Assembly: GCA_028867785.1 (NCBI GenBank)
Contig: JAGWFS010000003.1
Coordinates: 1-64,000, forward strand
DNA from: Nitrososphaerota archaeon
GTDB taxonomy: Archaea > Thermoproteota > Nitrososphaeria > Nitrososphaerales > Nitrosopumilaceae
Reading direction: 5' to 3'
Length of the DNA stretch: 64,000 bases
The notes under the pieces were generated by a model that saw only the letters and a list, made by a program, of their open reading frames with translations, was not told the origin of the DNA and did no database searches. Shown here one piece after another: positions 1 to 64,000 of the stretch (positions are counted from its first letter, which is position 1; every line of letters starts with the position of its first letter). The translations under genes and the position numbers were made by a program.

Positions 1-103
1 CGTTTTTGATAAAGACCTGCCTGCACATCTCCGGCAGCTCCCGGCTTGAGAAGAGTTGCACCAGATTTGCAAGCTCTTCGAGTGCTTTCTGTGTGTTTGC
101 CAT
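1..103 (-). CDS. Partial hypothetical protein, N-terminal 34 residues
   Basis: The reading frame starts at ATG (103) and runs off the left edge. The visible residues begin MANTQKALEELANLVQLFSS and form an amphipathic helix. It starts one base after the stop of the 105..446 gene, so the two are almost certainly co-transcribed. No family recognised. Confidence 0.45.
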   Translation of the reverse strand, partial: MANTQKALEELANLVQLFSSRELPEMCRQVFIKN

Positions 104-104
104 C

Positions 105-446
105 TCAGCTTGACACCTCCGAGATGATAACCTGCGCCATCTGGTCCCAGTAGATTCCTTTCTTCTCTTCGAGTTTGTCGTTTATGACAAACGGTTCTCT
201 TGTCAGGACCCTGCAGTTCCAGAATCCTATATCGTAGAGGTCCCACCCCTCGTCGTATCGTATCACGACGGCGTTGATCTCCTGGACTCCTCCAAGCTTC
301 AAGGTCAGAGAGTCTCTTCCTTGAACTACCGTTCTGACTCCCAACATTGCAAAGATAGTTGGGCATGTACCCTTGAGTTGCTCGTATATTGTCCTGCTGA
401 CAATTTCTACCTCAGTCAAGTTTTGGTTTTGAATTTTGTTTTCCAT
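105..446 (-). CDS. Hypothetical plasmid-type protein, 113 aa
   Basis: A small soluble protein without a recognisable motif. The start at 446 is supported by a strong ribosome binding site (AAAGGAGG) about 9-14 bases upstream, the same leader seen before the gene starting at 1407. It lies upstream of the partial gene at the window edge. Its acidic C-terminal half and lack of Cys or membrane segments suggest a cytosolic protein. Function unknown; probably cargo or structural gene of the integrated element. Confidence 0.6.
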   Translation of the reverse strand: MENKIQNQNLTEVEIVSRTIYEQLKGTCPTIFAMLGVRTVVQGRDSLTLKLGGVQEINAVVIRYDEGWDLYDIGFWNCRVLTREPFVINDKLEEKKGIYWDQMAQVIISEVSS

Positions 447-725
447 TTTACACTACCTCCTTTAGTTGTGTTCGGGCTTTGCAATTGTCAATACTTGCCA
501 GTAGCGATGTCAATCCACTTTTGTTTGCAAAAATTCGTGGTGGGCATATGCCCTGCATCCTGTGTTTTTGCACAGGGAAGATTATCATTCTGAAATTACC
601 GTTACTGTTTGCCCCTTCTCTCACACCGGCCGGCCGAGTCTGCCCTGGCTTGCGCTAGGGTATTGCTGGTTTGGAGAAATATTGGCTCGGTCAAAAAAAT
701 TCAGTTTCTGTCTTGATGCCTGCAT
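447..725. other. Non-coding stretch with palindrome and hairpin
   Basis: No convincing gene. It holds a perfect 12-base palindrome GGGCATATGCCC (542..553) followed by a hairpin with arms CCTGTG (559..564) and CACAGG (571..576). On the minus strand a 34-codon frame from 725 directly abuts the zinc-ribbon stop, but has no motif. The palindromes could be an operator or a terminator for the minus-strand operon. Confidence 0.4.
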
Positions 726-845
726 CTATGGCTCTACTTCGCAGTTGTTGCAGTACTCGCCATGCTGGCCCTGCTGGAATGTCTCTTTTGTTGCGTCAAG
801 TATCCTTCCGCAGGAATCGCACTTGACAATCCAGACCAGGATCAA
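726..845 (-). CDS. Small zinc-ribbon protein, 39 aa
   Basis: The frame opens with TTG (845) overlapping the TGA stop of the 842..1108 gene by four bases (TTGA), and ends in TAG at 726. The peptide has two CxxC knuckles (KCDSCG near residues 9-12 and YCNNCE near residues 33-36), typical of a small zinc ribbon. Translational coupling to the upstream gene supports it being real. Likely nucleic-acid or protein binding; the exact role is unknown. Confidence 0.5.
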   Translation of the reverse strand: MILVWIVKCDSCGRILDATKETFQQGQHGEYCNNCEVEP

Positions 846-1108
846 GAGTTGTCAGCCTCGTAGCCTTCAAGCTTGACAACTTCGTAGATGCCAGTTCTGT
901 TGACAAAGCGTGGGCCCTTTGAGTACATCCTGTCCTTGTCACCGTCTACCTGCGTGTAGATCTGGCCGTCAATCTTCTTGGCGTATTTTAGGACCTCCCG
1001 TACGTCTGCTTCCTTGTACAGGCCGAACTGCCTTACCCTTGCCTTGCCGGTGTAGAACATCTCGTCAAACTGGTCAAGGGTCAGCTCGTCTGGGTATTGT
1101 TTTGGCAT
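842..1108 (-). CDS. Hypothetical protein, 88 aa
   Basis: A compact charged protein (MPKQYPDELTLDQFDEMF at the N-terminus) with no Cys or membrane segment. It starts two bases after the stop of the 1111..1407 reading frame and its stop overlaps the zinc-ribbon start, so three short genes form one operon. Family not recognised; gene density and the shared leader fit a plasmid or virus-derived element. Confidence 0.55.
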   Translation of the reverse strand: MPKQYPDELTLDQFDEMFYTGKARVRQFGLYKEADVREVLKYAKKIDGQIYTQVDGDKDRMYSKGPRFVNRTGIYEVVKLEGYEADNS

Positions 1109-1110
1109 TT

Positions 1111-1407
1111 CTAGGCGTCCTCCTCACTTATCCACAGGTCAGCTTCACCCGGCTTGTTCTCATGCCAGATCTCGTTGAACTTGTGCGACTCTGTGTGGAA
1201 GTTGGCCTCTTCGAGTCCTGCATATGCCGTCTAGGCCACCTGTCTTCCGGACCACTTGAAGTACTGGGCAACAATGATGCCAAGTATCTCGCTCTCTCTT
1301 GCCTTTTGCGCGTACTCTGGGACAAAGGCAACCTCTCGCTTCAGTTCTATTGCAGTCTTGACCAGTTGTGATATAATCTGGTCTACTGTTTTCTCATCTG
1401 ATTCCAT
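1111..1407 (-). pseudogene. 98-codon hypothetical gene with an in-frame TAG at codon 59
   Basis: The start at 1407 has a strong GGAGG site 9 bases upstream. The frame reads 58 residues (MESDEKTVDQIISQLVKTAI... to ...SGRQVA), then TAG (1231..1233), then 39 more sensible residues rich in acidic and aromatic amino acids (TAYAGLEEANFHTESHKFNE...) to TAG at 1111, two bases before the next gene. The even composition on both sides and the retained spacing suggest a recent nonsense mutation of one gene, giving either a truncated product or a pseudogene. Stop-codon readthrough is possible but unsupported. Confidence 0.5.
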
Positions 1408-1811
1408 GTCATACTACCTCCTTTGTAGAAACTGGGCTTGGTACTGAGAGTCTGTGATATTATCTGGTTGGTATTTGTTGTCTGCATCCTTTTTGAAAAA
1501 ACTAGATGCGGTGGTAATCCACATTGTCCTATTTTTTTACAATAGAAAATTTTTCTGCTTGCAGATATTTTTGAAAGTATATCGTTTGCCCAAAAGATGA
1601 GCAATGTACCACTACGGAATTCTGTAATCATACCATGCAAAATTGGTGTCAGTTTGTGTTGTTTGGTTTATGCAGTTCTAAAAAAATCAGAGAGATGATA
1701 CCATTGGTGGCTATGTTGCCGATTTGCATGTGCTTGCAGTTTTCGTGTAGTTTTGTTTTTGAGTTGGTATTGCTCATGCATAAAATCTGGTTTCTTTTTA
1801 AGGAGTTGTGA
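1408..1811. other. 404-base stretch without a convincing gene
   Basis: It contains the minus-strand leader of the 1407 operon, including GGAGG and a possible TATA element (GATATACTTTC on the minus strand near 1575). An 85-codon minus frame through it has biased, non-conserved-looking composition and I did not accept it. Nothing else recognised. Confidence 0.4.
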
Positions 1812-2096
1812 TCATGCCATCCTGTTCATGTCAAGAATGGATTTTTTCTTGCCCTTTTGATCATCCTGTCCTTTTTTCTTGGAAACTACGGATTTCTGTA
1901 GTGGTTCTGCAGTGTCAAAAAGTTCTGCAAGGATGCCAAGGTTTAGCTGCAGTTCTGAATTTTTTTCTGCAATCATTTTGAGATCAGAGCCGCACCTCTG
2001 AATCTTTTTGTTGATTCTGCTTTTGAGAACAGTTCTGTACTTTCTTGAGACCGAACGCGGGTCATGGACAAACCTTCGTTCTGACTTGGTCAGCAT
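1812..2096 (-). CDS. Basic 94-aa partner of the actin-like ATPase
   Basis: A small Lys/Arg-rich protein (about residues 1-35 and 70-90 strongly basic) with a hydrophobic helical middle. Its ATG overlaps the end of the actin-like gene by seven bases, so the two are translated together. By analogy with plasmid ParM/ParR and Alp systems, a small basic protein after an actin is usually the DNA-binding adaptor. That role is inferred from position and charge only. Confidence 0.55.
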   Translation of the reverse strand: MLTKSERRFVHDPRSVSRKYRTVLKSRINKKIQRCGSDLKMIAEKNSELQLNLGILAELFDTAEPLQKSVVSKKKGQDDQKGKKKSILDMNRMA

Positions 2097-2929
2097 TCCC
2101 TGGATACAAGCTTGAACAGCCCAAGCGCGTTTGACATTACCGGATCCTGCGGTGTGATGATGTCGTGAGATAGTCTTGATTCTATCGCATCTTTTAGTTT
2201 TGGAATAAGTATTCCTCCACCAGAGACCACTATTGGCAACTCTTCGAGGTCCTGGCGCATCCCGTTGAGGTCATCTATTATTGAATCTGCAAGCATTGCA
2301 ACAAGCGATCCTACCTTTGGATCTGTGAAGATAGTATTATCAAGATAGGCTGTCTTGCAATTTCCAAGCTTTGAAGTAATGTCGTTTACGGCGTGGTGGA
2401 CCGATGTTCCCCTGATTGCAGAATATTCACGAAACGCAACAATCTCGGTAGTGCCCTGCCCTATGCTTACTATGATTGCGGAGGACAGGTCTACATCGAT
2501 AAGGGTGCCAAGAACCTGTGGTACAATATCGCATCTCTTTGGATGAAATAGCCTTGTGACCATCTTCTGGATGGCCTGTGCGTGCGGTCTTGCCTCGTAT
2601 GGCAGGCCTATTGCCATGCAGCACTGGGCAAGCTCGGCCTCCTTTCCCATAGCATCGTTATTTTGCAGAACAAGGTCTACTGCCTTTTTGACCAGTTCCT
2701 CAAAGCCTCTCTCATGTATGGGACGGCCAAGCATGACAGGCCTGATAACCACAGAGTCTGGATAGGCGGCAAGCCTTACCGCGTCGTCTCCAACTGCCTC
2801 GAACCTTCCTTTCTTGTTCTCCCAGACTGCGTGCTGCCTGTATGCACAAAGTGATGGAAACTTGACCTGCTTTGAATCTGAGACGCATTTGACAAAGCCG
2901 GTTCCGATATCAAGACCGATTGCTGTCAT
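2090..2929 (-). CDS. Archaeal actin-like ATPase (Ta0583/ParM type)
   Basis: A filament-forming ATPase of the actin fold, expected to segregate DNA or organise the cytoskeleton. The three nucleotide-binding motifs are visible: phosphate 1 GLDIGTG near the N-terminus, phosphate 2 SIGQGTTEI in the middle, and the adenosine motif VSGGGILIP near residue 240. About 279 residues, short for actin but usual for Ta0583-like proteins. I chose ATG at 2929, giving MTAIGLDIG, because a TATA-like CTTAAA lies about 30 bases upstream, which fits leaderless transcription; an in-frame ATG at 2953 is less likely. It is followed by a basic partner gene and sits near ParB-like and TFB-like genes, so a plasmid segregation role fits. 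Confidence 0.8.
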   Translation of the reverse strand: MTAIGLDIGTGFVKCVSDSKQVKFPSLCAYRQHAVWENKKGRFEAVGDDAVRLAAYPDSVVIRPVMLGRPIHERGFEELVKKAVDLVLQNNDAMGKEAELAQCCMAIGLPYEARPHAQAIQKMVTRLFHPKRCDIVPQVLGTLIDVDLSSAIIVSIGQGTTEIVAFREYSAIRGTSVHHAVNDITSKLGNCKTAYLDNTIFTDPKVGSLVAMLADSIIDDLNGMRQDLEELPIVVSGGGILIPKLKDAIESRLSHDIITPQDPVMSNALGLFKLVSREC

Positions 2930-3123
2930 GGTGCCAAAATAATTTGATACCATTTAAGGGCGTAAAGATGGGTGTGTTTAATTCTTCTATTGGATGCAAA
3001 TGATGGTCTATCAGTAATGTAAAATCAAGCACTGGTAAATTAGTGTGAGATTTTCTGACCTGAAATGAATTGTAAAGTTACGGTGGATTTTTGAGGATTA
3101 GAAAGCAAGTGTAAAGATAAGGA

Positions 3124-3990
3124 TCATTTGAACCATTTTTCAAGACCGCCTTCTGAATCTGCAATTATTTGTTCACATAATTTTGTAAAACTTTCTGCTG
3201 GTCCTCGTACTCTGAACCCATCTCTTTGTATATTATGTAGCTGCTCTGCTAAATCTCTATACGCATGCATTAAATGACTAATTATTTTTGTGATTCTTTG
3301 CCGAAGAGTTTCTCTATGCTCTTGACTCAAAGCTTTCCACAATGGGTGAATTTTTTCTAATATTTCATCAGTGCTGAAAACCGCTTGATCGAATACATCA
3401 GGACCGCCTCTGGCCTTTTTCATTGCTAGTGTTACCATTGTTCGTAGCAATCGAGGAATAATTACAGGATCTTCATCAAATTCTGAAAATGGATAATAAT
3501 CTAATGGAGGCATCATTCCAGTAGTATCTATTGGTTTAGAAAAAGCATCATCAAGATTAGGTTCAGAAAATTTATTTGATTTTGTAATTGTTTTATCTCC
3601 AAAAATAATTATTGGAAGGTTTGTCTTACCTTCAATTTTTTTGTGGTTATTTTCAAAATCCACAATACATACATCAAAAGTAAATTGTTCTTTTGAAGGA
3701 ACATCCACCCAACGTAATACATCTTCTTTAGTTAATGTCTTGTACCTCTCTAGCTGTTGTGGATCTGTACCACCAGATTTACAATCTATAACTATTGCAT
3801 GATTTCTTTTTTTAGAAACTTTTATTACGTCTGGCTTAACTAATTGAGAACCGCTACCAGTGGTTCTAATACTCTGTTCTATAATTTCAACATTGTATTG
3901 TAAATCTCTGAGAGTAGTTACCCAATCTTTGTTTCCTTTACATAGCCCCATGACATAATTCATGAGGATAGTATGAGGATGTAATGTCAC
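3124..3990 (-). CDS. Putative PD-(D/E)xK-fold nuclease, second gene of a two-gene module
   Basis: The N-terminal third carries a restriction-endonuclease-like signature: KPDVIKVSKK followed about 12 residues later by IVIDCKSGG, giving the PD...DxK triad. The remaining ~180 residues are helical and unrecognised. Its ATG overlaps the stop of the 3987..5093 gene by four bases, so the pair is one unit. The pair is clearly AT-richer than the flanking segregation genes, as expected for separately acquired cargo. A defence or mobile-element nuclease is likely; the assignment rests on the motif alone. Confidence 0.5.
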   Translation of the reverse strand: MTLHPHTILMNYVMGLCKGNKDWVTTLRDLQYNVEIIEQSIRTTGSGSQLVKPDVIKVSKKRNHAIVIDCKSGGTDPQQLERYKTLTKEDVLRWVDVPSKEQFTFDVCIVDFENNHKKIEGKTNLPIIIFGDKTITKSNKFSEPNLDDAFSKPIDTTGMMPPLDYYPFSEFDEDPVIIPRLLRTMVTLAMKKARGGPDVFDQAVFSTDEILEKIHPLWKALSQEHRETLRQRITKIISHLMHAYRDLAEQLHNIQRDGFRVRGPAESFTKLCEQIIADSEGGLEKWFK

Positions 3991-5093
3991 ACATGTGCAC
4001 CGTAAAGACCTATTTCATCACATTTTATATTGGAATCAAAATAGTGTTGTAAATTGACTAATAGCCTAAGCACTACATTACCACAAGAGCCTTTAGGAAG
4101 ATACACTCTCATGAGATTTTTGGAGATTTCTAAATCAAAAGGATCTCCTGTGTGTAAATCCACAGCTAGTATCCTGTAAGTCTCTTCTGTCAGTTTTGAT
4201 TTAAGACCCCATAATCTGAATTTTGAAGAAAATACTCCTTCAACAAAGGTACTAACATCTTCAATATTGCGTTTAAATTCAAAATCAAAGGCTTTTCCTT
4301 CAACCAATGTTCTATCATCAACAGTCTTAACGCCTATTCCAAAATTTTCAATTTCTTTCATCTTTCCTGCATATGTTTTTCTCGCAGTTTCAACCAAGCT
4401 TACATGGTCATCGATAGATGTGCCGCCTTTGACAACAAACTGTCCACTGAAAGTAAAATCATCACGTGAAAATCTTGGGCGTGACCCTCTAAGTATCCTG
4501 ACTCTTGAAAAGGCAAGTGTGTTTTGAAGGGCTTGTTCTTTTTGTATTGCTGCAAGGGCTCGGTCAGAACTAGTACCGTTAATACTGATCTGAAATTCTT
4601 CCACTGGGGTATCTAATTCTTCTTTCAAGAATAAGTCTTGATAATTCAGTTTGAAACCCATTGAACGATTTCCTTGCATGCTGGCAATGTCTTGTAACAT
4701 GCTAGAAGCAAACCAAGTCCTATCAAATTCATATTTATCAGAACCTATCAGCATGTTTGTCGCTTTCGCTACAACATCTGACAAAGCATTGGTATGTAAT
4801 ATCCAAAATCTTTTATCAGAAGTATCCAAAAAGAAAGGCACAATCTTATGATTATCAATAGTTACTTGCACTCTCCTAATGTCTTGCACATCTGTTTCTT
4901 TGATGGAAACTGACGCTCTACCTGTACTGAACTCGGAAGGAATTTCTGAATTGGATTCAATTAGGATTGTTTTTAATTGCCTTGGTCTGCCACGATCATG
5001 TACCGCTTCTTCCTCAGCAGCTGTCATTAATGAACCTAGATATTCCATGTAATCTTTTTTAGTTTCAATATTGGGATATTGTTGTATATTCAA
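3987..5093 (-). CDS. Hypothetical 368-aa protein, first gene of a nuclease module
   Basis: A soluble protein with no motif I recognise; it is rich in beta-prone segments and has a run RGSRPRFSRDDFTFSGQF near residue 200. It lies upstream of and overlaps the PD-(D/E)xK-like gene. The partner may be a sensor, specificity or effector-binding subunit. AT-rich codon use differs from the neighbouring ParB-like operon. No assignment beyond membership of this two-gene module. Confidence 0.5.
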   Translation of the reverse strand: MNIQQYPNIETKKDYMEYLGSLMTAAEEEAVHDRGRPRQLKTILIESNSEIPSEFSTGRASVSIKETDVQDIRRVQVTIDNHKIVPFFLDTSDKRFWILHTNALSDVVAKATNMLIGSDKYEFDRTWFASSMLQDIASMQGNRSMGFKLNYQDLFLKEELDTPVEEFQISINGTSSDRALAAIQKEQALQNTLAFSRVRILRGSRPRFSRDDFTFSGQFVVKGGTSIDDHVSLVETARKTYAGKMKEIENFGIGVKTVDDRTLVEGKAFDFEFKRNIEDVSTFVEGVFSSKFRLWGLKSKLTEETYRILAVDLHTGDPFDLEISKNLMRVYLPKGSCGNVVLRLLVNLQHYFDSNIKCDEIGLYGAHV

Positions 5094-5172
5094 TTTGCGA
5101 TCACCTGAGACTCTACGTCAAACACTGTAAAATTCATTGCGATTCCTTATTATTATAAAGCATACTATTCTA

Positions 5173-5400
5173 CTATGGTACATTTTTCCTGATTAAAATA
5201 GACGGCAATTCGGCGTTTTTCTTTCCCTCCTCCTTGCATTTTATAATCCACCTTATCCTGCCCTCATCTAATTTTACCATGGGTATGCCACGGTAATCAC
5301 GTATCCAATAGTATGGGTATAGTACTCTTCTAACTAGGGGATGAAATGATTTCCGGAAAAGATAGCCATACACTGGAATAATTAGAGGTTGAAGTCTCAT
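5173..5400 (-). pseudogene. Remnant possibly from an IS481-type transposase N-terminus
   Basis: A 75-codon frame starting at ATG 5400, 13 bases after the winged-helix gene stop. Its end (VKLDEGRIRWIIKCKEEGK) resembles the first helix of the helix-turn-helix in archaeal IS481-like transposases, but the frame stops just after it. The longer upstream frame to 5523 would overlap the winged-helix gene by 110 bases and is unlikely. Probably a degraded fragment; a small genuine gene cannot be excluded. Confidence 0.3.
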
Positions 5401-5413
5401 CAGCAAAAAAAGA

Positions 5414-6034
5414 TCAGTTTGTTTGCTCTCCCCCCAACTCAAAGCCCTCCAGTGCCTCTGAGAATACGTCAAGCTCCCTTTCCTCAAGGTTGTCAAGCCA
5501 GACCTCAAGCCTCTTGAAATCACCTCCGTACCTTGACATCAGATCCTCCCATGTCCCCCTGCTTATCCCTATTGCCCTCTTTGTCAGTTTTACCGCAAAC
5601 CCCTTTCTTGTAATCGATGCAAATATCCATACTAGGTAGCGCCTGGAATAGTACCGTTTTAGAATGCCCTCAAAGGTAGAGTGCATGTAAAAACCTGTCT
5701 TTCCTGCACTTGCATATCTCTTGTGCGTACAGCAGGCACAGGCAAGTATGCACATCTCAAGAAAAGAGATCTTCAGGGCAAGACATACTGCATACCACCT
5801 TCCAAGGTCTGTCAGCGAAAATGTCCTGTCCTGGTTACATCTTACAAAGTTCCTTTTTTTGAGCCTTGAAACAGTCACCTTTGCACTGCTTCCAATTGTA
5901 CCGCGAATTTCCGCAAGTGTCTTTTTGTTGTCAGGGTAGAGGGCCTCTAGCAGCTTGGATGAACGCGAGCCAGGCAGCAGCCTTGTGTTGCCGTGGTTGT
6001 ATGCCCACAGCCTCTTTCGGGCAGGCCTTATCAT
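5414..6034 (-). CDS. Winged-helix DNA-binding protein, 206 aa
   Basis: Residues about 20-80 form a winged-helix domain (SKLLEALYPDNKKTLAEIRG, then KVTVSRLKKRNFVRCNQDRT, then a FSLTDLGRW wing). The middle is hydrophobic with several Cys, and the end is acidic. Its ATG overlaps the ParB-like stop by four bases (ATGA). As the third gene of a TFB-like/ParB-like operon it probably binds the same DNA, as a regulator or partition factor. No closer family recognised. Confidence 0.6.
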   Translation of the reverse strand: MIRPARKRLWAYNHGNTRLLPGSRSSKLLEALYPDNKKTLAEIRGTIGSSAKVTVSRLKKRNFVRCNQDRTFSLTDLGRWYAVCLALKISFLEMCILACACCTHKRYASAGKTGFYMHSTFEGILKRYYSRRYLVWIFASITRKGFAVKLTKRAIGISRGTWEDLMSRYGGDFKRLEVWLDNLEERELDVFSEALEGFELGGEQTN

Positions 6035-7059
6035 CTTGGAGATATCATGACAAGCCGCAACGGTACGCCGTCTTTGAGGCTTGAGGCAAACTTTGCAAGC
6101 TCTTTTTTTGATCTTATCTTGAGAAACCTAAGCGAGTCACCTGACTCTACACCAAGAAAATTTACTGTTCCCTCAGGTATGGCATATACGGGCTCGCTCT
6201 GGCCCTCCTCTTCCAGCCTGATGCACCGGTTCTTGGCGTCGTCTCTGACACTTGAGACCTGGCGTGTCTTGGTATTGAGCAGCAGCTTCTTGCCACAGCT
6301 GCATTGTACAAGGCTGTCATGCGGCGTGTTGCGCACGAGCTCTTCTGCCTCCTCCCTGTTTATTTTTGGCCAGCCTTTTTCAGATTCTTTTGGCTCAAAG
6401 ACGGTTGCCTTCTTCTCATGATACCTTGGTGCAATTGTACGCAGGATCATCTCAAGGTCCTGTGGGGCTGGAAAGACAAACTTGCTCTCCCTGACAGGAA
6501 GAAGCGAGTCTGTAAGGACCGCGGTTCCTGTAAGCTGCTCCTTCTCTGACTCGAACTGGGCAATTCTTTCTACTACATGCAGGGGCAGCTCGACGCTAGA
6601 GTATCTTTTGGACGCATCTGCAAGAAACTCGTCCCACCTGGCACGCACCTTGGGATAGATGTTCTTCTCTGCAAGCTCAAGGTATCTCTTGGGAACAGAC
6701 TGTGCCGCGTTATGCTTTTGAAGGAACCGCACAGCATCTATCATCTTTAGAGGATTGATTGATCCCCGCCTGTTAAGCTCGATGTGCAGCCTTACTACAT
6801 CTGAGATCTCCTTTGCAGTAACGAGATATGCACTGGTCGAATTCCTGCCTGCTTCCTCAAGCGCTCTTGCTCGCAGGTGCCCGTTTGCTATATACATGGA
6901 ATCTCCAAGCACCGCAACTGAGATGGGCTCTATATGCTCAGGACGTGTCCTTGCTACGCTTACAAGATCCCTCAAGAGTTTGTCAGTCTGCAGCGTTACC
7001 CTTACAGGGCATGGCTTTAGCTTTGAGATCTCGACTATCTCTTCATCAAATTTGTACAT
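6031..7059 (-). CDS. ParB-like protein, 342 aa
   Basis: The N-terminal ~120 residues match the ParB/sulfiredoxin-like domain: DEEIVEISKLKPCPVRV, then PISVAVLGDSMYIANGHLRA with the characteristic GH(L)R box, then ARALEEAG. The central part is helical (NRRGSINPLKMIDAVRFLQK, as in the ParB helix-turn-helix segment). A CSCGKK pair and beta-rich C-terminus follow. ParB-like proteins bind centromere-like sites or act as nucleases or CTPases in segregation. It overlaps both neighbours in a tight operon, which supports a partition role. No ParA is visible in the window. Confidence 0.7.
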   Translation of the reverse strand: MYKFDEEIVEISKLKPCPVRVTLQTDKLLRDLVSVARTRPEHIEPISVAVLGDSMYIANGHLRARALEEAGRNSTSAYLVTAKEISDVVRLHIELNRRGSINPLKMIDAVRFLQKHNAAQSVPKRYLELAEKNIYPKVRARWDEFLADASKRYSSVELPLHVVERIAQFESEKEQLTGTAVLTDSLLPVRESKFVFPAPQDLEMILRTIAPRYHEKKATVFEPKESEKGWPKINREEAEELVRNTPHDSLVQCSCGKKLLLNTKTRQVSSVRDDAKNRCIRLEEEGQSEPVYAIPEGTVNFLGVESGDSLRFLKIRSKKELAKFASSLKDGVPLRLVMISPR

Positions 7060-7870
7060 ATAGTCTTGCTCCCCTTACTGCAAGGTCAAGTGCCCTGTGG
7101 GCCCTGACATCTTCCCGTCTGTCGCTTATCTTCTGAAGGTTTGCAAATGCCTGGCGCTCTATTGTATCATACAACTGTCCTGTGCCGATATCATCCTGCA
7201 GCCTTGATAGCATCAATCGCACGTAATAGCTTGCCTTGTCGTGGTTGCAATCGATTCCAAGCTCCTGTGCCGTGATCTCATTTAGCGAGTATGATTTCAG
7301 TATAGTAAAAGTGCGCTTGACTCCAAAGTTCATCCTGACTGCCTCAAGTATCTGCTTGTCGGACCTTGGCAGTCCGTATTTTCTGCATACAAGATGGACC
7401 GCAAATGTGGCAATGTGAGCTCTTGTGCAGCCCTTCGGCCTTTCTCTTTTGAGGTCGGCAAGATTCTCCTCCTGTTTGAGATCTTTCTGTGCAAGTGTTG
7501 AGAGTTTTTTCAATTTTTCAGCGTGTTCCTGCCTTTCTTTCTGCTTCTGACGCAAGATCTTTTGGTATACGGCATTTGCATCCTGTGCTGCGTAGATTGG
7601 AAGGTCAAGCTTTACGCAGACGTTTGAGAGCTGCGAGATGTCGGAGTTGTTCTCGTGGATGTGCCTTGCGCAGTCAAGGTTTACTTTTTTTGTGCCAACC
7701 TCGGTTGCCTGATACAGGTTCAGCTTCGAGCCTGATGGCGCTTCCTGCAGTTGGTAGTCATTGCCAAGGACTGCGCCGCAGCTGCTGCAGCAGACCTCGC
7801 TTTCTGCAATGCAGAGCCTTGTGCCTGCGCAATGTGGACATGCTCCGTAAGAAAGAAGGTCGTTTATCAT
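7046..7870 (-). CDS. Divergent TFIIB-like protein, 274 aa
   Basis: The first ~35 residues form a TFIIB zinc ribbon (CPHCAG...CCSSCGAVLG). They are followed by a linker with a long charged coiled-coil (about residues 95-135), then cyclin-like helices (CTRAHIATFAVHLVCRKYGL) and a second helical repeat. It is about 270 residues, slightly short, and the coiled-coil insert is unlike a housekeeping TFB. I chose ATG 7870, with GGAGTG just upstream, over the in-frame GTG at 7879. It heads the ParB-like/winged-helix operon. A TFB relative there may act on partition or plasmid transcription rather than as a general factor; this is inference. Confidence 0.7.
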   Translation of the reverse strand: MINDLLSYGACPHCAGTRLCIAESEVCCSSCGAVLGNDYQLQEAPSGSKLNLYQATEVGTKKVNLDCARHIHENNSDISQLSNVCVKLDLPIYAAQDANAVYQKILRQKQKERQEHAEKLKKLSTLAQKDLKQEENLADLKRERPKGCTRAHIATFAVHLVCRKYGLPRSDKQILEAVRMNFGVKRTFTILKSYSLNEITAQELGIDCNHDKASYYVRLMLSRLQDDIGTGQLYDTIERQAFANLQKISDRREDVRAHRALDLAVRGARLYVQI

Positions 7871-8087
7871 CTTGTACACTCCGTAATTGTAATTTCTCTG
7901 AGATCCCAGTACGAAGACTGCAGTAGAATATCTGGACTCTGGCAGCTTTTTTGATTCTCTGGCCAGACACAGTTGTGTAATTTGAGCGGGATTCCAATTC
8001 CTCTCCCTGCATTGGTAATACGTGGTAAACTTGTCTTTAACATGTTAATAGCATGCAATAAATTCCTTATAAGGGTTATTTTTATGA

Positions 8088-8138
8088 TACATTGATTTAA
8101 TGTACAGGCATCATGGTAACAGAATGGAATTATTAATA
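8088..8138 (+). promoter_or_regulatory. Inverted repeat and TATA box upstream of the ribbon-helix-helix genes
   Basis: An inverted repeat TACATT-N5-AATGTA occupies 8088..8104. A TATA element (TTATTAATATAC, about 8127..8138) follows, 24-35 bases before the ATG at 8162, fitting a leaderless transcript. The repeat could be an operator for the ribbon-helix-helix products or for the divergent TFB-like operon. Confidence 0.45.
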
Positions 8139-8161
8139 TACTGACTTGTTATAAACATGTC

Positions 8162-8512
8162 ATGAACAAGCCAAAACGCAAGCCAACAGTAGCAATTGAG
8201 GAGGCAATATACTCAAAGGCAAAGGCAAAGGCAGAAGAAAAGGGCATGACGTTGCTTGACTATGTAAATGAGACGTTGTTGCTCAATGTGGAAAAGGACG
8301 ATTTTCTAAAAAGATATGCTCCGTACATTGAGAAGATAAATGTAGGCCATACGCTAGTTCTTCGGGATCACAAGATAAACAAGGTGGTTGAGATCTTTCT
8401 CAAGAACAACACGCTATATTGTTCACATGATGAGTCCGGTGACTGTATGCATATCCATTTTGCACTTGCAATACCTGAGATTGCAAGGCTCAAGATCAAG
8501 AGTACAAAATAG
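8162..8512 (+). CDS. Ribbon-helix-helix protein with Cys/His C-terminal domain, 116 aa
   Basis: N-terminus KPTVAIEEAIYSKAKAKAEE-GMTLLDYVNE is a typical MetJ/Arc ribbon-helix-helix DNA-binding fold. The C-terminus carries YCSHDESGDCMHIHFALAIP, a Cys/His pattern shared with the next gene. Such short RHH proteins are common in thaumarchaeal accessory DNA. It is probably a regulator acting at the inverted repeat upstream; the C-terminal module may bind zinc. Nine bases separate it from the next gene. Confidence 0.7.
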   Translation: MNKPKRKPTVAIEEAIYSKAKAKAEEKGMTLLDYVNETLLLNVEKDDFLKRYAPYIEKINVGHTLVLRDHKINKVVEIFLKNNTLYCSHDESGDCMHIHFALAIPEIARLKIKSTK

Positions 8513-8521
8513 GTACGGATT

Positions 8522-8896
8522 GTGGCATCAATGGTACAGTGGGATACGCTTCGGATTCCACATGAACTGATGGAGGAGCTTGAGAAGTTCTTGGAATCAG
8601 CAGTTGCAAAAAAGACTGGTTTTACAAGCGAGACGCAGGCAACAACTGCCGCGATGAGGGAGTTTATTCAGAAATATTCCAAGAGATTTGAACACGTCAA
8701 TACCTATGAGGACAAGGTGAGAATCTTGGACAATAACATTGGCAAGCGTGGCGATATTGTTACTTTCCAGTTCAAGGGAAAAGTGGCTTTTTGTGATTAT
8801 TGTGAGTCGAACAATCGCATACATGTGAAATACTGTTGGGAGATTCCACAAGTTGCTGAAGTTTTAAAAAAACATGATCTTAGACTTTCAGATTAG
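8522..8896 (+). CDS. Ribbon-helix-helix protein, paralogue of the previous gene, 124 aa
   Basis: The N-terminus (DTLRIPHELMEELEKFLESA, then TSETQATTAAMREFIQKYS) is a clear ribbon-helix-helix. The C-terminus (FCDYCESNNRIHVKYCWEIP) aligns with the preceding protein, so the pair arose by duplication or forms a heteromeric repressor. GTG at 8522 or ATG at 8531 may be the start; both leave the RHH intact. Probably one operon with the upstream gene. Confidence 0.7.
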   Translation: MASMVQWDTLRIPHELMEELEKFLESAVAKKTGFTSETQATTAAMREFIQKYSKRFEHVNTYEDKVRILDNNIGKRGDIVTFQFKGKVAFCDYCESNNRIHVKYCWEIPQVAEVLKKHDLRLSD

Positions 8897-9196
8897 AAAC
8901 AGCTTCTAGTAGCGCATTGTTAATGGCCCCATTGGACATGATTCATCTTCGCTTTTAGGTTGTATCAATCTCATCTCCTCAATGAGAAACTTTTTGCCCT
9001 GTTTGGATAGCAGACTTCACAAAGGTCGACGCTATACATTCCAATCTGACCCCCATCAAAAACCAGTCTTCTTTTTTTCGGTCTAATAGAGCACCAAGTT
9101 ACCATATGGAAAATTTAGAATTTTTGAAAAATCTTAGCTACCAAACAATTGTGAAAGTTATTCTATGGATCTTGGAAAAACTGGTCGATAAGCAGA
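8897..9196. other. Non-coding stretch between accessory blocks
   Basis: No gene or RNA recognised. Base composition changes here from the less AT-rich plasmid-like block to the AT-richer block that follows, so a junction may lie within it. Confidence 0.35.
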
Positions 9197-9233
9197 TTTA
9201 TATATTTCTATAACACAACAATTTTGTTGTGTT
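9197..9233 (+). promoter_or_regulatory. Promoter with 10-base inverted-repeat operator
   Basis: A TATA box TTTATATATTT (9197..9207) is followed by a palindrome with arms AACACAACAA (9212..9221) and TTGTTGTGTT (9224..9233) separated by TT. The palindrome lies between TATA box and ATG (9239), overlapping the expected transcription start, as expected for a repressor site. The HTH-ImmA protein in the same operon is the obvious candidate repressor. Confidence 0.65.
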
Positions 9234-9238
9234 AGCTA

Positions 9239-9679
9239 ATGATACCAGATTTCGATTCCAAAGGGAATTTGCCGCCAGGGATTCATCAAGTTTCATGGAA
9301 GGAATTCAAGACGCGGTTTGGTCACAATCATTATCGGAAGAGGCTGGTTGATGGAATGAAACTGGCTTTCGAGAATCTCAAAAAAGCTGGATGCAAAACA
9401 GTTTATGTCGATGGTAGTTTTGTAACCGACAGACATCGACCTAAGGATTATGATGGATGTTGGGATCCGACCGGGGTAAATTTCGATGATTTAGATCCTG
9501 CATTCCAAGACTTTAGTCGTGGTACAACTGCTCAGAAACTAAAGTTTCGTGGAGAGTTATTTACAGTTACTATGAATAGCCCAAAAGGAACTATGTTAGA
9601 ATTTTTTCAAAACGATAGAGATGGCGACCCAAAGGGAATAGTAGTTATCAATTTAGGTGATTTTAATGATAAAGAATGA
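9239..9679 (+). CDS. DUF6932 nucleotidyltransferase-like protein
   Basis: A 146-aa protein with the DUF6932 signature: LPPGIHQVSWKEFKTRFGHN at the N-terminus and VYVDGSFVTDRHRPKDYDGC around residue 60. The GS...DxD arrangement is that of the nucleotidyltransferase fold. Family members occur next to HTH-type antitoxin genes, so a toxin-like nucleotidyl transfer is possible. It is first in the operon behind a palindromic operator, and its end overlaps the HTH-ImmA gene by 14 bases. The substrate is unknown. Confidence 0.65.
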   Translation: MIPDFDSKGNLPPGIHQVSWKEFKTRFGHNHYRKRLVDGMKLAFENLKKAGCKTVYVDGSFVTDRHRPKDYDGCWDPTGVNFDDLDPAFQDFSRGTTAQKLKFRGELFTVTMNSPKGTMLEFFQNDRDGDPKGIVVINLGDFNDKE

Positions 9680-11114
9680 GAGACAATACAAAATAACGAG
9701 ATCACGGGTTGAGAAGTTCAAAGAAACTCTTTCCAACTTTGAAAGTACCAAAAAAATATCACCACATGTTGATCCACGATTTCATAAGCTTGAGCGAGAT
9801 GCTTTACAAGGTCAATTGTTAACTCTAGAAAGGGAAATTCAAGAATATGAAGATCTTAAGACAGGCAAGATTCCAATAATGGAATTGTTGACTTTTGAGG
9901 ACTTGCCTACTACATTGATTAAATCTAGAATAGCATTGGGTCTAAGTCAAAAAGATCTAGCTGAACGTATAGGCTTACCAGAACAGCAGATACAACGCTA
10001 TGAATCAACTGACTATGAATCGGCTAGCATGTCACGCATAAAAGAAATAATCAATGTGCTTCAATTAGAAATAGAGAAACTTGGATTGCCTAGGAAAAAA
10101 GTTGACTTGAAATTATTTTTCAAGAAGCTTGCTAATGTTGGATTAGATCAGAAATTTATCACAAAACGCATTCTAACTCCGTCGCTTGTAAATCGTATTG
10201 ACAGAGGAAATGATTTTCCTGAATTACTTAGTCTTCAAGCGGCTTCGTACGTAGGAAGAGTATTTGGTTGGGAAACTGATCAGATTCTAGGCACAGATCC
10301 TCTGACTTTAGAGCCTATTCCAGTGAAATTTAAAGTGCCAAAAACAGCTAACACTTTGAAAGTTCATGCTTACAGTGTCTACGCACATTACATCGCAATT
10401 CTCATGGCACAAGCTACTAGTCATCTGAAAAGTAAAACTATTCCAACAAATCCATATCAAATGCGCGAAGAAATCCTATCTTCTTATTCCACTATATCTT
10501 TTAGAAATCTTATTGATTATGCGTGGAAACTTGGAATTCCAGTGATGGGATTAGATCCCACTTCGTTTCACTCTGCCTGTTTCCGTAGCAATGATAAGAG
10601 CGTTATTGTACTTACTCAGAAAACGTCTTCAGAAGCACGTTTGATGTTTAACCTCATACATGAACTATACCACGCTATTTCTGGCTTGGAGAGGATTGAT
10701 TTTGAAAACGAACTTGATAATTCAGAAGATGAAGAGGAAAGATTGGCAAACCAATTTGCTCATGCAGTGCTTTTAGGGAAAAATGCAGATAGTCTTCTCA
10801 ATACTTGCCTTGAAAATTGTGTAGTTGGCGAAACCCAAAATCTGTCTTTTCTAAAAAAATCGGTAGAGAGAGTTGCCTCTGAAGAAAAGGTGCGAGTAGA
10901 TGTGCTTGCTAATTATATAGCACATCGTCTTTCCTCAGAAAAAATTTTTAATTGGTGGGGAGTAGCCGAAAATTTACAAAAACCGTTAAAGGACGCTCGA
11001 GTTATTCTAAGAGACGCCATGCTAGAGTATGCCGATTTAAGCACTTTGTCACCCCCTGATCTGGAGTTGCTAAAACAGGCATTAAGCACAGAGGAGGTTA
11101 CAGATGGCGAGTAA
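9666..11114 (+). CDS. XRE-type HTH protein with ImmA/IrrE metallopeptidase domain
   Basis: About 482 residues. A coiled N-terminus is followed by an XRE helix-turn-helix near residues 85-135 (RIALGLSQKDLAERIGLPEQ), a helical linker, and an ImmA/IrrE-type protease with HELYH near residue 330 and downstream acidic residues (NSEDEEERLANQFA). ImmA-like proteases cleave repressors or antitoxins. I chose ATG 9666 with AGGTGA five bases upstream; an in-frame GTG at 9657 is possible. It likely represses the palindromic promoter and derepresses the operon on a stress or phage signal. Confidence 0.75.
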   Translation: MIKNERQYKITRSRVEKFKETLSNFESTKKISPHVDPRFHKLERDALQGQLLTLEREIQEYEDLKTGKIPIMELLTFEDLPTTLIKSRIALGLSQKDLAERIGLPEQQIQRYESTDYESASMSRIKEIINVLQLEIEKLGLPRKKVDLKLFFKKLANVGLDQKFITKRILTPSLVNRIDRGNDFPELLSLQAASYVGRVFGWETDQILGTDPLTLEPIPVKFKVPKTANTLKVHAYSVYAHYIAILMAQATSHLKSKTIPTNPYQMREEILSSYSTISFRNLIDYAWKLGIPVMGLDPTSFHSACFRSNDKSVIVLTQKTSSEARLMFNLIHELYHAISGLERIDFENELDNSEDEEERLANQFAHAVLLGKNADSLLNTCLENCVVGETQNLSFLKKSVERVASEEKVRVDVLANYIAHRLSSEKIFNWWGVAENLQKPLKDARVILRDAMLEYADLSTLSPPDLELLKQALSTEEVTDGE

Positions 11115-11739
11115 CTATACAGACGACTGGAAGAAACGTCCTGAACCAATCAAGAAAAAGGTAATCATGTGCGGAGAAACAAGATGTGAAGAAGGTCGAC
11201 ATTCCTTCAAGACTAACATGAGAAAAAAGGCTGCTAGATTAGAAAAGAAGACCTATCGAAATGGTAGCTGCATTTGTTGTAATGAAGAATTTGATATCGA
11301 CTGGAAACGAATTGATAATAGAGATTTGGGAGATGTAAAATACTTAGTTAGTAAACTGAAACTGGAGGCTGTACGATATGATTTTTGGGAGATTCCAGTT
11401 GAAGAAAAAGATTTTGATACTGCAAAAAAGAAAGGATTGCTATTGCTGCGCAAAGAAATACGAAAAAGAGTTGAAAAAGCATTGGCTCCACCATCGCATA
11501 AAATTTATCAAGACGGACGACAAACTCCTAAATCTGGAAATATAATTTACTATGCGCAATATGCTATGGCGACTTGCTGTAGAAAATGTGTTGAGGAATG
11601 GCACGGTATTGATAGGAAAAAACAACTTAAGAAAAAGGACATTGAATATATCTCAGGGCTCATTCTATATTATATAAAAAAGAGATTTCCGACCATCAAA
11701 GAAGAGGGATTACTTGAAGAACCAATTATCAAAAGGTAA
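11104..11739 (+). CDS. DUF4186-type Cys-rich protein
   Basis: 211 residues. The N-terminal half has paired Cys (CGETRC, CICC), suggesting a metal site. The C-terminal half matches my recollection of DUF4186: QDGRQTPKSG, AQYAMATCCRKCVEEWHGID, then a helix. The TCCRKC...WH cluster would bind zinc or take part in catalysis. It overlaps the preceding gene by 11 bases and the radical SAM gene by 26, so all are co-translated. Function unknown; co-occurrence with radical SAM and methyltransferase genes suggests a shared modification pathway. Confidence 0.55.
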   Translation: MASNYTDDWKKRPEPIKKKVIMCGETRCEEGRHSFKTNMRKKAARLEKKTYRNGSCICCNEEFDIDWKRIDNRDLGDVKYLVSKLKLEAVRYDFWEIPVEEKDFDTAKKKGLLLLRKEIRKRVEKALAPPSHKIYQDGRQTPKSGNIIYYAQYAMATCCRKCVEEWHGIDRKKQLKKKDIEYISGLILYYIKKRFPTIKEEGLLEEPIIKR

Positions 11740-12739
11740 GATTGATACCTATAGTTTATCCCTAAAATACAGACAAGCATCAGTAGATTTAGAAAACAGG
11801 AAAATTCTCATAACTAATTTTCAAGGAACTGAACAAGAAAAGGACTTTAAAGAATCTGCCAACTGCAATGGTTTTGGAAGAATTAGACACTTTGAAATCT
11901 CTGGATCAAATAGTTGGCCGGAAAATCCACTACCAATTGAACCTGCTAGAAAAGCATTAAGACTTCCACCTACGTCTACATTGAGAGCCCAGGTGTTTCA
12001 AAATGCCGTTTGCAATTGGCGATGTTGGTACTGTTATGTTCCCTTTGACCTTCTTTCTGCCAACCAAAAACATTCTAGATGGCTATCAGCCTCAGAACTT
12101 GTTGAATTGTACTTGAAACAAGTAAATCCCCCACCTATGATTGATTTGAGCGGTGGGCAACCAGATCTAATTCCTGAATGGGTACCATGGATGATGTATG
12201 AATTAATTTCCCGAGGTTTAGAGAATAAAGTGTTCTTGTGGTCTGATGACAATCTAAGCAATGACTATTTTTGGAAATATCTTAAGAAATCAGATATTGA
12301 GCTGATCCGTACTTACAAAAATTATGGCCGAGTGGGTTGTTTCAAAGGCTTTGATGAAATTTCATTTTCCTTTAACACCATGGCTAATCCCAATTTGTTT
12401 TACAACCAGTTTGAATTAATGAAAAAATTCTTGTCGCTAGGCATTGATCTCTATGCCTATGTGACGCTAACATCACCAACAGATGAAGATATTGACTCAA
12501 AGATCTGTAGTTTTGTAGATAAACTCCAAGAACTTGACCATTATTTCCCTCTAAGAACAATTCCATTAGAGATTAGAGTTTTCACACCTGTAAGATCACG
12601 CATTGACAACTTCTCAAGTAAAGCAATCAAAAACCAAATTCTTGCCGTGAATATATGGCAAAGAGAAATTAAATCAAGATTTTCAGATAAAGAACGTTCG
12701 ATTCCAATTTATGAAGTCCCCGTAGGAGTTGCTTGTTGA
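11714..12739 (+). CDS. Radical SAM enzyme of unknown substrate
   Basis: A 341-aa enzyme with a [4Fe-4S] motif CNWRCWYC (Cys100, Cys104, Cys107), i.e. CxxxCxxC, followed by the SAM-binding DLSGGQPDL near residue 142. It should generate a 5'-deoxyadenosyl radical. There is no obvious SPASM or Elp3 extension. The TTG start at 11714 lies inside the DUF4186 gene, 6-10 bases after GAGGG. It is next to a DPPWY methyltransferase-like gene and an ASCH gene, which points to nucleobase, nucleoside or peptide modification. No closer family assigned. Confidence 0.7.
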   Translation: MKNQLSKGKIDTYSLSLKYRQASVDLENRKILITNFQGTEQEKDFKESANCNGFGRIRHFEISGSNSWPENPLPIEPARKALRLPPTSTLRAQVFQNAVCNWRCWYCYVPFDLLSANQKHSRWLSASELVELYLKQVNPPPMIDLSGGQPDLIPEWVPWMMYELISRGLENKVFLWSDDNLSNDYFWKYLKKSDIELIRTYKNYGRVGCFKGFDEISFSFNTMANPNLFYNQFELMKKFLSLGIDLYAYVTLTSPTDEDIDSKICSFVDKLQELDHYFPLRTIPLEIRVFTPVRSRIDNFSSKAIKNQILAVNIWQREIKSRFSDKERSIPIYEVPVGVAC

Positions 12740-13152
12740 TTTTGTACAAAAATGAAACTGTGTTTTTCTATGAAAAGATAGATTATTGGATCCTAGATTC
12801 GGTGAGATCTGGAATAACAAATTTTGATGATCTTCTTACCTCTTTACCTGGAGTATATCCAACTATCGTTAAGGATTCAATTGAAAGACTAGTGTCACGT
12901 GGGATATTATCCGAATCTTTAATTGATATGCCTAGATATGACAACCTCAAAAAAATACCTATTTCTTCAAAATTTGTATCACACATTCCTCACCCACTTG
13001 ACTTTGATTGGCGATTTAGTCATTCAACCGTTTCAAAACTTTTGCGCTATCTTAATTCACTAACGAAAGAACGCGACAGGATAGCTTTGTTAGGAACTCC
13101 TAGCTTTCTTGGGGCTGGATTAGCTAAATTCAGAAGAAATTTGTTATGGTAA
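12733..13152 (+). pseudogene. 5' part of an interrupted winged-helix/methyltransferase gene
   Basis: The frame starts at TTG near 12733, overlapping the radical SAM stop, with AGGAG just upstream. It has a winged-helix-like segment (residues 1-60: VRSGITNFDDLLTSLPGVYP, DSIERLVSRGIL) and then enters a methyltransferase-like fold (RIALLGTPSFLGAGLAKF). At codon LL it is cut by an IS1595-like element and ends two codons later. Deleting the element and one copy of its 8-base duplication restores a continuous 415-aa frame with the 14060..14892 segment. Confidence 0.8.
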
Positions 13153-14051
13153 TTGTAATCCTACTGCCCCTTAATAAAATGGGACAAAAATATGGATTCA
13201 GTGAGAATAGAAGAACTGGTAAAGATCCTAGGCAATGAAAGGAGCACCGTCAAGTATCTTTTTGAAAAGAAAATCTCTAGAGATGCTGTACACTGTCCCT
13301 TCTGCAACTACACAAAATTCTACCTCATGGGCAGAAAAAGAATTCGATGCAGGAGATGCAGAAAGGACCATGACTTTCTAAAACCTACATGGTTTGGCAG
13401 GCTCAGAATCAGCTATGCAAAGTGGCTCCTTCTTATCAAGCTCTTCGAAGTGGGCACCAGTGCAAGGACCGCCAGCTCCCAAGCAGGTATAGGATACCCT
13501 GCCGCCCTCAAGTCATATGACATCATGCGTATCTCGATTCTACACCAGCTTGCAAGACAAAAGAGGATCCTAAGGGGCCAGATCGAGGCTGATGAGGCGT
13601 ATTTTGGAGGCAGGAGAAAGGGAAACCGTGGCAGAGGTGCCAGAAACAAGACCATCGTGTTTGGCATCCTGGAAAGGGGAGGCAGGGTCTATGTCAGCGT
13701 AGTACCAAATGTCAGTGCAGATACTCTGAGTGACCAGACAGTCAGGAAGGTAAGGCGTGGCAGCATCGTATACACTGACAGGTGGCACGGATATGATTCT
13801 CTGATGTTTTGCGGATACAAGCATCTCAGTGTAGACCACAAGTACAAATTCAAATCAGGCAAGGTCTACATCAACGGGATAGAAGGATTCTGGTCGTTTG
13901 CAAAGGAGAGGCTGATAAAGCACCATGGCATCAGCCCACACAAGTTCCTACTCTACATCAAGGAGATGGAATGGAGATACAATAACAGAAAGAATAATTT
14001 GTTTGATCTATTGATAGATTACATGCTAGGGGCAGTTAAATTATAATCACC
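13148..14051 (+). mobile_element. IS1595-like insertion sequence, 904 bp, complete
   Basis: Both ends are visible. Left inverted repeat 13148..13170 and right inverted repeat 14029..14051 match at 18 of 23 positions (GGTrATTrTAAT..., ending ACTGCCCC). The element is flanked by a perfect 8-base target duplication TTTGTTAT at 13140..13147 and 14052..14059. Eight-base duplications are usual for IS1595. It looks recent because ends, duplication and transposase are intact. Confidence 0.9.
13192..14046 (+). CDS. IS1595-family transposase (ISXO2-like)
   Basis: 284 residues. An N-terminal zinc ribbon (HCPFCNYTK...RCRRCRKDHDF, about residues 31-62) precedes the ISXO2-like DDE domain. Acidic residues are seen in IEADEAYFGG, in VYTDRWHGYDSL and in GIEGFWSFAKERL. 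It catalyses transposition of the surrounding element. The length is normal and the frame is intact, so it is probably active. Its base composition is less AT-rich than the interrupted gene. Confidence 0.9.
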   Translation: MDSVRIEELVKILGNERSTVKYLFEKKISRDAVHCPFCNYTKFYLMGRKRIRCRRCRKDHDFLKPTWFGRLRISYAKWLLLIKLFEVGTSARTASSQAGIGYPAALKSYDIMRISILHQLARQKRILRGQIEADEAYFGGRRKGNRGRGARNKTIVFGILERGGRVYVSVVPNVSADTLSDQTVRKVRRGSIVYTDRWHGYDSLMFCGYKHLSVDHKYKFKSGKVYINGIEGFWSFAKERLIKHHGISPHKFLLYIKEMEWRYNNRKNNLFDLLIDYMLGAVKL

Positions 14052-14052
14052 T

Positions 14053-14892
14053 TTGTTATTTTTTGACAAAAATACAGAATCACAACATAATATCTACCCA
14101 AATCTTAGTTGCTACAAATGTGATATTCTAAGAGATGCTTTACCGCAAATTGAAGTCGAGACGGTTTTGGCAGATCCTCCGTGGTACCCAAAACACATGC
14201 ATGGGTTCATGTGGTCTGCCTCAAAAATTACCAAAATTGGAGGTTACGTATTATTTTGTTTACCTCCAGAGGGTACTAGACCGGATGTGGGGAACGAGAT
14301 CTCAGAATTTATCTCATACGCAAAGAAAATAGGTTTCAGTTTGCTAAGGTACACCAAAGGGATCTTATCTTATTCCACACCACTTTTTGAAAACAATGCT
14401 CTACGAGCAGATGGAATTATTGATATTGGAAAAGATTGGAGAAGAGGCGATTTAGCGTTATTTTACAGGGTTAAGAAAACAAATTTTGCTAGACCATCTA
14501 CCTTTCCTGATGAGGAATGGACAGAGGTTATAATTGGCGATATCAGGATAAGAGTCAGATCTTCCAAATCAATTGAATTCCGAGATCCTCATTTAATATC
14601 GGTCATTCCTAATGATATTCTTCCATCTGTAAGTAGAAGAGATGATAGAAGGAAATTGGCCGATGTTTGGACTTCGGGAAACCGTATTTTTGCATGTAAC
14701 GGAACAAATATCCTGATACAGATCCTCATGGCAAAATCGCTGAACCTGTCTACAACTAACTCGGTATCTACTTTCTTAAAGCGAGATCTAACGACGGAAG
14801 AGATAGCCTTGGTTTTCTCAACGTCTCGACAAATTGATGAATTGGTCAAGTGTGAGCAAGAGGAAATAGATTATTATCATTATTCAAACTAG
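14053..14892 (+). pseudogene. 3' part of the interrupted methyltransferase gene
   Basis: This fragment opens inside the target duplication (TTG at 14053) and continues the frame broken at 13147. It contains VETVLADPPWYPKHMHGFMW; DPPWY is the catalytic motif IV of amino- or base-directed class I methyltransferases and also occurs in polyamine-synthase relatives. GGYVLFCLPPEG follows as the next strand. Before insertion the gene would have encoded winged helix plus SAM-dependent domain. The fragment could be translated from TTG but lacks the SAM-binding first half, so it is probably inactive. Confidence 0.8.
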
Positions 14893-14901
14893 TTATCTTA
14901 T

Positions 14902-15411
14902 ATGATGAAATGTTCATCTCTGATAGATACTCTTAGTAATTCAGTAAAAGATGACGCTTACTGGAATGATTTTTTCAAAATAAAAAATCGAGATGGGTTT
15001 CCCACTGGAATTCATTTAGCCGTATTTGTAGAACCATACCTTACCTTCATACTACAAGGCAAAAAAACAGTAGAATCTAGGTTCTCTTCAAATCGTATTG
15101 CTCCATATCAGAAAGTTAACAGAGGTGATATCATTATTTTAAAACGTTCTGGCGGTCCCATTTTTGGATTATGTGAGATTTCTGAGGTTTGGTCTTATCT
15201 CCTAGATGCCAAGTCATGGAAACACATCAAAAAAGAATTTACGATATCACTTTGTGCACAAGATCCTAACTTTTGGAGTCAGCGAAGCCATGCTTCTTAC
15301 GCTACTTTAATGAGAATTAAAAATGTGAGTAAGATAGAGCCGATCAATTGGAAAAAAAACGACCGTCGAGGCTGGGTAGTGCTTCATAATAAAACCCCTG
15401 ATAACAGATGA
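14902..15411 (+). CDS. ASCH-domain (PUA-like) protein
   Basis: 169 residues. Residues about 35-85 carry the ASCH core: HLAVFVEPYLTFILQGKKTV, ESRFSSNRIAPYQKVNRGD, IIILKRSGGPIFGLCEISEV. ASCH domains bind modified or unmodified nucleic acid or nucleosides, and some are nucleases or amidohydrolases on modified bases. It is the last gene of the plus-strand operon, 9 bases after the broken methyltransferase gene, consistent with recognition or processing of a modified nucleobase. Confidence 0.75.
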   Translation: MMKCSSLIDTLSNSVKDDAYWNDFFKIKNRDGFPTGIHLAVFVEPYLTFILQGKKTVESRFSSNRIAPYQKVNRGDIIILKRSGGPIFGLCEISEVWSYLLDAKSWKHIKKEFTISLCAQDPNFWSQRSHASYATLMRIKNVSKIEPINWKKNDRRGWVVLHNKTPDNR

Positions 15412-15416
15412 TTTTC

Positions 15417-15971
15417 TTAGCCTGCTAAAAAATTTTGAATTGTCATATCAGCAGTAGAACAAACTTTATCAAAAGGCAGCGATGCATCTATGGTCAAATT
15501 AGAATATTCTTTTAATTTGTCAATACCACGTTCTATCGGATGATCATCAATCTCTGCGAATTCTGCTAGTGAAAGATTATCAGATCCTATGTATCTTCCA
15601 TATCTGAGAAATCTCAAATCTCTCCGCGCATCAAGAAAAATCAAAAGTGTTTTTTGAGAAATGTTTTTGATCTCTTCGAAAACGGACTCATGTCTTACGC
15701 CATCGAAAATCATGGTTTCAGAGTTAACACTGCCAGAATGATCTATAGCTATTTCAAGTATTTTTCTTGCTCCGCTTGAGATAAACAAATCGTATCCAAA
15801 ATCTTGCAGTTGCTTACGAGTATTGATTTTGCTAGTTTCACCTACTTTATCTTTAATCATTTTCCCAAATGAGGTTACAGGAATTTTAAATTCATTAGAT
15901 AAATGTTTGATTAATGATGTCTTTCCTGAACTTATTTTCCCACATATTAGAATTGAATATTTGTATTTCAT
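15417..15971 (-). CDS. P-loop nucleotide or nucleoside kinase, 184 aa
   Basis: A Walker A motif GKISSGKTS is at residues 11-19, followed by SFGKMIKDKVGE, as in dNMP and dephospho-CoA-type kinases. MIFDGVRHESVFEEI matches the Walker B/substrate strand, and LDARRDLRFLRYGRY the lid arginines. It probably phosphorylates a small metabolite, perhaps a (deoxy)nucleotide. It lies one base downstream of the TylF-like methyltransferase gene, so the two are co-transcribed, convergent with the radical SAM operon. Confidence 0.65.
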   Translation of the reverse strand: MKYKYSILICGKISSGKTSLIKHLSNEFKIPVTSFGKMIKDKVGETSKINTRKQLQDFGYDLFISSGARKILEIAIDHSGSVNSETMIFDGVRHESVFEEIKNISQKTLLIFLDARRDLRFLRYGRYIGSDNLSLAEFAEIDDHPIERGIDKLKEYSNLTIDASLPFDKVCSTADMTIQNFLAG

Positions 15972-15972
15972 T

Positions 15973-16890
15973 TCAAATTTTTAAAAATACTCCAGTTCCA
16001 TAAAGGTTTAGGACATTCTTATCTCTAAAAAATTCTGAAGCTGCTATACGTTCACCCAATGTATAGAGCCATCTTTCATCACAACAATAATGATCAAAAG
16101 CAATTATTCCACCCTTTACCGTTTGCCTATAGCACATATCAAGAGCATCTCGGGTTGGGGAATAGTTATCCGTATCAAAAAATGATAAGACAAGAGGAAT
16201 TCCTTCTATTCTGCAATATGTCTCAGATATGTCTCCTTTTACAAGTTCTATGTTAAATGGTTCGCAATAACTAATGACAGAATCAAAATCTGAGAATTCG
16301 TCGTGTGGATCATCATACATGTCAAATACAGACTTTCGTTTTGGAAACCCTTGGAATGTATCAAAGGCAAAAATCTTTGCTTTAATTCCTAACTTTTCTA
16401 CTATCCTAGCTAAAAAAACAGTGGTACCGCCTTTGTATACTCCAAACTCTGCAATATCTCCTTTCAATCCGTTTTTTGCGATATAATCTAACGATTGATA
16501 AAGATGAATAAGCATGTTCTTGTATCCAAAAGCTCTTGGTGAGGTGACACTAGATGATAAGGTATCATGATACAGATGATCTTTGAAATCTAGATGACCA
16601 ATTCCAGCCATTATTATTTTTGGTTTTCTATTATCTATTGTCGAGAATATCTTGAGAATTTCTTCTTTATCATTATCAGAAACAATAACGAGAGTATCAA
16701 ACTGTAGTTCATTTATTGACTTAGGATTCATTACAATAAAATTTTCTATCTTACATCCTTGAAGTTCTTTATTAGAATCAATAATACCACAAATTTTCTC
16801 TGCTGTACCGTTCATTAGCATTCGTTTAATCAAAGTAATAGCATTTTCATTATATCCCCAGAATAGAATAGAGGTTTTCTCCTTTGGCAT
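15973..16890 (-). CDS. TylF/MycF-like O-methyltransferase with N-terminal Rossmann domain
   Basis: 305 residues. The first ~110 (TSILFWGYNENAITLIKRML, DTLVIVSDNDKEE) resemble a nucleotide-binding domain of the PglD or CoA-binding type. Residues from about 120 form a TylF-like methyltransferase: GDIAEFGVYKGGTTVFLARI (SAM motif I), AFDTFQGFP, and SFFDTDNYSPT with the metal-binding Asp pair. TylF enzymes methylate sugar hydroxyls of secondary metabolites. Here it may decorate a nucleoside or glycan; the substrate is unknown. Confidence 0.75.
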   Translation of the reverse strand: MPKEKTSILFWGYNENAITLIKRMLMNGTAEKICGIIDSNKELQGCKIENFIVMNPKSINELQFDTLVIVSDNDKEEILKIFSTIDNRKPKIIMAGIGHLDFKDHLYHDTLSSSVTSPRAFGYKNMLIHLYQSLDYIAKNGLKGDIAEFGVYKGGTTVFLARIVEKLGIKAKIFAFDTFQGFPKRKSVFDMYDDPHDEFSDFDSVISYCEPFNIELVKGDISETYCRIEGIPLVLSFFDTDNYSPTRDALDMCYRQTVKGGIIAFDHYCCDERWLYTLGERIAASEFFRDKNVLNLYGTGVFLKI

Positions 16891-17351
16891 AGTGGCAATT
16901 TGATTCCAAAGGTTTTCAAGAAATTCAGAATTGGTCAGTTCAAGATTAAAATTTTAATCTAGATTATTATGTATTTCCTAATAATTCACTTGAATTTTCC
17001 AAATTTCCCTATTGATATAACCAGAGGAGTAAAACCAATATCAGCCGAAGATCATGTGATTCCTATCCTGGAGTCTTAATTGTTAAATATTCTGTTACTA
17101 AATAGGTTCATTGGAAAGTCTAAATGATGACCCGCTAGTAAAATTCTACCTCCTAAGAGTGTTAGATTTCCGCTCCCTCATTTTCAATGCTTTCAGCAGA
17201 ACATAGGAAAGCAGTATAGAAGCGGCATGTATTAATTCTGACACCAAAAAGGTTTTGTGAAATTCTTAACAGATCTTAAATCAACTGATCTTGTGAGGTA
17301 ACAGGTACAACAGACTGATTTTTATTCTTATAATAGAATCAACAAATACAC
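16891..17351. other. Intergenic region between divergent accessory operons
   Basis: About 460 bases without a convincing gene. A TATA-like TTCTTATAATAG (about 17324..17335) serves the 17367 gene. Nothing else recognised. Confidence 0.4.
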
Positions 17352-17366
17352 TTGTCGACAACTAGC

Positions 17367-18290
17367 ATGGGTTCTGCCATAGAAATACTTAGACAGCGTT
17401 ATTTTATCGATCATAAATCAGAAACTAGAACATTCATTACAGAAGAATATACAATCATAGCTAGAGACGACGACATAGATAACATATTCTTGGAAGTGCC
17501 ACGATTTTTGATAAATCTGAGAATTTTTGATTCAGATGAAGAGGGATTGCCATTAATTCCTAATGATTATACCTTCGCACTACTTGAAAACAGAATTGAG
17601 AGATTAAGCGGTCAAGAAAAGAGCATCCTAGAAAACTTGTACGATGATCTACGCAATCATAGGAAATACATGCTGTGGATTAAGATGCCTCCAACTAAGA
17701 AACTACAAAAAGATCAATTAAGAATAATTACGTTAGAATATGATGCTGAAAAAGTTAAAAATCCGTCGAAAAAACTGGAACTGGATTTTCCTTCACATCA
17801 AACACATAATGTGTTTTATGTGATTCGTACGCCTGAAGATTACGAATTTGAAAACAAGGATATTGAGATTATAGAAAAAAATGGAAGAAAATTCAAGTAT
17901 AAAGGAAATAACGAAAAAGATGATCCCATTTACTTGAGCGAGGGATTTGATTCAATCGCTATAACAAAAAAATCAGAAATATCAAGCCCAATGAAAATAA
18001 GCTATTCGTTCAGACCTGATCGTGGAATTACCAAATTTCCAGTTACATTAGCAGGACTTTTGTCTTTGCCGCCTATAATGATCCTATTCTACAGAACGTG
18101 TGGCGCATGTATTGGACCTTTGCCACCTAATGCATCTGTTTTATTTGATCATCAGATAGAAATTGGTTTAGGAATATTTGCCACCTCACTTGTAATTCCT
18201 ACTCTGATCAATAATCAGCGGATTAGAAATTCCTTAAAAACCATTTTCTACTTGCCCATAATCTTAGCCTTGTTATTGTTACTTGGATAG
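17367..18290 (+). CDS. Protein with cytosolic domain and C-terminal membrane anchor
   Basis: About 307 residues. The first ~220 are charged and soluble (REFs not recognised; contains LSGQEKSILENLYDDLRNHR). The last ~85 hold three hydrophobic helices (TLAGLLSLPPIMILFY, IGLGIFATSLVIPTLI, TIFYLPIILALLLLLG). ATG 17367 fits a TATA box near 17330; an in-frame TTG at 17352 is less likely. The layout of soluble sensor plus membrane helices is that of membrane-disrupting effectors in cyclic-nucleotide defence systems. With a cyclase gene 1.2 kb downstream I infer a possible effector role. Confidence 0.55.
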   Translation: MGSAIEILRQRYFIDHKSETRTFITEEYTIIARDDDIDNIFLEVPRFLINLRIFDSDEEGLPLIPNDYTFALLENRIERLSGQEKSILENLYDDLRNHRKYMLWIKMPPTKKLQKDQLRIITLEYDAEKVKNPSKKLELDFPSHQTHNVFYVIRTPEDYEFENKDIEIIEKNGRKFKYKGNNEKDDPIYLSEGFDSIAITKKSEISSPMKISYSFRPDRGITKFPVTLAGLLSLPPIMILFYRTCGACIGPLPPNASVLFDHQIEIGLGIFATSLVIPTLINNQRIRNSLKTIFYLPIILALLLLLG

Positions 18291-18327
18291 AATATGTTAT
18301 ATCTAAGAAAACTGTGTACAAAGTATA

Positions 18328-18468
18328 ATGCGAAACAACTCTAGCGATGAATTAAAGAAAAGAGCTGAGGAAATCTTCCGTTGTGACAAGAACCCTATGG
18401 TTTATTTCATAAAATCAAATGGCGACGTAAGCATACCGAGTACGAAAGAAAAGAAACCTGAATGTTAA
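18328..18468 (+). CDS. Small acidic/basic protein, 46 aa
   Basis: An ATG-started frame (MRNNSSDELKKRAEEIFRCD ... KKPEC) lies 37 bases after the membrane protein gene on the same strand. The N-terminal half is an amphipathic helix and the peptide has two Cys. No family is known; it may be a regulator or immunity peptide of the module. Support is limited to reading-frame position and composition. Confidence 0.4.
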   Translation: MRNNSSDELKKRAEEIFRCDKNPMVYFIKSNGDVSIPSTKEKKPEC

Positions 18469-18603
18469 AATCATTATTAAAATATTAATTATTGACATAT
18501 TCTAGTTGGTTCGTAATCGTTTATTCCTAAAAGTGAGTTCTATAATATCATAGATAAGAAAATTGGTTAAACATTTTTTTAATTGGATTGCATACTAGTT
18601 CCA

Positions 18604-19482
18604 ATGACAATTGAGGAAGATCTTAAGAAGAAAATTATGCATGAAGGCTTTCCATTACAAAGATACTGTTCTACAATATTACAGAATCAAGGATGGAATG
18701 TTGAAGAAGAATATCCTGTTCAATGGATATCCCCTCCACAATCCCAACACAAAACAGTTCGTACGTCAGGAGACATAAGAGCTGAATTTCAATATGTTGC
18801 AAAAAGTTTTGGAGTAAGAATATGTGTGTCGTGTAAAAAACAGTCATCAATTAATTGGGTTTTTATGAAAGCAATGTTTAATGAATCCGACCATTTTTTC
18901 TTAAGGTCATGTGCCTTAAAACCAACACCTGAGGCTGATTACAAAAATTCATGGGAATACGAATACAGTTTTAGGAAAAACGATTGGCCAGAATCATATC
19001 CGTTATGTAATATACCGACTACACTGAAAGGAAATTCAAATGGTGAAGAATCTAATAAGATACTTCAAGCAGCAGATAATTTACATCTTGAGGTAACTCA
19101 GACCATTAGTGATGATTCCATACCACTAGCGAGTATTCTGCCAATAGATCAACTAATCTACGTGCCAGTCATAGTTACTGCTGCTGAAGTATATGTTTAC
19201 GATATTGATTTTAAAAAATTTGATGTGGATGATGTTAGATGTATCAGCATAGAAAAAGTCCCATATTTGTTATATCAACATACTCTGCCCATAGGAAAAC
19301 AACGTCTTGTAAATAACCCACATTTTGGGGAACAAGTAAAATTTGAAAAATTCAACATTTTTGTAGTACATTACAAACAATTCGAAAGGTTTGCTAAAAT
19401 AATAAAGGAGCAATTTGCGTCAAAATCGATTGCTCTTCCCATTCCCAACAAAAAATCAATTAAAACAGGAACAAATCATTAA
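18604..19482 (+). CDS. Putative restriction-endonuclease-like protein, 292 aa
   Basis: The N-terminal 100 residues resemble nucleases of the PD-(D/E)xK fold: EGFPLQRYCSTILQNQGWNV (helix and strand), TSGDIRAEFQYVAKSFG (first Asp), VRICVSCKKQ (xxK strand with Ser-Cys where Glu is usual). The remainder is unrecognised and ends in a basic tail. I chose ATG 18604 over the in-frame start at 18583 because the family-like part begins there. It lies 26 bases before the cyclase-fusion gene, so the two are probably one transcript. It is a possible nuclease effector, if the fold is right. Confidence 0.5.
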   Translation: MTIEEDLKKKIMHEGFPLQRYCSTILQNQGWNVEEEYPVQWISPPQSQHKTVRTSGDIRAEFQYVAKSFGVRICVSCKKQSSINWVFMKAMFNESDHFFLRSCALKPTPEADYKNSWEYEYSFRKNDWPESYPLCNIPTTLKGNSNGEESNKILQAADNLHLEVTQTISDDSIPLASILPIDQLIYVPVIVTAAEVYVYDIDFKKFDVDDVRCISIEKVPYLLYQHTLPIGKQRLVNNPHFGEQVKFEKFNIFVVHYKQFERFAKIIKEQFASKSIALPIPNKKSIKTGTNH

Positions 19483-19508
19483 TTAATTGACAAAAGATCA
19501 AGAATAAG

Positions 19509-20807
19509 ATGTCAAGCTCACAAAAGAAAGAAACTGACCTGCTTACTCCAGATCAATTTGAAAAATTTATCATATCAATTCCACAAATCACTGTGATAGA
19601 ACATAATAGAAAAATCCACAAAGCAGATTGGCCCATATCAAGTAAAGAATTTCAAATGTTGTTTAAGATGACTTATTATTGTGCGTTGGGTATATCTGAA
19701 ACATTAAAACTTCACAAATCTGACATTGACTTAACTCGCAAAATTGTTTCTATTAGAAAATCTGTTGGAGTTCACGAGGAAACAAGTATTCCTCCTATAT
19801 TTATAGATGAACTCGAAGAATATTTGAAATCTCATGAGAAAAAACTTTTTCAAACAACAAGGGGGAGTGCATGGAACTATGCAATTGCGGCAGCAAAAAT
19901 TGCAGGATTGAATTTGCGTGAAGAAAGAAAAGTAAAAGATGTCCGTAAAATATCACTTCTCATATTCAAAAAATCATGGGGACGACGAATGCAAAAGGAT
20001 GATGCAAGTGACAAATTGATCGCTATTAAATTGAGAAAAAAATCACAACTTAGTGACAAATGGCCAATTTATGATATTAAAGAATTAATTGATTGGGAAG
20101 AGAAAAAATATCCTTCCAAGAAAAAAGGATTAGTTATCTTACTAGATGCATTAGGAATCAAAGGAATATGGAAAGGTAATAGTCCAACAGATGTCCAACA
20201 TGACTGGAATACTGTCATTACCAATTGTCGCTCAATGGTTAAGGAGCTCACAACAATAGGATTATCTACTACCTTCAATGCTTTTTCTGATACGGTTGTC
20301 ATTACGGCATCGGGTTCTGATATTAAAATTTTAATCACTAAAATGGCTGAGACACTTATAAAAACTATGGAAGTAGCGATTGCTCATGATATTTTTTTCC
20401 GAGGTTGTATTAGCATAGGCGAATTCTTTCCTGATCCAAACATAATTGTAGGAAAAGCCATTGATGATGCTGCACAATATTATCAAATGCCAGAATGGAT
20501 AGGAATTTCAGTAACTCCAAATTCTCATAAATTAATAGATTCCATTGGTTTTCATACTGAGAAAAACAAAGGCTTGTTTGTCGAATATGATATCCCATTA
20601 AAAAATACAATTGAAAAGAAAGGGATGGCTTTGAATTGGCCTACTCATGTTATAAATATTGGAAAATTAGCAGGGGAGTCTGAAAACTCACACTCACAAA
20701 CATTGAGAGAATTGGTGGAAACAAAAATAGAAAATTCTGACGACATAAATGTATCATTCAAATGGCGAAATACCTTGAATTTCATCGATTATGTTACAAT
20801 TAATTGA
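19509..20807 (+). CDS. Degenerate tyrosine-recombinase fold fused to a class III nucleotide cyclase domain
   Basis: 432 residues in two parts. Residues about 50-185 follow the tyrosine integrase catalytic fold (FKMTYYCALGISETLKLHKS, DIDLTRKIVSIRKSVG, KVKDVRKISLLIFKKSWG), but the first catalytic Arg is replaced by Gly and no active-site Tyr is seen, so it is probably a DNA- or DNA-end-binding module. Residues about 205-400 are a class III cyclase: GLVILLDALGIKG with metal-binding Asp213, FNAFSDTVVITAS with Asp261, and FFRGCISIGEFFPDPN. Pycsar cyclases have this style of core. I infer cNMP production triggered by foreign DNA. An IS element abuts its stop codon without changing the protein. Confidence 0.7.
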   Translation: MSSSQKKETDLLTPDQFEKFIISIPQITVIEHNRKIHKADWPISSKEFQMLFKMTYYCALGISETLKLHKSDIDLTRKIVSIRKSVGVHEETSIPPIFIDELEEYLKSHEKKLFQTTRGSAWNYAIAAAKIAGLNLREERKVKDVRKISLLIFKKSWGRRMQKDDASDKLIAIKLRKKSQLSDKWPIYDIKELIDWEEKKYPSKKKGLVILLDALGIKGIWKGNSPTDVQHDWNTVITNCRSMVKELTTIGLSTTFNAFSDTVVITASGSDIKILITKMAETLIKTMEVAIAHDIFFRGCISIGEFFPDPNIIVGKAIDDAAQYYQMPEWIGISVTPNSHKLIDSIGFHTEKNKGLFVEYDIPLKNTIEKKGMALNWPTHVINIGKLAGESENSHSQTLRELVETKIENSDDINVSFKWRNTLNFIDYVTIN

Positions 20808-21946
20808 GGCTTGGGCATTATTCACATCAAAAAATAATGCTAGTTACCAAGCATCTGTCTGATACATCGTGGCTTATCACTACCTGCTATACAGTTGTAG
20901 TATACCGATATCTGGTATACAAACACACACATTAGCAGATAAGATGTGACATTCTCAGATCCAATTACAGGTGAGCTAGATATTCCAAACGTACCCTTGA
21001 TGCACTCAAACAACGGCTCAACGGATCTGCTTCTGGCACGGTATATCCTCTGACCTTTTCTTGATCTGTAGAACCATATCAATTCCAGCCTCTCACCTTT
21101 GGTATGGCGGTACCTTCGTATGGGGCAGACAAGTCTTGCCGCGCGCTGTCTGGTATAATCATACAGCTTCCAGTCATCGTATCCAGCATCTGCTACGACA
21201 TACCTGATGCAGTCTGGCAGCGGCTCCACCAGACCACGGTACACCTGGTTGTCATAGACATTTGCAGTTGTCACAGATGCTGACAGTGGCACTACCATCT
21301 GTCCAGTACTGCACGAGATGTGCAGCTTGTATCCGAACTGCCATCCCTTGGTTGCAGAAAATCCCCACCCTGCATCTGTATCGATGCCAGGCCTTGGAAC
21401 GGTACCCTGTATCATCTGCTTTCTGTGCCAGATGTGGCCGTTTCTTGCACGTATTGTAGAACTGTCAACAGATACAATGGATGCATCAGCAAGTGATTCC
21501 GTGACAAATCTTGCACCCATTGCTGATATGATGGAACCGACTGGCAGTACCTTGAACCTGCGGTCAAACGTCCTGCGGTCTGGCAATGCATCTAGGCCGC
21601 ATGCTTTCATCACCTTCTGGTTGTATGATACATCGATTGAAAAATACTGATGCAGGCAGTTGTTGGACGGTATCCTCATCCAAATTCGTACTACATAGCA
21701 CCGCAGGATTACCGTTGTAGGATAGACGTATGGTCTGCCCCTCTTCTTGTCATCATCCCTATACAACGATAACAAACCAATCAGATACAATATATCAATA
21801 AGGAATGATTCCGTTGGTATCTTGCTAAAGGACCCTCGCTTGATGTGCATCTGAACAGTGAATATCAGGAGAGGAGATCCTTAGCTGTTTCTATTAAATC
21901 AATTTTGTATCATGGTAAAATTAGCGTGGAATTATGCCCAACCCTC
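20806..21946 (-). mobile_element. IS5-family (ISH1-like) insertion sequence, 1141 bp
   Basis: The ends are inverted repeats starting GAGGCTTGGGCATTATTC (left, 20806) and GAGGGTTGGGCATAATTC (right, complement ending 21946), 16 of 18 matching. An 8-base duplication AATTAATT flanks it (20798..20805 and 21947..21954). Length and duplication size fit the ISH1 group of IS5. It inserted at the stop codon of the cyclase-fusion gene. Confidence 0.85.
20840..21850 (-). CDS. IS5/IS4-type DDE transposase, 336 aa
   Basis: A DDE transposase with SIVSVDSSTIRARNGHIW (first Asp), YVVADAGYDDWKLYDY (second Asp) and RSRSVEPLFECIKGTFGI (Glu with the family's Y/R-rich context). An N-terminal helical domain (FLIDILYLIGLLSLYRDDD) binds the ends. 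The frame is intact and spans nearly the whole element, so it is probably functional. Confidence 0.9.
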   Translation of the reverse strand: MHIKRGSFSKIPTESFLIDILYLIGLLSLYRDDDKKRGRPYVYPTTVILRCYVVRIWMRIPSNNCLHQYFSIDVSYNQKVMKACGLDALPDRRTFDRRFKVLPVGSIISAMGARFVTESLADASIVSVDSSTIRARNGHIWHRKQMIQGTVPRPGIDTDAGWGFSATKGWQFGYKLHISCSTGQMVVPLSASVTTANVYDNQVYRGLVEPLPDCIRYVVADAGYDDWKLYDYTRQRAARLVCPIRRYRHTKGERLELIWFYRSRKGQRIYRARSRSVEPLFECIKGTFGISSSPVIGSENVTSYLLMCVFVYQISVYYNCIAGSDKPRCIRQMLGN

Positions 21947-22153
21947 AATTAATTAATTGTGAGCCAGATATGTTAAAATTCAAATTTTTTAATGTCGAAA
22001 TGTGTTGTTATTTTCATGCTTAAACAGCTGAGGTTTTGAACTAGAATCAAAATACCCATCAAAGGTATTGAAATTAATTATATCTGAAACTATTTTGTTT
22101 TAGAATAGATCTTATAAAATTGGTTTGACATATTTTCGGATCTACAAAAGACT

Positions 22154-22177
22154 CTTAAATAAGTAGATTATCTACAT
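22154..22177 (+). promoter_or_regulatory. TATA box with overlapping PadR-type palindrome
   Basis: The TATA-like CTTAAATAA (22154..22162) runs into AAGTAGATTATCTACAT (22161..22177), which differs by one base from the perfect palindrome in the PadR gene's own promoter at 24259. A further half-like repeat (GTAG-TCA-ATCTAC) lies just before the ATG at 22194. Binding here would block the promoter of the 22194-23626 operon. Confidence 0.65.
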
Positions 22178-22193
22178 AGGTAGTCAATCTACT

Positions 22194-22544
22194 ATGCAAA
22201 AATACCTAGTCAGGGGTGCGATTGGCGGCGGAGCCACCGTTGTTATAGCGGTAGTACTGATATTGACACTGCATAGCCCCGCCTCACAATATTCTCTCTA
22301 TGTAGATGCAAGGACTGAATCAGGAGACGGAACGACAGACTCTCATCTCACAATGATAAACACTGGAACCCAACCTTTGACGAACCTTAAGATGACATAC
22401 GATGTTGGAAAACCAGACACGCTTCCAATCCTTAATCCGGGAGACAGAGTGATTTTATCCCCTCCTACTTCATCACACTCTGTCATCATTACTGACGACC
22501 AAGGTCTTACTGTAACAAAGCCATTCCAACAGTTCAACGAGTAA
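22194..22544 (+). CDS. Membrane-anchored extracytoplasmic protein, 116 aa
   Basis: One N-terminal transmembrane helix (GATVVIAVVLILTL, residues ~12-26) is followed by an exposed beta-rich domain (HLTMINTGTQPLTNLKMTYD ... PILNPGDRVILSPP) resembling an Ig-like or FxLD fold. It precedes the beta-propeller gene by eight bases and is under the PadR-type palindrome. Function unknown; the exterior domain suggests adhesion or binding. Confidence 0.6.
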   Translation: MQKYLVRGAIGGGATVVIAVVLILTLHSPASQYSLYVDARTESGDGTTDSHLTMINTGTQPLTNLKMTYDVGKPDTLPILNPGDRVILSPPTSSHSVIITDDQGLTVTKPFQQFNE

Positions 22545-22552
22545 GAGAAACT

Positions 22553-23626
22553 ATGAAATCAATCACGAGTAGGAAAATTTACATAAGCATTGGTCTAGTT
22601 GTTGTTGCAATTATTGGATCTCTAGTCTATTTCACGGATAATATGGAAAAAAATGAAAATATAGTAAACAAAGGTCAGTCTACAGACAATCTCAATTCCT
22701 CATCGCTACGACTAGTTCAAACGATATCATTGCCAAATGTTTCAGGAAGGATTGATCATATGGATATTGATATTAATGGTCAGAGATTGTTTGTTGCAGA
22801 ATTAGGAAATAATTCGCTGGACGTGTTGGATCTAAAGGAAGGAAAACGAATCCATTCCATCAATGGATTAAACGGACCGCAAGGAGTGGCGTTTATTCCA
22901 GATGCTAACAAAATTGTAATTGCAAACGGTGGAGATGGAACAGTACAGATTTTTGATTCAGAGACATATTCTTTGGTAAAAACAATATCGCTCTCAAGTG
23001 ATGCAGATAACGTAAGATATGAACCATCTCAGAAACTGGTTTATGTAGGATATGGCAGTGGAGGAATAGCGATCATAGATCCTGTAAAAGAGGAGTTGAT
23101 TGATAACATCAAACTAGATGGTCATCCAGAGTCATTTCAGATCTCAGATGAATTGCAGCCTAGAATCTTTGTTAATGTACCTGAGAGTAATTCTATTGAG
23201 ATAATAGGCAGTCAAAATAGAACGGTTGTTACAAAATGGATGAACGATAGAGCTAGCGGGAATTATCCAATGGCGTTGGATGAAGACTCTCATAGATTAT
23301 TTGTAGTATACAGAGAACCCTCAGAGCTCCATGTTATTGATACAGGATCAGGTAAAGTCATAGCAAGCCTAGTAGTCAGCGGAGACCCCGATGATATCTT
23401 CTATGATGCAGAAAACAAGCAGATCTATATTTCTGAGGGTCAAGGGTTTATTGACGTATTATCGGAGCAGAGTGACAACTATCATGAAATCGCAAAAATC
23501 CCAACTGAGAATGGAGCAAGAACTTCCCTCTTTGTTCCACAGTTAGATAGGTTCTACGTTGCCATCCCAGACTATTCAGGAGACGGTGCAAAGATCCAAG
23601 TTTTTGAAACTCATAAAATCCAATAA
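22553..23626 (+). CDS. Membrane-anchored YVTN/NHL-type beta-propeller protein, 357 aa
   Basis: An N-terminal anchor (ISIGLVVVAIIGSLVYF) is followed by repeats of the YVTN propeller type (FVAELGNNSLDVLDLKEGKR, IVIANGGDGTVQIFDSETYS, VYVGYGSGGIAIIDP, FVVYREPSELHVIDTGSGK). It lies outside the membrane and probably binds a protein or ligand. It is second in the PadR-controlled operon and converges tail-to-tail on padR with no gap. Confidence 0.75.
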   Translation: MKSITSRKIYISIGLVVVAIIGSLVYFTDNMEKNENIVNKGQSTDNLNSSSLRLVQTISLPNVSGRIDHMDIDINGQRLFVAELGNNSLDVLDLKEGKRIHSINGLNGPQGVAFIPDANKIVIANGGDGTVQIFDSETYSLVKTISLSSDADNVRYEPSQKLVYVGYGSGGIAIIDPVKEELIDNIKLDGHPESFQISDELQPRIFVNVPESNSIEIIGSQNRTVVTKWMNDRASGNYPMALDEDSHRLFVVYREPSELHVIDTGSGKVIASLVVSGDPDDIFYDAENKQIYISEGQGFIDVLSEQSDNYHEIAKIPTENGARTSLFVPQLDRFYVAIPDYSGDGAKIQVFETHKIQ

Positions 23627-24223
23627 CTAGTCAGGTTTACCCTTAGAAGGTTTTGTATTCCATTCTAATTCCATATGGATCTCAAACTTGTCGCTGCCTT
23701 CCTTGGTCTTTTCTTTTGCATAAAGAAATTTGAACTCGATTGGTTCAGTTGGACTTTTTACAACAACTTTCTTTGCAGAAGGCATGATTTTGTTTATCTC
23801 AAAATTAGATGTTCCTTGTAGAGATTTTGCAACATGTGTGAAAACCTTAGCTAAGTCATCTTTTGAAATTTCTGCTTTGTGACGAAATATAGCTTGGTGA
23901 GTCTCCCAGTGGTTTTCTATTATCTCCGCCATCTTTGACCAATGTATCATGGATTCTGCAAGCTCATTTTGTCCCTTTCCTGTTATGGCATAGTGTTTTC
24001 TGTCAGGAGCTTTGTCCATAAACTCAACTTTGCTTGTAACTGATTTATTCTTCTCAAGTTTTTCAAGAGCTGGATAGATCGTACCTGTTTTAGGTTTCCA
24101 ATATCCTGAGAATTTCTTTTCAAGCTCTTTTATGATTTCATAACCATACATTGGTCGTTCTGCCAAAAGCAAGAGCAACCATAAGGATACTGCTCCTACC
24201 TTCATTCCCTTTTGTTTTATCAT
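23627..24223 (-). CDS. PadR-family transcriptional regulator
   Basis: 198 residues. The N-terminal winged helix matches PadR: VSLWLLLLLAERPMYGYEII, then KPKTGTIYPALEKLEKNKSV and APDRKHYAITGKGQNELAE. The C-terminal half is helical and beta-rich, longer than in the smallest PadR proteins. PadR proteins bind ATGT-N-ACAT palindromes; one such site lies in the shared promoter with the divergent ChrB-like gene (24259) and a near copy at 22161. It probably represses itself and both units in response to an unknown stress ligand. Confidence 0.8.
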   Translation of the reverse strand: MIKQKGMKVGAVSLWLLLLLAERPMYGYEIIKELEKKFSGYWKPKTGTIYPALEKLEKNKSVTSKVEFMDKAPDRKHYAITGKGQNELAESMIHWSKMAEIIENHWETHQAIFRHKAEISKDDLAKVFTHVAKSLQGTSNFEINKIMPSAKKVVVKSPTEPIEFKFLYAKEKTKEGSDKFEIHMELEWNTKPSKGKPD

Positions 24224-24258
24224 TGATTATTCTATGTATATGGTTAAACAAGTCTTAT

Positions 24259-24275
24259 ATGTAGATTATCTACAT
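24259..24275. promoter_or_regulatory. Perfect PadR-type operator
   Basis: ATGTAGATTATCTACAT is a perfect 17-base palindrome between the divergent padR (minus) and ChrB-like (plus) genes. It overlaps TATA-like elements for both directions (TCTTATATG on plus, ACATATAAGA on minus), so one bound dimer could silence both. Confidence 0.75.
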
Positions 24276-24297
24276 AGTAAGTTGTTCAGTGGTATCA

Positions 24298-24750
24298 ATG
24301 AAATGGGTGACAAGAGAGCATGCAAAAGTAGACAGAATAGCTTGCCCATGGTTAATCAAGAACTTTGTAGACAAGGATGCAGAGTTTCTGTTCGTTCCTA
24401 CTGATAAGGTAATGCAAGTTGCAAAGGAGAAAGACGCCACACCATACGATGTGCCAAATGTAGAACTTGGTCACCATGGAGAAGAATGTTCCTTTGATGC
24501 TATTGTAAAAAAATATGTTTTGGATAAAAAAGACCAAGCACTAGTCGAAGTAGCAAAAATAGTCAGAGGTGCAGATACTCCTAATAGATCGTTGACCCCA
24601 CAATCTGAGGGTCTACTTGCAATTGCCTATGGTTTTAGCATGAACGCAAAAGATGATCACGACAATGTGAGTAAGCAGTTTCACGTATATGATGCACTAT
24701 ACAGTTTTTGTAAATGGAAACTAGAACATCCAAATTATCAAGGAGGATAG
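24298..24750 (+). CDS. ChrB C-terminal-domain protein (chromate resistance-associated)
   Basis: 150 residues matching the ChrB C-terminal domain: KWVTREHAKVDRIACPWLIK, FLFVPTDKVMQVAKEKDATP, FDAIVKKYVLDKKD, and HVYDALYSFCKWK. The N-terminal regulatory half of ChrB is absent. In chr operons it assists chromate resistance; alone it may be a heme or metal-binding stress enzyme. ATG 24298 is preferred over GTG 24289. The gene is divergent from padR, sharing the palindromic operator. Confidence 0.75.
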   Translation: MKWVTREHAKVDRIACPWLIKNFVDKDAEFLFVPTDKVMQVAKEKDATPYDVPNVELGHHGEECSFDAIVKKYVLDKKDQALVEVAKIVRGADTPNRSLTPQSEGLLAIAYGFSMNAKDDHDNVSKQFHVYDALYSFCKWKLEHPNYQGG

Positions 24751-24798
24751 AAGCAATTCTACTAAATCTTTTTCATTCTCTATAGATTGTGAATATCA

Positions 24799-26058
24799 AT
24801 GACTTTTTCGTATAAAACTACATTTTTCATTATAATTCTAGTGTTAACTATTTCAACTGCAAACATTACCTTTGCTCAACCCGCTGGCATCATTTCAAAC
24901 AATCAGATTGAATCTCCCCTCGTGCAAGTGAAACAAGGCGTTGTGATTCAGGATATAAAATGCATAGAGGGAATGCAACTAGTTTTGAAAGCAGAGGATC
25001 ATTCTCCTGCATGTGTTACTGCTTCTACTGCACAAGAACTTGTGATTAGAGGTTGGGCAATGACTCCATCACAGGCTGCATTAATTGGCAGTACAAGTCA
25101 AGGAGACATGTTCAACAAACCAGGAAATATTTTGATTTCAGACCAGTTCAATAATCGGGTTATTGAGATTAACCCAATTACCAAAGACATAGTATGGAGT
25201 TTTGGTTCTGGAAATGCTAGTCTTTGTAACCCTGGACCCGGCACAATCATTGGAACAAATTATGCGGAAAGACTCTCTAATGGATTGACCCTAATAGCTG
25301 GAACTGGTTTATCTGCAAATGTGTCGGGTTCCATGCCAAAGGGATGTGTTGACAATCGAGTCATAGTTGTGAACCAAACAGGACAAATTGTTTGGCAATA
25401 CGGTGAGGCTGGAATTACAGGCTTGAATCCCAACATGTTAAATGTTCCAGTATTTGCAATCCAACTTCCTAACCATGATTTCCTAATCACAGATCAAGGA
25501 AATAATAGAGTCATAGAGGTGAATGCAACAAAACAAATAGTGTGGTCGTATGGTCCAGCTTCTGGACCTGGTGCCCTTAAAAGTCCAAATAGTGCAGAAT
25601 TACTTTCAAATGGTAACATCCTCATTGCAGATGAGAACAATAACAGAGTCATAGAGATCACACGTGATAGCAATATTGTTTGGCAATATGACGCAGGATT
25701 ACAGGGAGCTGCTTTTGCAAGCAGACTGCCAGATAACAATACATTGATTGTTGACTCGGGTCATAGTCGCATATTTGAGATAAACATGCAAAACGATACA
25801 GTCTTTCAATATTTTACTAACTCTACATCCAAAAGCAATCCATCACCCTTGCCGTCAAATGCAGTCAGACTTGCCAACGGAGAGATTGTCATTGCGGACC
25901 AGATAAATGAGCGTGTCATAATTATTGATTCAAAAGGAAACACTGTCTTTCAGTATGGTAAAACAAACTTGGCAGGTGTGGGACCAAATGAACTGAATTG
26001 GCCTTATACCGCATTTGTAGTGGGTGATTACACTGGACAGACGCCCCCACCACCATGA
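24799..26058 (+). CDS. Secreted NHL/PQQ-like beta-propeller protein
   Basis: 419 residues with a signal peptide (TFFIIILVLTISTANITFA) and about six repeats of the type NILISDQFNNRVIEINPITK-DIVWSFG, NRVIEVNATKQIVWSYG, NRVIEITRDSNIVWQYD and ERVIIIDSKGNTVFQYG. This is the arylsulfotransferase/NHL-like propeller pattern. It ends in a proline-rich tail. It is probably an exported binding protein; no catalytic site is recognised. Confidence 0.75.
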   Translation: MTFSYKTTFFIIILVLTISTANITFAQPAGIISNNQIESPLVQVKQGVVIQDIKCIEGMQLVLKAEDHSPACVTASTAQELVIRGWAMTPSQAALIGSTSQGDMFNKPGNILISDQFNNRVIEINPITKDIVWSFGSGNASLCNPGPGTIIGTNYAERLSNGLTLIAGTGLSANVSGSMPKGCVDNRVIVVNQTGQIVWQYGEAGITGLNPNMLNVPVFAIQLPNHDFLITDQGNNRVIEVNATKQIVWSYGPASGPGALKSPNSAELLSNGNILIADENNNRVIEITRDSNIVWQYDAGLQGAAFASRLPDNNTLIVDSGHSRIFEINMQNDTVFQYFTNSTSKSNPSPLPSNAVRLANGEIVIADQINERVIIIDSKGNTVFQYGKTNLAGVGPNELNWPYTAFVVGDYTGQTPPPP

Positions 26059-26120
26059 AAAGAATGATGCATCAATAACCTTGAATTCTTACATATCATA
26101 ACAGACTCGGACTGTCCTCT

Positions 26121-26150
26121 GTTGGATAAACTATCCAACCATTTAAATAA
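26121..26150 (+). promoter_or_regulatory. Operator palindrome and TATA box of the cbtBA operon
   Basis: An inverted repeat GTTGGATA-AAC-TATCCAAC (26121..26139) lies directly before the TATA box ATTTAAATAA (26141..26150). The promoter position implies transcription starts near 26172, just before ATG 26175. It could be the binding site of a cobalt or cobalamin-responsive regulator. Confidence 0.6.
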
Positions 26151-26174
26151 ATGCAAATTACTTCAAAAACAGAA

Positions 26175-26390
26175 ATGACAAACACATTTCAACTAACAAA
26201 ATCTACTGACAAGGTTTCAAAGATCGCAGTAGCAGTTCTACTTGTCATATTTGGAGTAGGGTTCTTTGCAGTAGGTTTTGATCAAGGACAAATCTTTAGC
26301 CTAGTACAGGGTCAGCAAGCTTACGGTCAGATGTATTTGCATGAAATGACCCACGATATGCGACATGCTTCTGGCTTTCCATGTCACTAG
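26175..26390 (+). CDS. cbtB: CbtB-like cobalt transporter subunit
   Basis: A ~71-aa protein with one membrane helix (IAVAVLLVIFGVGFFAVGFD) and a His-rich C-terminus (LHEMTHDMRHASGFPCH) typical of CbtB, a small subunit of a predicted cobalt transporter. I chose the second in-frame ATG because the TATA box ends at 26150, making the ATG at 26151 part of the promoter. CbtA follows after nine bases. Thaumarchaea make cobalamin, so cobalt uptake fits. Confidence 0.8.
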   Translation: MTNTFQLTKSTDKVSKIAVAVLLVIFGVGFFAVGFDQGQIFSLVQGQQAYGQMYLHEMTHDMRHASGFPCH

Positions 26391-26399
26391 CTTAAAGGT

Positions 26400-27119
26400 T
26401 TGAAAACCCTCCATTTTCTTGCTGTTGTACTAATTGCCGGATTATTAGCAGGTTTAATTCATGGTTTTGCAAACATTGTTCTTGTAGAACCTTATCTTGA
26501 CAGTGCCATTGGGATTGAAAACCAACGCATGTTTGCATCTGGCGAGGCAAAAGACACTTCTCAGTTTTGGCAAAATTTTTCAGATTATAGAACATGGCAA
26601 AAGCAAGGATCTATTGTAGCGGGTGCAATGCTTGGAGTTGCCACAGGTGCATTGTATGGTGTAGTATTTGCGTATTCTCGTCATGTTATTCCTGCCCAAA
26701 GTGAGATGAAAAAAGCACTTTTACTTGCAGGAATAATGTGGACTACAATCTTTTTCATTCCATTTCTGAAATATCCTGCAAATCCACCAACGGTAGGTGA
26801 TCCTAGTACTATAATGCTTCGGACTACGCTATACGTTACATTTCTTGCAATGTCTGGTCTGGGTGCCCTTGGATTTTCATTCCTGTACAAAAAGATGAAA
26901 AGTAAGAGATTTTTAGCATTTTTAGGATATGCAGGATTCATAACTTTGGCGTTTTTCATAATGCCGCCTTATCCTGACAAGATTACAATATCAACGGATC
27001 TAGTAAATGGATTCAGAATTGTATCTGCAATCACAATGACTATCTACTGGATTGCAAATGCGGTTATACTTGGATGGTTATGGAGAAAAATTAAACCTCA
27101 GGAAAGCATGCAAGCATAG
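26400..27119 (+). CDS. cbtA: CbtA-like cobalt transporter
   Basis: 239 residues with about six membrane helices and the CbtA features LHFLAVVLIAGLLAGLIHGF, an exterior loop with FASGEAKD, and FLKYPANPPTVGDP. The start is TTG at 26400, nine bases after cbtB. It forms with CbtB the predicted cobalt importer for B12 synthesis, presumably controlled by the palindrome upstream of cbtB. Confidence 0.85.
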   Translation: MKTLHFLAVVLIAGLLAGLIHGFANIVLVEPYLDSAIGIENQRMFASGEAKDTSQFWQNFSDYRTWQKQGSIVAGAMLGVATGALYGVVFAYSRHVIPAQSEMKKALLLAGIMWTTIFFIPFLKYPANPPTVGDPSTIMLRTTLYVTFLAMSGLGALGFSFLYKKMKSKRFLAFLGYAGFITLAFFIMPPYPDKITISTDLVNGFRIVSAITMTIYWIANAVILGWLWRKIKPQESMQA

Positions 27120-27314
27120 GTCTGTAAATCTAAATAAGAAATCAGGTAGTAATTTGTGAGGGTATTCAACTAATTTAGCTAAACCCACACCCGGTATACA
27201 ACTCTGCTTTGAGATACAATAAACAAAATTTCGAAGATAGAAAAATGCGCCAAATTGATCTGTTACCCCTTACCAAAAGTTTATCCGCCTCGACAGCTGT
27301 ATATTTTATCATGA

Positions 27315-27341
27315 CTTCCTCCGCTAAGAAGCGGCAGGAAG
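27315..27341. ncRNA. Strong hairpin in a 340-base gene-free stretch; possible RNA or mobile-element relic
   Basis: CTTCCT-CCGCT-AAGA-AGCGG-C-AGGAAG forms an 11-pair hairpin with one bulge. A further GC-rich pair (CCCGG/CGGG) follows at 27364-27375. The whole 27120..27461 gap has no convincing gene. The hairpin resembles right-end structures of IS200/IS605 elements, but no tnpA or tnpB is present. It could also be a small RNA or a bidirectional terminator. Confidence 0.35.
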
Positions 27342-27461
27342 AGAACTGTACTCTGGATGATGGTCCCGGCGGGAGCATTTACGCCCACAGTTTGGTTCTC
27401 TAAAATGAATTAATGTTACAAAAGATTTATCATACTAAATTACTCAGATTTTCGTTTGCAT

Positions 27462-28136
27462 TCAATTTATCTGCTTAATGTGTTTGTAGATGAGATAGTC
27501 TAGACTGAGTCTTCCAGGACCGTACAACGTAAATACAATGCTTAGCCCCAAAAGGCCGGGGTCTTTCCATATTGCAGGTCCCTTTGAAAAGTCAAATCCA
27601 AACATTATCATCGCGCCCACAAGAATGAAGATTTGAAAGAGGCCATTTATCCTTGTTATGAGGCCTAAGGCGATAAGAATCCCCGATATTATCTCTCCGA
27701 CCCCTAGCAAAAAGGCAATGTTTGTAGCCAACATTGGAGAAAAGTTTGTAATCATTTGAAGCCCATGACCTAATTTCTCTGGAGATAGTGCATGATTTAG
27801 CCCGGGGCTGATAAATACAAATGCCATCCCAAGTCTTGCTGCAAGAAGAGCGCCATCTACGAGATCTTGTGACAGTGGAGGCGTTCTAAAAAAATCTAGC
27901 CTGGCAGAAGACCTTTCTTTTCTTGTTTGAAACTCGGCTTGTTTTACTTCGTTAATTGTCTCGGAATTTAGTTCAGAAGGAAGATATTTGGTTATCAGGC
28001 CCTCAACATACTTTCTATCTGAGGTATACAGCGTTCTTCCTTTCTCAAGAAAGTTGAGAATATATCCCAGTCTGACACTGTCGCCTGCGTTCATATCAAT
28101 CAATTTTTCTACCAACTCTTTTAGATTTGCAGCCAC
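27462..28136 (-). CDS. DoxX-family membrane protein with N-terminal extension
   Basis: 224 residues. The first ~85 are soluble and helical (LVEKLIDMNAGDSVRLGYIL). The rest forms four membrane helices of the DoxX type (ALLAARLGMAFVFISPGLNH, IAFLLGVGEIISGILIALG, IFILVGAMIMFGFDF). DoxX proteins serve quinone-linked redox or oxidative-stress functions. It is downstream of the CARF-like regulator by 12 bases, likely the same operon. Confidence 0.7.
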   Translation of the reverse strand: MAANLKELVEKLIDMNAGDSVRLGYILNFLEKGRTLYTSDRKYVEGLITKYLPSELNSETINEVKQAEFQTRKERSSARLDFFRTPPLSQDLVDGALLAARLGMAFVFISPGLNHALSPEKLGHGLQMITNFSPMLATNIAFLLGVGEIISGILIALGLITRINGLFQIFILVGAMIMFGFDFSKGPAIWKDPGLLGLSIVFTLYGPGRLSLDYLIYKHIKQIN

Positions 28137-28148
28137 CTTTTTACACCA

Positions 28149-28799
28149 TCATGTAGCGATAAGCATCTTGCCCAGAGTGTTAAGCGTTATCTTGGTTTTT
28201 CCTCTCTCTAATCTTTCCACATCAACTAGACCTAGTTGTGCTAGACCTTTTGATTCTGCGCTTCCCTGTATGTGATAGCTAAGCAATGGTTTTCCAAAAT
28301 CGGCGTGTTTGGCAAGCTGGTCCAAGCTTTCTACAGAACCTCCTGCGTTGTCAAGCGCATGCAAGATCTTGATCTTTGCATCGGAGATTACTTCGTTGTA
28401 ACTTAGCTTCAAGATAGGCAGTAACATTGGATTGCCCCCCATATCTGTACCAAAGGCCTTGATTCCATTTACAAAAGCACAAGAAAGTGCAGCACAGCCA
28501 ATCATTTTGTCACCGGCACTCACGTTTATGAGAATTTGTTCATATTGAGGCCCTTCCTCTTTTATAATATGAGAGACATGTTCCATCGCACTTCTAATTA
28601 TGTCTGGCTGTGTAATTTCTCTAAGAGATATAGAAATACCAAGTGTTGAACGAAGACTGGCTGCAAATTCTTCTGTAGGTTTTTTATCATCTTTGTAATG
28701 GAGCAAGATGAGCTTGTGAATTGGAAAGTTGCGAAGGCCTGACAGGATTCCTTCCTTATCCGAGCCAAAGGTGGCTATCTGGAGGGTTTTCTGAATCAT
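28149..28799 (-). CDS. CARF-like/DUF6293-type regulator with C-terminal winged helix
   Basis: 216 residues. The N-terminal ~130 have the Rossmann-like arrangement of CARF/Csa3-like sensors: QIATFGSDKEGILSGLRNFP, KLILLHYKDDKKP, and ILINVSAGDKMIGCAALSCA. The C-terminus is a winged helix (KIKILHALDNAGGSVESLDQ, HIQGSAESKGLAQLGLVDVE). Such proteins sense cyclic oligonucleotides or related ligands in some systems. No CRISPR array is in the window; here it probably controls the adjacent DoxX gene. A TTGAA-TGG-TTCAA palindrome lies 37 bases before its start. Confidence 0.65.
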   Translation of the reverse strand: MIQKTLQIATFGSDKEGILSGLRNFPIHKLILLHYKDDKKPTEEFAASLRSTLGISISLREITQPDIIRSAMEHVSHIIKEEGPQYEQILINVSAGDKMIGCAALSCAFVNGIKAFGTDMGGNPMLLPILKLSYNEVISDAKIKILHALDNAGGSVESLDQLAKHADFGKPLLSYHIQGSAESKGLAQLGLVDVERLERGKTKITLNTLGKMLIAT

Positions 28800-28835
28800 A
28801 AAATAACATTCCTAACATACTACTAAAGCGTTAAT

Positions 28836-28848
28836 TTGAATGGTTCAA
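28836..28848. promoter_or_regulatory. Palindrome TTGAA-TGG-TTCAA upstream of the CARF-like regulator
   Basis: A 13-base palindrome followed by a T-run on the plus strand. It is one of a recurrent set found also at 42829, 50151, 51992 and 61413. Here it lies 37 bases before the minus-strand start at 28799, upstream of the TATA position, so it would suit an activator or an upstream element. Confidence 0.55.
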
Positions 28849-29015
28849 TTTTTTCTTTAACTGTCATCATCTGTACTGTAACGTTTTGGCGCTTGAGAAC
28901 CTCAGCTACAGTGATTGTGAGAACTTGATGAGTCAAAACTCCGATAAATCCCCCCCTCGAACTTATTTTTTGATTTGGAAAAATGGTTAAATCGATATTT
29001 TCATAGTCGTAAACA

Positions 29016-29276
29016 TTGAAAACTAGTTACCTCCTACTCTGTGTGGTAGCTACAGGCGTACTTGTTTCATTTGTAATTATTATGGAGATATCAAAATTCT
29101 CAGACCCGCATGTATCCATGCTTCTTGGGATGGGGTTGGGTATATCAGCCTCGCCTATAATGATGATAGGGATAAAAAATCTGAGATCAAGAAGAAAGAT
29201 CAATAAAATACTCAGGGAACTTGCTGAAAAGCAAAAACGTCAAGAACATGACGAAAATGATATCGATGATTCGTGA
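29016..29276 (+). CDS. Small membrane protein, 86 aa
   Basis: Two predicted membrane helices (LLLCVVATGVLVSFVIIM and MLLGMGLGISASPIMMIGI) followed by a basic then acidic cytosolic tail (RSRRKINKILRELAEKQKRQ ... DENDIDDS). The TTG start at 29016 is assumed. No family recognised; it stands alone between the CARF-like regulator and the UBP-type gene. Confidence 0.5.
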   Translation: MKTSYLLLCVVATGVLVSFVIIMEISKFSDPHVSMLLGMGLGISASPIMMIGIKNLRSRRKINKILRELAEKQKRQEHDENDIDDS

Positions 29277-29410
29277 TTCTTATTTTGGGCATTCAAGAAA
29301 TTTTTCTTTACTAGTTGTAGAAAAATTCGGATTTAACGATTCAATCTTGCATTGTTACGTCATAGGCAAGATTCAAATCAGTAGGGAGGTTTTTCTAATA
29401 TTGATAAGAT

Positions 29411-29689
29411 TTGAAATGGTTTTCCTCAAAACCAAAACAAGAGTGCGAACACTTTCAGCAGGCAAAGGATAAGGTTTCTCCCAAAACAGTAGGTTGTGAG
29501 GAATGTGAGAAGGAAGGTACAGATTGGGTGCAGTTGCGCATGTGTCTTGGCTGTGGCCATGTTGGTTGCTGTGATTCATCAGTTGGCATGCATGCCACAA
29601 GACACTTCAAGGAGACTGGCCATCCGGTAATGGTTGCATTACCAAAATACTCTTGGAAGTGGTGCTACGTGCACAAGTCCTACTACTAA
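29411..29689 (+). CDS. UBP-type zinc-finger protein
   Basis: 92 residues with the zf-UBP signature: CEHFQQAK near residue 12, VGCEECEKEGTDWVQLRMCL, GCGHVGCCDSSVGMHATRHF, TGHPVMVALPKYSWKWCYVH. In eukaryotes the domain binds the ubiquitin C-terminus; in archaea and bacteria stand-alone copies are of unknown function, perhaps recognising a C-terminal Gly-Gly. The start is TTG 29411. It converges on the thioredoxin-fold gene. Confidence 0.8.
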   Translation: MKWFSSKPKQECEHFQQAKDKVSPKTVGCEECEKEGTDWVQLRMCLGCGHVGCCDSSVGMHATRHFKETGHPVMVALPKYSWKWCYVHKSYY

Positions 29690-29739
29690 ACTACCATATA
29701 TTGAAAATAAAATATGCTGTCAGATCTATTTTTGAAACC

Positions 29740-30042
29740 TTATTTTTTGAGCTCCTCAAGTACTGATTCCCTTAATTTTTGTTCATCTGGCACTATACCT
29801 TGTGAAAACACTTTCCCGTTTATCAACAAGACAGGTGGGTGCCATCCTCCCTTGAAAAGTGACGATAGGGCTTTGTTCATCCAGGGCTTTACTTCAAGTG
29901 TTATCTTTTTGTTGCCCATTTCACTGAGAACTTTTTTTGCAATGTTTACAGTCAGATCACACTCCTCACAGACACTTTCTGGCACATTAAAAAACAGCTG
30001 CTTTCCTGTTATCTTGTAAATCAATATATGGACGCTTCCCAC
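29740..30042 (-). CDS. Thioredoxin-fold protein with CEEC motif, 100 aa
   Basis: Beta-alpha-beta start (VHILIYKITGKQLFFNVPE) with the redox pair VCEECDLT near residues 25-28, a central helix and a cis-Pro strand (WHPPVLLINGKVFSQG). It is of glutaredoxin size and probably a thiol reductase or metal-thiol carrier. It is seven bases downstream of the methyltransferase gene, last in the operon 32188 to 29740, and could deliver electrons or metal to those enzymes. Confidence 0.65.
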   Translation of the reverse strand: MGSVHILIYKITGKQLFFNVPESVCEECDLTVNIAKKVLSEMGNKKITLEVKPWMNKALSSLFKGGWHPPVLLINGKVFSQGIVPDEQKLRESVLEELKK

Positions 30043-30048
30043 GCTACA

Positions 30049-30837
30049 TCACTTTTTTCCAGTTATCAGGACATAGCTTACCAATCCAGAATCTACGCAT
30101 TGGCGGAGTTCTTGTATGATTTTCTTTGTCTTGTCAAGATCTATCTCAAGTTTCATCTTTCCCAGTCCGATGAGAAGCTCTGCAGCAAATACTCGTTTTT
30201 TGATATCGTCAAGAAGTACAAGCAGGGTCTCTTTTCTGTCTTCAGACTCGACCTTTTGGAACCCGGCATCGTGCAAATAGTCCACATACTCTTTCTCGTT
30301 TTTTGCTTCAAGCACACACACGAATCTGTAGAGCGCGTCTCTGAGGTTCTGTGGGAGGTTGCCTCGAACTACGATATCAGAGATTCCAATACTGCCACCA
30401 TGTTTTGTAACGCGATAGACCTCATCTGATGCTCTTTTCTTGTCAGGGGTCAGGCAGAACGCGCATTCACACATGACATGATCAAATGCTTCGTCTGGAA
30501 ACTCTATTTTTTCAGCATCACTTACTTTGAATTCTGTATAAGCTGAGGTGCCTTCACTTGCTGAATTTTTTACAGCTTCATCAACGTTTTTTGCCCCAAG
30601 GTCAATTCCTGTAACATGGCAGCCAAAACTTTTAGCAAGAAAGATGGCACTGGTTCCAACCCCGCACGCAACATCTAGGACCTTGCTATTTTTTGTTATG
30701 CCAATCTTGTTGCCAAGCTCTTTAGTTAATCCAAGGCCTCCTGGATGCATGCTGGCGCCAAAAATCAGCCTTGCATAATCTGTCTGGTAAAAGTTTGCAC
30801 AGCACAGTTTTTCATTCATGGTGTTAGTGTCAACCAA
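30049..30837 (-). CDS. SAM-dependent methyltransferase, ArsM/UbiE-like
   Basis: 262 residues. SAM motif I is KVLDVACGVGTSAIFLAKSF, motif II VTGIDLGAKNVDEA, motif IV DHVMCECAFCLTPD. The paired Cys near the N-terminus (EKLCCANFY) and CECAFC in the active-site loop recall arsenite methyltransferases, which use Cys to hold As(III). Its start overlaps the radical SAM stop by eight bases. A metal(loid) or thiol substrate is plausible; not proven. Confidence 0.65.
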   Translation of the reverse strand: MVDTNTMNEKLCCANFYQTDYARLIFGASMHPGGLGLTKELGNKIGITKNSKVLDVACGVGTSAIFLAKSFGCHVTGIDLGAKNVDEAVKNSASEGTSAYTEFKVSDAEKIEFPDEAFDHVMCECAFCLTPDKKRASDEVYRVTKHGGSIGISDIVVRGNLPQNLRDALYRFVCVLEAKNEKEYVDYLHDAGFQKVESEDRKETLLVLLDDIKKRVFAAELLIGLGKMKLEIDLDKTKKIIQELRQCVDSGLVSYVLITGKK

Positions 30838-32188
30838 CTCTTGTCTGATAGTATCTGTTTACGTCCTCGCGGTACTGCGGAATGTTATTGAAGGCACAAA
30901 ACGGTATAATCTTCCCATCTGGAGTTATCTCGTGTACGCAGCATTTCATCACTTTCTTTACGTCAAAGCTAAACGCATCCATAAATGACTGGACCATTAT
31001 CACCTTGATGTTTTTCTCAATTCCTCTAAGATCTGGGATCGTGCAGCACGATGAAGACTCTCCGTCGCCACAGCAAGAGTTGAGGACATTCAGGGACTGT
31101 TTTATCTGTCCCAAGTCTGCCACTGGACGGTTTGTGAAATATTCTACATAGTCTTCGACATTTACTGCCCTTGCAAGCGGTACTGTGTTCTTGTCGTCCA
31201 CATACATGTAGCATGATTGGTTGCATGTGGGAAAACAACACGGGTTTGGAACAAAATCACTCTCAGTTAAGCCAAACTTGCTCTGTGTACAGGCCAGCTT
31301 TATCACCTCGGGGTATGTAACTATATTCATAGGGTCAACATCTGGATGCCTGCCAGAATAGAATGTGGGCTGGAAGACGAGGCCCCTTACGGTACCATTT
31401 GTCAAGGCAAGATCAACAAGGCTTCCTACCTCACATTCGTTTACTCCTCTCTGTATGGTGGCAACAAGTACGGTCATGAGCCCATATTTTCCAAGATTCT
31501 CTATTGCCTTCATCTTGGCATCCTTGAGGGCCACGCCTCTAAGCTTGAGGTATGTATCATCTGTCAATCCGTCAAACTGCAAGTAGATTACCGGACTGAG
31601 CTTGGCAAGTTCCTTGACAAATTCCTCGTCTTTTGATATCCGGATACCATTTGTATTTATCATAACGCGGGGTATATTCTTGGCTCTGGCAAGTCGTATC
31701 ATGTCCAGTATTTTGGGGTGAATCGTGGGCTCGCCCCCGCTAAACTGTACAATCTCTGGACTTCCTTCCTGTTTGACAAACTGGTCAAGCATGAACTCAA
31801 TTTCCTTTGAAGAAAGAAAGTCATGGCCTTGCGCACTTGCAAAACAAGTTGGACACCTGAGATTGCATGCATTTGTTATCTCGATTATGCCCACGCATGA
31901 ATGCTGCTCGTGATCTGGGCAGAGACCACAGTCATATGGGCATCCTTTCTCTGTCTTTGTGCCAAATTCCGGCGGTATCAAGCCTGGTTTGTTAAACTTG
32001 TAACTCTCAACATATCGTTGAGCGTCAGAGCTTATCAAACTTTCAAATTGGCCATGCTGGCTACATCTTTTTTTCATGTAAACCTTGTTGTCTCTGATTA
32101 TAACATGAGCTTCAACGAGTTCTCTGCAGTCTGGGCAGATGCTTTTTGTAAGCTCAAATAAAATATGATCTCGCTGCTGATATTTCAT
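30830..32188 (-). CDS. Radical SAM enzyme of the MJ0619/Tes family
   Basis: 452 residues. An N-terminal Cys/His metal domain (ICPDCRELVEAHVIIRDNKV, KKRCSQHGQFE) precedes GCPYDCGLCPDHEQHSC, the radical SAM motif NACNLRCPTCFASAQ (CxxxCxxC) and the SAM-binding QFSGGEPTIHPKI. The C-terminus has Cys-rich segments (PCCFPTCNQSC, NSCCGDGESSSCC). This is the layout of tetraether lipid synthase (Tes) and relatives. The Cys-rich end and operon with an ArsM-like methyltransferase suggest a paralogue with another substrate. Confidence 0.75.
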   Translation of the reverse strand: MKYQQRDHILFELTKSICPDCRELVEAHVIIRDNKVYMKKRCSQHGQFESLISSDAQRYVESYKFNKPGLIPPEFGTKTEKGCPYDCGLCPDHEQHSCVGIIEITNACNLRCPTCFASAQGHDFLSSKEIEFMLDQFVKQEGSPEIVQFSGGEPTIHPKILDMIRLARAKNIPRVMINTNGIRISKDEEFVKELAKLSPVIYLQFDGLTDDTYLKLRGVALKDAKMKAIENLGKYGLMTVLVATIQRGVNECEVGSLVDLALTNGTVRGLVFQPTFYSGRHPDVDPMNIVTYPEVIKLACTQSKFGLTESDFVPNPCCFPTCNQSCYMYVDDKNTVPLARAVNVEDYVEYFTNRPVADLGQIKQSLNVLNSCCGDGESSSCCTIPDLRGIEKNIKVIMVQSFMDAFSFDVKKVMKCCVHEITPDGKIIPFCAFNNIPQYREDVNRYYQTRVG

Positions 32189-32553
32189 TTTCTAATTATT
32201 TACAAGATGATATTAAATAAGATAATCTTAGTTTACAACAAACTACTTTGAACCGTTAAAGTTTTGATTGATGCATCCATTTACATTGCCTCCAACATAG
32301 CCTAGAATCAACCCTCATATGAAATGGAATTGTTACTATTTCAATCATAAGTAGAGACTCGGATTTTCTTTGACGAAAAATTTAGAATGCTAGAATACAG
32401 GCAGGCTTTCTACAAAATGTGGGTACAATACAGTTAAAAAAGTGCTCACAATCAATTGGAGAAACATGTTCATACTGTTTTTCATAAACGAACAACCTGC
32501 TAAGATTAGATTTGTTGTTATTTCCATCTTTTGTGAGCTTTCTGCTGTTTCCG
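32189..32553. other. 365-base gene-free stretch
   Basis: It holds the promoter of the Tes-like operon (a TATA-like ATTAAATAAG element on plus near 32210 is the reverse of CTTATTTAAT) and a degenerate copy of the recurrent palindrome, TTGAA-CCG-TTAAA, at 32248..32260. No gene recognised. Confidence 0.4.
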
Positions 32554-33051
32554 TCAAGTCATTCTCACCTTTTGAGCTATTCTCTCGCTGAATGCGGAAA
32601 GATATGCAAAACCGATCACTATCGAGCCCAAGATCTCAAGGGGAATTGAGACATACGCATACATACTTGCATACAAGATAGCTGCACCCACAGCAGCAAT
32701 CGGTATGAGCCTCTTGCTAGAACCACTCGTCCATATTCCTGCAATCATTGCACCAAACGATATCACCAGTATCACCTCTCCCCAAAAGCCTCCAAAGAAA
32801 TCAATGATGGGATTTCCAGTGGTGCCCATCTGCATAGATGGCATAGCTGCAGTTGTATTTTTCATGTTTGTCATGCCATTTGCAGCTGACATTCCACTCA
32901 TTCCTGCCATGTTTGCTGCTGCTGATTTTGCTGCATTCTTTGATACACTTACTACCGCAGCACCCACCATGCTGATGCTCATGAAGACAGTACACAGACA
33001 CATTCCAATGCCGGCACCAGCACATGCGCACTTACTCTTCTTGCTTCTCAT
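32554..33051 (-). CDS. Met-rich membrane protein downstream of the metal ATPase
   Basis: 165 residues with an N-terminal helix (GIGMCLCTVFMSISMVGAAV), a Met/Asn-rich exterior loop (NMAGMSGMSAANGMTNMKNT ... MPSMQMG) and three more membrane helices. Met-rich loops bind Cu(I) or Ag(I). It follows the P1B ATPase gene by 32 bases, so it probably works in the same metal-handling pathway. No named family recognised. Confidence 0.6.
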   Translation of the reverse strand: MRSKKSKCACAGAGIGMCLCTVFMSISMVGAAVVSVSKNAAKSAAANMAGMSGMSAANGMTNMKNTTAAMPSMQMGTTGNPIIDFFGGFWGEVILVISFGAMIAGIWTSGSSKRLIPIAAVGAAILYASMYAYVSIPLEILGSIVIGFAYLSAFSERIAQKVRMT

Positions 33052-33083
33052 TTATCTTTCTCCACAATCTAAAACCATGAGTT

Positions 33084-35291
33084 CTAACTTGCCACCGCTT
33101 CTTTATGAATAGAATTACTAGGTTCGGTTCTTTTTGGCACCTTTGGAAAGTGCAGTACAAACCCACTCAAAAATATTGCAGAGACATCAAATATCATAAT
33201 TATCATTGCAATCATTGGGTTGAGAAGCCCTGCCATTGCAATTGGTATCCCAATTACATTGAATCCTAGTGCAAGCAGTATGTTTCGTTTTGCAGCAGAG
33301 CTGAACTTTTTTCCAAATTGTACGATTGACGGTATAAGACCAATGTCATCTGTCAGTAGTACAAACGGGGCAGTCTCCTTGGTAATATCGATTCCAGACC
33401 CTACTGCGATGCCTGCATCTGCCTGAGCCAACGCTGGCGCATCGTTTACGCCATCGCCTACAGCTATTACAGGACCGTCAGACTGGAGTTCCTTGATGTA
33501 GTTTGCCTTGTCAAGCGGTGACATCTTTGCCTTGAAATCAATACCAAGTATTGTAGCAACTTTTTGCGCTGCTGTTTGGGTATCGCCTGTAAGCATTATC
33601 GGTTCAAATCCTTCCCCTTTTAGATCCCTTATCTTTGACTCTATCTCTGGTCTTAAAGAGTCTGAGATGCCAAGAATGCCATACAGTTTACCATCAACAG
33701 CTACCAAGACTGGCGAGTCTATCTGTTGAATCATATCCACCACGCCTGTCATTGATATGCCCTGGCTTTCCACAAACTCCCTGGTTCCCAAGATGACGTT
33801 ATGATTATCGACATGACCTGATACTCCTCTTCCTGGAAATTGTTTTACATCTGGTGCAACTAGAGTGTCAATTCCTCGCCTCTTTGCCTCTTGTACGATA
33901 GCTCTTGCTATTGGATGGCTGGAACCCTGCTCAACGCTTGCAGCATACTTGAGAAGATCACCCTCGTTTACAAGGCTTACAATCTTAGTAACCTGAGGCT
34001 TGCCCTCGGTAAGTGTGCCAGTCTTGTCTAAGACTATCTTTTTTGCTTTCGGTATTAAAAACAGAGACGATGCATCATTTACCAAGATTCCATTATCTGC
34101 CGCGACCGTTAGGGATCGGAGCTTGATTGATGGGGCACTGAGTCCAAGCGCACACGGATAACCAATCACAAGAACTGATAATGGTCCGTATGCTGCCTGG
34201 AGCCAGTTTGATGAATGTGTCATGATATCAAAGATTACCCACCCTATGGCAGTAGCTATTGCAAGGCCAAGAACAACCCTGACATACTTGTCTATTACCT
34301 TATCAAATACCGTAAGAAGAAGTGGTTTTCTTTCCTGAATCTCTTTTACATTTCCTGCAACTCTCATAAGAAATGTTTCAGTGCTTGCCTTTGTAACTTG
34401 GATAGTAAGCAGACCATCTCCGTTGGTCGAGCCAGCAAGAACGCTATCTCCTTTTTTCTTCACGACAGGATTTGCCTCGCCAGTAAGTATTGCCTCACTT
34501 ACCTCGGATTCGCCTGACTCAACTGTACCATCAACAGGAATCTTTTCTCCCCCCTTTACAAGAACCAGGTCTCCAACATTTACCTCTTCTACTGGTACAA
34601 GACTTTCTTTACCATCTCTGAGTATCCTTGACATTGGAGGCTGCAAGTCAATTATCTTTCTTAGTGATTTTGTAGTATCGTTTCTTACCTTTGCACCGTA
34701 CCAGCCAGCGGAGAGATGAAATGTTGTAAGAAGTGCAGCGACACTCAAGAAGTCTGGGGCGCTTGGATAAAACAATGATACCAGTCCTACTGCATAGGCT
34801 GCAAATCCAGCTGCACCGTACAATACGTGCTCATTTAATATTCCACGCTTTAATGCGTTGAAGGCTCCTATGTGTATCGGAAGTCCAAAGTAGAATAGAA
34901 CAACTCCAGAAGCGACAAGTTCAGCTATTTTAAAGTAGGGACCTAGATTGAGAACTCCAGATGATACAAGAAAAGCAAGTATGGTAAAAGGTGCAGTTAT
35001 TGACGCAGCAGCCATGGTCCTCTTTCGCGAATCATGAAGAACTGTAGAACCGCTATCCTTTCTCTCGTTTTCATCAAATGCATAATAGCCTAGCGCGCCA
35101 AGTTGATGCTTGAGATCGTTCTTGTTGAAAACAGATGGATCGTATCGAATAACCACCTCGCTTGTATTCATTAATACCTTGACAGAATCAATTCCCTTCA
35201 GTGGTCCAAGTCCCTCTTCGATGGTAGTGGCACAGAAGGCACATGCCATACCACCAACCTCAAAGATTGCCTGCTGCTGTTGCTTATTCAT
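33084..35291 (-). CDS. P1B-type heavy-metal ATPase with atypical YPC motif
   Basis: About 735 residues. An N-terminal HMA domain has GGMACAFCATTIEEGL. The A-domain ILTGEANP, the phosphorylation site VLDKTGTLTEG, the HP motif GSSHPIARAI and the hinge VGDGVNDAPAL are all present. The metal-binding helix reads GYPCALGLSAPS, i.e. YPC instead of CPC, and the helix-8 MxxSS of copper pumps reads FDVSA, so the metal may not be copper. ATG 35291 overlaps the HMA gene's stop. It may export Hg, Cu, Zn or Cd, given the mercury operon nearby. Confidence 0.85.
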   Translation of the reverse strand: MNKQQQQAIFEVGGMACAFCATTIEEGLGPLKGIDSVKVLMNTSEVVIRYDPSVFNKNDLKHQLGALGYYAFDENERKDSGSTVLHDSRKRTMAAASITAPFTILAFLVSSGVLNLGPYFKIAELVASGVVLFYFGLPIHIGAFNALKRGILNEHVLYGAAGFAAYAVGLVSLFYPSAPDFLSVAALLTTFHLSAGWYGAKVRNDTTKSLRKIIDLQPPMSRILRDGKESLVPVEEVNVGDLVLVKGGEKIPVDGTVESGESEVSEAILTGEANPVVKKKGDSVLAGSTNGDGLLTIQVTKASTETFLMRVAGNVKEIQERKPLLLTVFDKVIDKYVRVVLGLAIATAIGWVIFDIMTHSSNWLQAAYGPLSVLVIGYPCALGLSAPSIKLRSLTVAADNGILVNDASSLFLIPKAKKIVLDKTGTLTEGKPQVTKIVSLVNEGDLLKYAASVEQGSSHPIARAIVQEAKRRGIDTLVAPDVKQFPGRGVSGHVDNHNVILGTREFVESQGISMTGVVDMIQQIDSPVLVAVDGKLYGILGISDSLRPEIESKIRDLKGEGFEPIMLTGDTQTAAQKVATILGIDFKAKMSPLDKANYIKELQSDGPVIAVGDGVNDAPALAQADAGIAVGSGIDITKETAPFVLLTDDIGLIPSIVQFGKKFSSAAKRNILLALGFNVIGIPIAMAGLLNPMIAMIIMIFDVSAIFLSGFVLHFPKVPKRTEPSNSIHKEAVAS

Positions 35292-35502
35292 GTCTTTCAG
35301 CTCCTGGTACAAATCCGGCCTTTCGAATCGTGTTTCTTATCTTCTCTAGTTCCGCCTTGTCTTCGTCATAATTTATCAAGACCTCGTTTTCTCCAAGGTT
35401 AACCTTGGCCAAGCTTATTCCTTTTATTTTTGAGAGCATCTTTTCTATCGTACTGCAACAGTTCTCGCAGTGAAGACCTGAGATCTTCATTGTTAGTTTC
35501 AT
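35284..35502 (-). CDS. HMA-domain metallochaperone
   Basis: A 72-residue ferredoxin-fold HMA protein (KISGLHCENCCSTIEKMLSK) with CxxCC metal-binding loop and a typical C-terminal strand (EVLINYDEDKAELEKIRNTI). It should pass a soft metal ion to the ATPase whose start it overlaps. I chose ATG 35502 because a TATA-like AATTTAAGTAG lies ~30 bases upstream on the minus strand. It is divergent from an HxlR regulator. Confidence 0.8.
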   Translation of the reverse strand: MKLTMKISGLHCENCCSTIEKMLSKIKGISLAKVNLGENEVLINYDEDKAELEKIRNTIRKAGFVPGAERHE

Positions 35503-35559
35503 GTATCTAGTATACAAAGGAAACTACTTAAATTATGAAGTATATTCAAAGATACTGGT

Positions 35560-35922
35560 ATGAAAAGAGGAACCATCGTATTATTCTGTCCCCTGCAGGG
35601 TGTCATTGATATAATCAGCAAGAAATGGTCGCTGCTTGTGATAAATGAAATAGGCAATCACAAGAGCATAAGGTTCAACGAACTAAGAAGAGAGTTGAAG
35701 GGAATAACGGCAAAATCTTTGACAAAGACCTTGAGCGAGTTACAGTCAAGTAGATTGATAAGCAAAAAAGATTTTGATGAAAAACTTCCAAGGACAGAAT
35801 ACAGGTTAACCCAAGATGGCATGGAATTATATCATTTGATAATTCCGTTACTGCAGTGGGCTGCGTCAAGAAAAGGCGCGTTGGTCACGGAATGTTCCTG
35901 CAAGATAAAACACAAAGGTTGA
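35560..35922 (+). CDS. HxlR-family regulator with conserved Cys
   Basis: 120 residues with the HxlR winged helix: CPLQGVIDIISKKWSLLVIN, RFNELRRELKGITAKSLTKT, PRTEYRLTQDGMELYHLIIP. Cys residues near the start (FCPLQGV) and a CSC at the end (VTECSCKIKHKG) are shared with the second HxlR at 37766. Such placement suggests a metal or thiol sensor. It is divergent from the HMA/ATPase operon and likely represses it. Confidence 0.8.
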   Translation: MKRGTIVLFCPLQGVIDIISKKWSLLVINEIGNHKSIRFNELRRELKGITAKSLTKTLSELQSSRLISKKDFDEKLPRTEYRLTQDGMELYHLIIPLLQWAASRKGALVTECSCKIKHKG

Positions 35923-36123
35923 TTGGGTGAAAGATCTCAAGTTTTATTGTAAGTTAGATGGAGGTTTGCTCAATGATTTGGAATAGATTTTAGTAATTTT
36001 GTTATCAGAGACTCTTTTCTTGTGTCGAATCGACATTCGATCTACTTGGGATAAAATTGAGTATGGCCTTGGGCAAGCAAATCTTAAGAACCGTCGTTTG
36101 GATGGAATCAAGATAAACAAAAG

Positions 36124-36136
36124 TTTAACTGTTAAA
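36124..36136. promoter_or_regulatory. Palindrome TTTAA-CTG-TTAAA upstream of a membrane-protein gene
   Basis: A perfect 13-base palindrome followed by TTTT, about 57 bases before the ATG at 36193. It is an A/T variant of the recurrent TTGAAnnnTTCAA element; another identical 13-mer lies at 44425. Confidence 0.45.
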
Positions 36137-36192
36137 TTTTATCCTTTGGAGTTCAACTCAAGTTTTTTACATCATAAAGGCGCACTTTACTT

Positions 36193-36756
36193 ATGAGACT
36201 AGAAAACGTACAATACACGACAAGAAAGGGAATCGGGTATGGCGCAATTAGCGGCTTTGTAGCAGGAATTGCCATGATGCTAGTCGCCATGGCAACAACC
36301 GTAATGTCTGGCATGCCCATGCTGACCATTCCAACTGCAATAGGCTTGGTATTTGGAGCGAGTATGAAAAATGCTGTGATGACAGGTCTTGTAATGCATC
36401 TTATAACGAGCACAATTGTTGGAATAATCTTTGGCGCGGTTGTATCAAATGTTAGAAAACTGACTATCACAGGTTATGGAAAGGGTATAGGAGAAGGGCT
36501 CATTGCTGCAATGATTGCTTTTGCCGTGATATCAATACCCCTTAGCATGCTTGTTATGCCTCCAGTACTTGTAAAGATGTTGATCCACATGCATCCTAGT
36601 ATGACCCTGAAGATGGCAATGAGTGTACTGCATGCCAAGATGGCAACAAACATAGGTGCTGCCATAGTAAGACACCTAGTCTACGGAGTCATTCTTGGAG
36701 TAATAACTACAGCATTAGTACTGAGAACACAGGCTAAGAAAGACACCTACCAATGA
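36193..36756 (+). CDS. Met-rich four-helix membrane protein (paralogue family member)
   Basis: 187 residues, four or five membrane helices (GAISGFVAGIAMMLVAMATT, GLVMHLITSTIVGIIFGAVV, LIAAMIAFAVISIPLSMLVM). It aligns with proteins at 52064 and 59537: start (K)GIGYGAISGFVAG, a central HLITSTIVGIIFG box, then GKGIGEGLIA. His and Met cluster in the exterior loops (LIHMHPSMTLKMAM). Metal or proton permeation is possible. No known domain assigned. Confidence 0.65.
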   Translation: MRLENVQYTTRKGIGYGAISGFVAGIAMMLVAMATTVMSGMPMLTIPTAIGLVFGASMKNAVMTGLVMHLITSTIVGIIFGAVVSNVRKLTITGYGKGIGEGLIAAMIAFAVISIPLSMLVMPPVLVKMLIHMHPSMTLKMAMSVLHAKMATNIGAAIVRHLVYGVILGVITTALVLRTQAKKDTYQ

Positions 36757-36959
36757 ATCTCCTATTATGACTTTTTTAATTGATGATTAGGATCTGCCCA
36801 GTCTTTAAATTCAAAAACATTTCAGTCATTAGCCAACATTACAAATTCATTCCTTTTGGAGGCCATCTACCGTTTCAAGCGTCAGTATGGCTGTACATTA
36901 GATTGTTAATGCAGAGAACAAAAATTGAAATTGAGATGGAAAGAATTACTGCGGAAGGA

Positions 36960-37000
36960 CGAAGTAACTACGAGTACACGAACTTTGTATCTTAAATAAT
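36960..37000 (+). promoter_or_regulatory. Copy 1 of a 41-base shared promoter
   Basis: The element starts CGAAGTAACT and ends in the 21 bases from GAACTTTGTA to CTTAAATAAT, which are identical in copy 2 at 38211..38251; overall 33 of 41 positions match. It contains a TATA box (CTTAAATAAT) about 26 bases before the GTG at 37022. Partial symmetry (GTA...TAC) upstream of the TATA box may be an HxlR operator. Confidence 0.7.
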
Positions 37001-37021
37001 TTTATCTTTTATCATCACTTG

Positions 37022-37759
37022 GTGACAGAAACTCTCAAGAAGACCAGATCCGAATTTGGGCTATCGCTATTTGTAATTATTATCAGTGGGACTTCTGCAA
37101 GCTTGCTGATCTTCCCCCCGCTTGGAATCGTGTCGTACCTAGGATTTACTTACGGGGCCATAATACCGTCTATAATTACAATCTTTGCAATAGGAATAAT
37201 CTTTCGAAAAAAGTTTGCAAGGTTATCAAATGGCATATTTGCCGGAATGGTATCCGGTGCTATTGCAACCTTTGCGCTTGAGGCAGTCCGAATTCCAGGC
37301 TACATGTTTCTGAGATGGATACCGATGGACAGCATGATCTCCCTCCCCGGCCTGTTGGTCACAGGAAAGATCTCCTCGCTGATGGAAGTAAAGAAGGTTG
37401 TGATGTCATCTGGTATTCCCATGCATCTTTATCATGCTCCGCTTGAGCCGTTCATGGCGGGAGCTTTGTGGCACTTTTGGAATGGTGCGAGCTTTGGGGT
37501 TATCTACTGTATTATCTTAGGGAGGGCGAAGTGGTTTTATGGAATGATCTTTGCGGCAGCAATAGAAATGGGCATGATGCTGGCACCGTATATGGTAATG
37601 ATGAAGGGTCCGTTTGGAGTAAACTATATGGACGGATACAATCTTTTTGTGATAACGATGGCTGCCCACCTAGTCTTTGGTTCCGTCCTTGGAATAATGG
37701 CCAAGAAGCTTGTAAAGGAGGGCGGTTCTATCGCTACACTGAGACATAAGCAAGGCTAG
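37022..37759 (+). CDS. Polytopic membrane protein in the mercury region
   Basis: About 245 residues with six predicted helices (LFVIIISGTSASLLIFPPLG, GIFAGMVSGAIATFALEAV, AALWHFWNGASFGVIYCIIL, MIFAAAIEMGMMLAPYMVMM). A distant resemblance to the Met-rich paralogues is seen in AAHLVFGSVLGIMAKKL. GTG 37022 fits leaderless transcription from the shared promoter. Because merH/merA use the same promoter, it is probably mercury-induced, perhaps a transporter. Function unproven. Confidence 0.6.
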   Translation: MTETLKKTRSEFGLSLFVIIISGTSASLLIFPPLGIVSYLGFTYGAIIPSIITIFAIGIIFRKKFARLSNGIFAGMVSGAIATFALEAVRIPGYMFLRWIPMDSMISLPGLLVTGKISSLMEVKKVVMSSGIPMHLYHAPLEPFMAGALWHFWNGASFGVIYCIILGRAKWFYGMIFAAAIEMGMMLAPYMVMMKGPFGVNYMDGYNLFVITMAAHLVFGSVLGIMAKKLVKEGGSIATLRHKQG

Positions 37760-37765
37760 TCTTTG

Positions 37766-38131
37766 TTATTTCCTTATAAGGCTACATGCACAATGGACAG
37801 TATAGTTTCCCTTCTTTGTGGCCCACTTTAGCAACGGCACGATTGCTTCTCTGAGATCCTTTCCACGTGCAGAGAGGGAATATTCGACACGTGGAGGAAT
37901 CTCCCTGAAAGTTTCCTTGTAAATCAGTTCTTCCCTTTGGAGTTCCTTGAGGGTGGATGCCAAAGTAGACGGGCTTATCCCCTTCAGCTCTTCCATCAAC
38001 TCGCTGAACCTCAGCTTGCCGTGGTTGCCAATCTCGTTTACAATCAACAGGCCCCATTTTTTCCCGATCGTGTCAATTACGCCGTCAAGCGGACATAGGC
38101 AGACTGGGCCCTTCTCCTTTTTCGTTTCCAT
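37766..38131 (-). CDS. HxlR-family regulator of the mercury region
   Basis: 121 residues, HxlR fold: VCLCPLDGVIDTIGKKWGLL, RFSELMEELKGISPSTLAST, PRVEYSLSARGKDLREAIVP. Cys cluster at the N-terminus (VCLCPL) and at the C-terminus (VHCACSLIRK), making a possible Hg(II) site. It sits between the two transcription units that share the 41-base promoter and converges on the first. It is the best candidate regulator of both. Confidence 0.8.
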   Translation of the reverse strand: METKKEKGPVCLCPLDGVIDTIGKKWGLLIVNEIGNHGKLRFSELMEELKGISPSTLASTLKELQREELIYKETFREIPPRVEYSLSARGKDLREAIVPLLKWATKKGNYTVHCACSLIRK

Positions 38132-38210
38132 CTATATGATATGAAATTAGTAGTTAAAATGCTTTGATTTTTGTAGTCGGACAAAACCAGTCTCTAATAC
38201 TACGGTAATC

Positions 38211-38251
38211 CGAAGTAGCTTCCCTACTACGAACTTTGTATCTTAAATAAT
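38211..38251 (+). promoter_or_regulatory. Copy 2 of the 41-base shared promoter (mer operon)
   Basis: It matches the 36960 element at 33 of 41 positions, with the same TATA box CTTAAATAAT placed 25 bases before the merH-like ATG at 38276. An inverted repeat GTAG-CTTCC-CTAC lies just upstream of the identical part and could be an HxlR site. Confidence 0.75.
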
Positions 38252-38275
38252 ATGTAAATCATAGTTCAAGCAGCA

Positions 38276-38419
38276 ATGGCTCAAAATATCTGTGCACAGT
38301 GCGGCACCAACGTGGAAGACCAAAAAACTGTAAAGAGATCTGGCAGACTCTTCTGTTCTGAAGACTGTGCCAAGGAAGATGCACAAAGATCAGAAGACAA
38401 GTGCGGCTGCTGTTGCTAG
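38276..38419 (+). CDS. merH: MerH-like TRASH-domain metallochaperone, 47 aa
   Basis: A short protein with the TRASH metal-binding pattern: NICAQCGTNV, then RLFCSEDCAKED, ending in KCGCCC. TRASH proteins carry Hg(II) to MerA; in Sulfolobus merH precedes merA in the same order. It is the first gene after the shared promoter and directly abuts the merA reading frame. The many cysteines also allow a metallothionein-like role. Confidence 0.75.
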   Translation: MAQNICAQCGTNVEDQKTVKRSGRLFCSEDCAKEDAQRSEDKCGCCC

Positions 38420-38428
38420 GTGAATACA

Positions 38429-39817
38429 ATGGTAGATTATGACCTTGTCGTGCTTGGCGGAGGTGCGGCAGCCTTTGCTGCAGCACTCAAGGCAGCAGAG
38501 ATGGATTCAAAGGTAGCAATGGTAGAATCAGGCACGATAGGTGGCACATGTGTCAACGTCGGTTGTGTACCGACCAAGAACCTGCTCAGCATCGGAGAGA
38601 TTATTCATGAATGCGTTGCAAAATCTAACAGTCAATCTTTTAGCAATCCCGAGTTTGATTTTGATGATCTAATAAACAAAAAAGATGAGCTTGTCCAGAA
38701 GTTACGCAACCAGAAATATACAGATGTCATAAAATCAATGCCAAATACCGAGTTTATCAAGGGGCATGCCAAGATAAGATCTAGTAACGAAGTATCTGTA
38801 GATGACAGAATCTTGAAGGGAAGATACATCGTAATTGCTACCGGTTCTTCGCCTTCCGTTCCCCCAATCCATGGAATTGAAAATGTCGATTATCTTACCA
38901 ATGTCGAGGCACTGAGCCTGAGTAAAAAACCAGACTCGATGATAATCATTGGAGGTCGTGCCCTTGGCCTTGAGTTTGCGCAGATGTATGCGCGTTTTGG
39001 AACAAAGGTTACAGTGTTACAGCGAAGCCAGAGAATAATTCCTGAAGAGGAGCCTGAGATCTCAGATATACTGAGAACCTACCTTGAGGAAGAAGGAATA
39101 GAGATCCGGACGGAAGCAAATCCAACAAAGATGAGAAAGGAAGGCAGGGATAAAGTCGTGTTCCTTGATGGAGAAGATGAAATCAGGGCGGAAGAGATCT
39201 TGTTGGCAACAGGCAGAAGGCCAAATACCTCCTCTCTTGGCCTTGAAAGCGCCGGTATAGGTGTGAGAAGCGATGGCGCAATCATAGTGGACGATGAAAT
39301 GAGAACCAATATTCCAAACATCTTTGCGGCAGGCGATGTCATAGGAAAACCAATGCTTGAGACGGCTGCTGCAAAGGAGGGTTCCGTTGCAGCGTCCAAT
39401 GCTCTTTTTGGAACACACAAAAAGATGGATTTCAACACTGTGCCGCATGCAATCTTTACCTCTCCTCAGGTGGCCAGTATCGGAATCACGGAAAGAGAGT
39501 ACAGGGAAAAGTACGGCGTGTGCAGCTGCAAGTCGCTTCTCATGTCAGACGTGTCAAAGGCAGTCATAGTCAATAAGACCAAGGGAATCATCAAGATGGT
39601 AGTAGAACCCAAGACAGGGAGAATAATTGGAGTCCATATACTCTCAGACCTTGCAGCTGATATCATTCATGAGGCTGTTCTTGCAGTAAAGCACAGGTTG
39701 ACAGTAGACGATATAATTGATACAGTACATGTCTTTCCTACAATGAGTGAGTCAATCAAGCTTGTAGCTACCTCGTTTAAAAAGAACGTAAAGCAGCTAA
39801 GCTGCTGTGCAGAGTGA
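38429..39817 (+). CDS. merA: Mercuric reductase
   Basis: About 462 residues, a flavoprotein of the disulfide-reductase family: FAD motif VVLGGGAAAFAAALKAAEMD, redox-active GTCVNVGCVPTKNL, NADPH region IIIGGRALGLEFAQMYARFG, FAD-binding GDVIGKPMLETAAAKEG, and the C-terminal vicinal Cys pair (QLSCCAE) that hands Hg(II) to the active site. It has no N-terminal HMA domain. ATG 38429 has AGGTGA five bases upstream. It reduces Hg(II) to Hg(0) with NADPH. It is second in the mer operon. Confidence 0.9.
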   Translation: MVDYDLVVLGGGAAAFAAALKAAEMDSKVAMVESGTIGGTCVNVGCVPTKNLLSIGEIIHECVAKSNSQSFSNPEFDFDDLINKKDELVQKLRNQKYTDVIKSMPNTEFIKGHAKIRSSNEVSVDDRILKGRYIVIATGSSPSVPPIHGIENVDYLTNVEALSLSKKPDSMIIIGGRALGLEFAQMYARFGTKVTVLQRSQRIIPEEEPEISDILRTYLEEEGIEIRTEANPTKMRKEGRDKVVFLDGEDEIRAEEILLATGRRPNTSSLGLESAGIGVRSDGAIIVDDEMRTNIPNIFAAGDVIGKPMLETAAAKEGSVAASNALFGTHKKMDFNTVPHAIFTSPQVASIGITEREYREKYGVCSCKSLLMSDVSKAVIVNKTKGIIKMVVEPKTGRIIGVHILSDLAADIIHEAVLAVKHRLTVDDIIDTVHVFPTMSESIKLVATSFKKNVKQLSCCAE

Positions 39818-39826
39818 TGTTGCTAG

Positions 39827-40414
39827 ATGGAAAAACTCCGCAAAAAATCTGGTTCAAAATACATTGTAGGCGGAATTGCTGCTGCCATAGTCATTGCAGT
39901 TGTACTCTTTCTTGGAATCAACAGCTCAAGCCAGTTCATTCCAAGTGCCGGCACAACCAATGCTTTACAATCTGGTGTCACGGAAGGACTTCAAGTTGGT
40001 AACACAGAGCCTGATTTCATACTTGTTGATCCCCAGAAAGGGCAGATAACCAAGCAGACCTTCGAAGGCAAGCCGCTTGTAATTTATTTTATGGCAACGT
40101 GGTGCGTATCGTGTTACATCGGCGTTGAGAACTTTGCAAGTTACTATGACCAGAGCGACAAGAACTTTAATGTTCTGCTCGTCTCTACAGATGGTGCAGA
40201 CACTGCAGACAAGCTTTTGCAGTTCCAAAAAGTCTATGGAAGACCCAACTGGTATATTGCAAACGGAATTCCTAACATGATTAACACATATCACGTAACC
40301 TTGCTTGACACGAAATATATTATTGACAAAAATGGAATAATAAAATGGAAAGGCTCAGACATACTTGATGCCAATTCAATGGGTGATGTTATGAAGAAAG
40401 CCCTTGGTGTATGA
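39827..40414 (+). CDS. Membrane-anchored TlpA/redoxin-like thiol protein
   Basis: 195 residues. An N-terminal anchor (YIVGGIAAAIVIAVVLFLGI) precedes an exterior thioredoxin domain with FMATWCVSCYIGVENF (WCVSC) and a C-terminal strand IIDKNGIIKWKGS. It is ten bases downstream of merA. It probably reduces extracellular thiols or supplies the membrane partner (overlapping next gene) with electrons. In the mer operon it may protect against or process thiol-bound mercury. Confidence 0.75.
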   Translation: MEKLRKKSGSKYIVGGIAAAIVIAVVLFLGINSSSQFIPSAGTTNALQSGVTEGLQVGNTEPDFILVDPQKGQITKQTFEGKPLVIYFMATWCVSCYIGVENFASYYDQSDKNFNVLLVSTDGADTADKLLQFQKVYGRPNWYIANGIPNMINTYHVTLLDTKYIIDKNGIIKWKGSDILDANSMGDVMKKALGV

Positions 40415-40890
40415 AAGTGAAGACCGTCGTACTGATGCGGGCGGCAAGAGACAATCCGGTTCTTGTCATACTATCTGCACTTGCAATCTTCTTTGTGACC
40501 CCCCTTGTAGGTATTGTCGACACATCACTTTCCTTTCAGATATGGTTTGCACAGATAGACCATGACTTGCCCAGCTCGATTACCTATGTTGCCTTTGCAA
40601 TATTATTTGGTCTTTTCATCCAATTGTACCGATACTCAAAGAACAAGTGCATTGACTGCGGCAGATATGCCAAGACAGGTGCTGTTGGCACCACTTTTGG
40701 ATTTTTAATCGGGGTGTGTCCTGCATGTTTTTCATTTATTGGATTCCTCCTCCCTTTGGGAGGAAGCTTATTTCTTACAGCGTATTCTCCACTTTTTCTG
40801 CTAGCTTCGATAGGAATCTTAATTTTTTCAATAAACAAGATGGGCGGATTTAGGAAAGTTTCAGCAAATTACAAAATGGAAGGGAACTAG
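40411..40890 (+). CDS. Membrane protein with CPAC and CxxC, possible mercury transporter
   Basis: 159 residues, about four helices: VILSALAIFFVTPLVGIVDT, YVAFAILFGLFIQLYRYSK, FGFLIGVCPACFSFIGFLLP, FLLASIGILIFSINKMGG. A cytosolic CIDCG and intramembrane CPACF recall the Cys pairs of MerT-type mercury carriers, though I see no sequence match. Its ATG overlaps the TlpA-like stop (ATGA), making a functional unit: exterior redoxin plus Cys-bearing channel. Confidence 0.55.
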   Translation: MKVKTVVLMRAARDNPVLVILSALAIFFVTPLVGIVDTSLSFQIWFAQIDHDLPSSITYVAFAILFGLFIQLYRYSKNKCIDCGRYAKTGAVGTTFGFLIGVCPACFSFIGFLLPLGGSLFLTAYSPLFLLASIGILIFSINKMGGFRKVSANYKMEGN

Positions 40891-41111
40891 TTCTAGTCAC
40901 AACTCAACACGAAGAGAATAATAATGAACCTACTTGTGCTTGGTTATCAATGCGAGGGTAACAAGCCGAAGATTCTTCTCGAGTAATTACCGTAGGATGA
41001 TCCAGATTATCAGAACACAAAGGTCCTTATCTTGATTGAAAATGGATCTTCAGGAAAAACATCAAAACTGTAAATGCTCAGATTCCACATTGGTAACAAT
41101 TTTAACAAAAC

Positions 41112-41468
41112 TTAAACCGTAATGACCGTATATCCTTCCTTTACGAGTTTACCCAGACTTACATGTTCGTTTTCAGGACTCAGATTGATATTTGATTTTG
41201 CAATTTTATCCTTGACTGCAAAAGCGTTTGCACAGAATCCACATGCCTCTTTTATCAGGCCGTCTCTTACTGCCCTATCATACAGTGGTTTTATTATATC
41301 AGAGGGGTTCTTCTCCAGCGCATCGATTATCTTGACGCCTGCCCCATCAAGGAAGAGGTCTGCCTCAAGGCCATTATCTCTTAGGTCAAACAGATAAAGA
41401 AAGGCATGGTATATTCTTGCATGGTCTGATGGGTCAGTGAGTGTCACTACAGCGAATTTTTGAGGCAT
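41112..41468 (-). CDS. DsrE-family protein
   Basis: 118 residues with a DsrE/F-like Rossmann-type fold: KFAVVTLTDPSDHARIYHAF, GLEADLFLDGAGVKIIDALE, KEACGFCANAFAVKD (active Cys pair), VSLGKLVKEGYTVITV. Such proteins carry sulfur as persulfide or sense it. Its ATG overlaps by one base the stop of a 45-codon zinc-knuckle gene, so the two form a small operon. Confidence 0.75.
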   Translation of the reverse strand: MPQKFAVVTLTDPSDHARIYHAFLYLFDLRDNGLEADLFLDGAGVKIIDALEKNPSDIIKPLYDRAVRDGLIKEACGFCANAFAVKDKIAKSNINLSPENEHVSLGKLVKEGYTVITV

Positions 41469-41605
41469 TATTTTTCAACAGCATGAAGATCTTTTCGTTC
41501 CTTTCTTTTCTTGATGGCTTTGACTAGTGCATTTACACCGTATAATACTGCACAGGAGGGACAAATGAAGTTAGCCCACTTTGGAACATCTGTTTCTTCT
41601 TCCAT
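41468..41605 (-). CDS. Small CPSC protein, 45 aa
   Basis: The frame MEEETDVPKWANFICPSCAV continues with a hydrophobic helix (LYGVNALVKAI) and a basic tail, ending TAATG over the DsrE-like start. The CPSC pair may exchange sulfur or metal with the DsrE partner. The reading frame and overlap support it, though it is short. Confidence 0.55.
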   Translation of the reverse strand: MEEETDVPKWANFICPSCAVLYGVNALVKAIKKRKERKDLHAVEK

Positions 41606-41642
41606 GTTTTTAATATAGTGAATTTACAAGATAAGCATTGTC

Positions 41643-41683
41643 TTGAACTGTCAAGTTTTTCTTTGACCATTCAAACGGTTGAA
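41643..41683. promoter_or_regulatory. Two adjacent copies of the recurrent palindrome
   Basis: TTGAA-CTG-TCAA (41643..41654) and TTCAA-ACGG-TTGAA (41670..41683) lie in the gap between the small CPSC gene (minus) and the epimerase gene (minus). Both resemble the TTGAAnnnTTCAA element. Confidence 0.4.
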
Positions 41684-41740
41684 AAATAATCTTAAATCAT
41701 TCAATAAAGCATTGAACTTCATACTTTAATGAATCTAATC

Positions 41741-42394
41741 TTATGGTATCCCGATACTTTCAATCGAATATCTTGATGTTGGCAAATCCAAGATCTTCAT
41801 CCATGTTTTTGGTTTATGAAGTACCACTATATGATCAGCATTTACACATATTGTACCTACGTTACCAGTATCGGCGTTAATTCCAGAAGGAATATCATTT
41901 GATACTACATATGCATTTGATTTGTTAATAGATTCTATAATGGAAAAAACAGGCTCGTTAATACTTCCAAAAAAGCCTGTTCCAAATATCCCATCAACAA
42001 TCACATCAGAATCTTCTATCACGGATAGTATCTTCCTGCGATACTTTATGCCATTTTGAATTATTTTGGCATTCTTGCCAAGAATCAAGAGATGGAATCT
42101 TGAGGGTTTTGTCATCTTTCTTTTTTGATATAACAAAAGTAGGTAGACTCTAAAGCCATAGTACACAAGATGTCTCACGGAAGCAATTACACCTCCTCCG
42201 TTGTTTCCCTTGCCTGCTATGCAGAGAATAGTTTTTCTTGGAGGGTCTTTGAATTTGTTTTTTATGTGAAGAGCAAGAGCCTTTCCTGCATTTTCCATCA
42301 TTAGCTCTATTAGAATTCCGCTTCTTACTGCAGCCTCATCAATTTTGCGCATCTCTTTTACCGAGACGTAGTCGTTTTTGTTAGTCAAGACCAT
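41741..42394 (-). CDS. NAD(P)HX epimerase-like (YjeF N-terminal domain) protein
   Basis: 217 residues of the YjeF_N Rossmann-like fold: VSVKEMRKIDEAAVRSGIL, LMMENAGKALALHIK, ILCIAGKGNNGGGVIASVRH, VIVDGIFGTGFFG, SNDIPSGINADTGNVG. The family repairs hydrated NAD(P)H. Where most members have GNNGGDG this one has GNNGGGV, losing an Asp, so activity may differ. The kinase domain found in fused Nnr proteins is absent. Confidence 0.75.
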   Translation of the reverse strand: MVLTNKNDYVSVKEMRKIDEAAVRSGILIELMMENAGKALALHIKNKFKDPPRKTILCIAGKGNNGGGVIASVRHLVYYGFRVYLLLLYQKRKMTKPSRFHLLILGKNAKIIQNGIKYRRKILSVIEDSDVIVDGIFGTGFFGSINEPVFSIIESINKSNAYVVSNDIPSGINADTGNVGTICVNADHIVVLHKPKTWMKILDLPTSRYSIESIGIP

Positions 42395-42423
42395 TTACAA
42401 TTATGTCTAGTTAAAAAAATAGG

Positions 42424-42771
42424 TTAGGCATGAATAGCATTTAAAATGAGCTTTTCTAATGCCGCCTTTGACTGTACGCCCACTGTAGATTGTACAGCTT
42501 GTCCCTTCTTGAAGATTCGTAGTGTTGGAATGCTCTGTACGCCATTTGATGCTGCAAGTGATTGGTTTTCGTCAACGTTTACCTTGACTACCTTGATGTC
42601 AAACTTCTTCTCTTTGGCAATCTCTTCTATTACTGGGGCAAGCATTCTGCATGGACCGCACCAAGAAGCCCAAAAATCAACTAGAACCGGGCGCTCGGAA
42701 TTTAGAACCTCGCTTTTCCAGTTGCTTTCTGTTATCTCCTTGACATTTGATTCTCCTTTGGATGATTGCAT
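42424..42771 (-). CDS. Thioredoxin
   Basis: 115 residues. [20 protein letters not shown] carries the classic WCGPC, and the cis-Pro loop is [21 protein letters not shown] general protein disulfide reductase. It lies 29 bases upstream of the epimerase-like gene on the same strand and divergent from egtB, in a redox-stress neighbourhood. Confidence 0.95.
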
Positions 42772-42828
42772 GGTATGAAGACATGTTTTATTTTATTTAT
42801 GATTGGCCTGTAACTCATAAATTAAAAA

Positions 42829-42841
42829 TTGAACGATTCAA
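42829..42841. promoter_or_regulatory. Palindrome TTGAA-CGA-TTCAA in the egtB promoter
   Basis: The site lies 51-63 bases before the egtB ATG (42892) and 58 before the divergent thioredoxin start, with a TATA-like TCATATACGA about 27 bases before the egtB ATG. It could coordinate the two redox genes. Confidence 0.55.
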
Positions 42842-42891
42842 GAATCAAAATATGTAGGAGAATTCATATACGATTTTTTGGTATCCAGTCC

Positions 42892-44208
42892 ATGACAACC
42901 GTTCCTACAGAGAGCATAGAAAAATCTAAAATCTATTTAATGCAGTTTGATAAAACCAGATCTCAGACACTTGAGCTTGTCCAGCCACTAGAAAAGGAAG
43001 ACTATGTAGTTCAGACTGCATTCTTTATGAGCCCGCCCAAGTGGCATCTCGGTCATGTTAGTTGGTTTTACGAAGTAGTAATGAGTAAGATAGACTCTAA
43101 CTACAAGTTTTTCTCAAAGCAATATTCGAAAATTTTCAACTCTTATTATCAGTCAATGGGAGAGCCCCACGACAAAGCAAAGAGAGGGATTCTTTCAAGA
43201 CCAACAGTAGATGAAACAATGGCATACTTCTTTACAATCAACAAGAAAGTGGAAGAATTTCTCTTTAATCTAGATTCTGAAGAAGACTTTGAGCTATTCC
43301 AGCTCGCATTCAACCATGAATACCAACATCAGGAACTTTTAGTCTATGACATTCAACACCTACTAGCCGACGCATACAATCCAGTCAGGCGCAATAATCT
43401 TCCAAAGCTATCACCTGTTGAGAAAAAATCAATCAAGATAGAGGAGGGACTGTTTGTGATGGGATATTCTGGTACTGACTTTAGTTATGATATAGAGCAA
43501 CCAGAACACAAGGTGTATCTAAATCCATATTTGATGGATGTATTTCCTGTCACCAACGGAGAATATGTGAAGTTCATCGAAGATGGAGGCTACAGAAACT
43601 TTAGGTTCTGGTTAGCAGATGGTTGGGAGGCAGTAAAGAAAAATGATTGGAATGCTCCAATGTACTGGGAAAGAGATGAGAGCGGCGTATGGATACGACA
43701 CGATTACAGAGGAAGACAGATGATAAACCCAAATGAACCTGTCTGCAATGTGAGCTACTACGAGGCAGATGCGTACTGCAAGTGGGCTGGAAAAAGACTT
43801 CCAACGGAGGCAGAGTGGGAAAAGGCAGCATCGTGGAACGAGGACAAAAAAATAAAGACAATCTATCCTTGGGGTAATGAATCGCCCACAGAAATACATG
43901 CAAACCTCTTGGAATCATATCTGTGGGCTCCAGCGGAGATAGGGTCATATCCAGAAGGCAAGAGCCATTACGGTTGTCACCAGATGATGGGGGATGTATG
44001 GGAATGGACATCCTCTGACTTTGTGGGCTATCCTGGATTCAAGTCCAGTTTTGTTGAATACAATGACAAGTGGTTCTGCAATCAAAAAGTCCTTCGTGGC
44101 GCTTCTTTTGCAACTCCTAGGTTGTCTATCAGAAATAGTTACAGGAATTTCTTTAGACCTGAAGAGAGATGGATGTTTGCAGGATTCAGGTGTTCTGAAG
44201 ACATCTAA
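42892..44208 (+). CDS. egtB: EgtB-type sulfoxide synthase (ergothioneine biosynthesis)
   Basis: About 438 residues. The N-terminal DinB-like domain has KWHLGHVSWFYE and the non-heme iron motif NHEYQHQELL (HxxxHxE). The C-terminal formylglycine-generating-enzyme-like domain has DVFPVTNGEYVKFIEDGG, AGKRLPTEAEWEKAA, GDVWEWTSSDF and RGASF...RNFFRPEERWMFAGFRC. EgtB joins trimethylhistidine and a Cys donor with O2. ATG 42892 is the start that fits the family. EgtD lies 11 kb away at 55473; no EgtE is visible. Confidence 0.85.
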   Translation: MTTVPTESIEKSKIYLMQFDKTRSQTLELVQPLEKEDYVVQTAFFMSPPKWHLGHVSWFYEVVMSKIDSNYKFFSKQYSKIFNSYYQSMGEPHDKAKRGILSRPTVDETMAYFFTINKKVEEFLFNLDSEEDFELFQLAFNHEYQHQELLVYDIQHLLADAYNPVRRNNLPKLSPVEKKSIKIEEGLFVMGYSGTDFSYDIEQPEHKVYLNPYLMDVFPVTNGEYVKFIEDGGYRNFRFWLADGWEAVKKNDWNAPMYWERDESGVWIRHDYRGRQMINPNEPVCNVSYYEADAYCKWAGKRLPTEAEWEKAASWNEDKKIKTIYPWGNESPTEIHANLLESYLWAPAEIGSYPEGKSHYGCHQMMGDVWEWTSSDFVGYPGFKSSFVEYNDKWFCNQKVLRGASFATPRLSIRNSYRNFFRPEERWMFAGFRCSEDI

Positions 44209-44424
44209 ATGTGGATGCAAGAAATTGAACACCATAGAAAACAAAGTTTTTGTTATTTTGAGGTCTAGAAATCACATGATTCGAACAGAATGAGACACAA
44301 ATTTCAGCGCCTCTTAAGGAAGGGAAAATAAAAGCAATTTTCTAACTTGCTCAGAATTTTTGATGCTGGAATTTTCTGAAGATCTGATTTTTTCATAACT
44401 CATTTATAAAATACCTCGTATCCC

Positions 44425-44437
44425 TTTAACTGTTAAA
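44425..44437. promoter_or_regulatory. Palindrome TTTAA-CTG-TTAAA upstream of the cupredoxin-like gene
   Basis: The same 13-mer as at 36124, followed by a T-rich run, 59 bases before the ATG at 44496. Confidence 0.4.
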
Positions 44438-44495
44438 ATTTTAATTTGACGGTTGTGGACTAGTCTTATAGGTTTTTCTCGATTACGATCTTATA

Positions 44496-44891
44496 ATGAA
44501 GAAACAAAATGTCGTGCTTCTTTCTACCGTAGCATCACTGACACTAGTAGTATTATTGATATCGCAAGCAAATGCAATACAACAAAGTCCCTCATCTCAA
44601 CATGTCATTATAATTAGCGGATACCCTAGAGGGTTTGTTCCAAACCAGATTAATATCAAGGTAGGAGATAGTCTAGTTTTCATCAATCAAGATGATTCCG
44701 GGTTTTATGGATATGAAACCCACAGGGTACTGTCAATTAATAGCAAGACTGGTCAGCCAAACGGCTATTTTGATAGCGGCACTCTATATCTAGGAGACAA
44801 ATATGTCATCAAGTTTCCTAAACCCGGAAACTATACTTACATCGAGGCACTGGACCCTACCACATCAGGACAGATAATAGTAACTCCATAG
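44496..44891 (+). CDS. Secreted cupredoxin-like protein lacking clear copper ligands
   Basis: 131 residues with a signal peptide (VVLLSTVASLTLVVLLISQANA) and a cupredoxin-like domain (FVPNQINIKVGDSLVFINQD, THRVLSINSK, KPGNYTYIEALDPTTSGQII). A His is present at the first ligand position (ETHRV), but the usual C..H..M loop reads YIEALDPTTSG with no Cys, His or Met. It may be a non-metal cupredoxin fold. Thaumarchaea carry many such exported proteins. Confidence 0.65.
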   Translation: MKKQNVVLLSTVASLTLVVLLISQANAIQQSPSSQHVIIISGYPRGFVPNQINIKVGDSLVFINQDDSGFYGYETHRVLSINSKTGQPNGYFDSGTLYLGDKYVIKFPKPGNYTYIEALDPTTSGQIIVTP

Positions 44892-45096
44892 GTGAATATT
44901 TGACAAATCATAACTTGAATAGTTTAAGATCAACCATATTTAGAAGCAGATCATACAATAAGAATATGGATTGCACCCCAGAAGATCTCTCAGTTGAGAG
45001 GAATAAAAAAATAAGAGCAAAGGAAAACCAGGAAAACAAAGATCGCTGAAAAAATATCTGTCAGCCGTTTAGACTGCAAAGGGATTATGTCTAAAT

Positions 45097-45339
45097 ACCT
45101 ATATTCTGCAAATAAGGGAATCTCTAGATTTTTTCGGTATGAAAAATGTCCCTTTGTTAATCCTATCATATGCTCGTACCTGAGGATCGCCCTCATACGA
45201 GGCAGTGAACAGCCGACCCTAGGCCAACAGCAAACAATAGGTTCTGCTACCTATAGAATTTCACATACCATCTGAGAAGCGTTATTTTAGGCCGCAAAAA
45301 GGGTAAACAAAATATTCAATTTTCTTATTGCGGAATATC
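45097..45339. repeat. MITE-like repeat, long copy (about 243 bp)
   Basis: The ends are inverted repeats around ACCTATATTCTGC..AATAAG and CTTATTGCGGAATAT. The interior matches the complement of 59317..59477 in two blocks (TCTAGATTTTTTCGGTATGA and AAGCGTTATTTTAGGCCGCA). Between them lies about 85 extra bases bounded by CTGAG repeats. No coding capacity of its own. It sits in a gene-free 585-base stretch (44892..45476) with little else recognisable. Confidence 0.75.
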
Positions 45340-45476
45340 AGTTGCTACAGATTACGACAAGAAAGCTAACAGACTCTTGTACGAGTTTGAGTGGTATATG
45401 GAAGCATTTTCAAATCAAAGAAAGAAAGGAGTACCGTATTGATCTTCTCATTTCTCATTGGTTTTATACGATGATG

Positions 45477-45623
45477 TTATTCAAAACAACAGCCACATGA
45501 ATGATCAAAGTCTGACTTTACTTTGGATTGCGTTGTATTATGGGTCCTGCTGTGTCTTGTAAGTTCATCCTTAGTTCTAAATATAGCGCCGCATGTTTTG
45601 CATTTTGTTTGAAGTGATTCCAT
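45477..45623 (-). CDS. Small C2H2 zinc-finger protein, 48 aa
   Basis: A classical finger, TKCKTCGAIFRTKDELTRHS followed by RTH (C7-x2-C10-x12-H23-x3-H27), fills the first half; the end has CGCC. ATG 45623 to TAA 45477. Such single-finger proteins are a thaumarchaeal habit (others here at 58721 and the tail of 59537). Probably DNA or RNA binding. Confidence 0.6.
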   Translation of the reverse strand: MESLQTKCKTCGAIFRTKDELTRHSRTHNTTQSKVKSDFDHSCGCCFE

Positions 45624-45674
45624 AAGGGCAATTACGTGGTATGCGATAAAAAAAGATCCTAGAACAGTTCAATT

Positions 45675-46121
45675 TTATTTTGAAATTATGTCTACTCTAC
45701 CTTCGCAATATATCAATTCATAGGGATTACAGCTAGCTGGGATATAGTCAATACCGGAAATTTCCTCAAGAATTTCGTTTAGGAGTGATATGTATTTTTT
45801 CATAAAATATTGTTTGGGTTCATTTTTCCAAAATGTATTCAAAAAGTCACTGCTTTTGTCATTAAAATAATCGATCTGTTTTGAAGTAATCCTTATACGA
45901 AAATCTAGAGAGATTTTATGTCTAGCAATTTTTGTGTTGTCGTCATCGTAAATGGGTTTGATGGAGTGATTAACAATCTCGATTTGATATCTTGTTATTG
46001 CTTTTCTGACATCTTCTATGATCTGCATTGTATCAAAATTACTTACAGTATGCTCAGACCGCTTGACAGTGTAGAATGAAAATCTTAAAACAAATGAGAT
46101 TGGGGTTTTGTCTTGCTGCAT
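45675..46121 (-). CDS. Hypothetical protein, 148 aa
   Basis: A soluble protein with an N-terminal beta segment (SFVLRFSFYTVKRSEHTVSN) and amphipathic helices (KKYISLLNEILEEISGID). It has no membrane segment and two Cys near the C-terminus. Not recognised. It stands alone with a TTCAA-type half palindrome just beyond its stop (45666). Confidence 0.5.
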   Translation of the reverse strand: MQQDKTPISFVLRFSFYTVKRSEHTVSNFDTMQIIEDVRKAITRYQIEIVNHSIKPIYDDDNTKIARHKISLDFRIRITSKQIDYFNDKSSDFLNTFWKNEPKQYFMKKYISLLNEILEEISGIDYIPASCNPYELIYCEGRVDIISK

Positions 46122-46248
46122 TTGGTATGTAGTATCTTTACCGCTTGATGCTAAAAAGGCTGGCCCTCTAGTTTACATCTCTTTTAACAAGAGAATTCCC
46201 TTTTATTATGTGGGAAGAATGTAAATTGGGCGTTTTCGCCTGCCAGAT

Positions 46249-46413
46249 CTATCTTCTTAATGATAGTGCTTTTAAACAGGCCAGCCTTTCAAGCTCGCGC
46301 TCTATCTTACCAGTTCTCTTTTTCAGGCCTTTGGAAACGAAGATGACCATACCAAAACCAAAGAGAGCCATGCTCGCAGGTACAAGATAATAGCACCATA
46401 TAGTATATTCCAT
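46249..46413 (-). CDS. Small single-pass membrane protein, 54 aa
   Basis: ATG 46413 opens MEYTIWCYYLVPASMALFGF, one membrane helix extending to VIFVSKG, then a basic amphipathic helix (KKRTGKIERELERLACLK). The helix and tail arrangement is convincing for a real small protein. It lies downstream of the 46486..47179 pair on the same strand. Confidence 0.5.
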   Translation of the reverse strand: MEYTIWCYYLVPASMALFGFGMVIFVSKGLKKRTGKIERELERLACLKALSLRR

Positions 46414-46485
46414 GGAAAATTGTTCACAAGGAATTATTTACAGTTTTTTCCAAATTGACAATACCCTTCTACAAATGGCCAAAAT

Positions 46486-46770
46486 CTACTGTAATGTAAT
46501 CTTCAAGAGTATCAAGATTCCTGCAAGTTCTGCTATGTGTACAGCCAGAAGATATGGTAAGAGGGCAGCAGCATAAAGTTCCGTCATTGAAAAATATGCA
46601 TAAACCCCTATCAAATTATGAATGAAAAGTAAGCCTGCAAAGAATACCATGCCAAGGGGCAACTGCGCTTTTGTTTTGGAATATATCTTTGCAAAGACTC
46701 CAATCAGTATGCCCAGCACTATCATGTTTATGCCAGATACTGCCGTACTTGCAATCATGACAGGTTCCAT
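46486..46770 (-). CDS. Three-helix membrane protein paired with a winged-helix regulator
   Basis: 94 residues: GINMIVLGILIGVFAKIYSK, LGMVFFAGLLFIHNLIGVYA, PYLLAVHIAELAGILILLKI. The layout resembles small membrane proteins (DUF7521-like) that archaea encode beside an HTH gene. It starts one base after the stop of the winged-helix gene upstream, so the two are coupled. The membrane protein may modulate the regulator. Confidence 0.65.
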   Translation of the reverse strand: MEPVMIASTAVSGINMIVLGILIGVFAKIYSKTKAQLPLGMVFFAGLLFIHNLIGVYAYFSMTELYAAALLPYLLAVHIAELAGILILLKITLQ

Positions 46771-46771
46771 T

Positions 46772-47179
46772 TCATTTCCCCTCTTGCATATTATCTGGAC
46801 TCGTTTTGTATGTCTTTTTGTGTTCCTTGTAGAGTTTTAGTATTATCCTGTTAAACGATTCTATGTTGTGTTCAAAAAAGAAGGATAGACAGTAGATGGC
46901 TCCATATTTTTTACCCACAGATAAAATTAGGTTATTCTTTTGAAGCAATGACAAATGATACGCGACAGTCTTATAATCAATTTCCAAGGCTTTGGTTATC
47001 TGATGAGCATTACGAGGTTTTTCAGTAAGCAAAAGCAATATGCGAAGACGGTTAATGCCTCCTTGGGTACCAGTAAAAAGGTAAAAGAATAGTTTCGTTA
47101 CGTATGTGTCAATTCTATTGCTATGCATTTGATTCTGTGAATTAGACTCAATATTTTTTGAAACGTATTCTATTATCAT
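46772..47179 (-). CDS. ArsR-like winged-helix regulator, 135 aa
   Basis: Winged helix at residues ~40-105: TGTQGGINRLRILLLLTEKP, NAHQITKALEIDYKTVAYHL, SLLQKNNLILSVGKKYGAIY. The segment DYKTVAYHL is shared with paralogues at 54010 (NYLTVKYHL) and 62961 (DYQTIRHHG). It lies in an operon with a small membrane protein, which suggests membrane-signal control. The DNA target is unknown. Confidence 0.75.
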   Translation of the reverse strand: MIIEYVSKNIESNSQNQMHSNRIDTYVTKLFFYLFTGTQGGINRLRILLLLTEKPRNAHQITKALEIDYKTVAYHLSLLQKNNLILSVGKKYGAIYCLSFFFEHNIESFNRIILKLYKEHKKTYKTSPDNMQEGK

Positions 47180-47558
47180 TTTTTTTTAGTTCGTTGGAAT
47201 GTTTTTCTTGTTGGATCTTAGTAATACCCCATTTTTCCATAACACATCTTCAGCAGAGCGTGTATTAAACAAATTTTGCAGATCATCATCCAAATATTTC
47301 ATTAAGTATTACCATCTTTGGATTTGTGAAATTTTTGATCATGACCGATACTTTGACGTACAATAAAAGATTATCAAACAGTTCAATTTTATCTTGAAGC
47401 CATTTTATTTCACACGGAAAATATTATTTCTGTAGATCTGTCCTCATCTCTGAAGAGGGAAGAGAGTAGATAAGAGGTCACTTTACCTCTGATTACGTAA
47501 ATACGTATAACTCCGGTGTCAGGAAAAATGGAAAATGAAGATATGATGCAAAACAAAG
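47180..47558. other. 379-base gene-free stretch
   Basis: It contains a hairpin AGAGGT-N6-ACCTCT (47473..47490), a palindrome TACGT-AAAT-ACGTA (47494..47507) and a half site of the recurrent palindrome (ACAGTTCAATTTT near 47380). No gene recognised. Confidence 0.4.
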
Positions 47559-48380
47559 TTATGACAACTCGATTATGCCGTTGGCTATCAGATATTGCAT
47601 GCCTTTTACAAATTCTTCATCTGAGATCTTTCCCTGCGACCACCAGCCTGCATTTGATTTTATCCATACGGGAATCTTTTGCATACTACCAGGAGAATCA
47701 GACTGGTTTTGATGCGGAATCATCATTATCCTTTGTTCTATCAAATATTGAATACCCTTTATGAAATCGGTATCGTCTACTTGTCCCTTGGACCACCAGC
47801 CTGCATTATCTCTAATCCAAGACGGTATTTTGTATTCATTGGCAGGGGAACTGAAAGAGATTTGGTTTTCATCTAATGTATCGTTTGTACCTAACTTTAC
47901 AATACTTCCAGTGTTCTCTTCAACAATTATTTCCCCCCGCATATCTTCTGGGTGGACAGCACAATAGTAGTAATAGGATCCAGGTTTATTCAAGATAAAC
48001 GGTTTTGATTCTTGTCCGTTCCTGAGTAAACCCGTATCAAAGATTCCATTTGGTTCAGGGCCTGGCTTATCAAAAGTATTGTTTGTACTTGTGACGGTAT
48101 GAACTATTGTTGCATTGTTTCTAACAATTATGGTAGCACCTACGGGAATATGTGCAATTTTGGGACTAAATGGCGGATCTTGTAATCCCAAAATTTCTAT
48201 GGTGCATGTAATATTACCATCTTTTATGTTGCAGTAGTTTGGAAGAGATGAGGTTTCCGCATATGCAAAATTATTCTGCTGTATAGCTGTAAGCGATACA
48301 AGACTTATTGATGCAAAACCTAATATCAACCACCAATTCTTGGAAATAAAAAAAGGGTTAGTGAAGGACGTGAATGTCAT
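47559..48380 (-). CDS. Exported plastocyanin-like blue copper protein with NAGWWS repeats
   Basis: 273 residues. A signal helix (WWLILGFASISLVSLTAIQQ, cleavage near FAYA) is followed by a plastocyanin domain: first His in TIVHTVTSTN, then YYYYCAVHPEDMRGEIIV supplying Cys, His and Met. Two repeats IPSWIRDNAGWWSKGQVDD and IPVWIKSNAGWWSQGKISD end the protein, a thaumarchaeal hallmark. It likely carries electrons in the copper-based respiratory chain. Its start overlaps the end of the upstream secreted-protein gene. Confidence 0.85.
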   Translation of the reverse strand: MTFTSFTNPFFISKNWWLILGFASISLVSLTAIQQNNFAYAETSSLPNYCNIKDGNITCTIEILGLQDPPFSPKIAHIPVGATIIVRNNATIVHTVTSTNNTFDKPGPEPNGIFDTGLLRNGQESKPFILNKPGSYYYYCAVHPEDMRGEIIVEENTGSIVKLGTNDTLDENQISFSSPANEYKIPSWIRDNAGWWSKGQVDDTDFIKGIQYLIEQRIMMIPHQNQSDSPGSMQKIPVWIKSNAGWWSQGKISDEEFVKGMQYLIANGIIELS

Positions 48381-50076
48381 AGAACATCAGGTGTGTGAAT
48401 GTCTTGAAGGGTGGTGGAAAGTTATCAGTCATGTTTCCTGCCGGAGTATGAAATACCAAGTGCATCTCTGCAATGTTATGGTTTACCTTCGAGTCCCAAG
48501 GAGTATTTGGAGAGTAAGGTGTCACACCGTCACTTTTTGTGATCTTTCCAGTCACAGGGTCTCGTGCCCCATCGGTTACCATCATGTGAGTCTGGAACAT
48601 TCCAAGAGACTTACCGTTCTCCCATACTTCAGCTGGTCCCCACGACGCTAGATAGTTAAAGAGGGTTGGCTCAAAGGTAGGGCCAGCACCTGTGGTACCG
48701 TGCATCCAAGCATTGATCATGACAGGATCTGCAGCAAGAGTATACTGGGTTGTTCCATTTTTTGTCTCACCGACATAAAGCTCATTACCACCCGAAAACT
48801 TTGTCTGCTGTAACATCCACGTGTTTCCTTGCAGATCAGTCCAGTGAGCTATGATAAAGCCTGTCTTCTTTTCTGGATCTAGATCAACTTCTGCGCTTCC
48901 ACTTGGCAGTTTCTTGTGTCCGCTGCCGTCAAAGCTGAAGGCATCATGACCTCCCTTTGGAGTGGTACCGTCTATGATGTATGCATTTGTAGCAAGGACA
49001 TGTGTTACTGGCAATGGTGGGTCGAGGTTGTAGAACATTAAATGAGTAAATGTCTTAAATTGTGGTGGGAAGTTGTCTGTCATTGGTCCTGGTGGCGTAT
49101 GGAATACAAGGTGTAGCTCTGCAATGTTGTGATTAACTTTGGAATCCCAAGGTGTCTTAGGTGAATAGGGTGTCACACCATCGCTTTTTGTGATCTTTTG
49201 TGTTACAGGATCTCTTGCACCATCAGTTACCATCATGTGGGCCTGAAACATTCCAAGAGACTTGCCGTCTTCCCATACTTCAGCCGGGCCCCATGATGCC
49301 AGATAGTTAAAGAGGGTTGGCTCAAAGGTGGGTCCCGCTCCTGTTGTGCCGTGCATGTAAGCATTTACCATTATAGGGTCTGCTGCAAGCCTAGTCTGGA
49401 GGGTTCCATTTTTTACCTCTCCTATGTACAGTTCATTCCCACCTGCAAACTTGGTCTCTTCAAGCTTCCAGTTATGGCCTTCTGGGTCTGTCCAAGTGGC
49501 CACAATCTTGCCTGTCTTTCCTTCTGGATTGAGGTCTACTGATACATGACCTTTGATCTCTTTGACACCACTTCCATCAAAGCTGAAGGCATCATGTCCC
49601 CCCTTTGGCGTTGTGCCGTCTATGATGTATGCCTCATCTCCTACAGAACTTATCCGGGTTATGGGCAAATCGCCTCCATTAAGAGAATGATCTTCCTGTA
49701 CATGAACATTTGATTCTGAAATCGGTAATTGGGATATTGTTGTTGGTGCTGACACCGTAGGAGTTGGAGGCGCAGTGCTTGGTGCAGGATAATTACCAAC
49801 GGAAACGTTTGGAGTTGTCAAGGTCGCTCCTGTTTTGTTAGCCAGTTGGGCAGTATTGAGTGATGCTTGTAATTTGTCCCATTCGCCAGGTGCACACAAG
49901 TGATCTCCACATACTTTTGTATTTCCAGTTAGTACTGTTAAATGGTTGTCGTTTAGATAGCTGTAGTCTCGTGGTGTCAATGCATTTGCGGGAGTTGCTG
50001 TAAACGTAGTAGCTGTCATAACTGCGAGCAGTGGCACAATTAACAAGAACGCTAGATAGCGCCTCTTATTTGTCAT
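48358..50076 (-). CDS. Large secreted protein with two tandem ~190-aa repeats
   Basis: About 572 residues. Signal peptide (RYLAFLLIVPLLAVMTATTF ... ATPANA), then a ~45-residue module (LTPRDYSYLNDNHLTVLTGN, CGDHLCAPGEW) shared with the protein at 61500, a Pro/Thr linker, and two near-identical domains starting AYIIDGTTPKGGHDAFSFDG and ending HNIAELHLVFHTP...FKTFTHLMFY. The repeats are rich in His and acidic residues, which may bind metal. ATG 50076 is chosen because the N-terminus then matches the paralogue. Function unknown; surface location likely. Confidence 0.7.
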   Translation of the reverse strand: MTNKRRYLAFLLIVPLLAVMTATTFTATPANALTPRDYSYLNDNHLTVLTGNTKVCGDHLCAPGEWDKLQASLNTAQLANKTGATLTTPNVSVGNYPAPSTAPPTPTVSAPTTISQLPISESNVHVQEDHSLNGGDLPITRISSVGDEAYIIDGTTPKGGHDAFSFDGSGVKEIKGHVSVDLNPEGKTGKIVATWTDPEGHNWKLEETKFAGGNELYIGEVKNGTLQTRLAADPIMVNAYMHGTTGAGPTFEPTLFNYLASWGPAEVWEDGKSLGMFQAHMMVTDGARDPVTQKITKSDGVTPYSPKTPWDSKVNHNIAELHLVFHTPPGPMTDNFPPQFKTFTHLMFYNLDPPLPVTHVLATNAYIIDGTTPKGGHDAFSFDGSGHKKLPSGSAEVDLDPEKKTGFIIAHWTDLQGNTWMLQQTKFSGGNELYVGETKNGTTQYTLAADPVMINAWMHGTTGAGPTFEPTLFNYLASWGPAEVWENGKSLGMFQTHMMVTDGARDPVTGKITKSDGVTPYSPNTPWDSKVNHNIAEMHLVFHTPAGNMTDNFPPPFKTFTHLMFYDIHVLH

Positions 50077-50150
50077 TGAGAGCAACGATCGTAACTTGAT
50101 TGATAAGTGTTTTTCCAAATCTCTCCCAAATCAAGTCCTAACAAAAAAGA

Positions 50151-50276
50151 TTGAACCATTCAAATTAAAATTGAGAAAAAAGGTGATTCGATTCATAGAT
50201 GTCCAAGTTACCGTACATACAGGTGGATGGGGGAAGTGAATCGAACCAAATCTTATTGCCAGATTTTGTATAAAGG
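50151..50276 (-). promoter_or_regulatory. Upstream region shared with the 61500 paralogue
   Basis: On the minus strand it contains CCTTTATACAAAATCTG (50276..50260), an inverted repeat GGTTCGATTCA (50247..50237) and TGAATCGAATC (50195..50185), then TTGAA-TGG-TTCAA (50163..50151). The same order and spacing recur at 61312..61425. A promoter and two operators have been duplicated with the gene's 5' end. Confidence 0.7.
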
Positions 50277-50305
50277 GATTTTCCCAAATCTATTCTAAAA
50301 CTATT

Positions 50306-50794
50306 TCAAATGTCTTTTGCTAATTTTTTTGATTTTATATCTTTTAATAATCTGTACAAAGCTATTGCGTCAAATGCAAAAATAACAACAATTCCAATAT
50401 ACGCAAGCTGTTGACTGTAATTGATCAGGACAGTAGAAACTCCCACGCCAAAGATGCTTGGAAGGAAGGAGATTACATACAGCCACCAACCACAGCAACC
50501 AAGAGGAATTAGAGAAAAGAACGAAAAAAAAGAGATGGCTGCCGCACTACCAGCATTACCCCCAATGGATCTTCGTTTGATGTCAAGAGGGCATCCTCTC
50601 ATCTTGCTATAGCTTGAAAGAAAAATCTGAAGACCGACTCCAAAAGACATCAAACTGATAACAAGCCAGTTTAAGACAAAAGCAGCCTGGATGGCAGAAG
50701 ATGGAGGCAAAGCAGGGGTTGTAACGACAACAATCAAAAGGTACAGTACCATTGTTCCAAGACCTGCTAAAACTCCCTTGAGAATTGGTTTCAA
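50306..50794 (-). CDS. Four- to five-helix membrane protein
   Basis: About 162 residues from TTG 50794, two bases after the DUF3179 stop. Helices: LKGVLAGLGTMVLYLLIVVV, FVLNWLVISLMSFGVGLQIF, ISFFSFFSLIPLGCCGWWLY, LAYIGIVVIFAFDAIALYRL. GCC inside the third helix and a GCPLD loop give Cys pairs that could bind metal. The upstream frame to 50839 overlaps the neighbouring gene by 43 bases and is less likely. Likely a partner of the DUF3179 protein. Confidence 0.6.
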   Translation of the reverse strand: MKPILKGVLAGLGTMVLYLLIVVVTTPALPPSSAIQAAFVLNWLVISLMSFGVGLQIFLSSYSKMRGCPLDIKRRSIGGNAGSAAAISFFSFFSLIPLGCCGWWLYVISFLPSIFGVGVSTVLINYSQQLAYIGIVVIFAFDAIALYRLLKDIKSKKLAKDI

Positions 50795-50796
50795 GC

Positions 50797-51897
50797 CTAT
50801 CCCTGATATACCTCTGTAGTGGGATGAAACGCTACCCACTCAAACCAAAAGCCAGGGTTTATCACGAGTCTTTGAAGGTGAGTACCCTGCATCGTTCCAG
50901 AAATGGCCTCTCCGTCAAAATTCCATTCAGAGTTTGTCTGTTTGTCAGTAATTTTGCCATCGATATAAACAAAATCAAGTGTCTTACCATCTGCGTTTCT
51001 ATCAAAAGCTCTTACCATGCCAGGATATAGTGTTGCAAGCAGAATTTGCTTGTTGCCCACACTGTCGTTTACAACCTTCAAGGATTCTAAATCACTAATC
51101 TTGTATGCCTTGTAATGACCCGAATCCTCAAATCCTACGATCTTCTCTTTTGGCTGCATCCTGTCGTCTTTATGTAAAACTGGAAACAGAATGTATGGAC
51201 TGGTATAGTAATCACCGTAAGGATCTGAACCATATGCTCTCTGATAACCTGTATCCGTTGTCAGTACCAGAGTATCAGGATAAAGCGACTTCCAGTCAGT
51301 CCATTTTGCAACATCAAATGGAATCTTTTTGAGTTCATCTCCTGCAAGAGGACCCTTTATTGATTCTCCCAAAGCTTGACTCCAGTAGGATCCAGTAAGC
51401 CTATCGTACATTACAAGATTACTGTTGTATAATTTACCAGACGTTCCAAATTGTACTTCTGTGTCATTCAACGTTCTCTCAAAGACCTGTGTTGTAAAGC
51501 ATAATGGGCAATAGGTAATTGCAACGGGAGTATCTCCCAGCTTGTCATTTACTATCTCATGCCAGACCAGTATGAAGAGTGGATAGGCCTTTGTCTGACC
51601 ATTTAATCTTAAACCGATAACAAGATCATCGTTGTTCATAAATTGTGCCTGTGAAGCTGGAACAAATTTTGGATTATCAATTGAAGGAATTCCGTCAGGT
51701 GGAGGTCCTCCATTTTTTATTTCATCTAAAGGTACAATGTGTTTTACTCCATCTGTTACTGTTACATTACTTTTCAAACTGGAAGATTGTTCCTGAACAT
51801 AAAGTTGTTGTGGTAGTGAGAAGATGACCGCAATTGATACTAGTGCCACTCCAGTAACCATTGCAAAAAAGTATCTATTATCCAAATGTACAATCAA
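50797..51897 (-). CDS. Exported DUF3179-family protein
   Basis: 366 residues with an N-terminal anchor (FAMVTGVALVSIAVIFSLP) and the DUF3179 signature: GLRLNGQTKAYPLFILVWHE, VAITYCPLCFTTQVFERTLN, FGTSGKLYNSNLVMYDRLTG, and SYWSQALGES. The CPLC pair probably binds a metal or heme. The family's biochemical role is not established. It is upstream of a membrane protein gene in the same operon. Confidence 0.8.
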   Translation of the reverse strand: MIVHLDNRYFFAMVTGVALVSIAVIFSLPQQLYVQEQSSSLKSNVTVTDGVKHIVPLDEIKNGGPPPDGIPSIDNPKFVPASQAQFMNNDDLVIGLRLNGQTKAYPLFILVWHEIVNDKLGDTPVAITYCPLCFTTQVFERTLNDTEVQFGTSGKLYNSNLVMYDRLTGSYWSQALGESIKGPLAGDELKKIPFDVAKWTDWKSLYPDTLVLTTDTGYQRAYGSDPYGDYYTSPYILFPVLHKDDRMQPKEKIVGFEDSGHYKAYKISDLESLKVVNDSVGNKQILLATLYPGMVRAFDRNADGKTLDFVYIDGKITDKQTNSEWNFDGEAISGTMQGTHLQRLVINPGFWFEWVAFHPTTEVYQG

Positions 51898-51991
51898 GAT
51901 GTTTTACAAAGATACAAGTTTTTTTCCAAATTTATTCCTGATCTAAAATTTTATCTGAGTTGGTAAGAGAACTGATCATAAAAAGTATTAC

Positions 51992-52004
51992 TTGAACTGT
52001 TCAA
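51992..52004. promoter_or_regulatory. Palindrome TTGAA-CTG-TTCAA upstream of a Met-rich membrane protein
   Basis: A perfect copy of the recurrent element, followed by a run of eight T, 60 bases before the ATG at 52064. Confidence 0.6.
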
Positions 52005-52063
52005 GTTTTTTTTCAAGGATTTGGGACAATCTAATTAATTCACTTCTCTGAACTGCATAAAAC

Positions 52064-52798
52064 ATGACGACACAAACAGTTCAGTATCCAAGAGGAAAAT
52101 CAGTTGGTGCTGGTATTGCCGGTGGTATTGCAGGCGGAGCAGCAATGTATGGTGTAATGAGCGGACTATTTACTATGATGGGTCTTGGACCCAACTGTTT
52201 TGCAATTATCATGGGCTTGATAACAGGCCAGTCATACGATGCAGCAATGGGACCTGGACTTGCGGCGCACTTTGGTACGAGTATTGCAATTGGCGCAATA
52301 TTTGGTATTGTCGTAAGTACTAAAAAACTGCAACTCTCAGGATTCCCTAAAGGAATTGGGCTTGGAGTAGCAGCTGGAATAATTGCTTATGTAGTGATAT
52401 TTCTACCAATGGCCATGACTGTGCTTCCTTCACACATGATGGATCTGATGAAGATGATGCCAATGGGAAACATGGCAGGCAACATGCAAGGAAATATGCA
52501 GAGCGGTGCCATGAACGGACAATCATCCATGAATAGTTCAATGAATGAGCAGCAAGGAAAGATGATGAACGGCAACAGCTCGGAAATGAATCAACAATCT
52601 TCAATGGGTGGAGGTTCAATGCAAGGACAAGGTGCGATGAACCAACAAATGCAGATGGAAGAAATGAATAAGATGATGATGGCTAAGTTACAGTCTATGA
52701 TGCCTGGTATGCTTGGTGGCGCGCTAGCTTCTCATATTGTATACGGCATAGTACTTGGTGCTGTTACCACAGCCATTGTCCGAGTCTCCCGTAAGTAA
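52064..52798 (+). CDS. Met-rich membrane protein with long MNQ-rich loop
   Basis: 244 residues: helices near the start (GAGIAGGIAGGAAMYGVMSG, HFGTSIAIGAIFGIVVSTKK, AAGIIAYVVIFLPMAMTVLP), then a ~70-residue loop of Met, Asn, Gln and Ser (MGNMAGNMQGNMQSGAMNGQ...), then a last helix. The frame aligns with 36193 and 59537. The Met-rich loop is of the type that binds Cu(I). Probably a copper-responsive membrane protein; no assay-based family. Confidence 0.7.
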   Translation: MTTQTVQYPRGKSVGAGIAGGIAGGAAMYGVMSGLFTMMGLGPNCFAIIMGLITGQSYDAAMGPGLAAHFGTSIAIGAIFGIVVSTKKLQLSGFPKGIGLGVAAGIIAYVVIFLPMAMTVLPSHMMDLMKMMPMGNMAGNMQGNMQSGAMNGQSSMNSSMNEQQGKMMNGNSSEMNQQSSMGGGSMQGQGAMNQQMQMEEMNKMMMAKLQSMMPGMLGGALASHIVYGIVLGAVTTAIVRVSRK

Positions 52799-52931
52799 AT
52801 GAAGCGCTTGGTTCTATCTGGGACATCGAATTCAGCCGAATATACGGCTGACTACCTAAATTTTTTCTTTGAATTACGCAGTTACATGACAGGTTTTTAG
52901 TTCACTTGGAAATTCAACTGTTTGACTCTGA

Positions 52932-53429
52932 TTAAAGTTTGAGATAATTGAAATAATGAACAAACATGTTCCCAAAATAAACTGATGCAAATGCGCTGGT
53001 TGTCCTTGCGACTGACATGGATATGGCAAATTTTTTGAAGTTGTATCTTTGTACCCCTGATATGATCGTGACAATCTCTGTCAATATGGGTACAAGGCTT
53101 AGAGCAAATATTATGATCCAGCCATGTTTGTTTAGTCGCTCAAAACTTTTATTGTAATGGCTCTGGCTGTGTGTTTTTCTCAGCAATTTATACATCTTCT
53201 TCCCGTCCTGTCCTATGAAATAAGTTAGAATTCCACCACCAACAGATCCTACAGCCATGACTAGAAAGACCATGGTTGCATTCTCACCATCCATAAGCAA
53301 CGCTGTAGATGTCAGTACAATAGGAAATGGGATGATCGAAGCAAAAACGCTGTTAAGAAAAAGTCCCACTAGTCCATACTTTACAAAGAAAGGATTTTCA
53401 AGTATGGTCTTTAAAAAATCTGGGAACAC
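52932..53429 (-). CDS. VTT-domain (DedA/YqaA-like) membrane protein
   Basis: 165 residues: KYGLVGLFLNSVFASIIPFP, FLVMAVGSVGGGILTYFIGQ, RLNKHGWIIIFALSLVPILT, and YNFKKFAISMSVARTTSAFA. The G..Y.IG...GK and F...HG......PI..E.....G pattern fits the VTT family, which moves or flips lipids. It is convergent with the 52064 gene. Confidence 0.75.
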   Translation of the reverse strand: MFPDFLKTILENPFFVKYGLVGLFLNSVFASIIPFPIVLTSTALLMDGENATMVFLVMAVGSVGGGILTYFIGQDGKKMYKLLRKTHSQSHYNKSFERLNKHGWIIIFALSLVPILTEIVTIISGVQRYNFKKFAISMSVARTTSAFASVYFGNMFVHYFNYLKL

Positions 53430-53476
53430 AATTAAGATAATATATTGACTGTCTATTTAATCAACCAATCATGAAG

Positions 53477-53603
53477 TTAAACGGTTGAATTTTACTTGAT
53501 CTAAAGTCCTGCCAGTCTCAGATCCGAAATTTTGTTGTAACAACAAAAATTAAAACTAATTAATATTCGAGACCGAATTTCAAGAAAACCTTGAATGGTT
53601 CTA
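53477..53603. promoter_or_regulatory. Two degenerate copies of the recurrent palindrome
   Basis: TTAAA-CGG-TTGAA (53477..53489) and TTGAA-TGG-TTCTA (53591..53603) lie in the divergent promoter region between the VTT gene and the 53660 gene, one near each start. Confidence 0.4.
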
Positions 53604-53659
53604 AAAATATTTGCAATCTTCTAACTAGAGTTTTAATTCAACTCTTCGATAGTATAGGT

Positions 53660-53923
53660 ATGAATGACACGGAAAAAAGAGAAAAATCAAGTGGAGAGTC
53701 CACTAGAAAAGTGAGTACTGCCATAGATAGAGTTAACCAGGTTTCTGCAGTGGTATCGATAATACTTCTCGCATTTGTGATAACAAGTACTCTTTTCCCA
53801 AACGTTGTATCCCTCCCAGTTCCTTCCATCTTTTCTTGGTATGGACTTGCTTTCAGCTTCTTTTTATGGTTCTCTACAAGAAAGGGTGGCTGCGGCAGCT
53901 GCAACCAAGGGTGTTCATACTAG
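53660..53923 (+). CDS. Small two-helix membrane protein with CGSC tail
   Basis: 87 residues from ATG 53660: charged start (MNDTEKREKSSGESTRKVST), two helices (VSAVVSIILLAFVITSTLF, FSWYGLAFSFFLWFSTRKG) and a terminal CGSCNQGC. The Cys-rich end on the cytosolic side may bind metal. An upstream in-frame ATG at 53591 would place the recurrent palindrome inside the gene and is rejected. Confidence 0.55.
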   Translation: MNDTEKREKSSGESTRKVSTAIDRVNQVSAVVSIILLAFVITSTLFPNVVSLPVPSIFSWYGLAFSFFLWFSTRKGGCGSCNQGCSY

Positions 53924-54009
53924 TTTGGTGTATATATTGACTGCCCCTAACATTCAAAACTGTATTAACATCATATGAACAACAATTGATTTGAAAAGGA
54001 ATTAAAGAA

Positions 54010-54360
54010 ATGAAAAGCACTGTTTTTCAGCCCAATCAGGTAAGGTCACACACTGCATATGCCAAGAACGTATTTTATTCTGTCTTTGTGACCTCACGCG
54101 GTGGACCTAATAGAACAAGATTGATGTGGCTAATAAGAAGAGGTCATGTGACTAACGCAAGGGTTGCAAAACTACTGGGTCTGAATTATCTTACTGTTAA
54201 ATACCACTTGCAGGTACTTGAAAGAAACAATCTTGTTATTCATAAAGGTGAAAAACGCAACGTAATGTTTTCTATTTCTACTTTCTTTGAAATTAATAGT
54301 GTATTATTTGATGAAATATGTAGATTAAATGAAGTAGATGTATGGCAGCCAGAATCTTAG
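54010..54360 (+). CDS. ArsR-like winged-helix regulator, 116 aa
   Basis: Winged helix: YSVFVTSRGGPNRTRLMWLI, NARVAKLLGLNYLTVKYHLQ, VLERNNLVIHKGEKRNVMFS. It is a paralogue of the proteins at 46772 and 62961. Its TSRGGPNR motif matches NSRGGPVR in the latter. No Cys metal site is seen, so the signal is unknown. It could be one of the readers of the palindromes common in this region. Confidence 0.75.
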   Translation: MKSTVFQPNQVRSHTAYAKNVFYSVFVTSRGGPNRTRLMWLIRRGHVTNARVAKLLGLNYLTVKYHLQVLERNNLVIHKGEKRNVMFSISTFFEINSVLFDEICRLNEVDVWQPES

Positions 54361-54550
54361 CTAATGTAAGGCAATAGTTAAAAGACTGAATCTAAAAAAT
54401 CTAAAATCTAGAAAAAAGCCAATTAGAAATACTTGTTTGAATACAAAGAGGTCTGATGAAAACGGTAACATGCAATTCTTAAATTAATTTATAGGTTCAA
54501 GAAACTTATCTTTAACAGTTCCAGAAAAAATTGTAAAGTTGGAGGATTAA

Positions 54551-54772
54551 ATTAAATTTTGTAATTGTTTTAGGACAAATGAATTGTTGCATTGTAAGGA
54601 TTTATGTGATAAATACAAACCTGTGAATATTCCAATCTCGTTAAGATATTCGTTAGGTTACAAACGTTGTAGCATATGCGATGCCTTTATTGAATGCAAG
54701 GTAAGCAGATGTCCTTGTTGCGGATCAATGATGAGATCAAGCGCAAGGGGAAAGATGAGGATGAAACTATGA
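54551..54772 (+). CDS. Cys-rich zinc-ribbon protein, possibly with ATT start
   Basis: The conserved-looking frame has CNCFRTNELLHCKDLCDKYK, then YKRCSICDAFIECKVSRCPC-CG, four or more Cys pairs typical of thaumarchaeal zinc ribbons. No ATG precedes the first Cys pair: the frame opens after TAA with ATT (54551), five bases after a strong GGAGG (54541). TTG at 54584 would lose the first Cys. Its stop overlaps the DUF427 start (ATGA), so translation is coupled. Confidence 0.5.
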   Translation: MKFCNCFRTNELLHCKDLCDKYKPVNIPISLRYSLGYKRCSICDAFIECKVSRCPCCGSMMRSSARGKMRMKL

Positions 54773-55050
54773 AGGCCATATGGAATGGAGTCATACTTGC
54801 AGAAAGTGATAAAACCATAATGGTCGAAGGAACCCACTATTTTCCTCCAGAGGCCATTAAAAAAGAATTCTTCCATCCAAGCCAAACCAAGACTAGATGT
54901 GGGTGGAAGGGCGAAGCAAGCTATTATTCTGTTACTATAAACGATACCGCCAACATGGATTGTGCTTGGTACTACCCTCAACCAAAACCTGCCGCACAGA
55001 ATATCAAAGATTATGTTGCGTTTTGGAACGGTGTAAAGGTTACAAAATAG
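54769..55050 (+). CDS. DUF427-domain protein, copy 1
   Basis: 93 residues: MKAIWNGVILAESDKTIMVE, HYFPPEAIKKEFFHPSQTKT, CGWKGEASYYSVTIND, CAWYYPQPKPAAQNIKDYVA and FWNGVKVTK. This matches the DUF427 beta-barrel, whose biochemical role is unknown. Start at ATG 54769, overlapping the zinc-ribbon stop. A close paralogue lies at 57167, 2.4 kb away, with egtD between. Confidence 0.85.
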   Translation: MKAIWNGVILAESDKTIMVEGTHYFPPEAIKKEFFHPSQTKTRCGWKGEASYYSVTINDTANMDCAWYYPQPKPAAQNIKDYVAFWNGVKVTK

Positions 55051-55139
55051 GTAAGATAAATGTCAATCAATTTTACTAACACAAGAGCCTTTTGGAATAA
55101 AACATGTAAAAGATATGTTTTGCCAACGGTGATCAGATA

Positions 55140-55313
55140 ATGATAGATGTTTACAAATTACTGCCAAATCTATTAGGACGCTTAAAAAACAACGGAAAAT
55201 CTAGGTGCAGTAGATGTACTGCCGAATTTCAGATATACGAGATTGTTGTTTCTACCGCACGCCATGGCAACTATTATCATGAAAAGTGTGCCAAGATTGC
55301 AAAACTCATATAG
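55140..55313 (+). CDS. Small zinc-finger protein before egtD, 57 aa
   Basis: ATG 55140 opens MIDVYKLLPNLLGRLKNNGK, followed by RCSRCTAEFQIYE and YYHEKCAKIAKL, a C-x2-C...H-x2-C zinc site. It lies on the same strand 160 bases before egtD. Possibly a regulator; otherwise unknown. Confidence 0.55.
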   Translation: MIDVYKLLPNLLGRLKNNGKSRCSRCTAEFQIYEIVVSTARHGNYYHEKCAKIAKLI

Positions 55314-55472
55314 AAAATGATCAACAAAAGAAGTGTTTACACTGATTGAAAAACAAAATAAGGACAACTTTGACCTTATTTTTACAAGAAGACTATCTTG
55401 TTGTGTAAGTTGCAACCAAAGGTGGTTCCAATAGAAACAAGTATTATCGATAAAACAGTTAGAGGAATAAGT

Positions 55473-56465
55473 ATGCAAAAATATTTCAAAGTAATAGTAA
55501 ACCCAAAATTTTGCTATCTGGCCCCCAGAAATGGCCTTCACACTAGTATGGGAGAGGAGGTGTCTCGTAGCTTGGGAAGAAAGGTGCGTTTCATACATCC
55601 AAAGTTTTTCTACGATGAAGAAGGTTCTAAATTATTTGAAGAGATCTGTTCCCTTCCTGAATATTATCTGACAAGATCAGAGATGGAGATACTTGATTCC
55701 ATAGGACTTGAATTATCTCAATTTCTTGTACAAGATTATGCCCTGATAGAATTGGGGAGTGGTTCTGCCAAAAAGACACGCCTCCTCTTGGAGGTACTTA
55801 CAGGAAGACAAGAGTCTGTAGAGTATTATCCAATCGATATCTCTGACGTACTAAAAGAGAGCTCGGCAAGCCTGCAGAGAGATTATAAAAACTTGAAGAT
55901 AACAGGAATTCTAGGTCAGTATGAGAGTGGACTTGATTTCATAAAGTCGCTAGAGCAGAAAAAGCTGATAGCCTTTCTTGGTTCAAGCCTAGGTAACTTT
56001 GATTACAAGAGTGCCATCAAACTGTTAAAGAAAATTCATGATACGATGAATCCGAAAGATCTCTTTCTTCTTGGCCTTGACTTGGTCAAAGATAAAAGAA
56101 TTCTGGAAAATGCGTACGACGATTTTCAGGGAGTGACAAGTAGGTTTAATCTAAATCTGCTGACTAGAATCAATAACGAGCTTGGTGGCAACTTTGATTT
56201 GAAAAGCTTTGAACACTTAGCATTCTATAATTCAAAACACAACAGAATAGAGATGCATCTACGTTCAAAAGGTGAGCAAGAGATATTCATATCAAAAATA
56301 AATCTATCAATCAAACTAAAGAAGAGTGAGACAATTTTAACTGAATATTCTTACAAGTACACTATTCCACAAATAGAACAGATTGCAAACAAAGTTGGAT
56401 TCAAAATAGAAAAAATTTGGTATGACAAAAACAAGTTCTTCTCTTTGATTCTCTTTTCAGCTTAG
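55473..56465 (+). CDS. egtD: EgtD, histidine N-alpha-methyltransferase
   Basis: About 330 residues: HPKFFYDEEGSKLFEEICSL, PEYYLTRSEMEILDSIGLEL, SAM-binding LIELGSGSAKKTRLLLEVLT, IAFLGSSLGNFDYKSAIKLL, LLGLDLVKDKRILENAYDD. This is the EgtD layout. It makes hercynine from histidine with three SAM. ATG 55473 has GAGGAATA just upstream. With EgtB at 42892 the organism has the core steps for ergothioneine. Confidence 0.88.
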   Translation: MQKYFKVIVNPKFCYLAPRNGLHTSMGEEVSRSLGRKVRFIHPKFFYDEEGSKLFEEICSLPEYYLTRSEMEILDSIGLELSQFLVQDYALIELGSGSAKKTRLLLEVLTGRQESVEYYPIDISDVLKESSASLQRDYKNLKITGILGQYESGLDFIKSLEQKKLIAFLGSSLGNFDYKSAIKLLKKIHDTMNPKDLFLLGLDLVKDKRILENAYDDFQGVTSRFNLNLLTRINNELGGNFDLKSFEHLAFYNSKHNRIEMHLRSKGEQEIFISKINLSIKLKKSETILTEYSYKYTIPQIEQIANKVGFKIEKIWYDKNKFFSLILFSA

Positions 56466-56512
56466 ATTCATTTTATGATCAATAAACGGTTATGAATAGC
56501 AAGAAACAATAG

Positions 56513-57000
56513 GTGATAGTAGATGCAATCATCATAGGAATAATCGATACATCCATTATTGCTAATTCACAATGGCATAATACCTGTAACGAAAATAATT
56601 CTGCAAACAACGATATTAGAACAGAAATTTCTTTGCCATCTCTTCTGACAAAAGGAGTTCCACTGAGAGGCGATCCAACTACCAAAGTTACTTTGGCGGA
56701 ATTTGGTGATTCTCAGTGCAGTGACTGTGATAGATTCTTTAATGATGTAGAGCATCAGATTGACAAAGAGTATGCCCAAACAGGAAAGGTTAACATGATA
56801 TTCAAGAACTTCGTACACATGGAGCATGACTCTTACCCTGCAGGCAATGACGGCCATGTGTGCAGGCTAGCAAGGAAATTTCTGGAAATTCCATGATATG
56901 CTGTATGCCAACCAAGGACCAGAGAATTCTTGGTGGGCAAGTGTGGAAAATATGCAAGTATTTGGTGGTTCTCGATACCAATGGTTTTTTTCAATAGTTT
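56513..57000 (+). pseudogene. Broken DsbA-like thioredoxin-fold gene
   Basis: The open part (to 56896) encodes an export helix and a DsbA-like start: GVPLRGDPTTKVTLAEFGDS, QCSDCDRFFNDVEHQIDKEY, MIFKNFVHMEHDSYPAGNDG. After that the family sequence continues in another frame (QGNFWKFHDMLYANQGPENS, WWASVENMQVF) after a TAG near 56869, so a frameshift and a nonsense change have occurred. The 3' end with the cis-Pro strand is missing. Not functional. Confidence 0.75.
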
Positions 57001-57166
57001 TCAATTATCCTAGTTGCTGAATTTTTCTTGAACAGTTGTAAAAAAATTTGTAATGTTTGACGATCTGATTAAATCATATTGCATAGTAAAAATTGCGAAA
57101 CGATGCCATGCAAGAACTTTTGTAAAAAACAAGGAGATTTTTGTCAAGGAATAGGAGGTATGATGA

Positions 57167-57448
57167 TTGAAGGCGATATGGAATAATACTATACTTGCAG
57201 AAAGTGATGACATAGTTGTAGTGGAGGGCAATCCTTACTTTCCTGCAGAGTCTCTAAAAAAAGAGTACTTTAAGGAAAGTGAAACAAAATCATTATGCCC
57301 ATGGAAGGGAAAAGCAAGTTACCTATCAGTTACTGTCAATGGCAAAACAAATCCTGACTGTGCCTGGTACTATCCCAAACCATCATTTCTAGCAAAAAAG
57401 ATCAAAGACCGAGTTGCCTTTTGGAACGGCGTTGAGGTAACAGAATAG
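57167..57448 (+). CDS. DUF427-domain protein, copy 2
   Basis: 93 residues, aligned end to end with copy 1: KAIWNNTILAESDDIVVVEG, PYFPAESLKKEYFKESETKS, CPWKGKASYLSVTVNG, CAWYYPKPSFLAKKIKD. The TTG start (57167) has GGAGG eight bases upstream. The two copies probably arose by duplication; role unknown. Confidence 0.85.
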   Translation: MKAIWNNTILAESDDIVVVEGNPYFPAESLKKEYFKESETKSLCPWKGKASYLSVTVNGKTNPDCAWYYPKPSFLAKKIKDRVAFWNGVEVTE

Positions 57449-57645
57449 ATAACTGGACATATCAAATCATAAAACTGCTTTCTACATGTTTCAACAGAAG
57501 ATACAGGTCTGAGCCAAGAAAATGATAAGATATTACAAATTATTAGTTTAAGCAGAGTCCATGAATTTTAGAAAGTTTTCCCTTTTTCGCAAGAGCATCT
57601 GTGCAATAACGAGTTCTTTCTCAAGCTTATTCATACCAAGAACCA

Positions 57646-58551
57646 TTAATGGTATTTTAGAGATGCAGTAAGTTCCTTGTATCTATTTCTTATCGTTACT
57701 TCACTTACATTTGCAGCTTTTGCAATTTTACTCTGTGTATTCCTCTCATTATTTATTACACATGAAAGATACAACGCAGCCGCAGCAAACCCCATGGGAT
57801 CTTTACCTGCCGAGATTTCCCTTGTCGAAGCTTCATTAAGTATTTGCAATGCCTTTCGAGCTGTCTTCTCATTTAATCCTACTGTACGTGCTATCTTTAC
57901 TACGCATTTTATCGGATCAGGCAAGGGCATTTTGAGATCAAATTTGTTCAGTAGCAGCCTGTAACTTCTTGCAAGTTCTTTTCTTTTCACGTTATTTGCC
58001 ACTGCTATTTCGTCTAATGTTCTTGGAGTATCAGAATATCTACAGGCGGCATACAGCGATGCAGCAATCATCACATGAATTGATCTACCTATCACAAGCC
58101 TCTTCCCTACCGCTTTTCTGTAAATATATGCTGCTTTTTCTATTACAGTGTCTGGCAACACTATCTTATCCTTTAATCTATCAAGTTCACTAAAGGCTTT
58201 TCTGAAGTTTCTATCTGTTGGTCGGCAAACCTGGCTTCTAGTATCCCAAATCCTTAGACGCTCTATCATGCTTTTCATGGCTCCAGATAGAGGTTTTCCT
58301 GTTGCATCCCTTCCTGTCTGTCCGATTATTGTGGCAAGTCCCATATCATGGATTGCAAGTGAGGCAGGAATGCCACATCTGCTTAGGTCATCTCTATCGG
58401 AATAAGAGTAAGATTCAGGACCTAACTCTTCAGCTCTTTGTGATAGCACAAAACCACACTTACTACAAATCTCTTCTCCTCTGGTAGCATCAGTCAAAAT
58501 GATGCCATCTATACACAATGGACAATTTTGTTGCACAGTACTAGCCATCAT
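57646..58551 (-). CDS. tfb: Transcription initiation factor B
   Basis: 301 residues. Zinc ribbon (NCPLCIDGIILTDATRGEEI, CSKCGFVL), B-reader/linker (DMGLATIIGQTGRDATGKPL), and two cyclin folds (VIEKAAYIYRKAVGKRLVIG, HVMIAASLYAACRYSDTPRT; DPIKCVVKIARTVGLNEKTA, KDPMGFAAAALYLSCVINNE). It recruits RNA polymerase to TATA/TBP. Thaumarchaea have several TFBs; this copy sits among stress and surface genes and may serve a specialised gene set. Confidence 0.92.
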   Translation of the reverse strand: MMASTVQQNCPLCIDGIILTDATRGEEICSKCGFVLSQRAEELGPESYSYSDRDDLSRCGIPASLAIHDMGLATIIGQTGRDATGKPLSGAMKSMIERLRIWDTRSQVCRPTDRNFRKAFSELDRLKDKIVLPDTVIEKAAYIYRKAVGKRLVIGRSIHVMIAASLYAACRYSDTPRTLDEIAVANNVKRKELARSYRLLLNKFDLKMPLPDPIKCVVKIARTVGLNEKTARKALQILNEASTREISAGKDPMGFAAAALYLSCVINNERNTQSKIAKAANVSEVTIRNRYKELTASLKYH

Positions 58552-58650
58552 TTGTTGTCTTCCAGTTCATGTCACGATTTGATATCCACAAACAACGGTT
58601 GATGTTATTACAATTTATTTATCATTAACCTGTAATCTCAAAAACAAAAC

Positions 58651-58663
58651 TTGAATAGTTAGA
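58651..58663. promoter_or_regulatory. Degenerate palindrome TTGAA-TAG-TTAGA
   Basis: It lies between tfb (minus, start 58551) and the zinc-finger gene (plus, 58721), 70 bases before the latter. Confidence 0.35.
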
Positions 58664-58720
58664 ATTTCAATTGTGAAAATCAAGATCATTGCTAAAACCT
58701 TCCGCGTATAATTATAATTG

Positions 58721-58864
58721 ATGGTAAAACAAAATAACCTAAAACATGATCAATGGGTATGTTACAGATGTAACTTGGTGTTTAGAGATGAATCCTATGC
58801 TGAGATACATAGTGAGATCTCAAATCACCATGCGCAAAAAACGAGAGTAAGCGATGTGAAATGA
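58721..58864 (+). CDS. Small C2H2-like zinc-finger protein, 47 aa
   Basis: ATG 58721 opens MVKQNNLKHDQWVCYRCNLV, then FRDESYAEIHSEISNHHAQK: C14-x2-C17-x12-H30-x5/6-H. It is three bases before the secreted Ig-like gene on the same strand. A nucleic-acid-binding protein, perhaps a regulator of its neighbour. Confidence 0.6.
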   Translation: MVKQNNLKHDQWVCYRCNLVFRDESYAEIHSEISNHHAQKTRVSDVK

Positions 58865-58867
58865 GGT

Positions 58868-59311
58868 ATGAATAAAGGGTTTGTATTCTCAGCTATCCTT
58901 TTAGCAATCTCCGTAGGCGTTCTCTTTATTCTTAATGCAGACCAAGAGCTCGCATTTGGTTTATCCTCTGATTCCTTACCTGTGACAATGCAAGTATCTA
59001 CGGTGCCGTTGCTGGCATATGTAACAACCGACAAGCCATACTATCAGGTTGGACCCCAACAGGAAATAATAGTCAAGATTTATGGCAACATACCAAACTT
59101 GGGAAATGATGTTGTCACAGTAACGGTCAAGACACCACAAAACGAGTACAAATCCATCGTAACTAATACCAGTACAGGAGGTTCTTTCTCCATCCCCTAT
59201 GTTGTTGGCGCAAGAGCATATGGAGGACTGTACAAGGTTACAGCGTCATACCATGGAGGACAGGTATCAACGAGCTTTTTGGTTTCTAAGGACTTTGTAT
59301 GGGAAGCATGA
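58868..59311 (+). CDS. Secreted Ig-like domain protein, 147 aa
   Basis: Signal peptide (GFVFSAILLAISVGVLFILN) then one Ig/MG2-like domain: VTTDKPYYQVGPQQEIIVKI, VTVTVKTPQNEYKSIVTNTS, YGGLYKVTASYHGGQVSTSF. The phrase TDKPYYQVG recurs in the protein at 60410. Probably surface structural or adhesive. A MITE copy begins six bases after its stop. Confidence 0.7.
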   Translation: MNKGFVFSAILLAISVGVLFILNADQELAFGLSSDSLPVTMQVSTVPLLAYVTTDKPYYQVGPQQEIIVKIYGNIPNLGNDVVTVTVKTPQNEYKSIVTNTSTGGSFSIPYVVGARAYGGLYKVTASYHGGQVSTSFLVSKDFVWEA

Positions 59312-59316
59312 GACTA

Positions 59317-59477
59317 TTTACCTATATTCCTCAATAAGAAAATTGAATATTTTGTTTACCCTTTTTGCGGCCTAAAATAACGCTTCTCAGGCACAAGCAT
59401 ATGACAGGATTAACAAAGGGACTAATTTTTCATACCGAAAAAATCTAGAGATTCCCTTATTGCGGAATATAGGTAAA
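59317..59477. repeat. MITE-like repeat, short copy (161 bp), inverted relative to 45097
   Basis: Terminal inverted repeats TTTACCTATATTCC-TCAATAAG and the complement of CTTATTGC-GGAATATAGGTAAA bound the element. The interior matches the complement of the 45097..45339 copy but lacks its ~85-base centre; the junction is a single CTGAG, which is duplicated around the extra segment in the long copy. Confidence 0.75.
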
Positions 59478-59536
59478 GACACTGGTACATATTAGGTGAA
59501 TCTCAAATTATTGTAATTTGCCATAAGGGATGAAGA

Positions 59537-60154
59537 CTAGTGTTTTTGCATATGAGCCTGTTCTTCATGTTCACGAAGCTCTCTCTCGTTTCTGAACTTC
59601 ATATGGCATGGACGGCACTCGTATGATTTGCTTGCTCTAAGCATGGCTGTAGCTACACTGCCAAGTACCGCTCCAAACACTATGTGAACAAAGACCGCAC
59701 CGCTAACTATCATTGGCATCGCAGCTTGAATATTCTTCATTATCATTGGCATTGGCGCTTGAGGATTCATCATATGCATTAGACCAACCATTTGCGGTGG
59801 TAAAACAGTCATCATCATAGGCAAAAAGAGTACAGCAAATGCAATGATGCCTGTAGCAATACCTAATCCTGTTCCCTTTGCAAAGCTGGTGAGTCGCAAT
59901 TTATCTGTGCTTATTACTATGCCAAAGATTGTTCCAATTATAGTACTTGCAACCATGTGAAGCACAATTCCCACCCCTGCAGCAGTAGCCATTGTCTGCC
60001 CCATCATCATACCTGTCATAATCTGAAACGCAAGTGGTGGATTCCCCATCATCATGTTTGTCGCCATCATGACAGGAAGCATTACTGCGCCTGCAATTAT
60101 ACCACTCAGAGATCCTACGCCAATTCCTCTTTGAACGGAATATCTAGATGTCAT
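59537..60154 (-). CDS. Met-rich membrane protein with C-terminal C2H2 finger
   Basis: About 205 residues from ATG 60154. Helices: GVGSLSGIIAGAVMLPVMMA, GIVLHMVASTIIGTIFGIVI, GIATGIIAFAVLFLPMMMTV. The exterior loop has MMNPQAPMPMIMKNIQAAMP. The cytosolic end is a zinc finger (YECRPCHMKFRNERELREHE, then EQAHMQKH). It aligns with 36193 and 52064. The added finger suggests a link between metal at the membrane and a cytosolic partner. Confidence 0.7.
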   Translation of the reverse strand: MTSRYSVQRGIGVGSLSGIIAGAVMLPVMMATNMMMGNPPLAFQIMTGMMMGQTMATAAGVGIVLHMVASTIIGTIFGIVISTDKLRLTSFAKGTGLGIATGIIAFAVLFLPMMMTVLPPQMVGLMHMMNPQAPMPMIMKNIQAAMPMIVSGAVFVHIVFGAVLGSVATAMLRASKSYECRPCHMKFRNERELREHEEQAHMQKH

Positions 60155-60409
60155 ATCTCTAATAATCCTAAAGATGATTCTAAATTGATGATTGAACATT
60201 TTAATGCTGAATATAATCGATCAATATAACAGAGGCTTTTGTCACCGTTAACCATGGTAACAATATGATCAAAATTACATTTAACAAATCAACATGATTA
60301 TCAGTAGTGATAATCACCTACTGGATCTAACTCTCTTGCTACTTGGTTGGATCCTTTTTCATTGATTTGTTCATGGCAGATCCCCCTTAGAAATCAATTA
60401 TAACGTACT

Positions 60410-61129
60410 TTATTTTATGATATATTCTATAGGTACTGCTACATAGTTGTAGGAGGCTACTACATCAATTTTGCCCCGTTCTTGAGGTATGTATTGATAG
60501 GAGTATGAACCATCACTTGAAAGGCTGACAGAGGCACTTTGATAGGATTTGTACGCGTCTTCGTTTACTAGTACTAGTGATATCGAAAGCCCTGGCACTA
60601 TCCCAGTAACCTTTCCTCTGATTTCCACCTTATCTCCCAAAACATACGTTGATTTGTCCGTCTGGATTGATATTGTTGATACGACGGGAATTTCGTTTGA
60701 TTTTGAGCTAACCTTGAAGGTTCCTTGAGCGCTTGCATCTTGATATGTTGCAAATATTTGGTATGTTCCAGCATGAGTAGCATTGAATTGATAAGAGTAG
60801 ACCCCATTACTTTGTACATCTACAAGTATTTTTTCGAATACGTTGGTATCGCTATAGAACAGCAAGCCTACTTTGCCTGATGGTTCTTGGTGCTGATATG
60901 ATGGAGATATGCCAGTGACTATTCCACTAATCGTGACAATGTTTCCCACCTTATAGAATGCTTTATCGGCATGTACTGTCATAGTTGATGTTGGATGTAT
61001 TACAAATGCATCAAACGCAAAGCTTTGTGAGATTGATAGTAGAAGTATGCCTATCGTAACACCAAATATCAGTATTGAAAGATCTCCTGTCACATTAAGT
61101 TTTACATGTTTTTGAGTCATAGTTATCAT
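60410..61129 (-). CDS. Secreted protein with two Ig-like domains
   Basis: 239 residues. Signal helix (LSILIFGVTIGILLLSISQS FAFA-like cleavage) then two MG2-like repeats: VHADKAFYKVGNIVTISGIV and IQTDKSTYVLGDKVEIRGKV, each ending in a Tyr-rich strand (GVYSYQFNATHAGTYQIFAT, GSYSYQYIPQERGKIDVVAS). It is a relative of 58868. A surface role is likely. Confidence 0.7.
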   Translation of the reverse strand: MITMTQKHVKLNVTGDLSILIFGVTIGILLLSISQSFAFDAFVIHPTSTMTVHADKAFYKVGNIVTISGIVTGISPSYQHQEPSGKVGLLFYSDTNVFEKILVDVQSNGVYSYQFNATHAGTYQIFATYQDASAQGTFKVSSKSNEIPVVSTISIQTDKSTYVLGDKVEIRGKVTGIVPGLSISLVLVNEDAYKSYQSASVSLSSDGSYSYQYIPQERGKIDVVASYNYVAVPIEYIIK

Positions 61130-61311
61130 ACAACTTGATTTGATTTACGGGTTTGCTAGAATGATCAAAGAAAATATTGAAGGATTAAAAGTACTAAGAA
61201 ATCAAATTTGATCAACTTAATCTGTATGAATTGTAATCAATTTTTCAAATGTAAAAAAAGGTTTTGCTGATTTTCACGACTAATAACCAACTACCCAGAT
61301 TTGGAAGAACT

Positions 61312-61425
61312 CCTTTATACAAAATCTGATAATAATACACGGTTCGATTTACTCCCTATCGATATGTGGTAACTGCGTCAATGAATCGAACTACCTTTTT
61401 CTCAATTTTAATTTGAATGGTTCAA
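61312..61425 (+). promoter_or_regulatory. Upstream region shared with the 50076 paralogue
   Basis: It contains CCTTTATACAAAATCTG (61312..61328), an inverted repeat GGTTCGATTTA (61341..61351) and TGAATCGAACTACC (61382..61395), and TTGAA-TGG-TTCAA (61413..61425). The order and spacing match the minus-strand region upstream of 50076. The rest of 61130..61411 has no gene. Confidence 0.7.
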
Positions 61426-61499
61426 TCTTTTTTGTTAGAACTGGATTGGGAAAGATTTGGAAAAATGCTTATCTATTAACTTGCACCTATTGCGTTGCA

Positions 61500-62819
61500 A
61501 TGACAAACAAAAAACGATATCTTGGATTGCTATTAATTATACCACTGCTTACAGTTACGTTATCTACTGCGTTTACAGCAACTCCCGCAAATGCATTGAC
61601 ACCACGAGACTACAGCTATCTAAACGACAACCATTTAACAGTACTAACTGGAAATACAAAAGTATGTGGAGATCACATCTGTGCACCAGGCGAGTGGGAG
61701 AAATTACAGGCATCCCTTACTAACGCACAACTTGGTAATCAAGGTGGAAGAAATGCACCAAAAGCTATTACATCAATACCATCTGTTTCAACTGCACCAC
61801 CCCTTTCTACAGCAGCAGCTCCGCCAGCGAATGCAGCTCCTGTCCTAACTTTATCTAACGCTAATCTACCTCTTGTGATCCCACTTACCAAGGGCTTGTA
61901 CGATGGCAAGGATGTATTTTACATTTCAACCGATACTTCTGACTCTGACATGGCTTCAACCCTTTCTAAATACACCAATTTCCCCGTCAACTTTGCATCT
62001 GCATTGGGAAAAGCACCAGATGCAGCACTGGCAAACATTTACGTATTCAAGAATGGAGTTAAAGGCTCTGGCATTATGGGCTTTCAGTCTGAAGTCTTCG
62101 ATGCCATACCTACTGATCCAGCGTATAGTCCATTATGGAAAGTTAACTATGTTGAATGGAATGACCCAAGCAAGGCTACGGTGCTTGGCTCAGACGATGA
62201 TATCTCGTCTGCACAGACAAATGGTCTTGTAACGATCACTCCTACAAATATAGTCGTCAACTGTCCTATTGTACAGTGGGGCGGTAACAAAGATGGAACT
62301 ATCCCTGCTGGCAGCATGCAAGTAAGAAGTGATACAACTCTGACAGACACAACGCCATACGGCGGAGGGCAAGTTCTAAACATCGATACGCAAAAGATGC
62401 AGGTGACATTTGTTGCTCATAGAGGCTTTGGTCCTGATGGTTCTACGATATACTATATCGTTACTGATACTGTCATGGCAGATCCAGCAAAGATGATGGG
62501 AGTAATTTTGGCAAACAAGACACAGGCTACATTTTCCTCAAGCGCCTCATCTGACCTGTTCCAGTTTGGAAACGGTATCAAGGGAACAGGACCTATGGGA
62601 TTCCAAGCTGGAATAGGCAGTACAAAACCAGGTGATCAGTTCTACAGTCCAATGTGGAGAATATCGGTAATATCGTGGAATGATCCGTCAACAGCTGCTG
62701 TGCTTGAAAATTCTCATGACATAGCCACCCACTCAGACCAGACAAAAATAATGCCTATGAACATGATAGTCAATTGTCCGTTCTTTAGTGCAGACACTGT
62801 ATTCTCTCACACCAAGTGA
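61500..62819 (+). CDS. Large secreted protein with duplicated DUF7482-like domains
   Basis: 439 residues. The signal peptide and first module (RYLGLLLIIPLLTVTLSTAF, LTPRDYSYLNDNHLTVLTGN, CGDHICAPGEW) are nearly identical to those of the 50076 protein, but the rest differs: two copies of a ~150-residue domain (GKDVFYISTDTSDSDMASTL, KGSGIMGFQSEVFDAIPTDP, WKVNYVEWNDPSKATVL; and DGSTIYYIVTDTVMADPAKM, KGTGPMGFQAGIGSTKPGDQ). I recall this as DUF7482-like, without certainty. ATG 61500 fits the paralogue. Probably surface bound. Confidence 0.65.
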   Translation: MTNKKRYLGLLLIIPLLTVTLSTAFTATPANALTPRDYSYLNDNHLTVLTGNTKVCGDHICAPGEWEKLQASLTNAQLGNQGGRNAPKAITSIPSVSTAPPLSTAAAPPANAAPVLTLSNANLPLVIPLTKGLYDGKDVFYISTDTSDSDMASTLSKYTNFPVNFASALGKAPDAALANIYVFKNGVKGSGIMGFQSEVFDAIPTDPAYSPLWKVNYVEWNDPSKATVLGSDDDISSAQTNGLVTITPTNIVVNCPIVQWGGNKDGTIPAGSMQVRSDTTLTDTTPYGGGQVLNIDTQKMQVTFVAHRGFGPDGSTIYYIVTDTVMADPAKMMGVILANKTQATFSSSASSDLFQFGNGIKGTGPMGFQAGIGSTKPGDQFYSPMWRISVISWNDPSTAAVLENSHDIATHSDQTKIMPMNMIVNCPFFSADTVFSHTK

Positions 62820-62960
62820 GAAATTTCCCACCTCTTTATTTTTCAACTATCTTGAATATTGATAATATCTAAATTTAATAATCATATCTAGAACACTTGG
62901 CACATCGAATTGTCATAAACTTTTATTCCTTACATGTGAAAAGTCTTCTTTGGTTTGTAT

Positions 62961-63290
62961 TTATGGGTTCAAGAGTGCATACTTGCTTAAAATCTCATCA
63001 AAAACATCCATATTTACTTCTAACAATGAAGTGATAAAATAAGAGGCGCCATACCCTGTGTTATCTTTAGATACAAGGTTGTTCTTTTCAAGAACAGCTC
63101 CATGATGACGAATTGTTTGATAATCCATTTCCAATGCCGTTGAGAGTTGATATGCGTTAAGAGATCCCCTTCTTAACAAGGAGATGATTTTAATCCTAAC
63201 AGGCCCGCCTCTGGAGTTTACAAATATATGTGCAAATAGCATTTTTGTCTCCTTCGATGCCTTGCCGTGTAACAGCCTGGCTACAAGCAT
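62961..63290 (-). CDS. ArsR-like winged-helix regulator, 109 aa
   Basis: LFAHIFVNSRGGPVRIKIIS, NAYQLSTALEMDYQTIRHHG, AVLEKNNLVSKDNTGYGASY form a winged helix. It is a paralogue of 54010 and 46772. No metal-binding Cys. It lies between the secreted paralogue and a hydrolase gene. Confidence 0.75.
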   Translation of the reverse strand: MLVARLLHGKASKETKMLFAHIFVNSRGGPVRIKIISLLRRGSLNAYQLSTALEMDYQTIRHHGAVLEKNNLVSKDNTGYGASYFITSLLEVNMDVFDEILSKYALLNP

Positions 63291-63421
63291 TAGTTTTTTA
63301 CTTCAAAATTACTAATAAGAATACATCATAATTATCAAGATTGAAAATCAGTATTTTCGAATCTATGGATTTCTCATAGGCCCAAATCACACCATCTTAT
63401 CACAATGCATACTCAGCGGTC

Positions 63422-64000
63422 TTATCCAGCTAAAAAGCCCAGTACTAATTTGGAAAAATTCTCTGGTTGGTCAACATATGGAACATGGCCACATCCGCTC
63501 ATCTCTACATAATTGCAATTGTTAAGACATGAAAAAAAACTTTTGGCATTATCTGAAGGAATTACTCTGTCCTGTGACCCCCATACTATCAATGTCGGTA
63601 TTGAAATGGCCGAGAGTTTCTTGCAGTCTATCTTAGTTCTACTCACGTGCATAATAGTTGAAATAAAAGCTTCTTGGGCGCCAGGAAGCTTCAACCTCCT
63701 ACGAAAGTCATCAACTGTTGATTCGACTCCATTTAAACCATACATCATTTGAAATGCCTTCTTTGTGTTTTGCTCATCAGGGTTAAAGACTGTCATCATA
63801 TACGCTTCTAATGCTGGGGTAGAATATTCCATAAAGCCAGACGGAGAGACAAGGATCATTTTTTTTAATACCTGATTGTACTGAATGGCAAACTCTGCTA
63901 CAATTTGTCCGCCCAACGATGAACCAATCATAGTGCATTTTTTAATCCCAAGGCTATCCAAGAAATCAAACAGAAATCTTACGAATAGACTTACGGTATA
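63422..64000 (-). CDS. Alpha/beta hydrolase, partial (N-terminus beyond window)
   Basis: The frame is open to the right edge. The nucleophile elbow is CTMIGSSLGGQIVAEFAI (GSSLG, Ser nucleophile), the acid is in LIVWGSQDRVIPSDNAKSF and the His in MSGCGHVPYVDQPENFSKLV. Cap helices lie between. It is a serine hydrolase of the esterase or C-C hydrolase type; substrate unknown. About 193 residues are visible, the final two thirds of the usual length. Confidence 0.85.
   Translation of the reverse strand, partial: YTVSLFVRFLFDFLDSLGIKKCTMIGSSLGGQIVAEFAIQYNQVLKKMILVSPSGFMEYSTPALEAYMMTVFNPDEQNTKKAFQMMYGLNGVESTVDDFRRRLKLPGAQEAFISTIMHVSRTKIDCKKLSAISIPTLIVWGSQDRVIPSDNAKSFFSCLNNCNYVEMSGCGHVPYVDQPENFSKLVLGFLAG

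Follow-up and report, generated by a model that had tools for sequence, protein, structure and literature searches.

A mobile, operator-linked radical SAM and DUF4186 gene cassette in archaea and bacteria as a candidate inducible anti-invader system

What is the function of the gene cluster that occupies positions 9239-16890 of a Nitrososphaerota archaeon contig, and do its genes belong together at all? The window analysed here comprises 64,000 nucleotides (positions 1 to 64,000 of JAGWFS010000003.1), and the original prediction had read the cluster as operator-controlled and concerned with making or policing a modified nucleobase or nucleotide. Profile searches found the DUF6932, HTH_3 plus Peptidase_M78, DUF4186, Radical_SAM, ASCH, P-loop kinase-like and TylF families at the positions listed in Table 1, in agreement with those originally assigned, and the cluster is real and amounts to more than had been claimed. 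The predicted arrangement, with plus-strand genes that overlap or abut and with the kinase and TylF genes converging on them, was seen in the window; however, a complete insertion sequence (IS) with its transposase gene had been overlooked, and it parts the ASCH gene and those beyond from the promoter-proximal genes. The cyclase-like appearance of 19509-20807 was not supported by PADLOC or PDB searches.

Table 1. Features of the cluster and its promoter region in the window
Feature	Position	Strand	Evidence
TATA-box-like TTTATATATTT, likely archaeal promoter of the operon	9197..9207	+	sequence reading
Operator palindrome TAACACAACAATTTTGTTGTGTTA, at presumed transcription start	9211..9234	.	conserved across loci
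DUF6932 protein, Pol-beta-type NTase motif GS-x9-DxD, residues 59-72	9239..9679	+	PF22014 1.8e-37
XRE-type HTH fused to M78 (ImmA/IrrE) metallopeptidase, HExxH intact	9657..11114	+	HTH_3 2.7e-9, Peptidase_M78 (PF06114) 5.3e-7
DUF4186 protein, putative zinc site	11104..11739	+	PF13811 1.1e-24
Radical SAM enzyme, cluster motif CNWRCWYC	11714..12739	+	PF04055 2.3e-7
Interrupted winged-helix and transferase gene, N-terminal part, codons 1 to ~136 of 415	12733..13139	+	
Target-site duplication TTTGTTAT, left copy	13140..13147	.	
IS1595-family insertion sequence, 904 bp, terminal inverted repeats	13148..14051	+	
IS1595-family transposase, 284 aa	13192..14046	+	DDE_Tnp_IS1595 1.2e-36; NF033547 2.3e-40
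Target-site duplication TTTGTTAT, right copy	14052..14059	.	
Interrupted transferase gene, C-terminal part, DPPWY motif	14060..14892	+	BpsA-like family fold
ASCH-domain protein	14902..15411	+	PF04266 3.9e-6
P-loop kinase, NMP/dephospho-CoA/AdkA-like kind, DG[IV]RH motif	15417..15971	-	AAA_18 1.1e-5
TylF-like methyltransferase, same strand, upstream of kinase; optional accessory	15973..16890	-	PF05711 1.8e-15

The element has the DDE transposase, terminal inverted repeats and 8-bp duplication of the IS1595 family, and its ends are related (GGTAATTGTAATCC.TACTGCCCC versus GGTGATTATAATTTAACTGCCCC). A partial copy (79%) on C294 stops exactly at the element's right end. When ORFs 12733-13152 and 14053-14892 were joined across the empty site, they read through 415 aa without meeting a stop and shared 41% identity across 401 aa with the intact gene of another archaeon. 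These ORFs are two parts of one gene split by the IS, so that the reading of two separate methyltransferase-related genes was rejected. The methyltransferase originally taken as a 279-aa gene from 14053 is the C-terminal piece of this gene, because the IS was inserted at 13148-14051.

A search with the radical SAM protein recovered 53 loci in more than 12 bacterial phyla, together with one further archaeon, and the predominant gene order was DUF6932, HTH-M78 peptidase, DUF4186, radical SAM, methyltransferase, ASCH and kinase. Co-occurrence of the genes, set beforehand as the test that could refute the cluster, was very strong: the order is conserved, and of 72,556 plasmids 7 carry the radical SAM gene, 6 of these being conjugative, while full-length genes for HTH-peptidase, DUF4186 and ASCH occur in exactly those 7 records and no others. 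Gene fusions were recorded between methyltransferase and ASCH (L042, L043), ASCH and kinase (L027) and ASCH and DUF4186 (L011). The set is rare. The radical SAM gene, single-copy in its genome, was found in 2 of the 300 genomes searched from its own class (G000 and G135), and DUF4186 in 2 of 345 sampled genomes of the class of G305, one being the starting genome. No radical SAM relative was detected in phage genomes or in IMG/VR contigs, the latter scanned with exact peptide patterns that distant relatives could escape. The radical SAM tree has a bushy shape that gives no direction of transfer. The conserved set consists of a DUF6932 or DUF4160-like protein, the HTH-M78 peptidase, DUF4186, the radical SAM enzyme, usually a BpsA-like transferase, ASCH and the kinase, and this seven-gene cassette moves among archaea and numerous phyla of bacteria, for the most part on plasmids or in virus-defence surroundings.

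The gene set comes with one conserved operator, placed where its first gene starts. The palindrome in the window is perfect and is the sole exact copy in its own genome, and that of the archaeon G135 is perfect as well. Its consensus, ACACAAC-N6-GTTGTGT, was present in 35 of the 36 DUF6932-type loci, in none of the DUF4160-type loci and nowhere in 204 kb of control DNA, which strongly supports the predicted operator control. Use of one operator at promoters of both archaea and bacteria would make a striking transfer of a whole regulatory circuit between domains.

The first two genes form a front end with a life of its own. The DUF6932 and HTH-peptidase pair recurs with a related operator (TTACAAC-N6-GTTGTAA) ahead of a different gene, encoding a 'beta family' protein, so that its original description as a toxin or trigger module is reasonable. 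In DUF6932, G59, S60, D70 and D72 are invariant in 25 homologues; it matched the PADLOC PDC-M63A model (1.4e-11), and a PDB profile search returned no significant match. The HTH-peptidase is a single 485-aa fusion in the window and in relatives, with a HipB/SinR/434-like HTH domain, invariant H335 and H339 and E336 in at least 90% of sequences; its translation probably starts at the ATG at 9666 rather than the GTG at 9657, because the family consensus begins MIKNERQY. Another reading is plasmid or island addiction of a toxin-antitoxin-like kind, in which the DUF6932 NTase would act as a toxin or activator, with the HTH-peptidase as its repressor and antitoxin and the downstream enzymes as lesion or antidote. 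The NTase motif, the likeness of the HTH-peptidase to PADLOC RmrA and the NCBIfam spr1629 antitoxin, the occurrence of DUF6932-XRE pairs elsewhere without the downstream enzymes and the replacement of DUF6932 by a DUF4160-like gene at the same position in some loci are consistent with it. Classic modules, however, consist of two small genes, the retention of seven colinear genes in different phyla suggests a chemical pathway, and in the archaeon G135 DUF6932 is frameshifted and the other six genes are open, which makes addiction rather improbable.

The chemistry of such a pathway would centre on the radical SAM and DUF4186 proteins. The former, with 45 invariant columns among 42 homologues, lies weakly nearest viperin, QueE and MoaA; it scored 18.9 bits against the viperin model, whose cut-off is 180, and membership of that family was rejected. 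Its pVip match (7.9e-5) covers 71 residues only. DUF4186 has a putative zinc site (C-x4-C-x4-H ... C-x2-C) at its N-terminal end and a CCxxC...W site at its C-terminal end, with invariant Cys and His residues. Its AF2 model (pLDDT 88) found no fold match in the PDB and one pithovirus protein in BFVD (2.4e-6), and apparently represents a new fold.

Among the remaining proteins, the kinase profile matches the AdkA-like 3lw7 (3.5e-11) and places it in the AdkA/NMP-kinase superfamily, while the ASCH profile weakly matches PH0355 (2z0t, E 0.014). The AF2 model of the transferase has a pLDDT of 89, and its best Foldseek matches are all BpsA or its P. furiosus relative; a PDB profile search with the transferase yielded nothing significant. 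The TylF-kinase order is shared only with the Chloroflexi locus L011 (50% identical). A dGTPase gene directly follows the kinase in L004, L005 and L010; L031 has a dCTP-deaminase-like gene within its operon, and L012 has one downstream. These neighbours, the NMP-kinase-like P-loop and the weak likeness of the radical SAM protein to nucleotide-acting enzymes lend indirect support to the predicted modified nucleobase or nucleotide.

Alternatively, the radical SAM enzyme, transferase and kinase might introduce a hypermodified base into RNA (e.g. tRNA) or DNA, or prepare such a base, which the ASCH/PUA-like protein would read, for self-protection or damage repair. ASCH belongs to the PUA superfamily, and binding to modified bases has been predicted for certain ASCH and EVE domains (PMC7641849); the transferase has a DPPWY motif and a sub-threshold match to N6-adenineMlase (0.0019), and restriction-modification (R-M) genes stand in some flanks. 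Against this, a conserved restriction partner is absent, the transferase is dispensable (missing in L014, L025, L030, L039, L044 and L046), an unsystematic look noticed no conserved RNA target gene at the operon, and kinases act on free nucleotides, not polymers. We regard polymer modification as unlikely.

The flanks of the cassette matched 281 PADLOC families at 1e-10, whereas position-matched controls matched 43, mostly weakly (families were counted, not independent proteins). The flank families include the CBASS SAVED effector, Mokosh, AbiE, type IIG and type I RM and Bil; Pfam added TOTE, Mrr and integrase. It is this location that points to a defence role. The cassette encodes no consistent killing effector or nuclease, and no nuclease family recurs at the operon across loci. 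The defence-rich flanks speak against a small-molecule pathway that is switched on by stress or damage, has nothing to do with viruses (serving antimetabolite warfare or detoxification) and is simply a passenger of mobile elements. Radical SAM, kinase and methyltransferase genes do resemble a short biosynthetic cluster, and the radical SAM profile weakly matches SuiB (0.0095); yet the loci share no conserved gene for an exporter, a precursor peptide or immunity, and a search for radical-SAM RiPP features found no recurring downstream ORF (of at least 80 aa) or transporter at the loci, so that such a pathway is improbable.

We favour, at a probability of about 0.4, a mobile, inducible anti-invader cassette that is repressed by the HTH-peptidase and whose radical SAM enzyme, kinase and tailoring transferase would jointly produce a modified nucleotide. 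By strong inference, the XRE domain would hold the operon silent at the palindrome until a damage or infection signal led the fused M78 metallopeptidase to cleave the repressor, by analogy with CapP-CapH and PprI-DdrO. The radical SAM enzyme with DUF4186 would then convert a nucleotide or nucleoside, the kinase would phosphorylate substrate or product, and N- or O-alkylation by the BpsA-like transferase, or by TylF in the present archaeon and in L011, may follow as optional tailoring; the PUA-like ASCH protein may bind or process the modified base. The product, presumably a modified nucleotide, to whose making the enzymes look suited, would poison the invader's nucleic-acid synthesis or mark against it. 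The transferase is knocked out here by the IS, and the remaining cassette may still work, because natural variants lack the transferase too. Several points weigh against this anti-invader reading: the nucleotide substrate is assigned by guilt by association, the radical SAM protein falls far beneath the viperin cut-off, the IS and the opposite-strand kinase disrupt a simple one-operon picture in the window, and PDC-M63AB, whose A subunit is DUF6932-like, gave no defence in E. coli NILS69 (PMC12409345). A bolder version, a categorically new inducible immune system in which the radical SAM enzyme and a new-fold zinc protein, DUF4186, make the nucleotide and archaea and bacteria share a portable unit with its regulator and operator, is doubtful. 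That archaea and bacteria keep these genes in one order, together with a conserved DNA switch belonging to the set, is strong evidence for one function; testable roles can be offered for DUF4186 and DUF6932, and the cassette is a source of candidate chemistry for a new antiviral nucleotide.

In the literature searched we found no published description of the cassette: DUF6932 appeared in no paper, and none of the DUF4186 papers concerned such a system. That no named system has this set, as originally stated, holds across the libraries and literature searched, with PADLOC matching the front end only. Membership of R-M systems was rejected, a conserved nuclease partner being absent. PDC-M63AB is a two-gene candidate; apart from DUF6932, which resembles its A subunit, no cassette protein matches it, and none gave a hit to B. 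E. coli YneG shares the DUF4186 domain, but stands solo outside any such operon (PMC9283627). The branched-chain polyamine synthase BpsA (5xnf, 6j27, 2qm3) offers the closest fold to the transferase, an N-terminal winged helix plus class I transferase (Foldseek E 2e-12 to 1e-9, TM about 0.6 on target); at 11-14% identity, with different GxPS and DPPWY motifs and no PF01861 match at E 0.01 even for the intact L009 protein, membership was rejected. Like pVip with its nucleotide kinase, the cassette has a radical SAM gene adjoining a nucleotide-kinase-like gene in defence islands, but it adds conserved DUF4186, ASCH, transferase and HTH-peptidase genes. pVip enzymes produce ddhNTPs, which halt transcription of viruses. 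CapH-CapP (controllers of CBASS/BREX type) and PprI/IrrE-DdrO likewise set an XRE repressor and an M78-type metallopeptidase ahead of an immune-type operon with a palindromic operator at its promoter, and there CapP cleaves CapH and PprI cleaves DdrO upon triggering by ssDNA (PMC13373217, PMC10904395). The cassette has two traits of the CapH-CapP and ImmR-ImmA switches, an M78 domain with HExxH and an operator at the operon promoter, and its sequence likeness to CapH-CapP is weak (capP 1.2e-4, capH 2.3e-4). Unlike these systems, in which repressor and peptidase are separate, it joins both in one polypeptide, and DUF6932 or DUF4160 stands before it.

The archaeal cluster belongs to a mobile cassette with a conserved gene set and its own operator. 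Radical SAM alone was used as the query against 84,980 species genomes and 53 loci were found. In the loci with enough flank, HTH-peptidase (41/45) and DUF4186 (40/45) were located upstream of radical SAM, and kinase (38/42), ASCH (37/42) and transferase (33/42) were located downstream. The five core genes were co-oriented in identical order in 22 of 37 loci, and among the rest are fusions (MT-ASCH in L042 and L043, ASCH-kinase in L027 and ASCH-DUF4186 in L011), split arrangements (L020 and L034) and truncations. The reverse test, in which 72,556 plasmid records were searched with radical SAM, HTH-peptidase, DUF4186 and ASCH separately, is cleaner as linkage evidence than the genome-locus counts: all four, the HTH-peptidase and DUF4186 at full length, occurred on one and the same set of seven plasmids (Nostoc, Aulosira, Tolypothrix, Microchaete, Rhizobium and two Roseovarius) and on no others. 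Six of the seven were typed as conjugative. The cassette of Tolypothrix PCC 7712 is located inside an 18.4-kb insertion which is missing from the sister strain PCC 7601 (PMC9679502). Neither phages nor IMG/VR yielded a relative. A search of 300 genomes of the archaeal class found the cassette in just two, the window's genome (2.5 Mb, 327 contigs) and G135, another archaeal genome with all seven genes co-oriented on one strand. The gene content marks the window's genome as archaeal, with a TFIIB-like gene near 7.0-7.9 kb and an archaeal-type TATA box in the window. The coordinates of the features are listed in the table below.

Features of the window and of related loci
Location	Feature	Details
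2090-7879	Minus-strand gene run	Includes actin-like (MreB/Alp) and TFIIB-like proteins; possibly a remnant of a plasmid or integrated element
8162-8896	Tandem pair of small genes	Directly upstream of operon; products paralogous-looking by eye
9211-9234	Palindrome TAACACAACAATTTTGTTGTGTTA	Between TATA-like box and first ATG
From 9239	DUF6932; XRE-HTH + M78 metallopeptidase fusion; DUF4186; radical SAM; winged-helix/transferase; ASCH	First five genes mutually overlapping
After ASCH	Kinase; TylF-like methyltransferase	Opposite strand to preceding cluster genes
13148-14051	IS1595-family element, 904 bp	Related inverted ends; 8-bp direct repeat TTTGTTAT on both sides
13192-14046	IS1595-family transposase ORF	Family profile matches
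17352-18290	Protein with C-terminal hydrophobic helices	Close to 432-aa protein
19509-20807	432-aa protein	Recombinase N-terminus and class III cyclase-like domain by eye; nothing in Pfam, PADLOC or PDB backs this look
20840-21850	Second transposase-like ORF	IS5-type look by eye; 4 kb past cluster
30833-32188	Another radical SAM gene	HMPTM N-terminal zinc ribbon; no relation to cluster's radical SAM
G135:C1, about 5650-6107 of reverse complement (L086)	DUF6932 gene	Frameshifted mid-gene; operator and six downstream genes intact
L015:6003-7370; L017:191-1558	ThiF/E1-like and sigma-like protein	Ahead of HTH-peptidase; two Bacteroidota loci
L091:5956-8772; L093:5956-8772	DUF6932, XRE regulator and beta family protein with TTACAAC-N6-GTTGTAA	Adjoin reverse transcriptase, helicase and AAA genes; Agrobacterium and Sinorhizobium plasmids
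L094:6908-9363; L095:6992-9345	Distant transferase relatives (~25% identical)	Two alphaproteobacterial plasmids; both overlap a metallophosphoesterase gene, and one adjoins AAA/UvrD pair and adenylosuccinate synthetase

The insertion element had been overlooked in the original prediction, and the "DPPWY methyltransferase" read there as a whole gene is only a fragment of a 415-aa gene, interrupted at about codon 136. The right end of the element was corroborated by a diverged fragment on another contig of the genome, the match ending exactly at base 904. With the element removed, the restored transferase aligned end to end with the intact G135 gene (41% identity over 401 aa), so the window's copy is presumably dead. 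Each archaeal copy therefore has one broken gene, the transferase in the window and DUF6932 in G135.

The position ahead of the HTH-peptidase is occupied by DUF6932 or, in eight loci, by a small DUF4160-like protein (Pfam match 0.00037, just below the family cut-off). The transferase is optional, since it is missing from L014, L025, L030, L039, L044 and L046, among which L044 (DUF6932, HTH-peptidase, DUF4186, radical SAM and kinase only) is the simplest cassette observed. The window's TylF-before-kinase order recurs only in L011, with TylF 50% identical.

When scanned with up to two mismatches, ACACAAC-N6-GTTGTGT was present in 35 of 36 DUF6932-type loci; the DUF4160-type loci all lacked it, as did 204 kb of control sequence taken from the contigs that carry the loci. 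It lies at or near the start of the first gene where that start is well defined, the start used being uncertain in a few loci, and its bearers include cyanobacteria, Planctomycetota, Acidobacteriota, Actinomycetota, Pseudomonadota, Myxococcota and others. The G135 operator is a perfect palindrome, and that of the window was the sole exact match in its genome. Three DUF4160-type loci carry a different palindrome, TTAACAT-N2-ATGTTAA or a near variant. A related one, TTACAAC-N6-GTTGTAA, occupies the equivalent position in DUF6932 + XRE modules preceding a "beta family" protein, and the DUF6932 + XRE pair thereby looks like a control module that can be moved from one gene set to another. The operator is most naturally read as the site at which the XRE domain would repress its own operon, and the switch is somewhat likely to be the peptidase cleaving its own or a sister repressor.

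A defence role of the cassette is probable (about 0.65). The 141 flanking proteins of 15 loci matched 281 PADLOC families at 1e-10, and 138 control-region proteins from the same contigs matched 43, mostly weakly; the tally counts families and overstates independence, the contrast nonetheless being large. Very strong flank matches were to a CBASS SAVED-PDDEXK effector, MkoA, MkoC, AbiEi, AbiEii, type IIG and type I RM, and BilD, and Pfam added TOTE, Mrr, RadC and integrases.

PADLOC, NCBIfam, Pfam and the literature (few subscription journals and preprints covered) yielded no described system matching the cassette, and an earlier description is possible. The DUF4186 model (pLDDT 88) had no PDB match. 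DUF6932 retains the GS-x9-DxD nucleotidyltransferase motif in an alignment read by eye, and the kinase profile is that of the AdkA/NMP-kinase superfamily. A dGTPase gene lies 12-36 bp downstream of the kinase in three loci and a dCTP-deaminase-like gene lies within the operon in one, which makes nucleotide chemistry the somewhat likelier guess; the chances that the product is a modified nucleotide are about even. The transferase model (pLDDT 89) is nearest to the BpsA polyamine synthases and, together with a sub-threshold N6-adenineMlase match, hints at alkylation of an amine. The radical SAM family, with 45 invariant positions including CNWRCWYC, bears a weak likeness to viperin, QueE and MoaA, its nearest named families.
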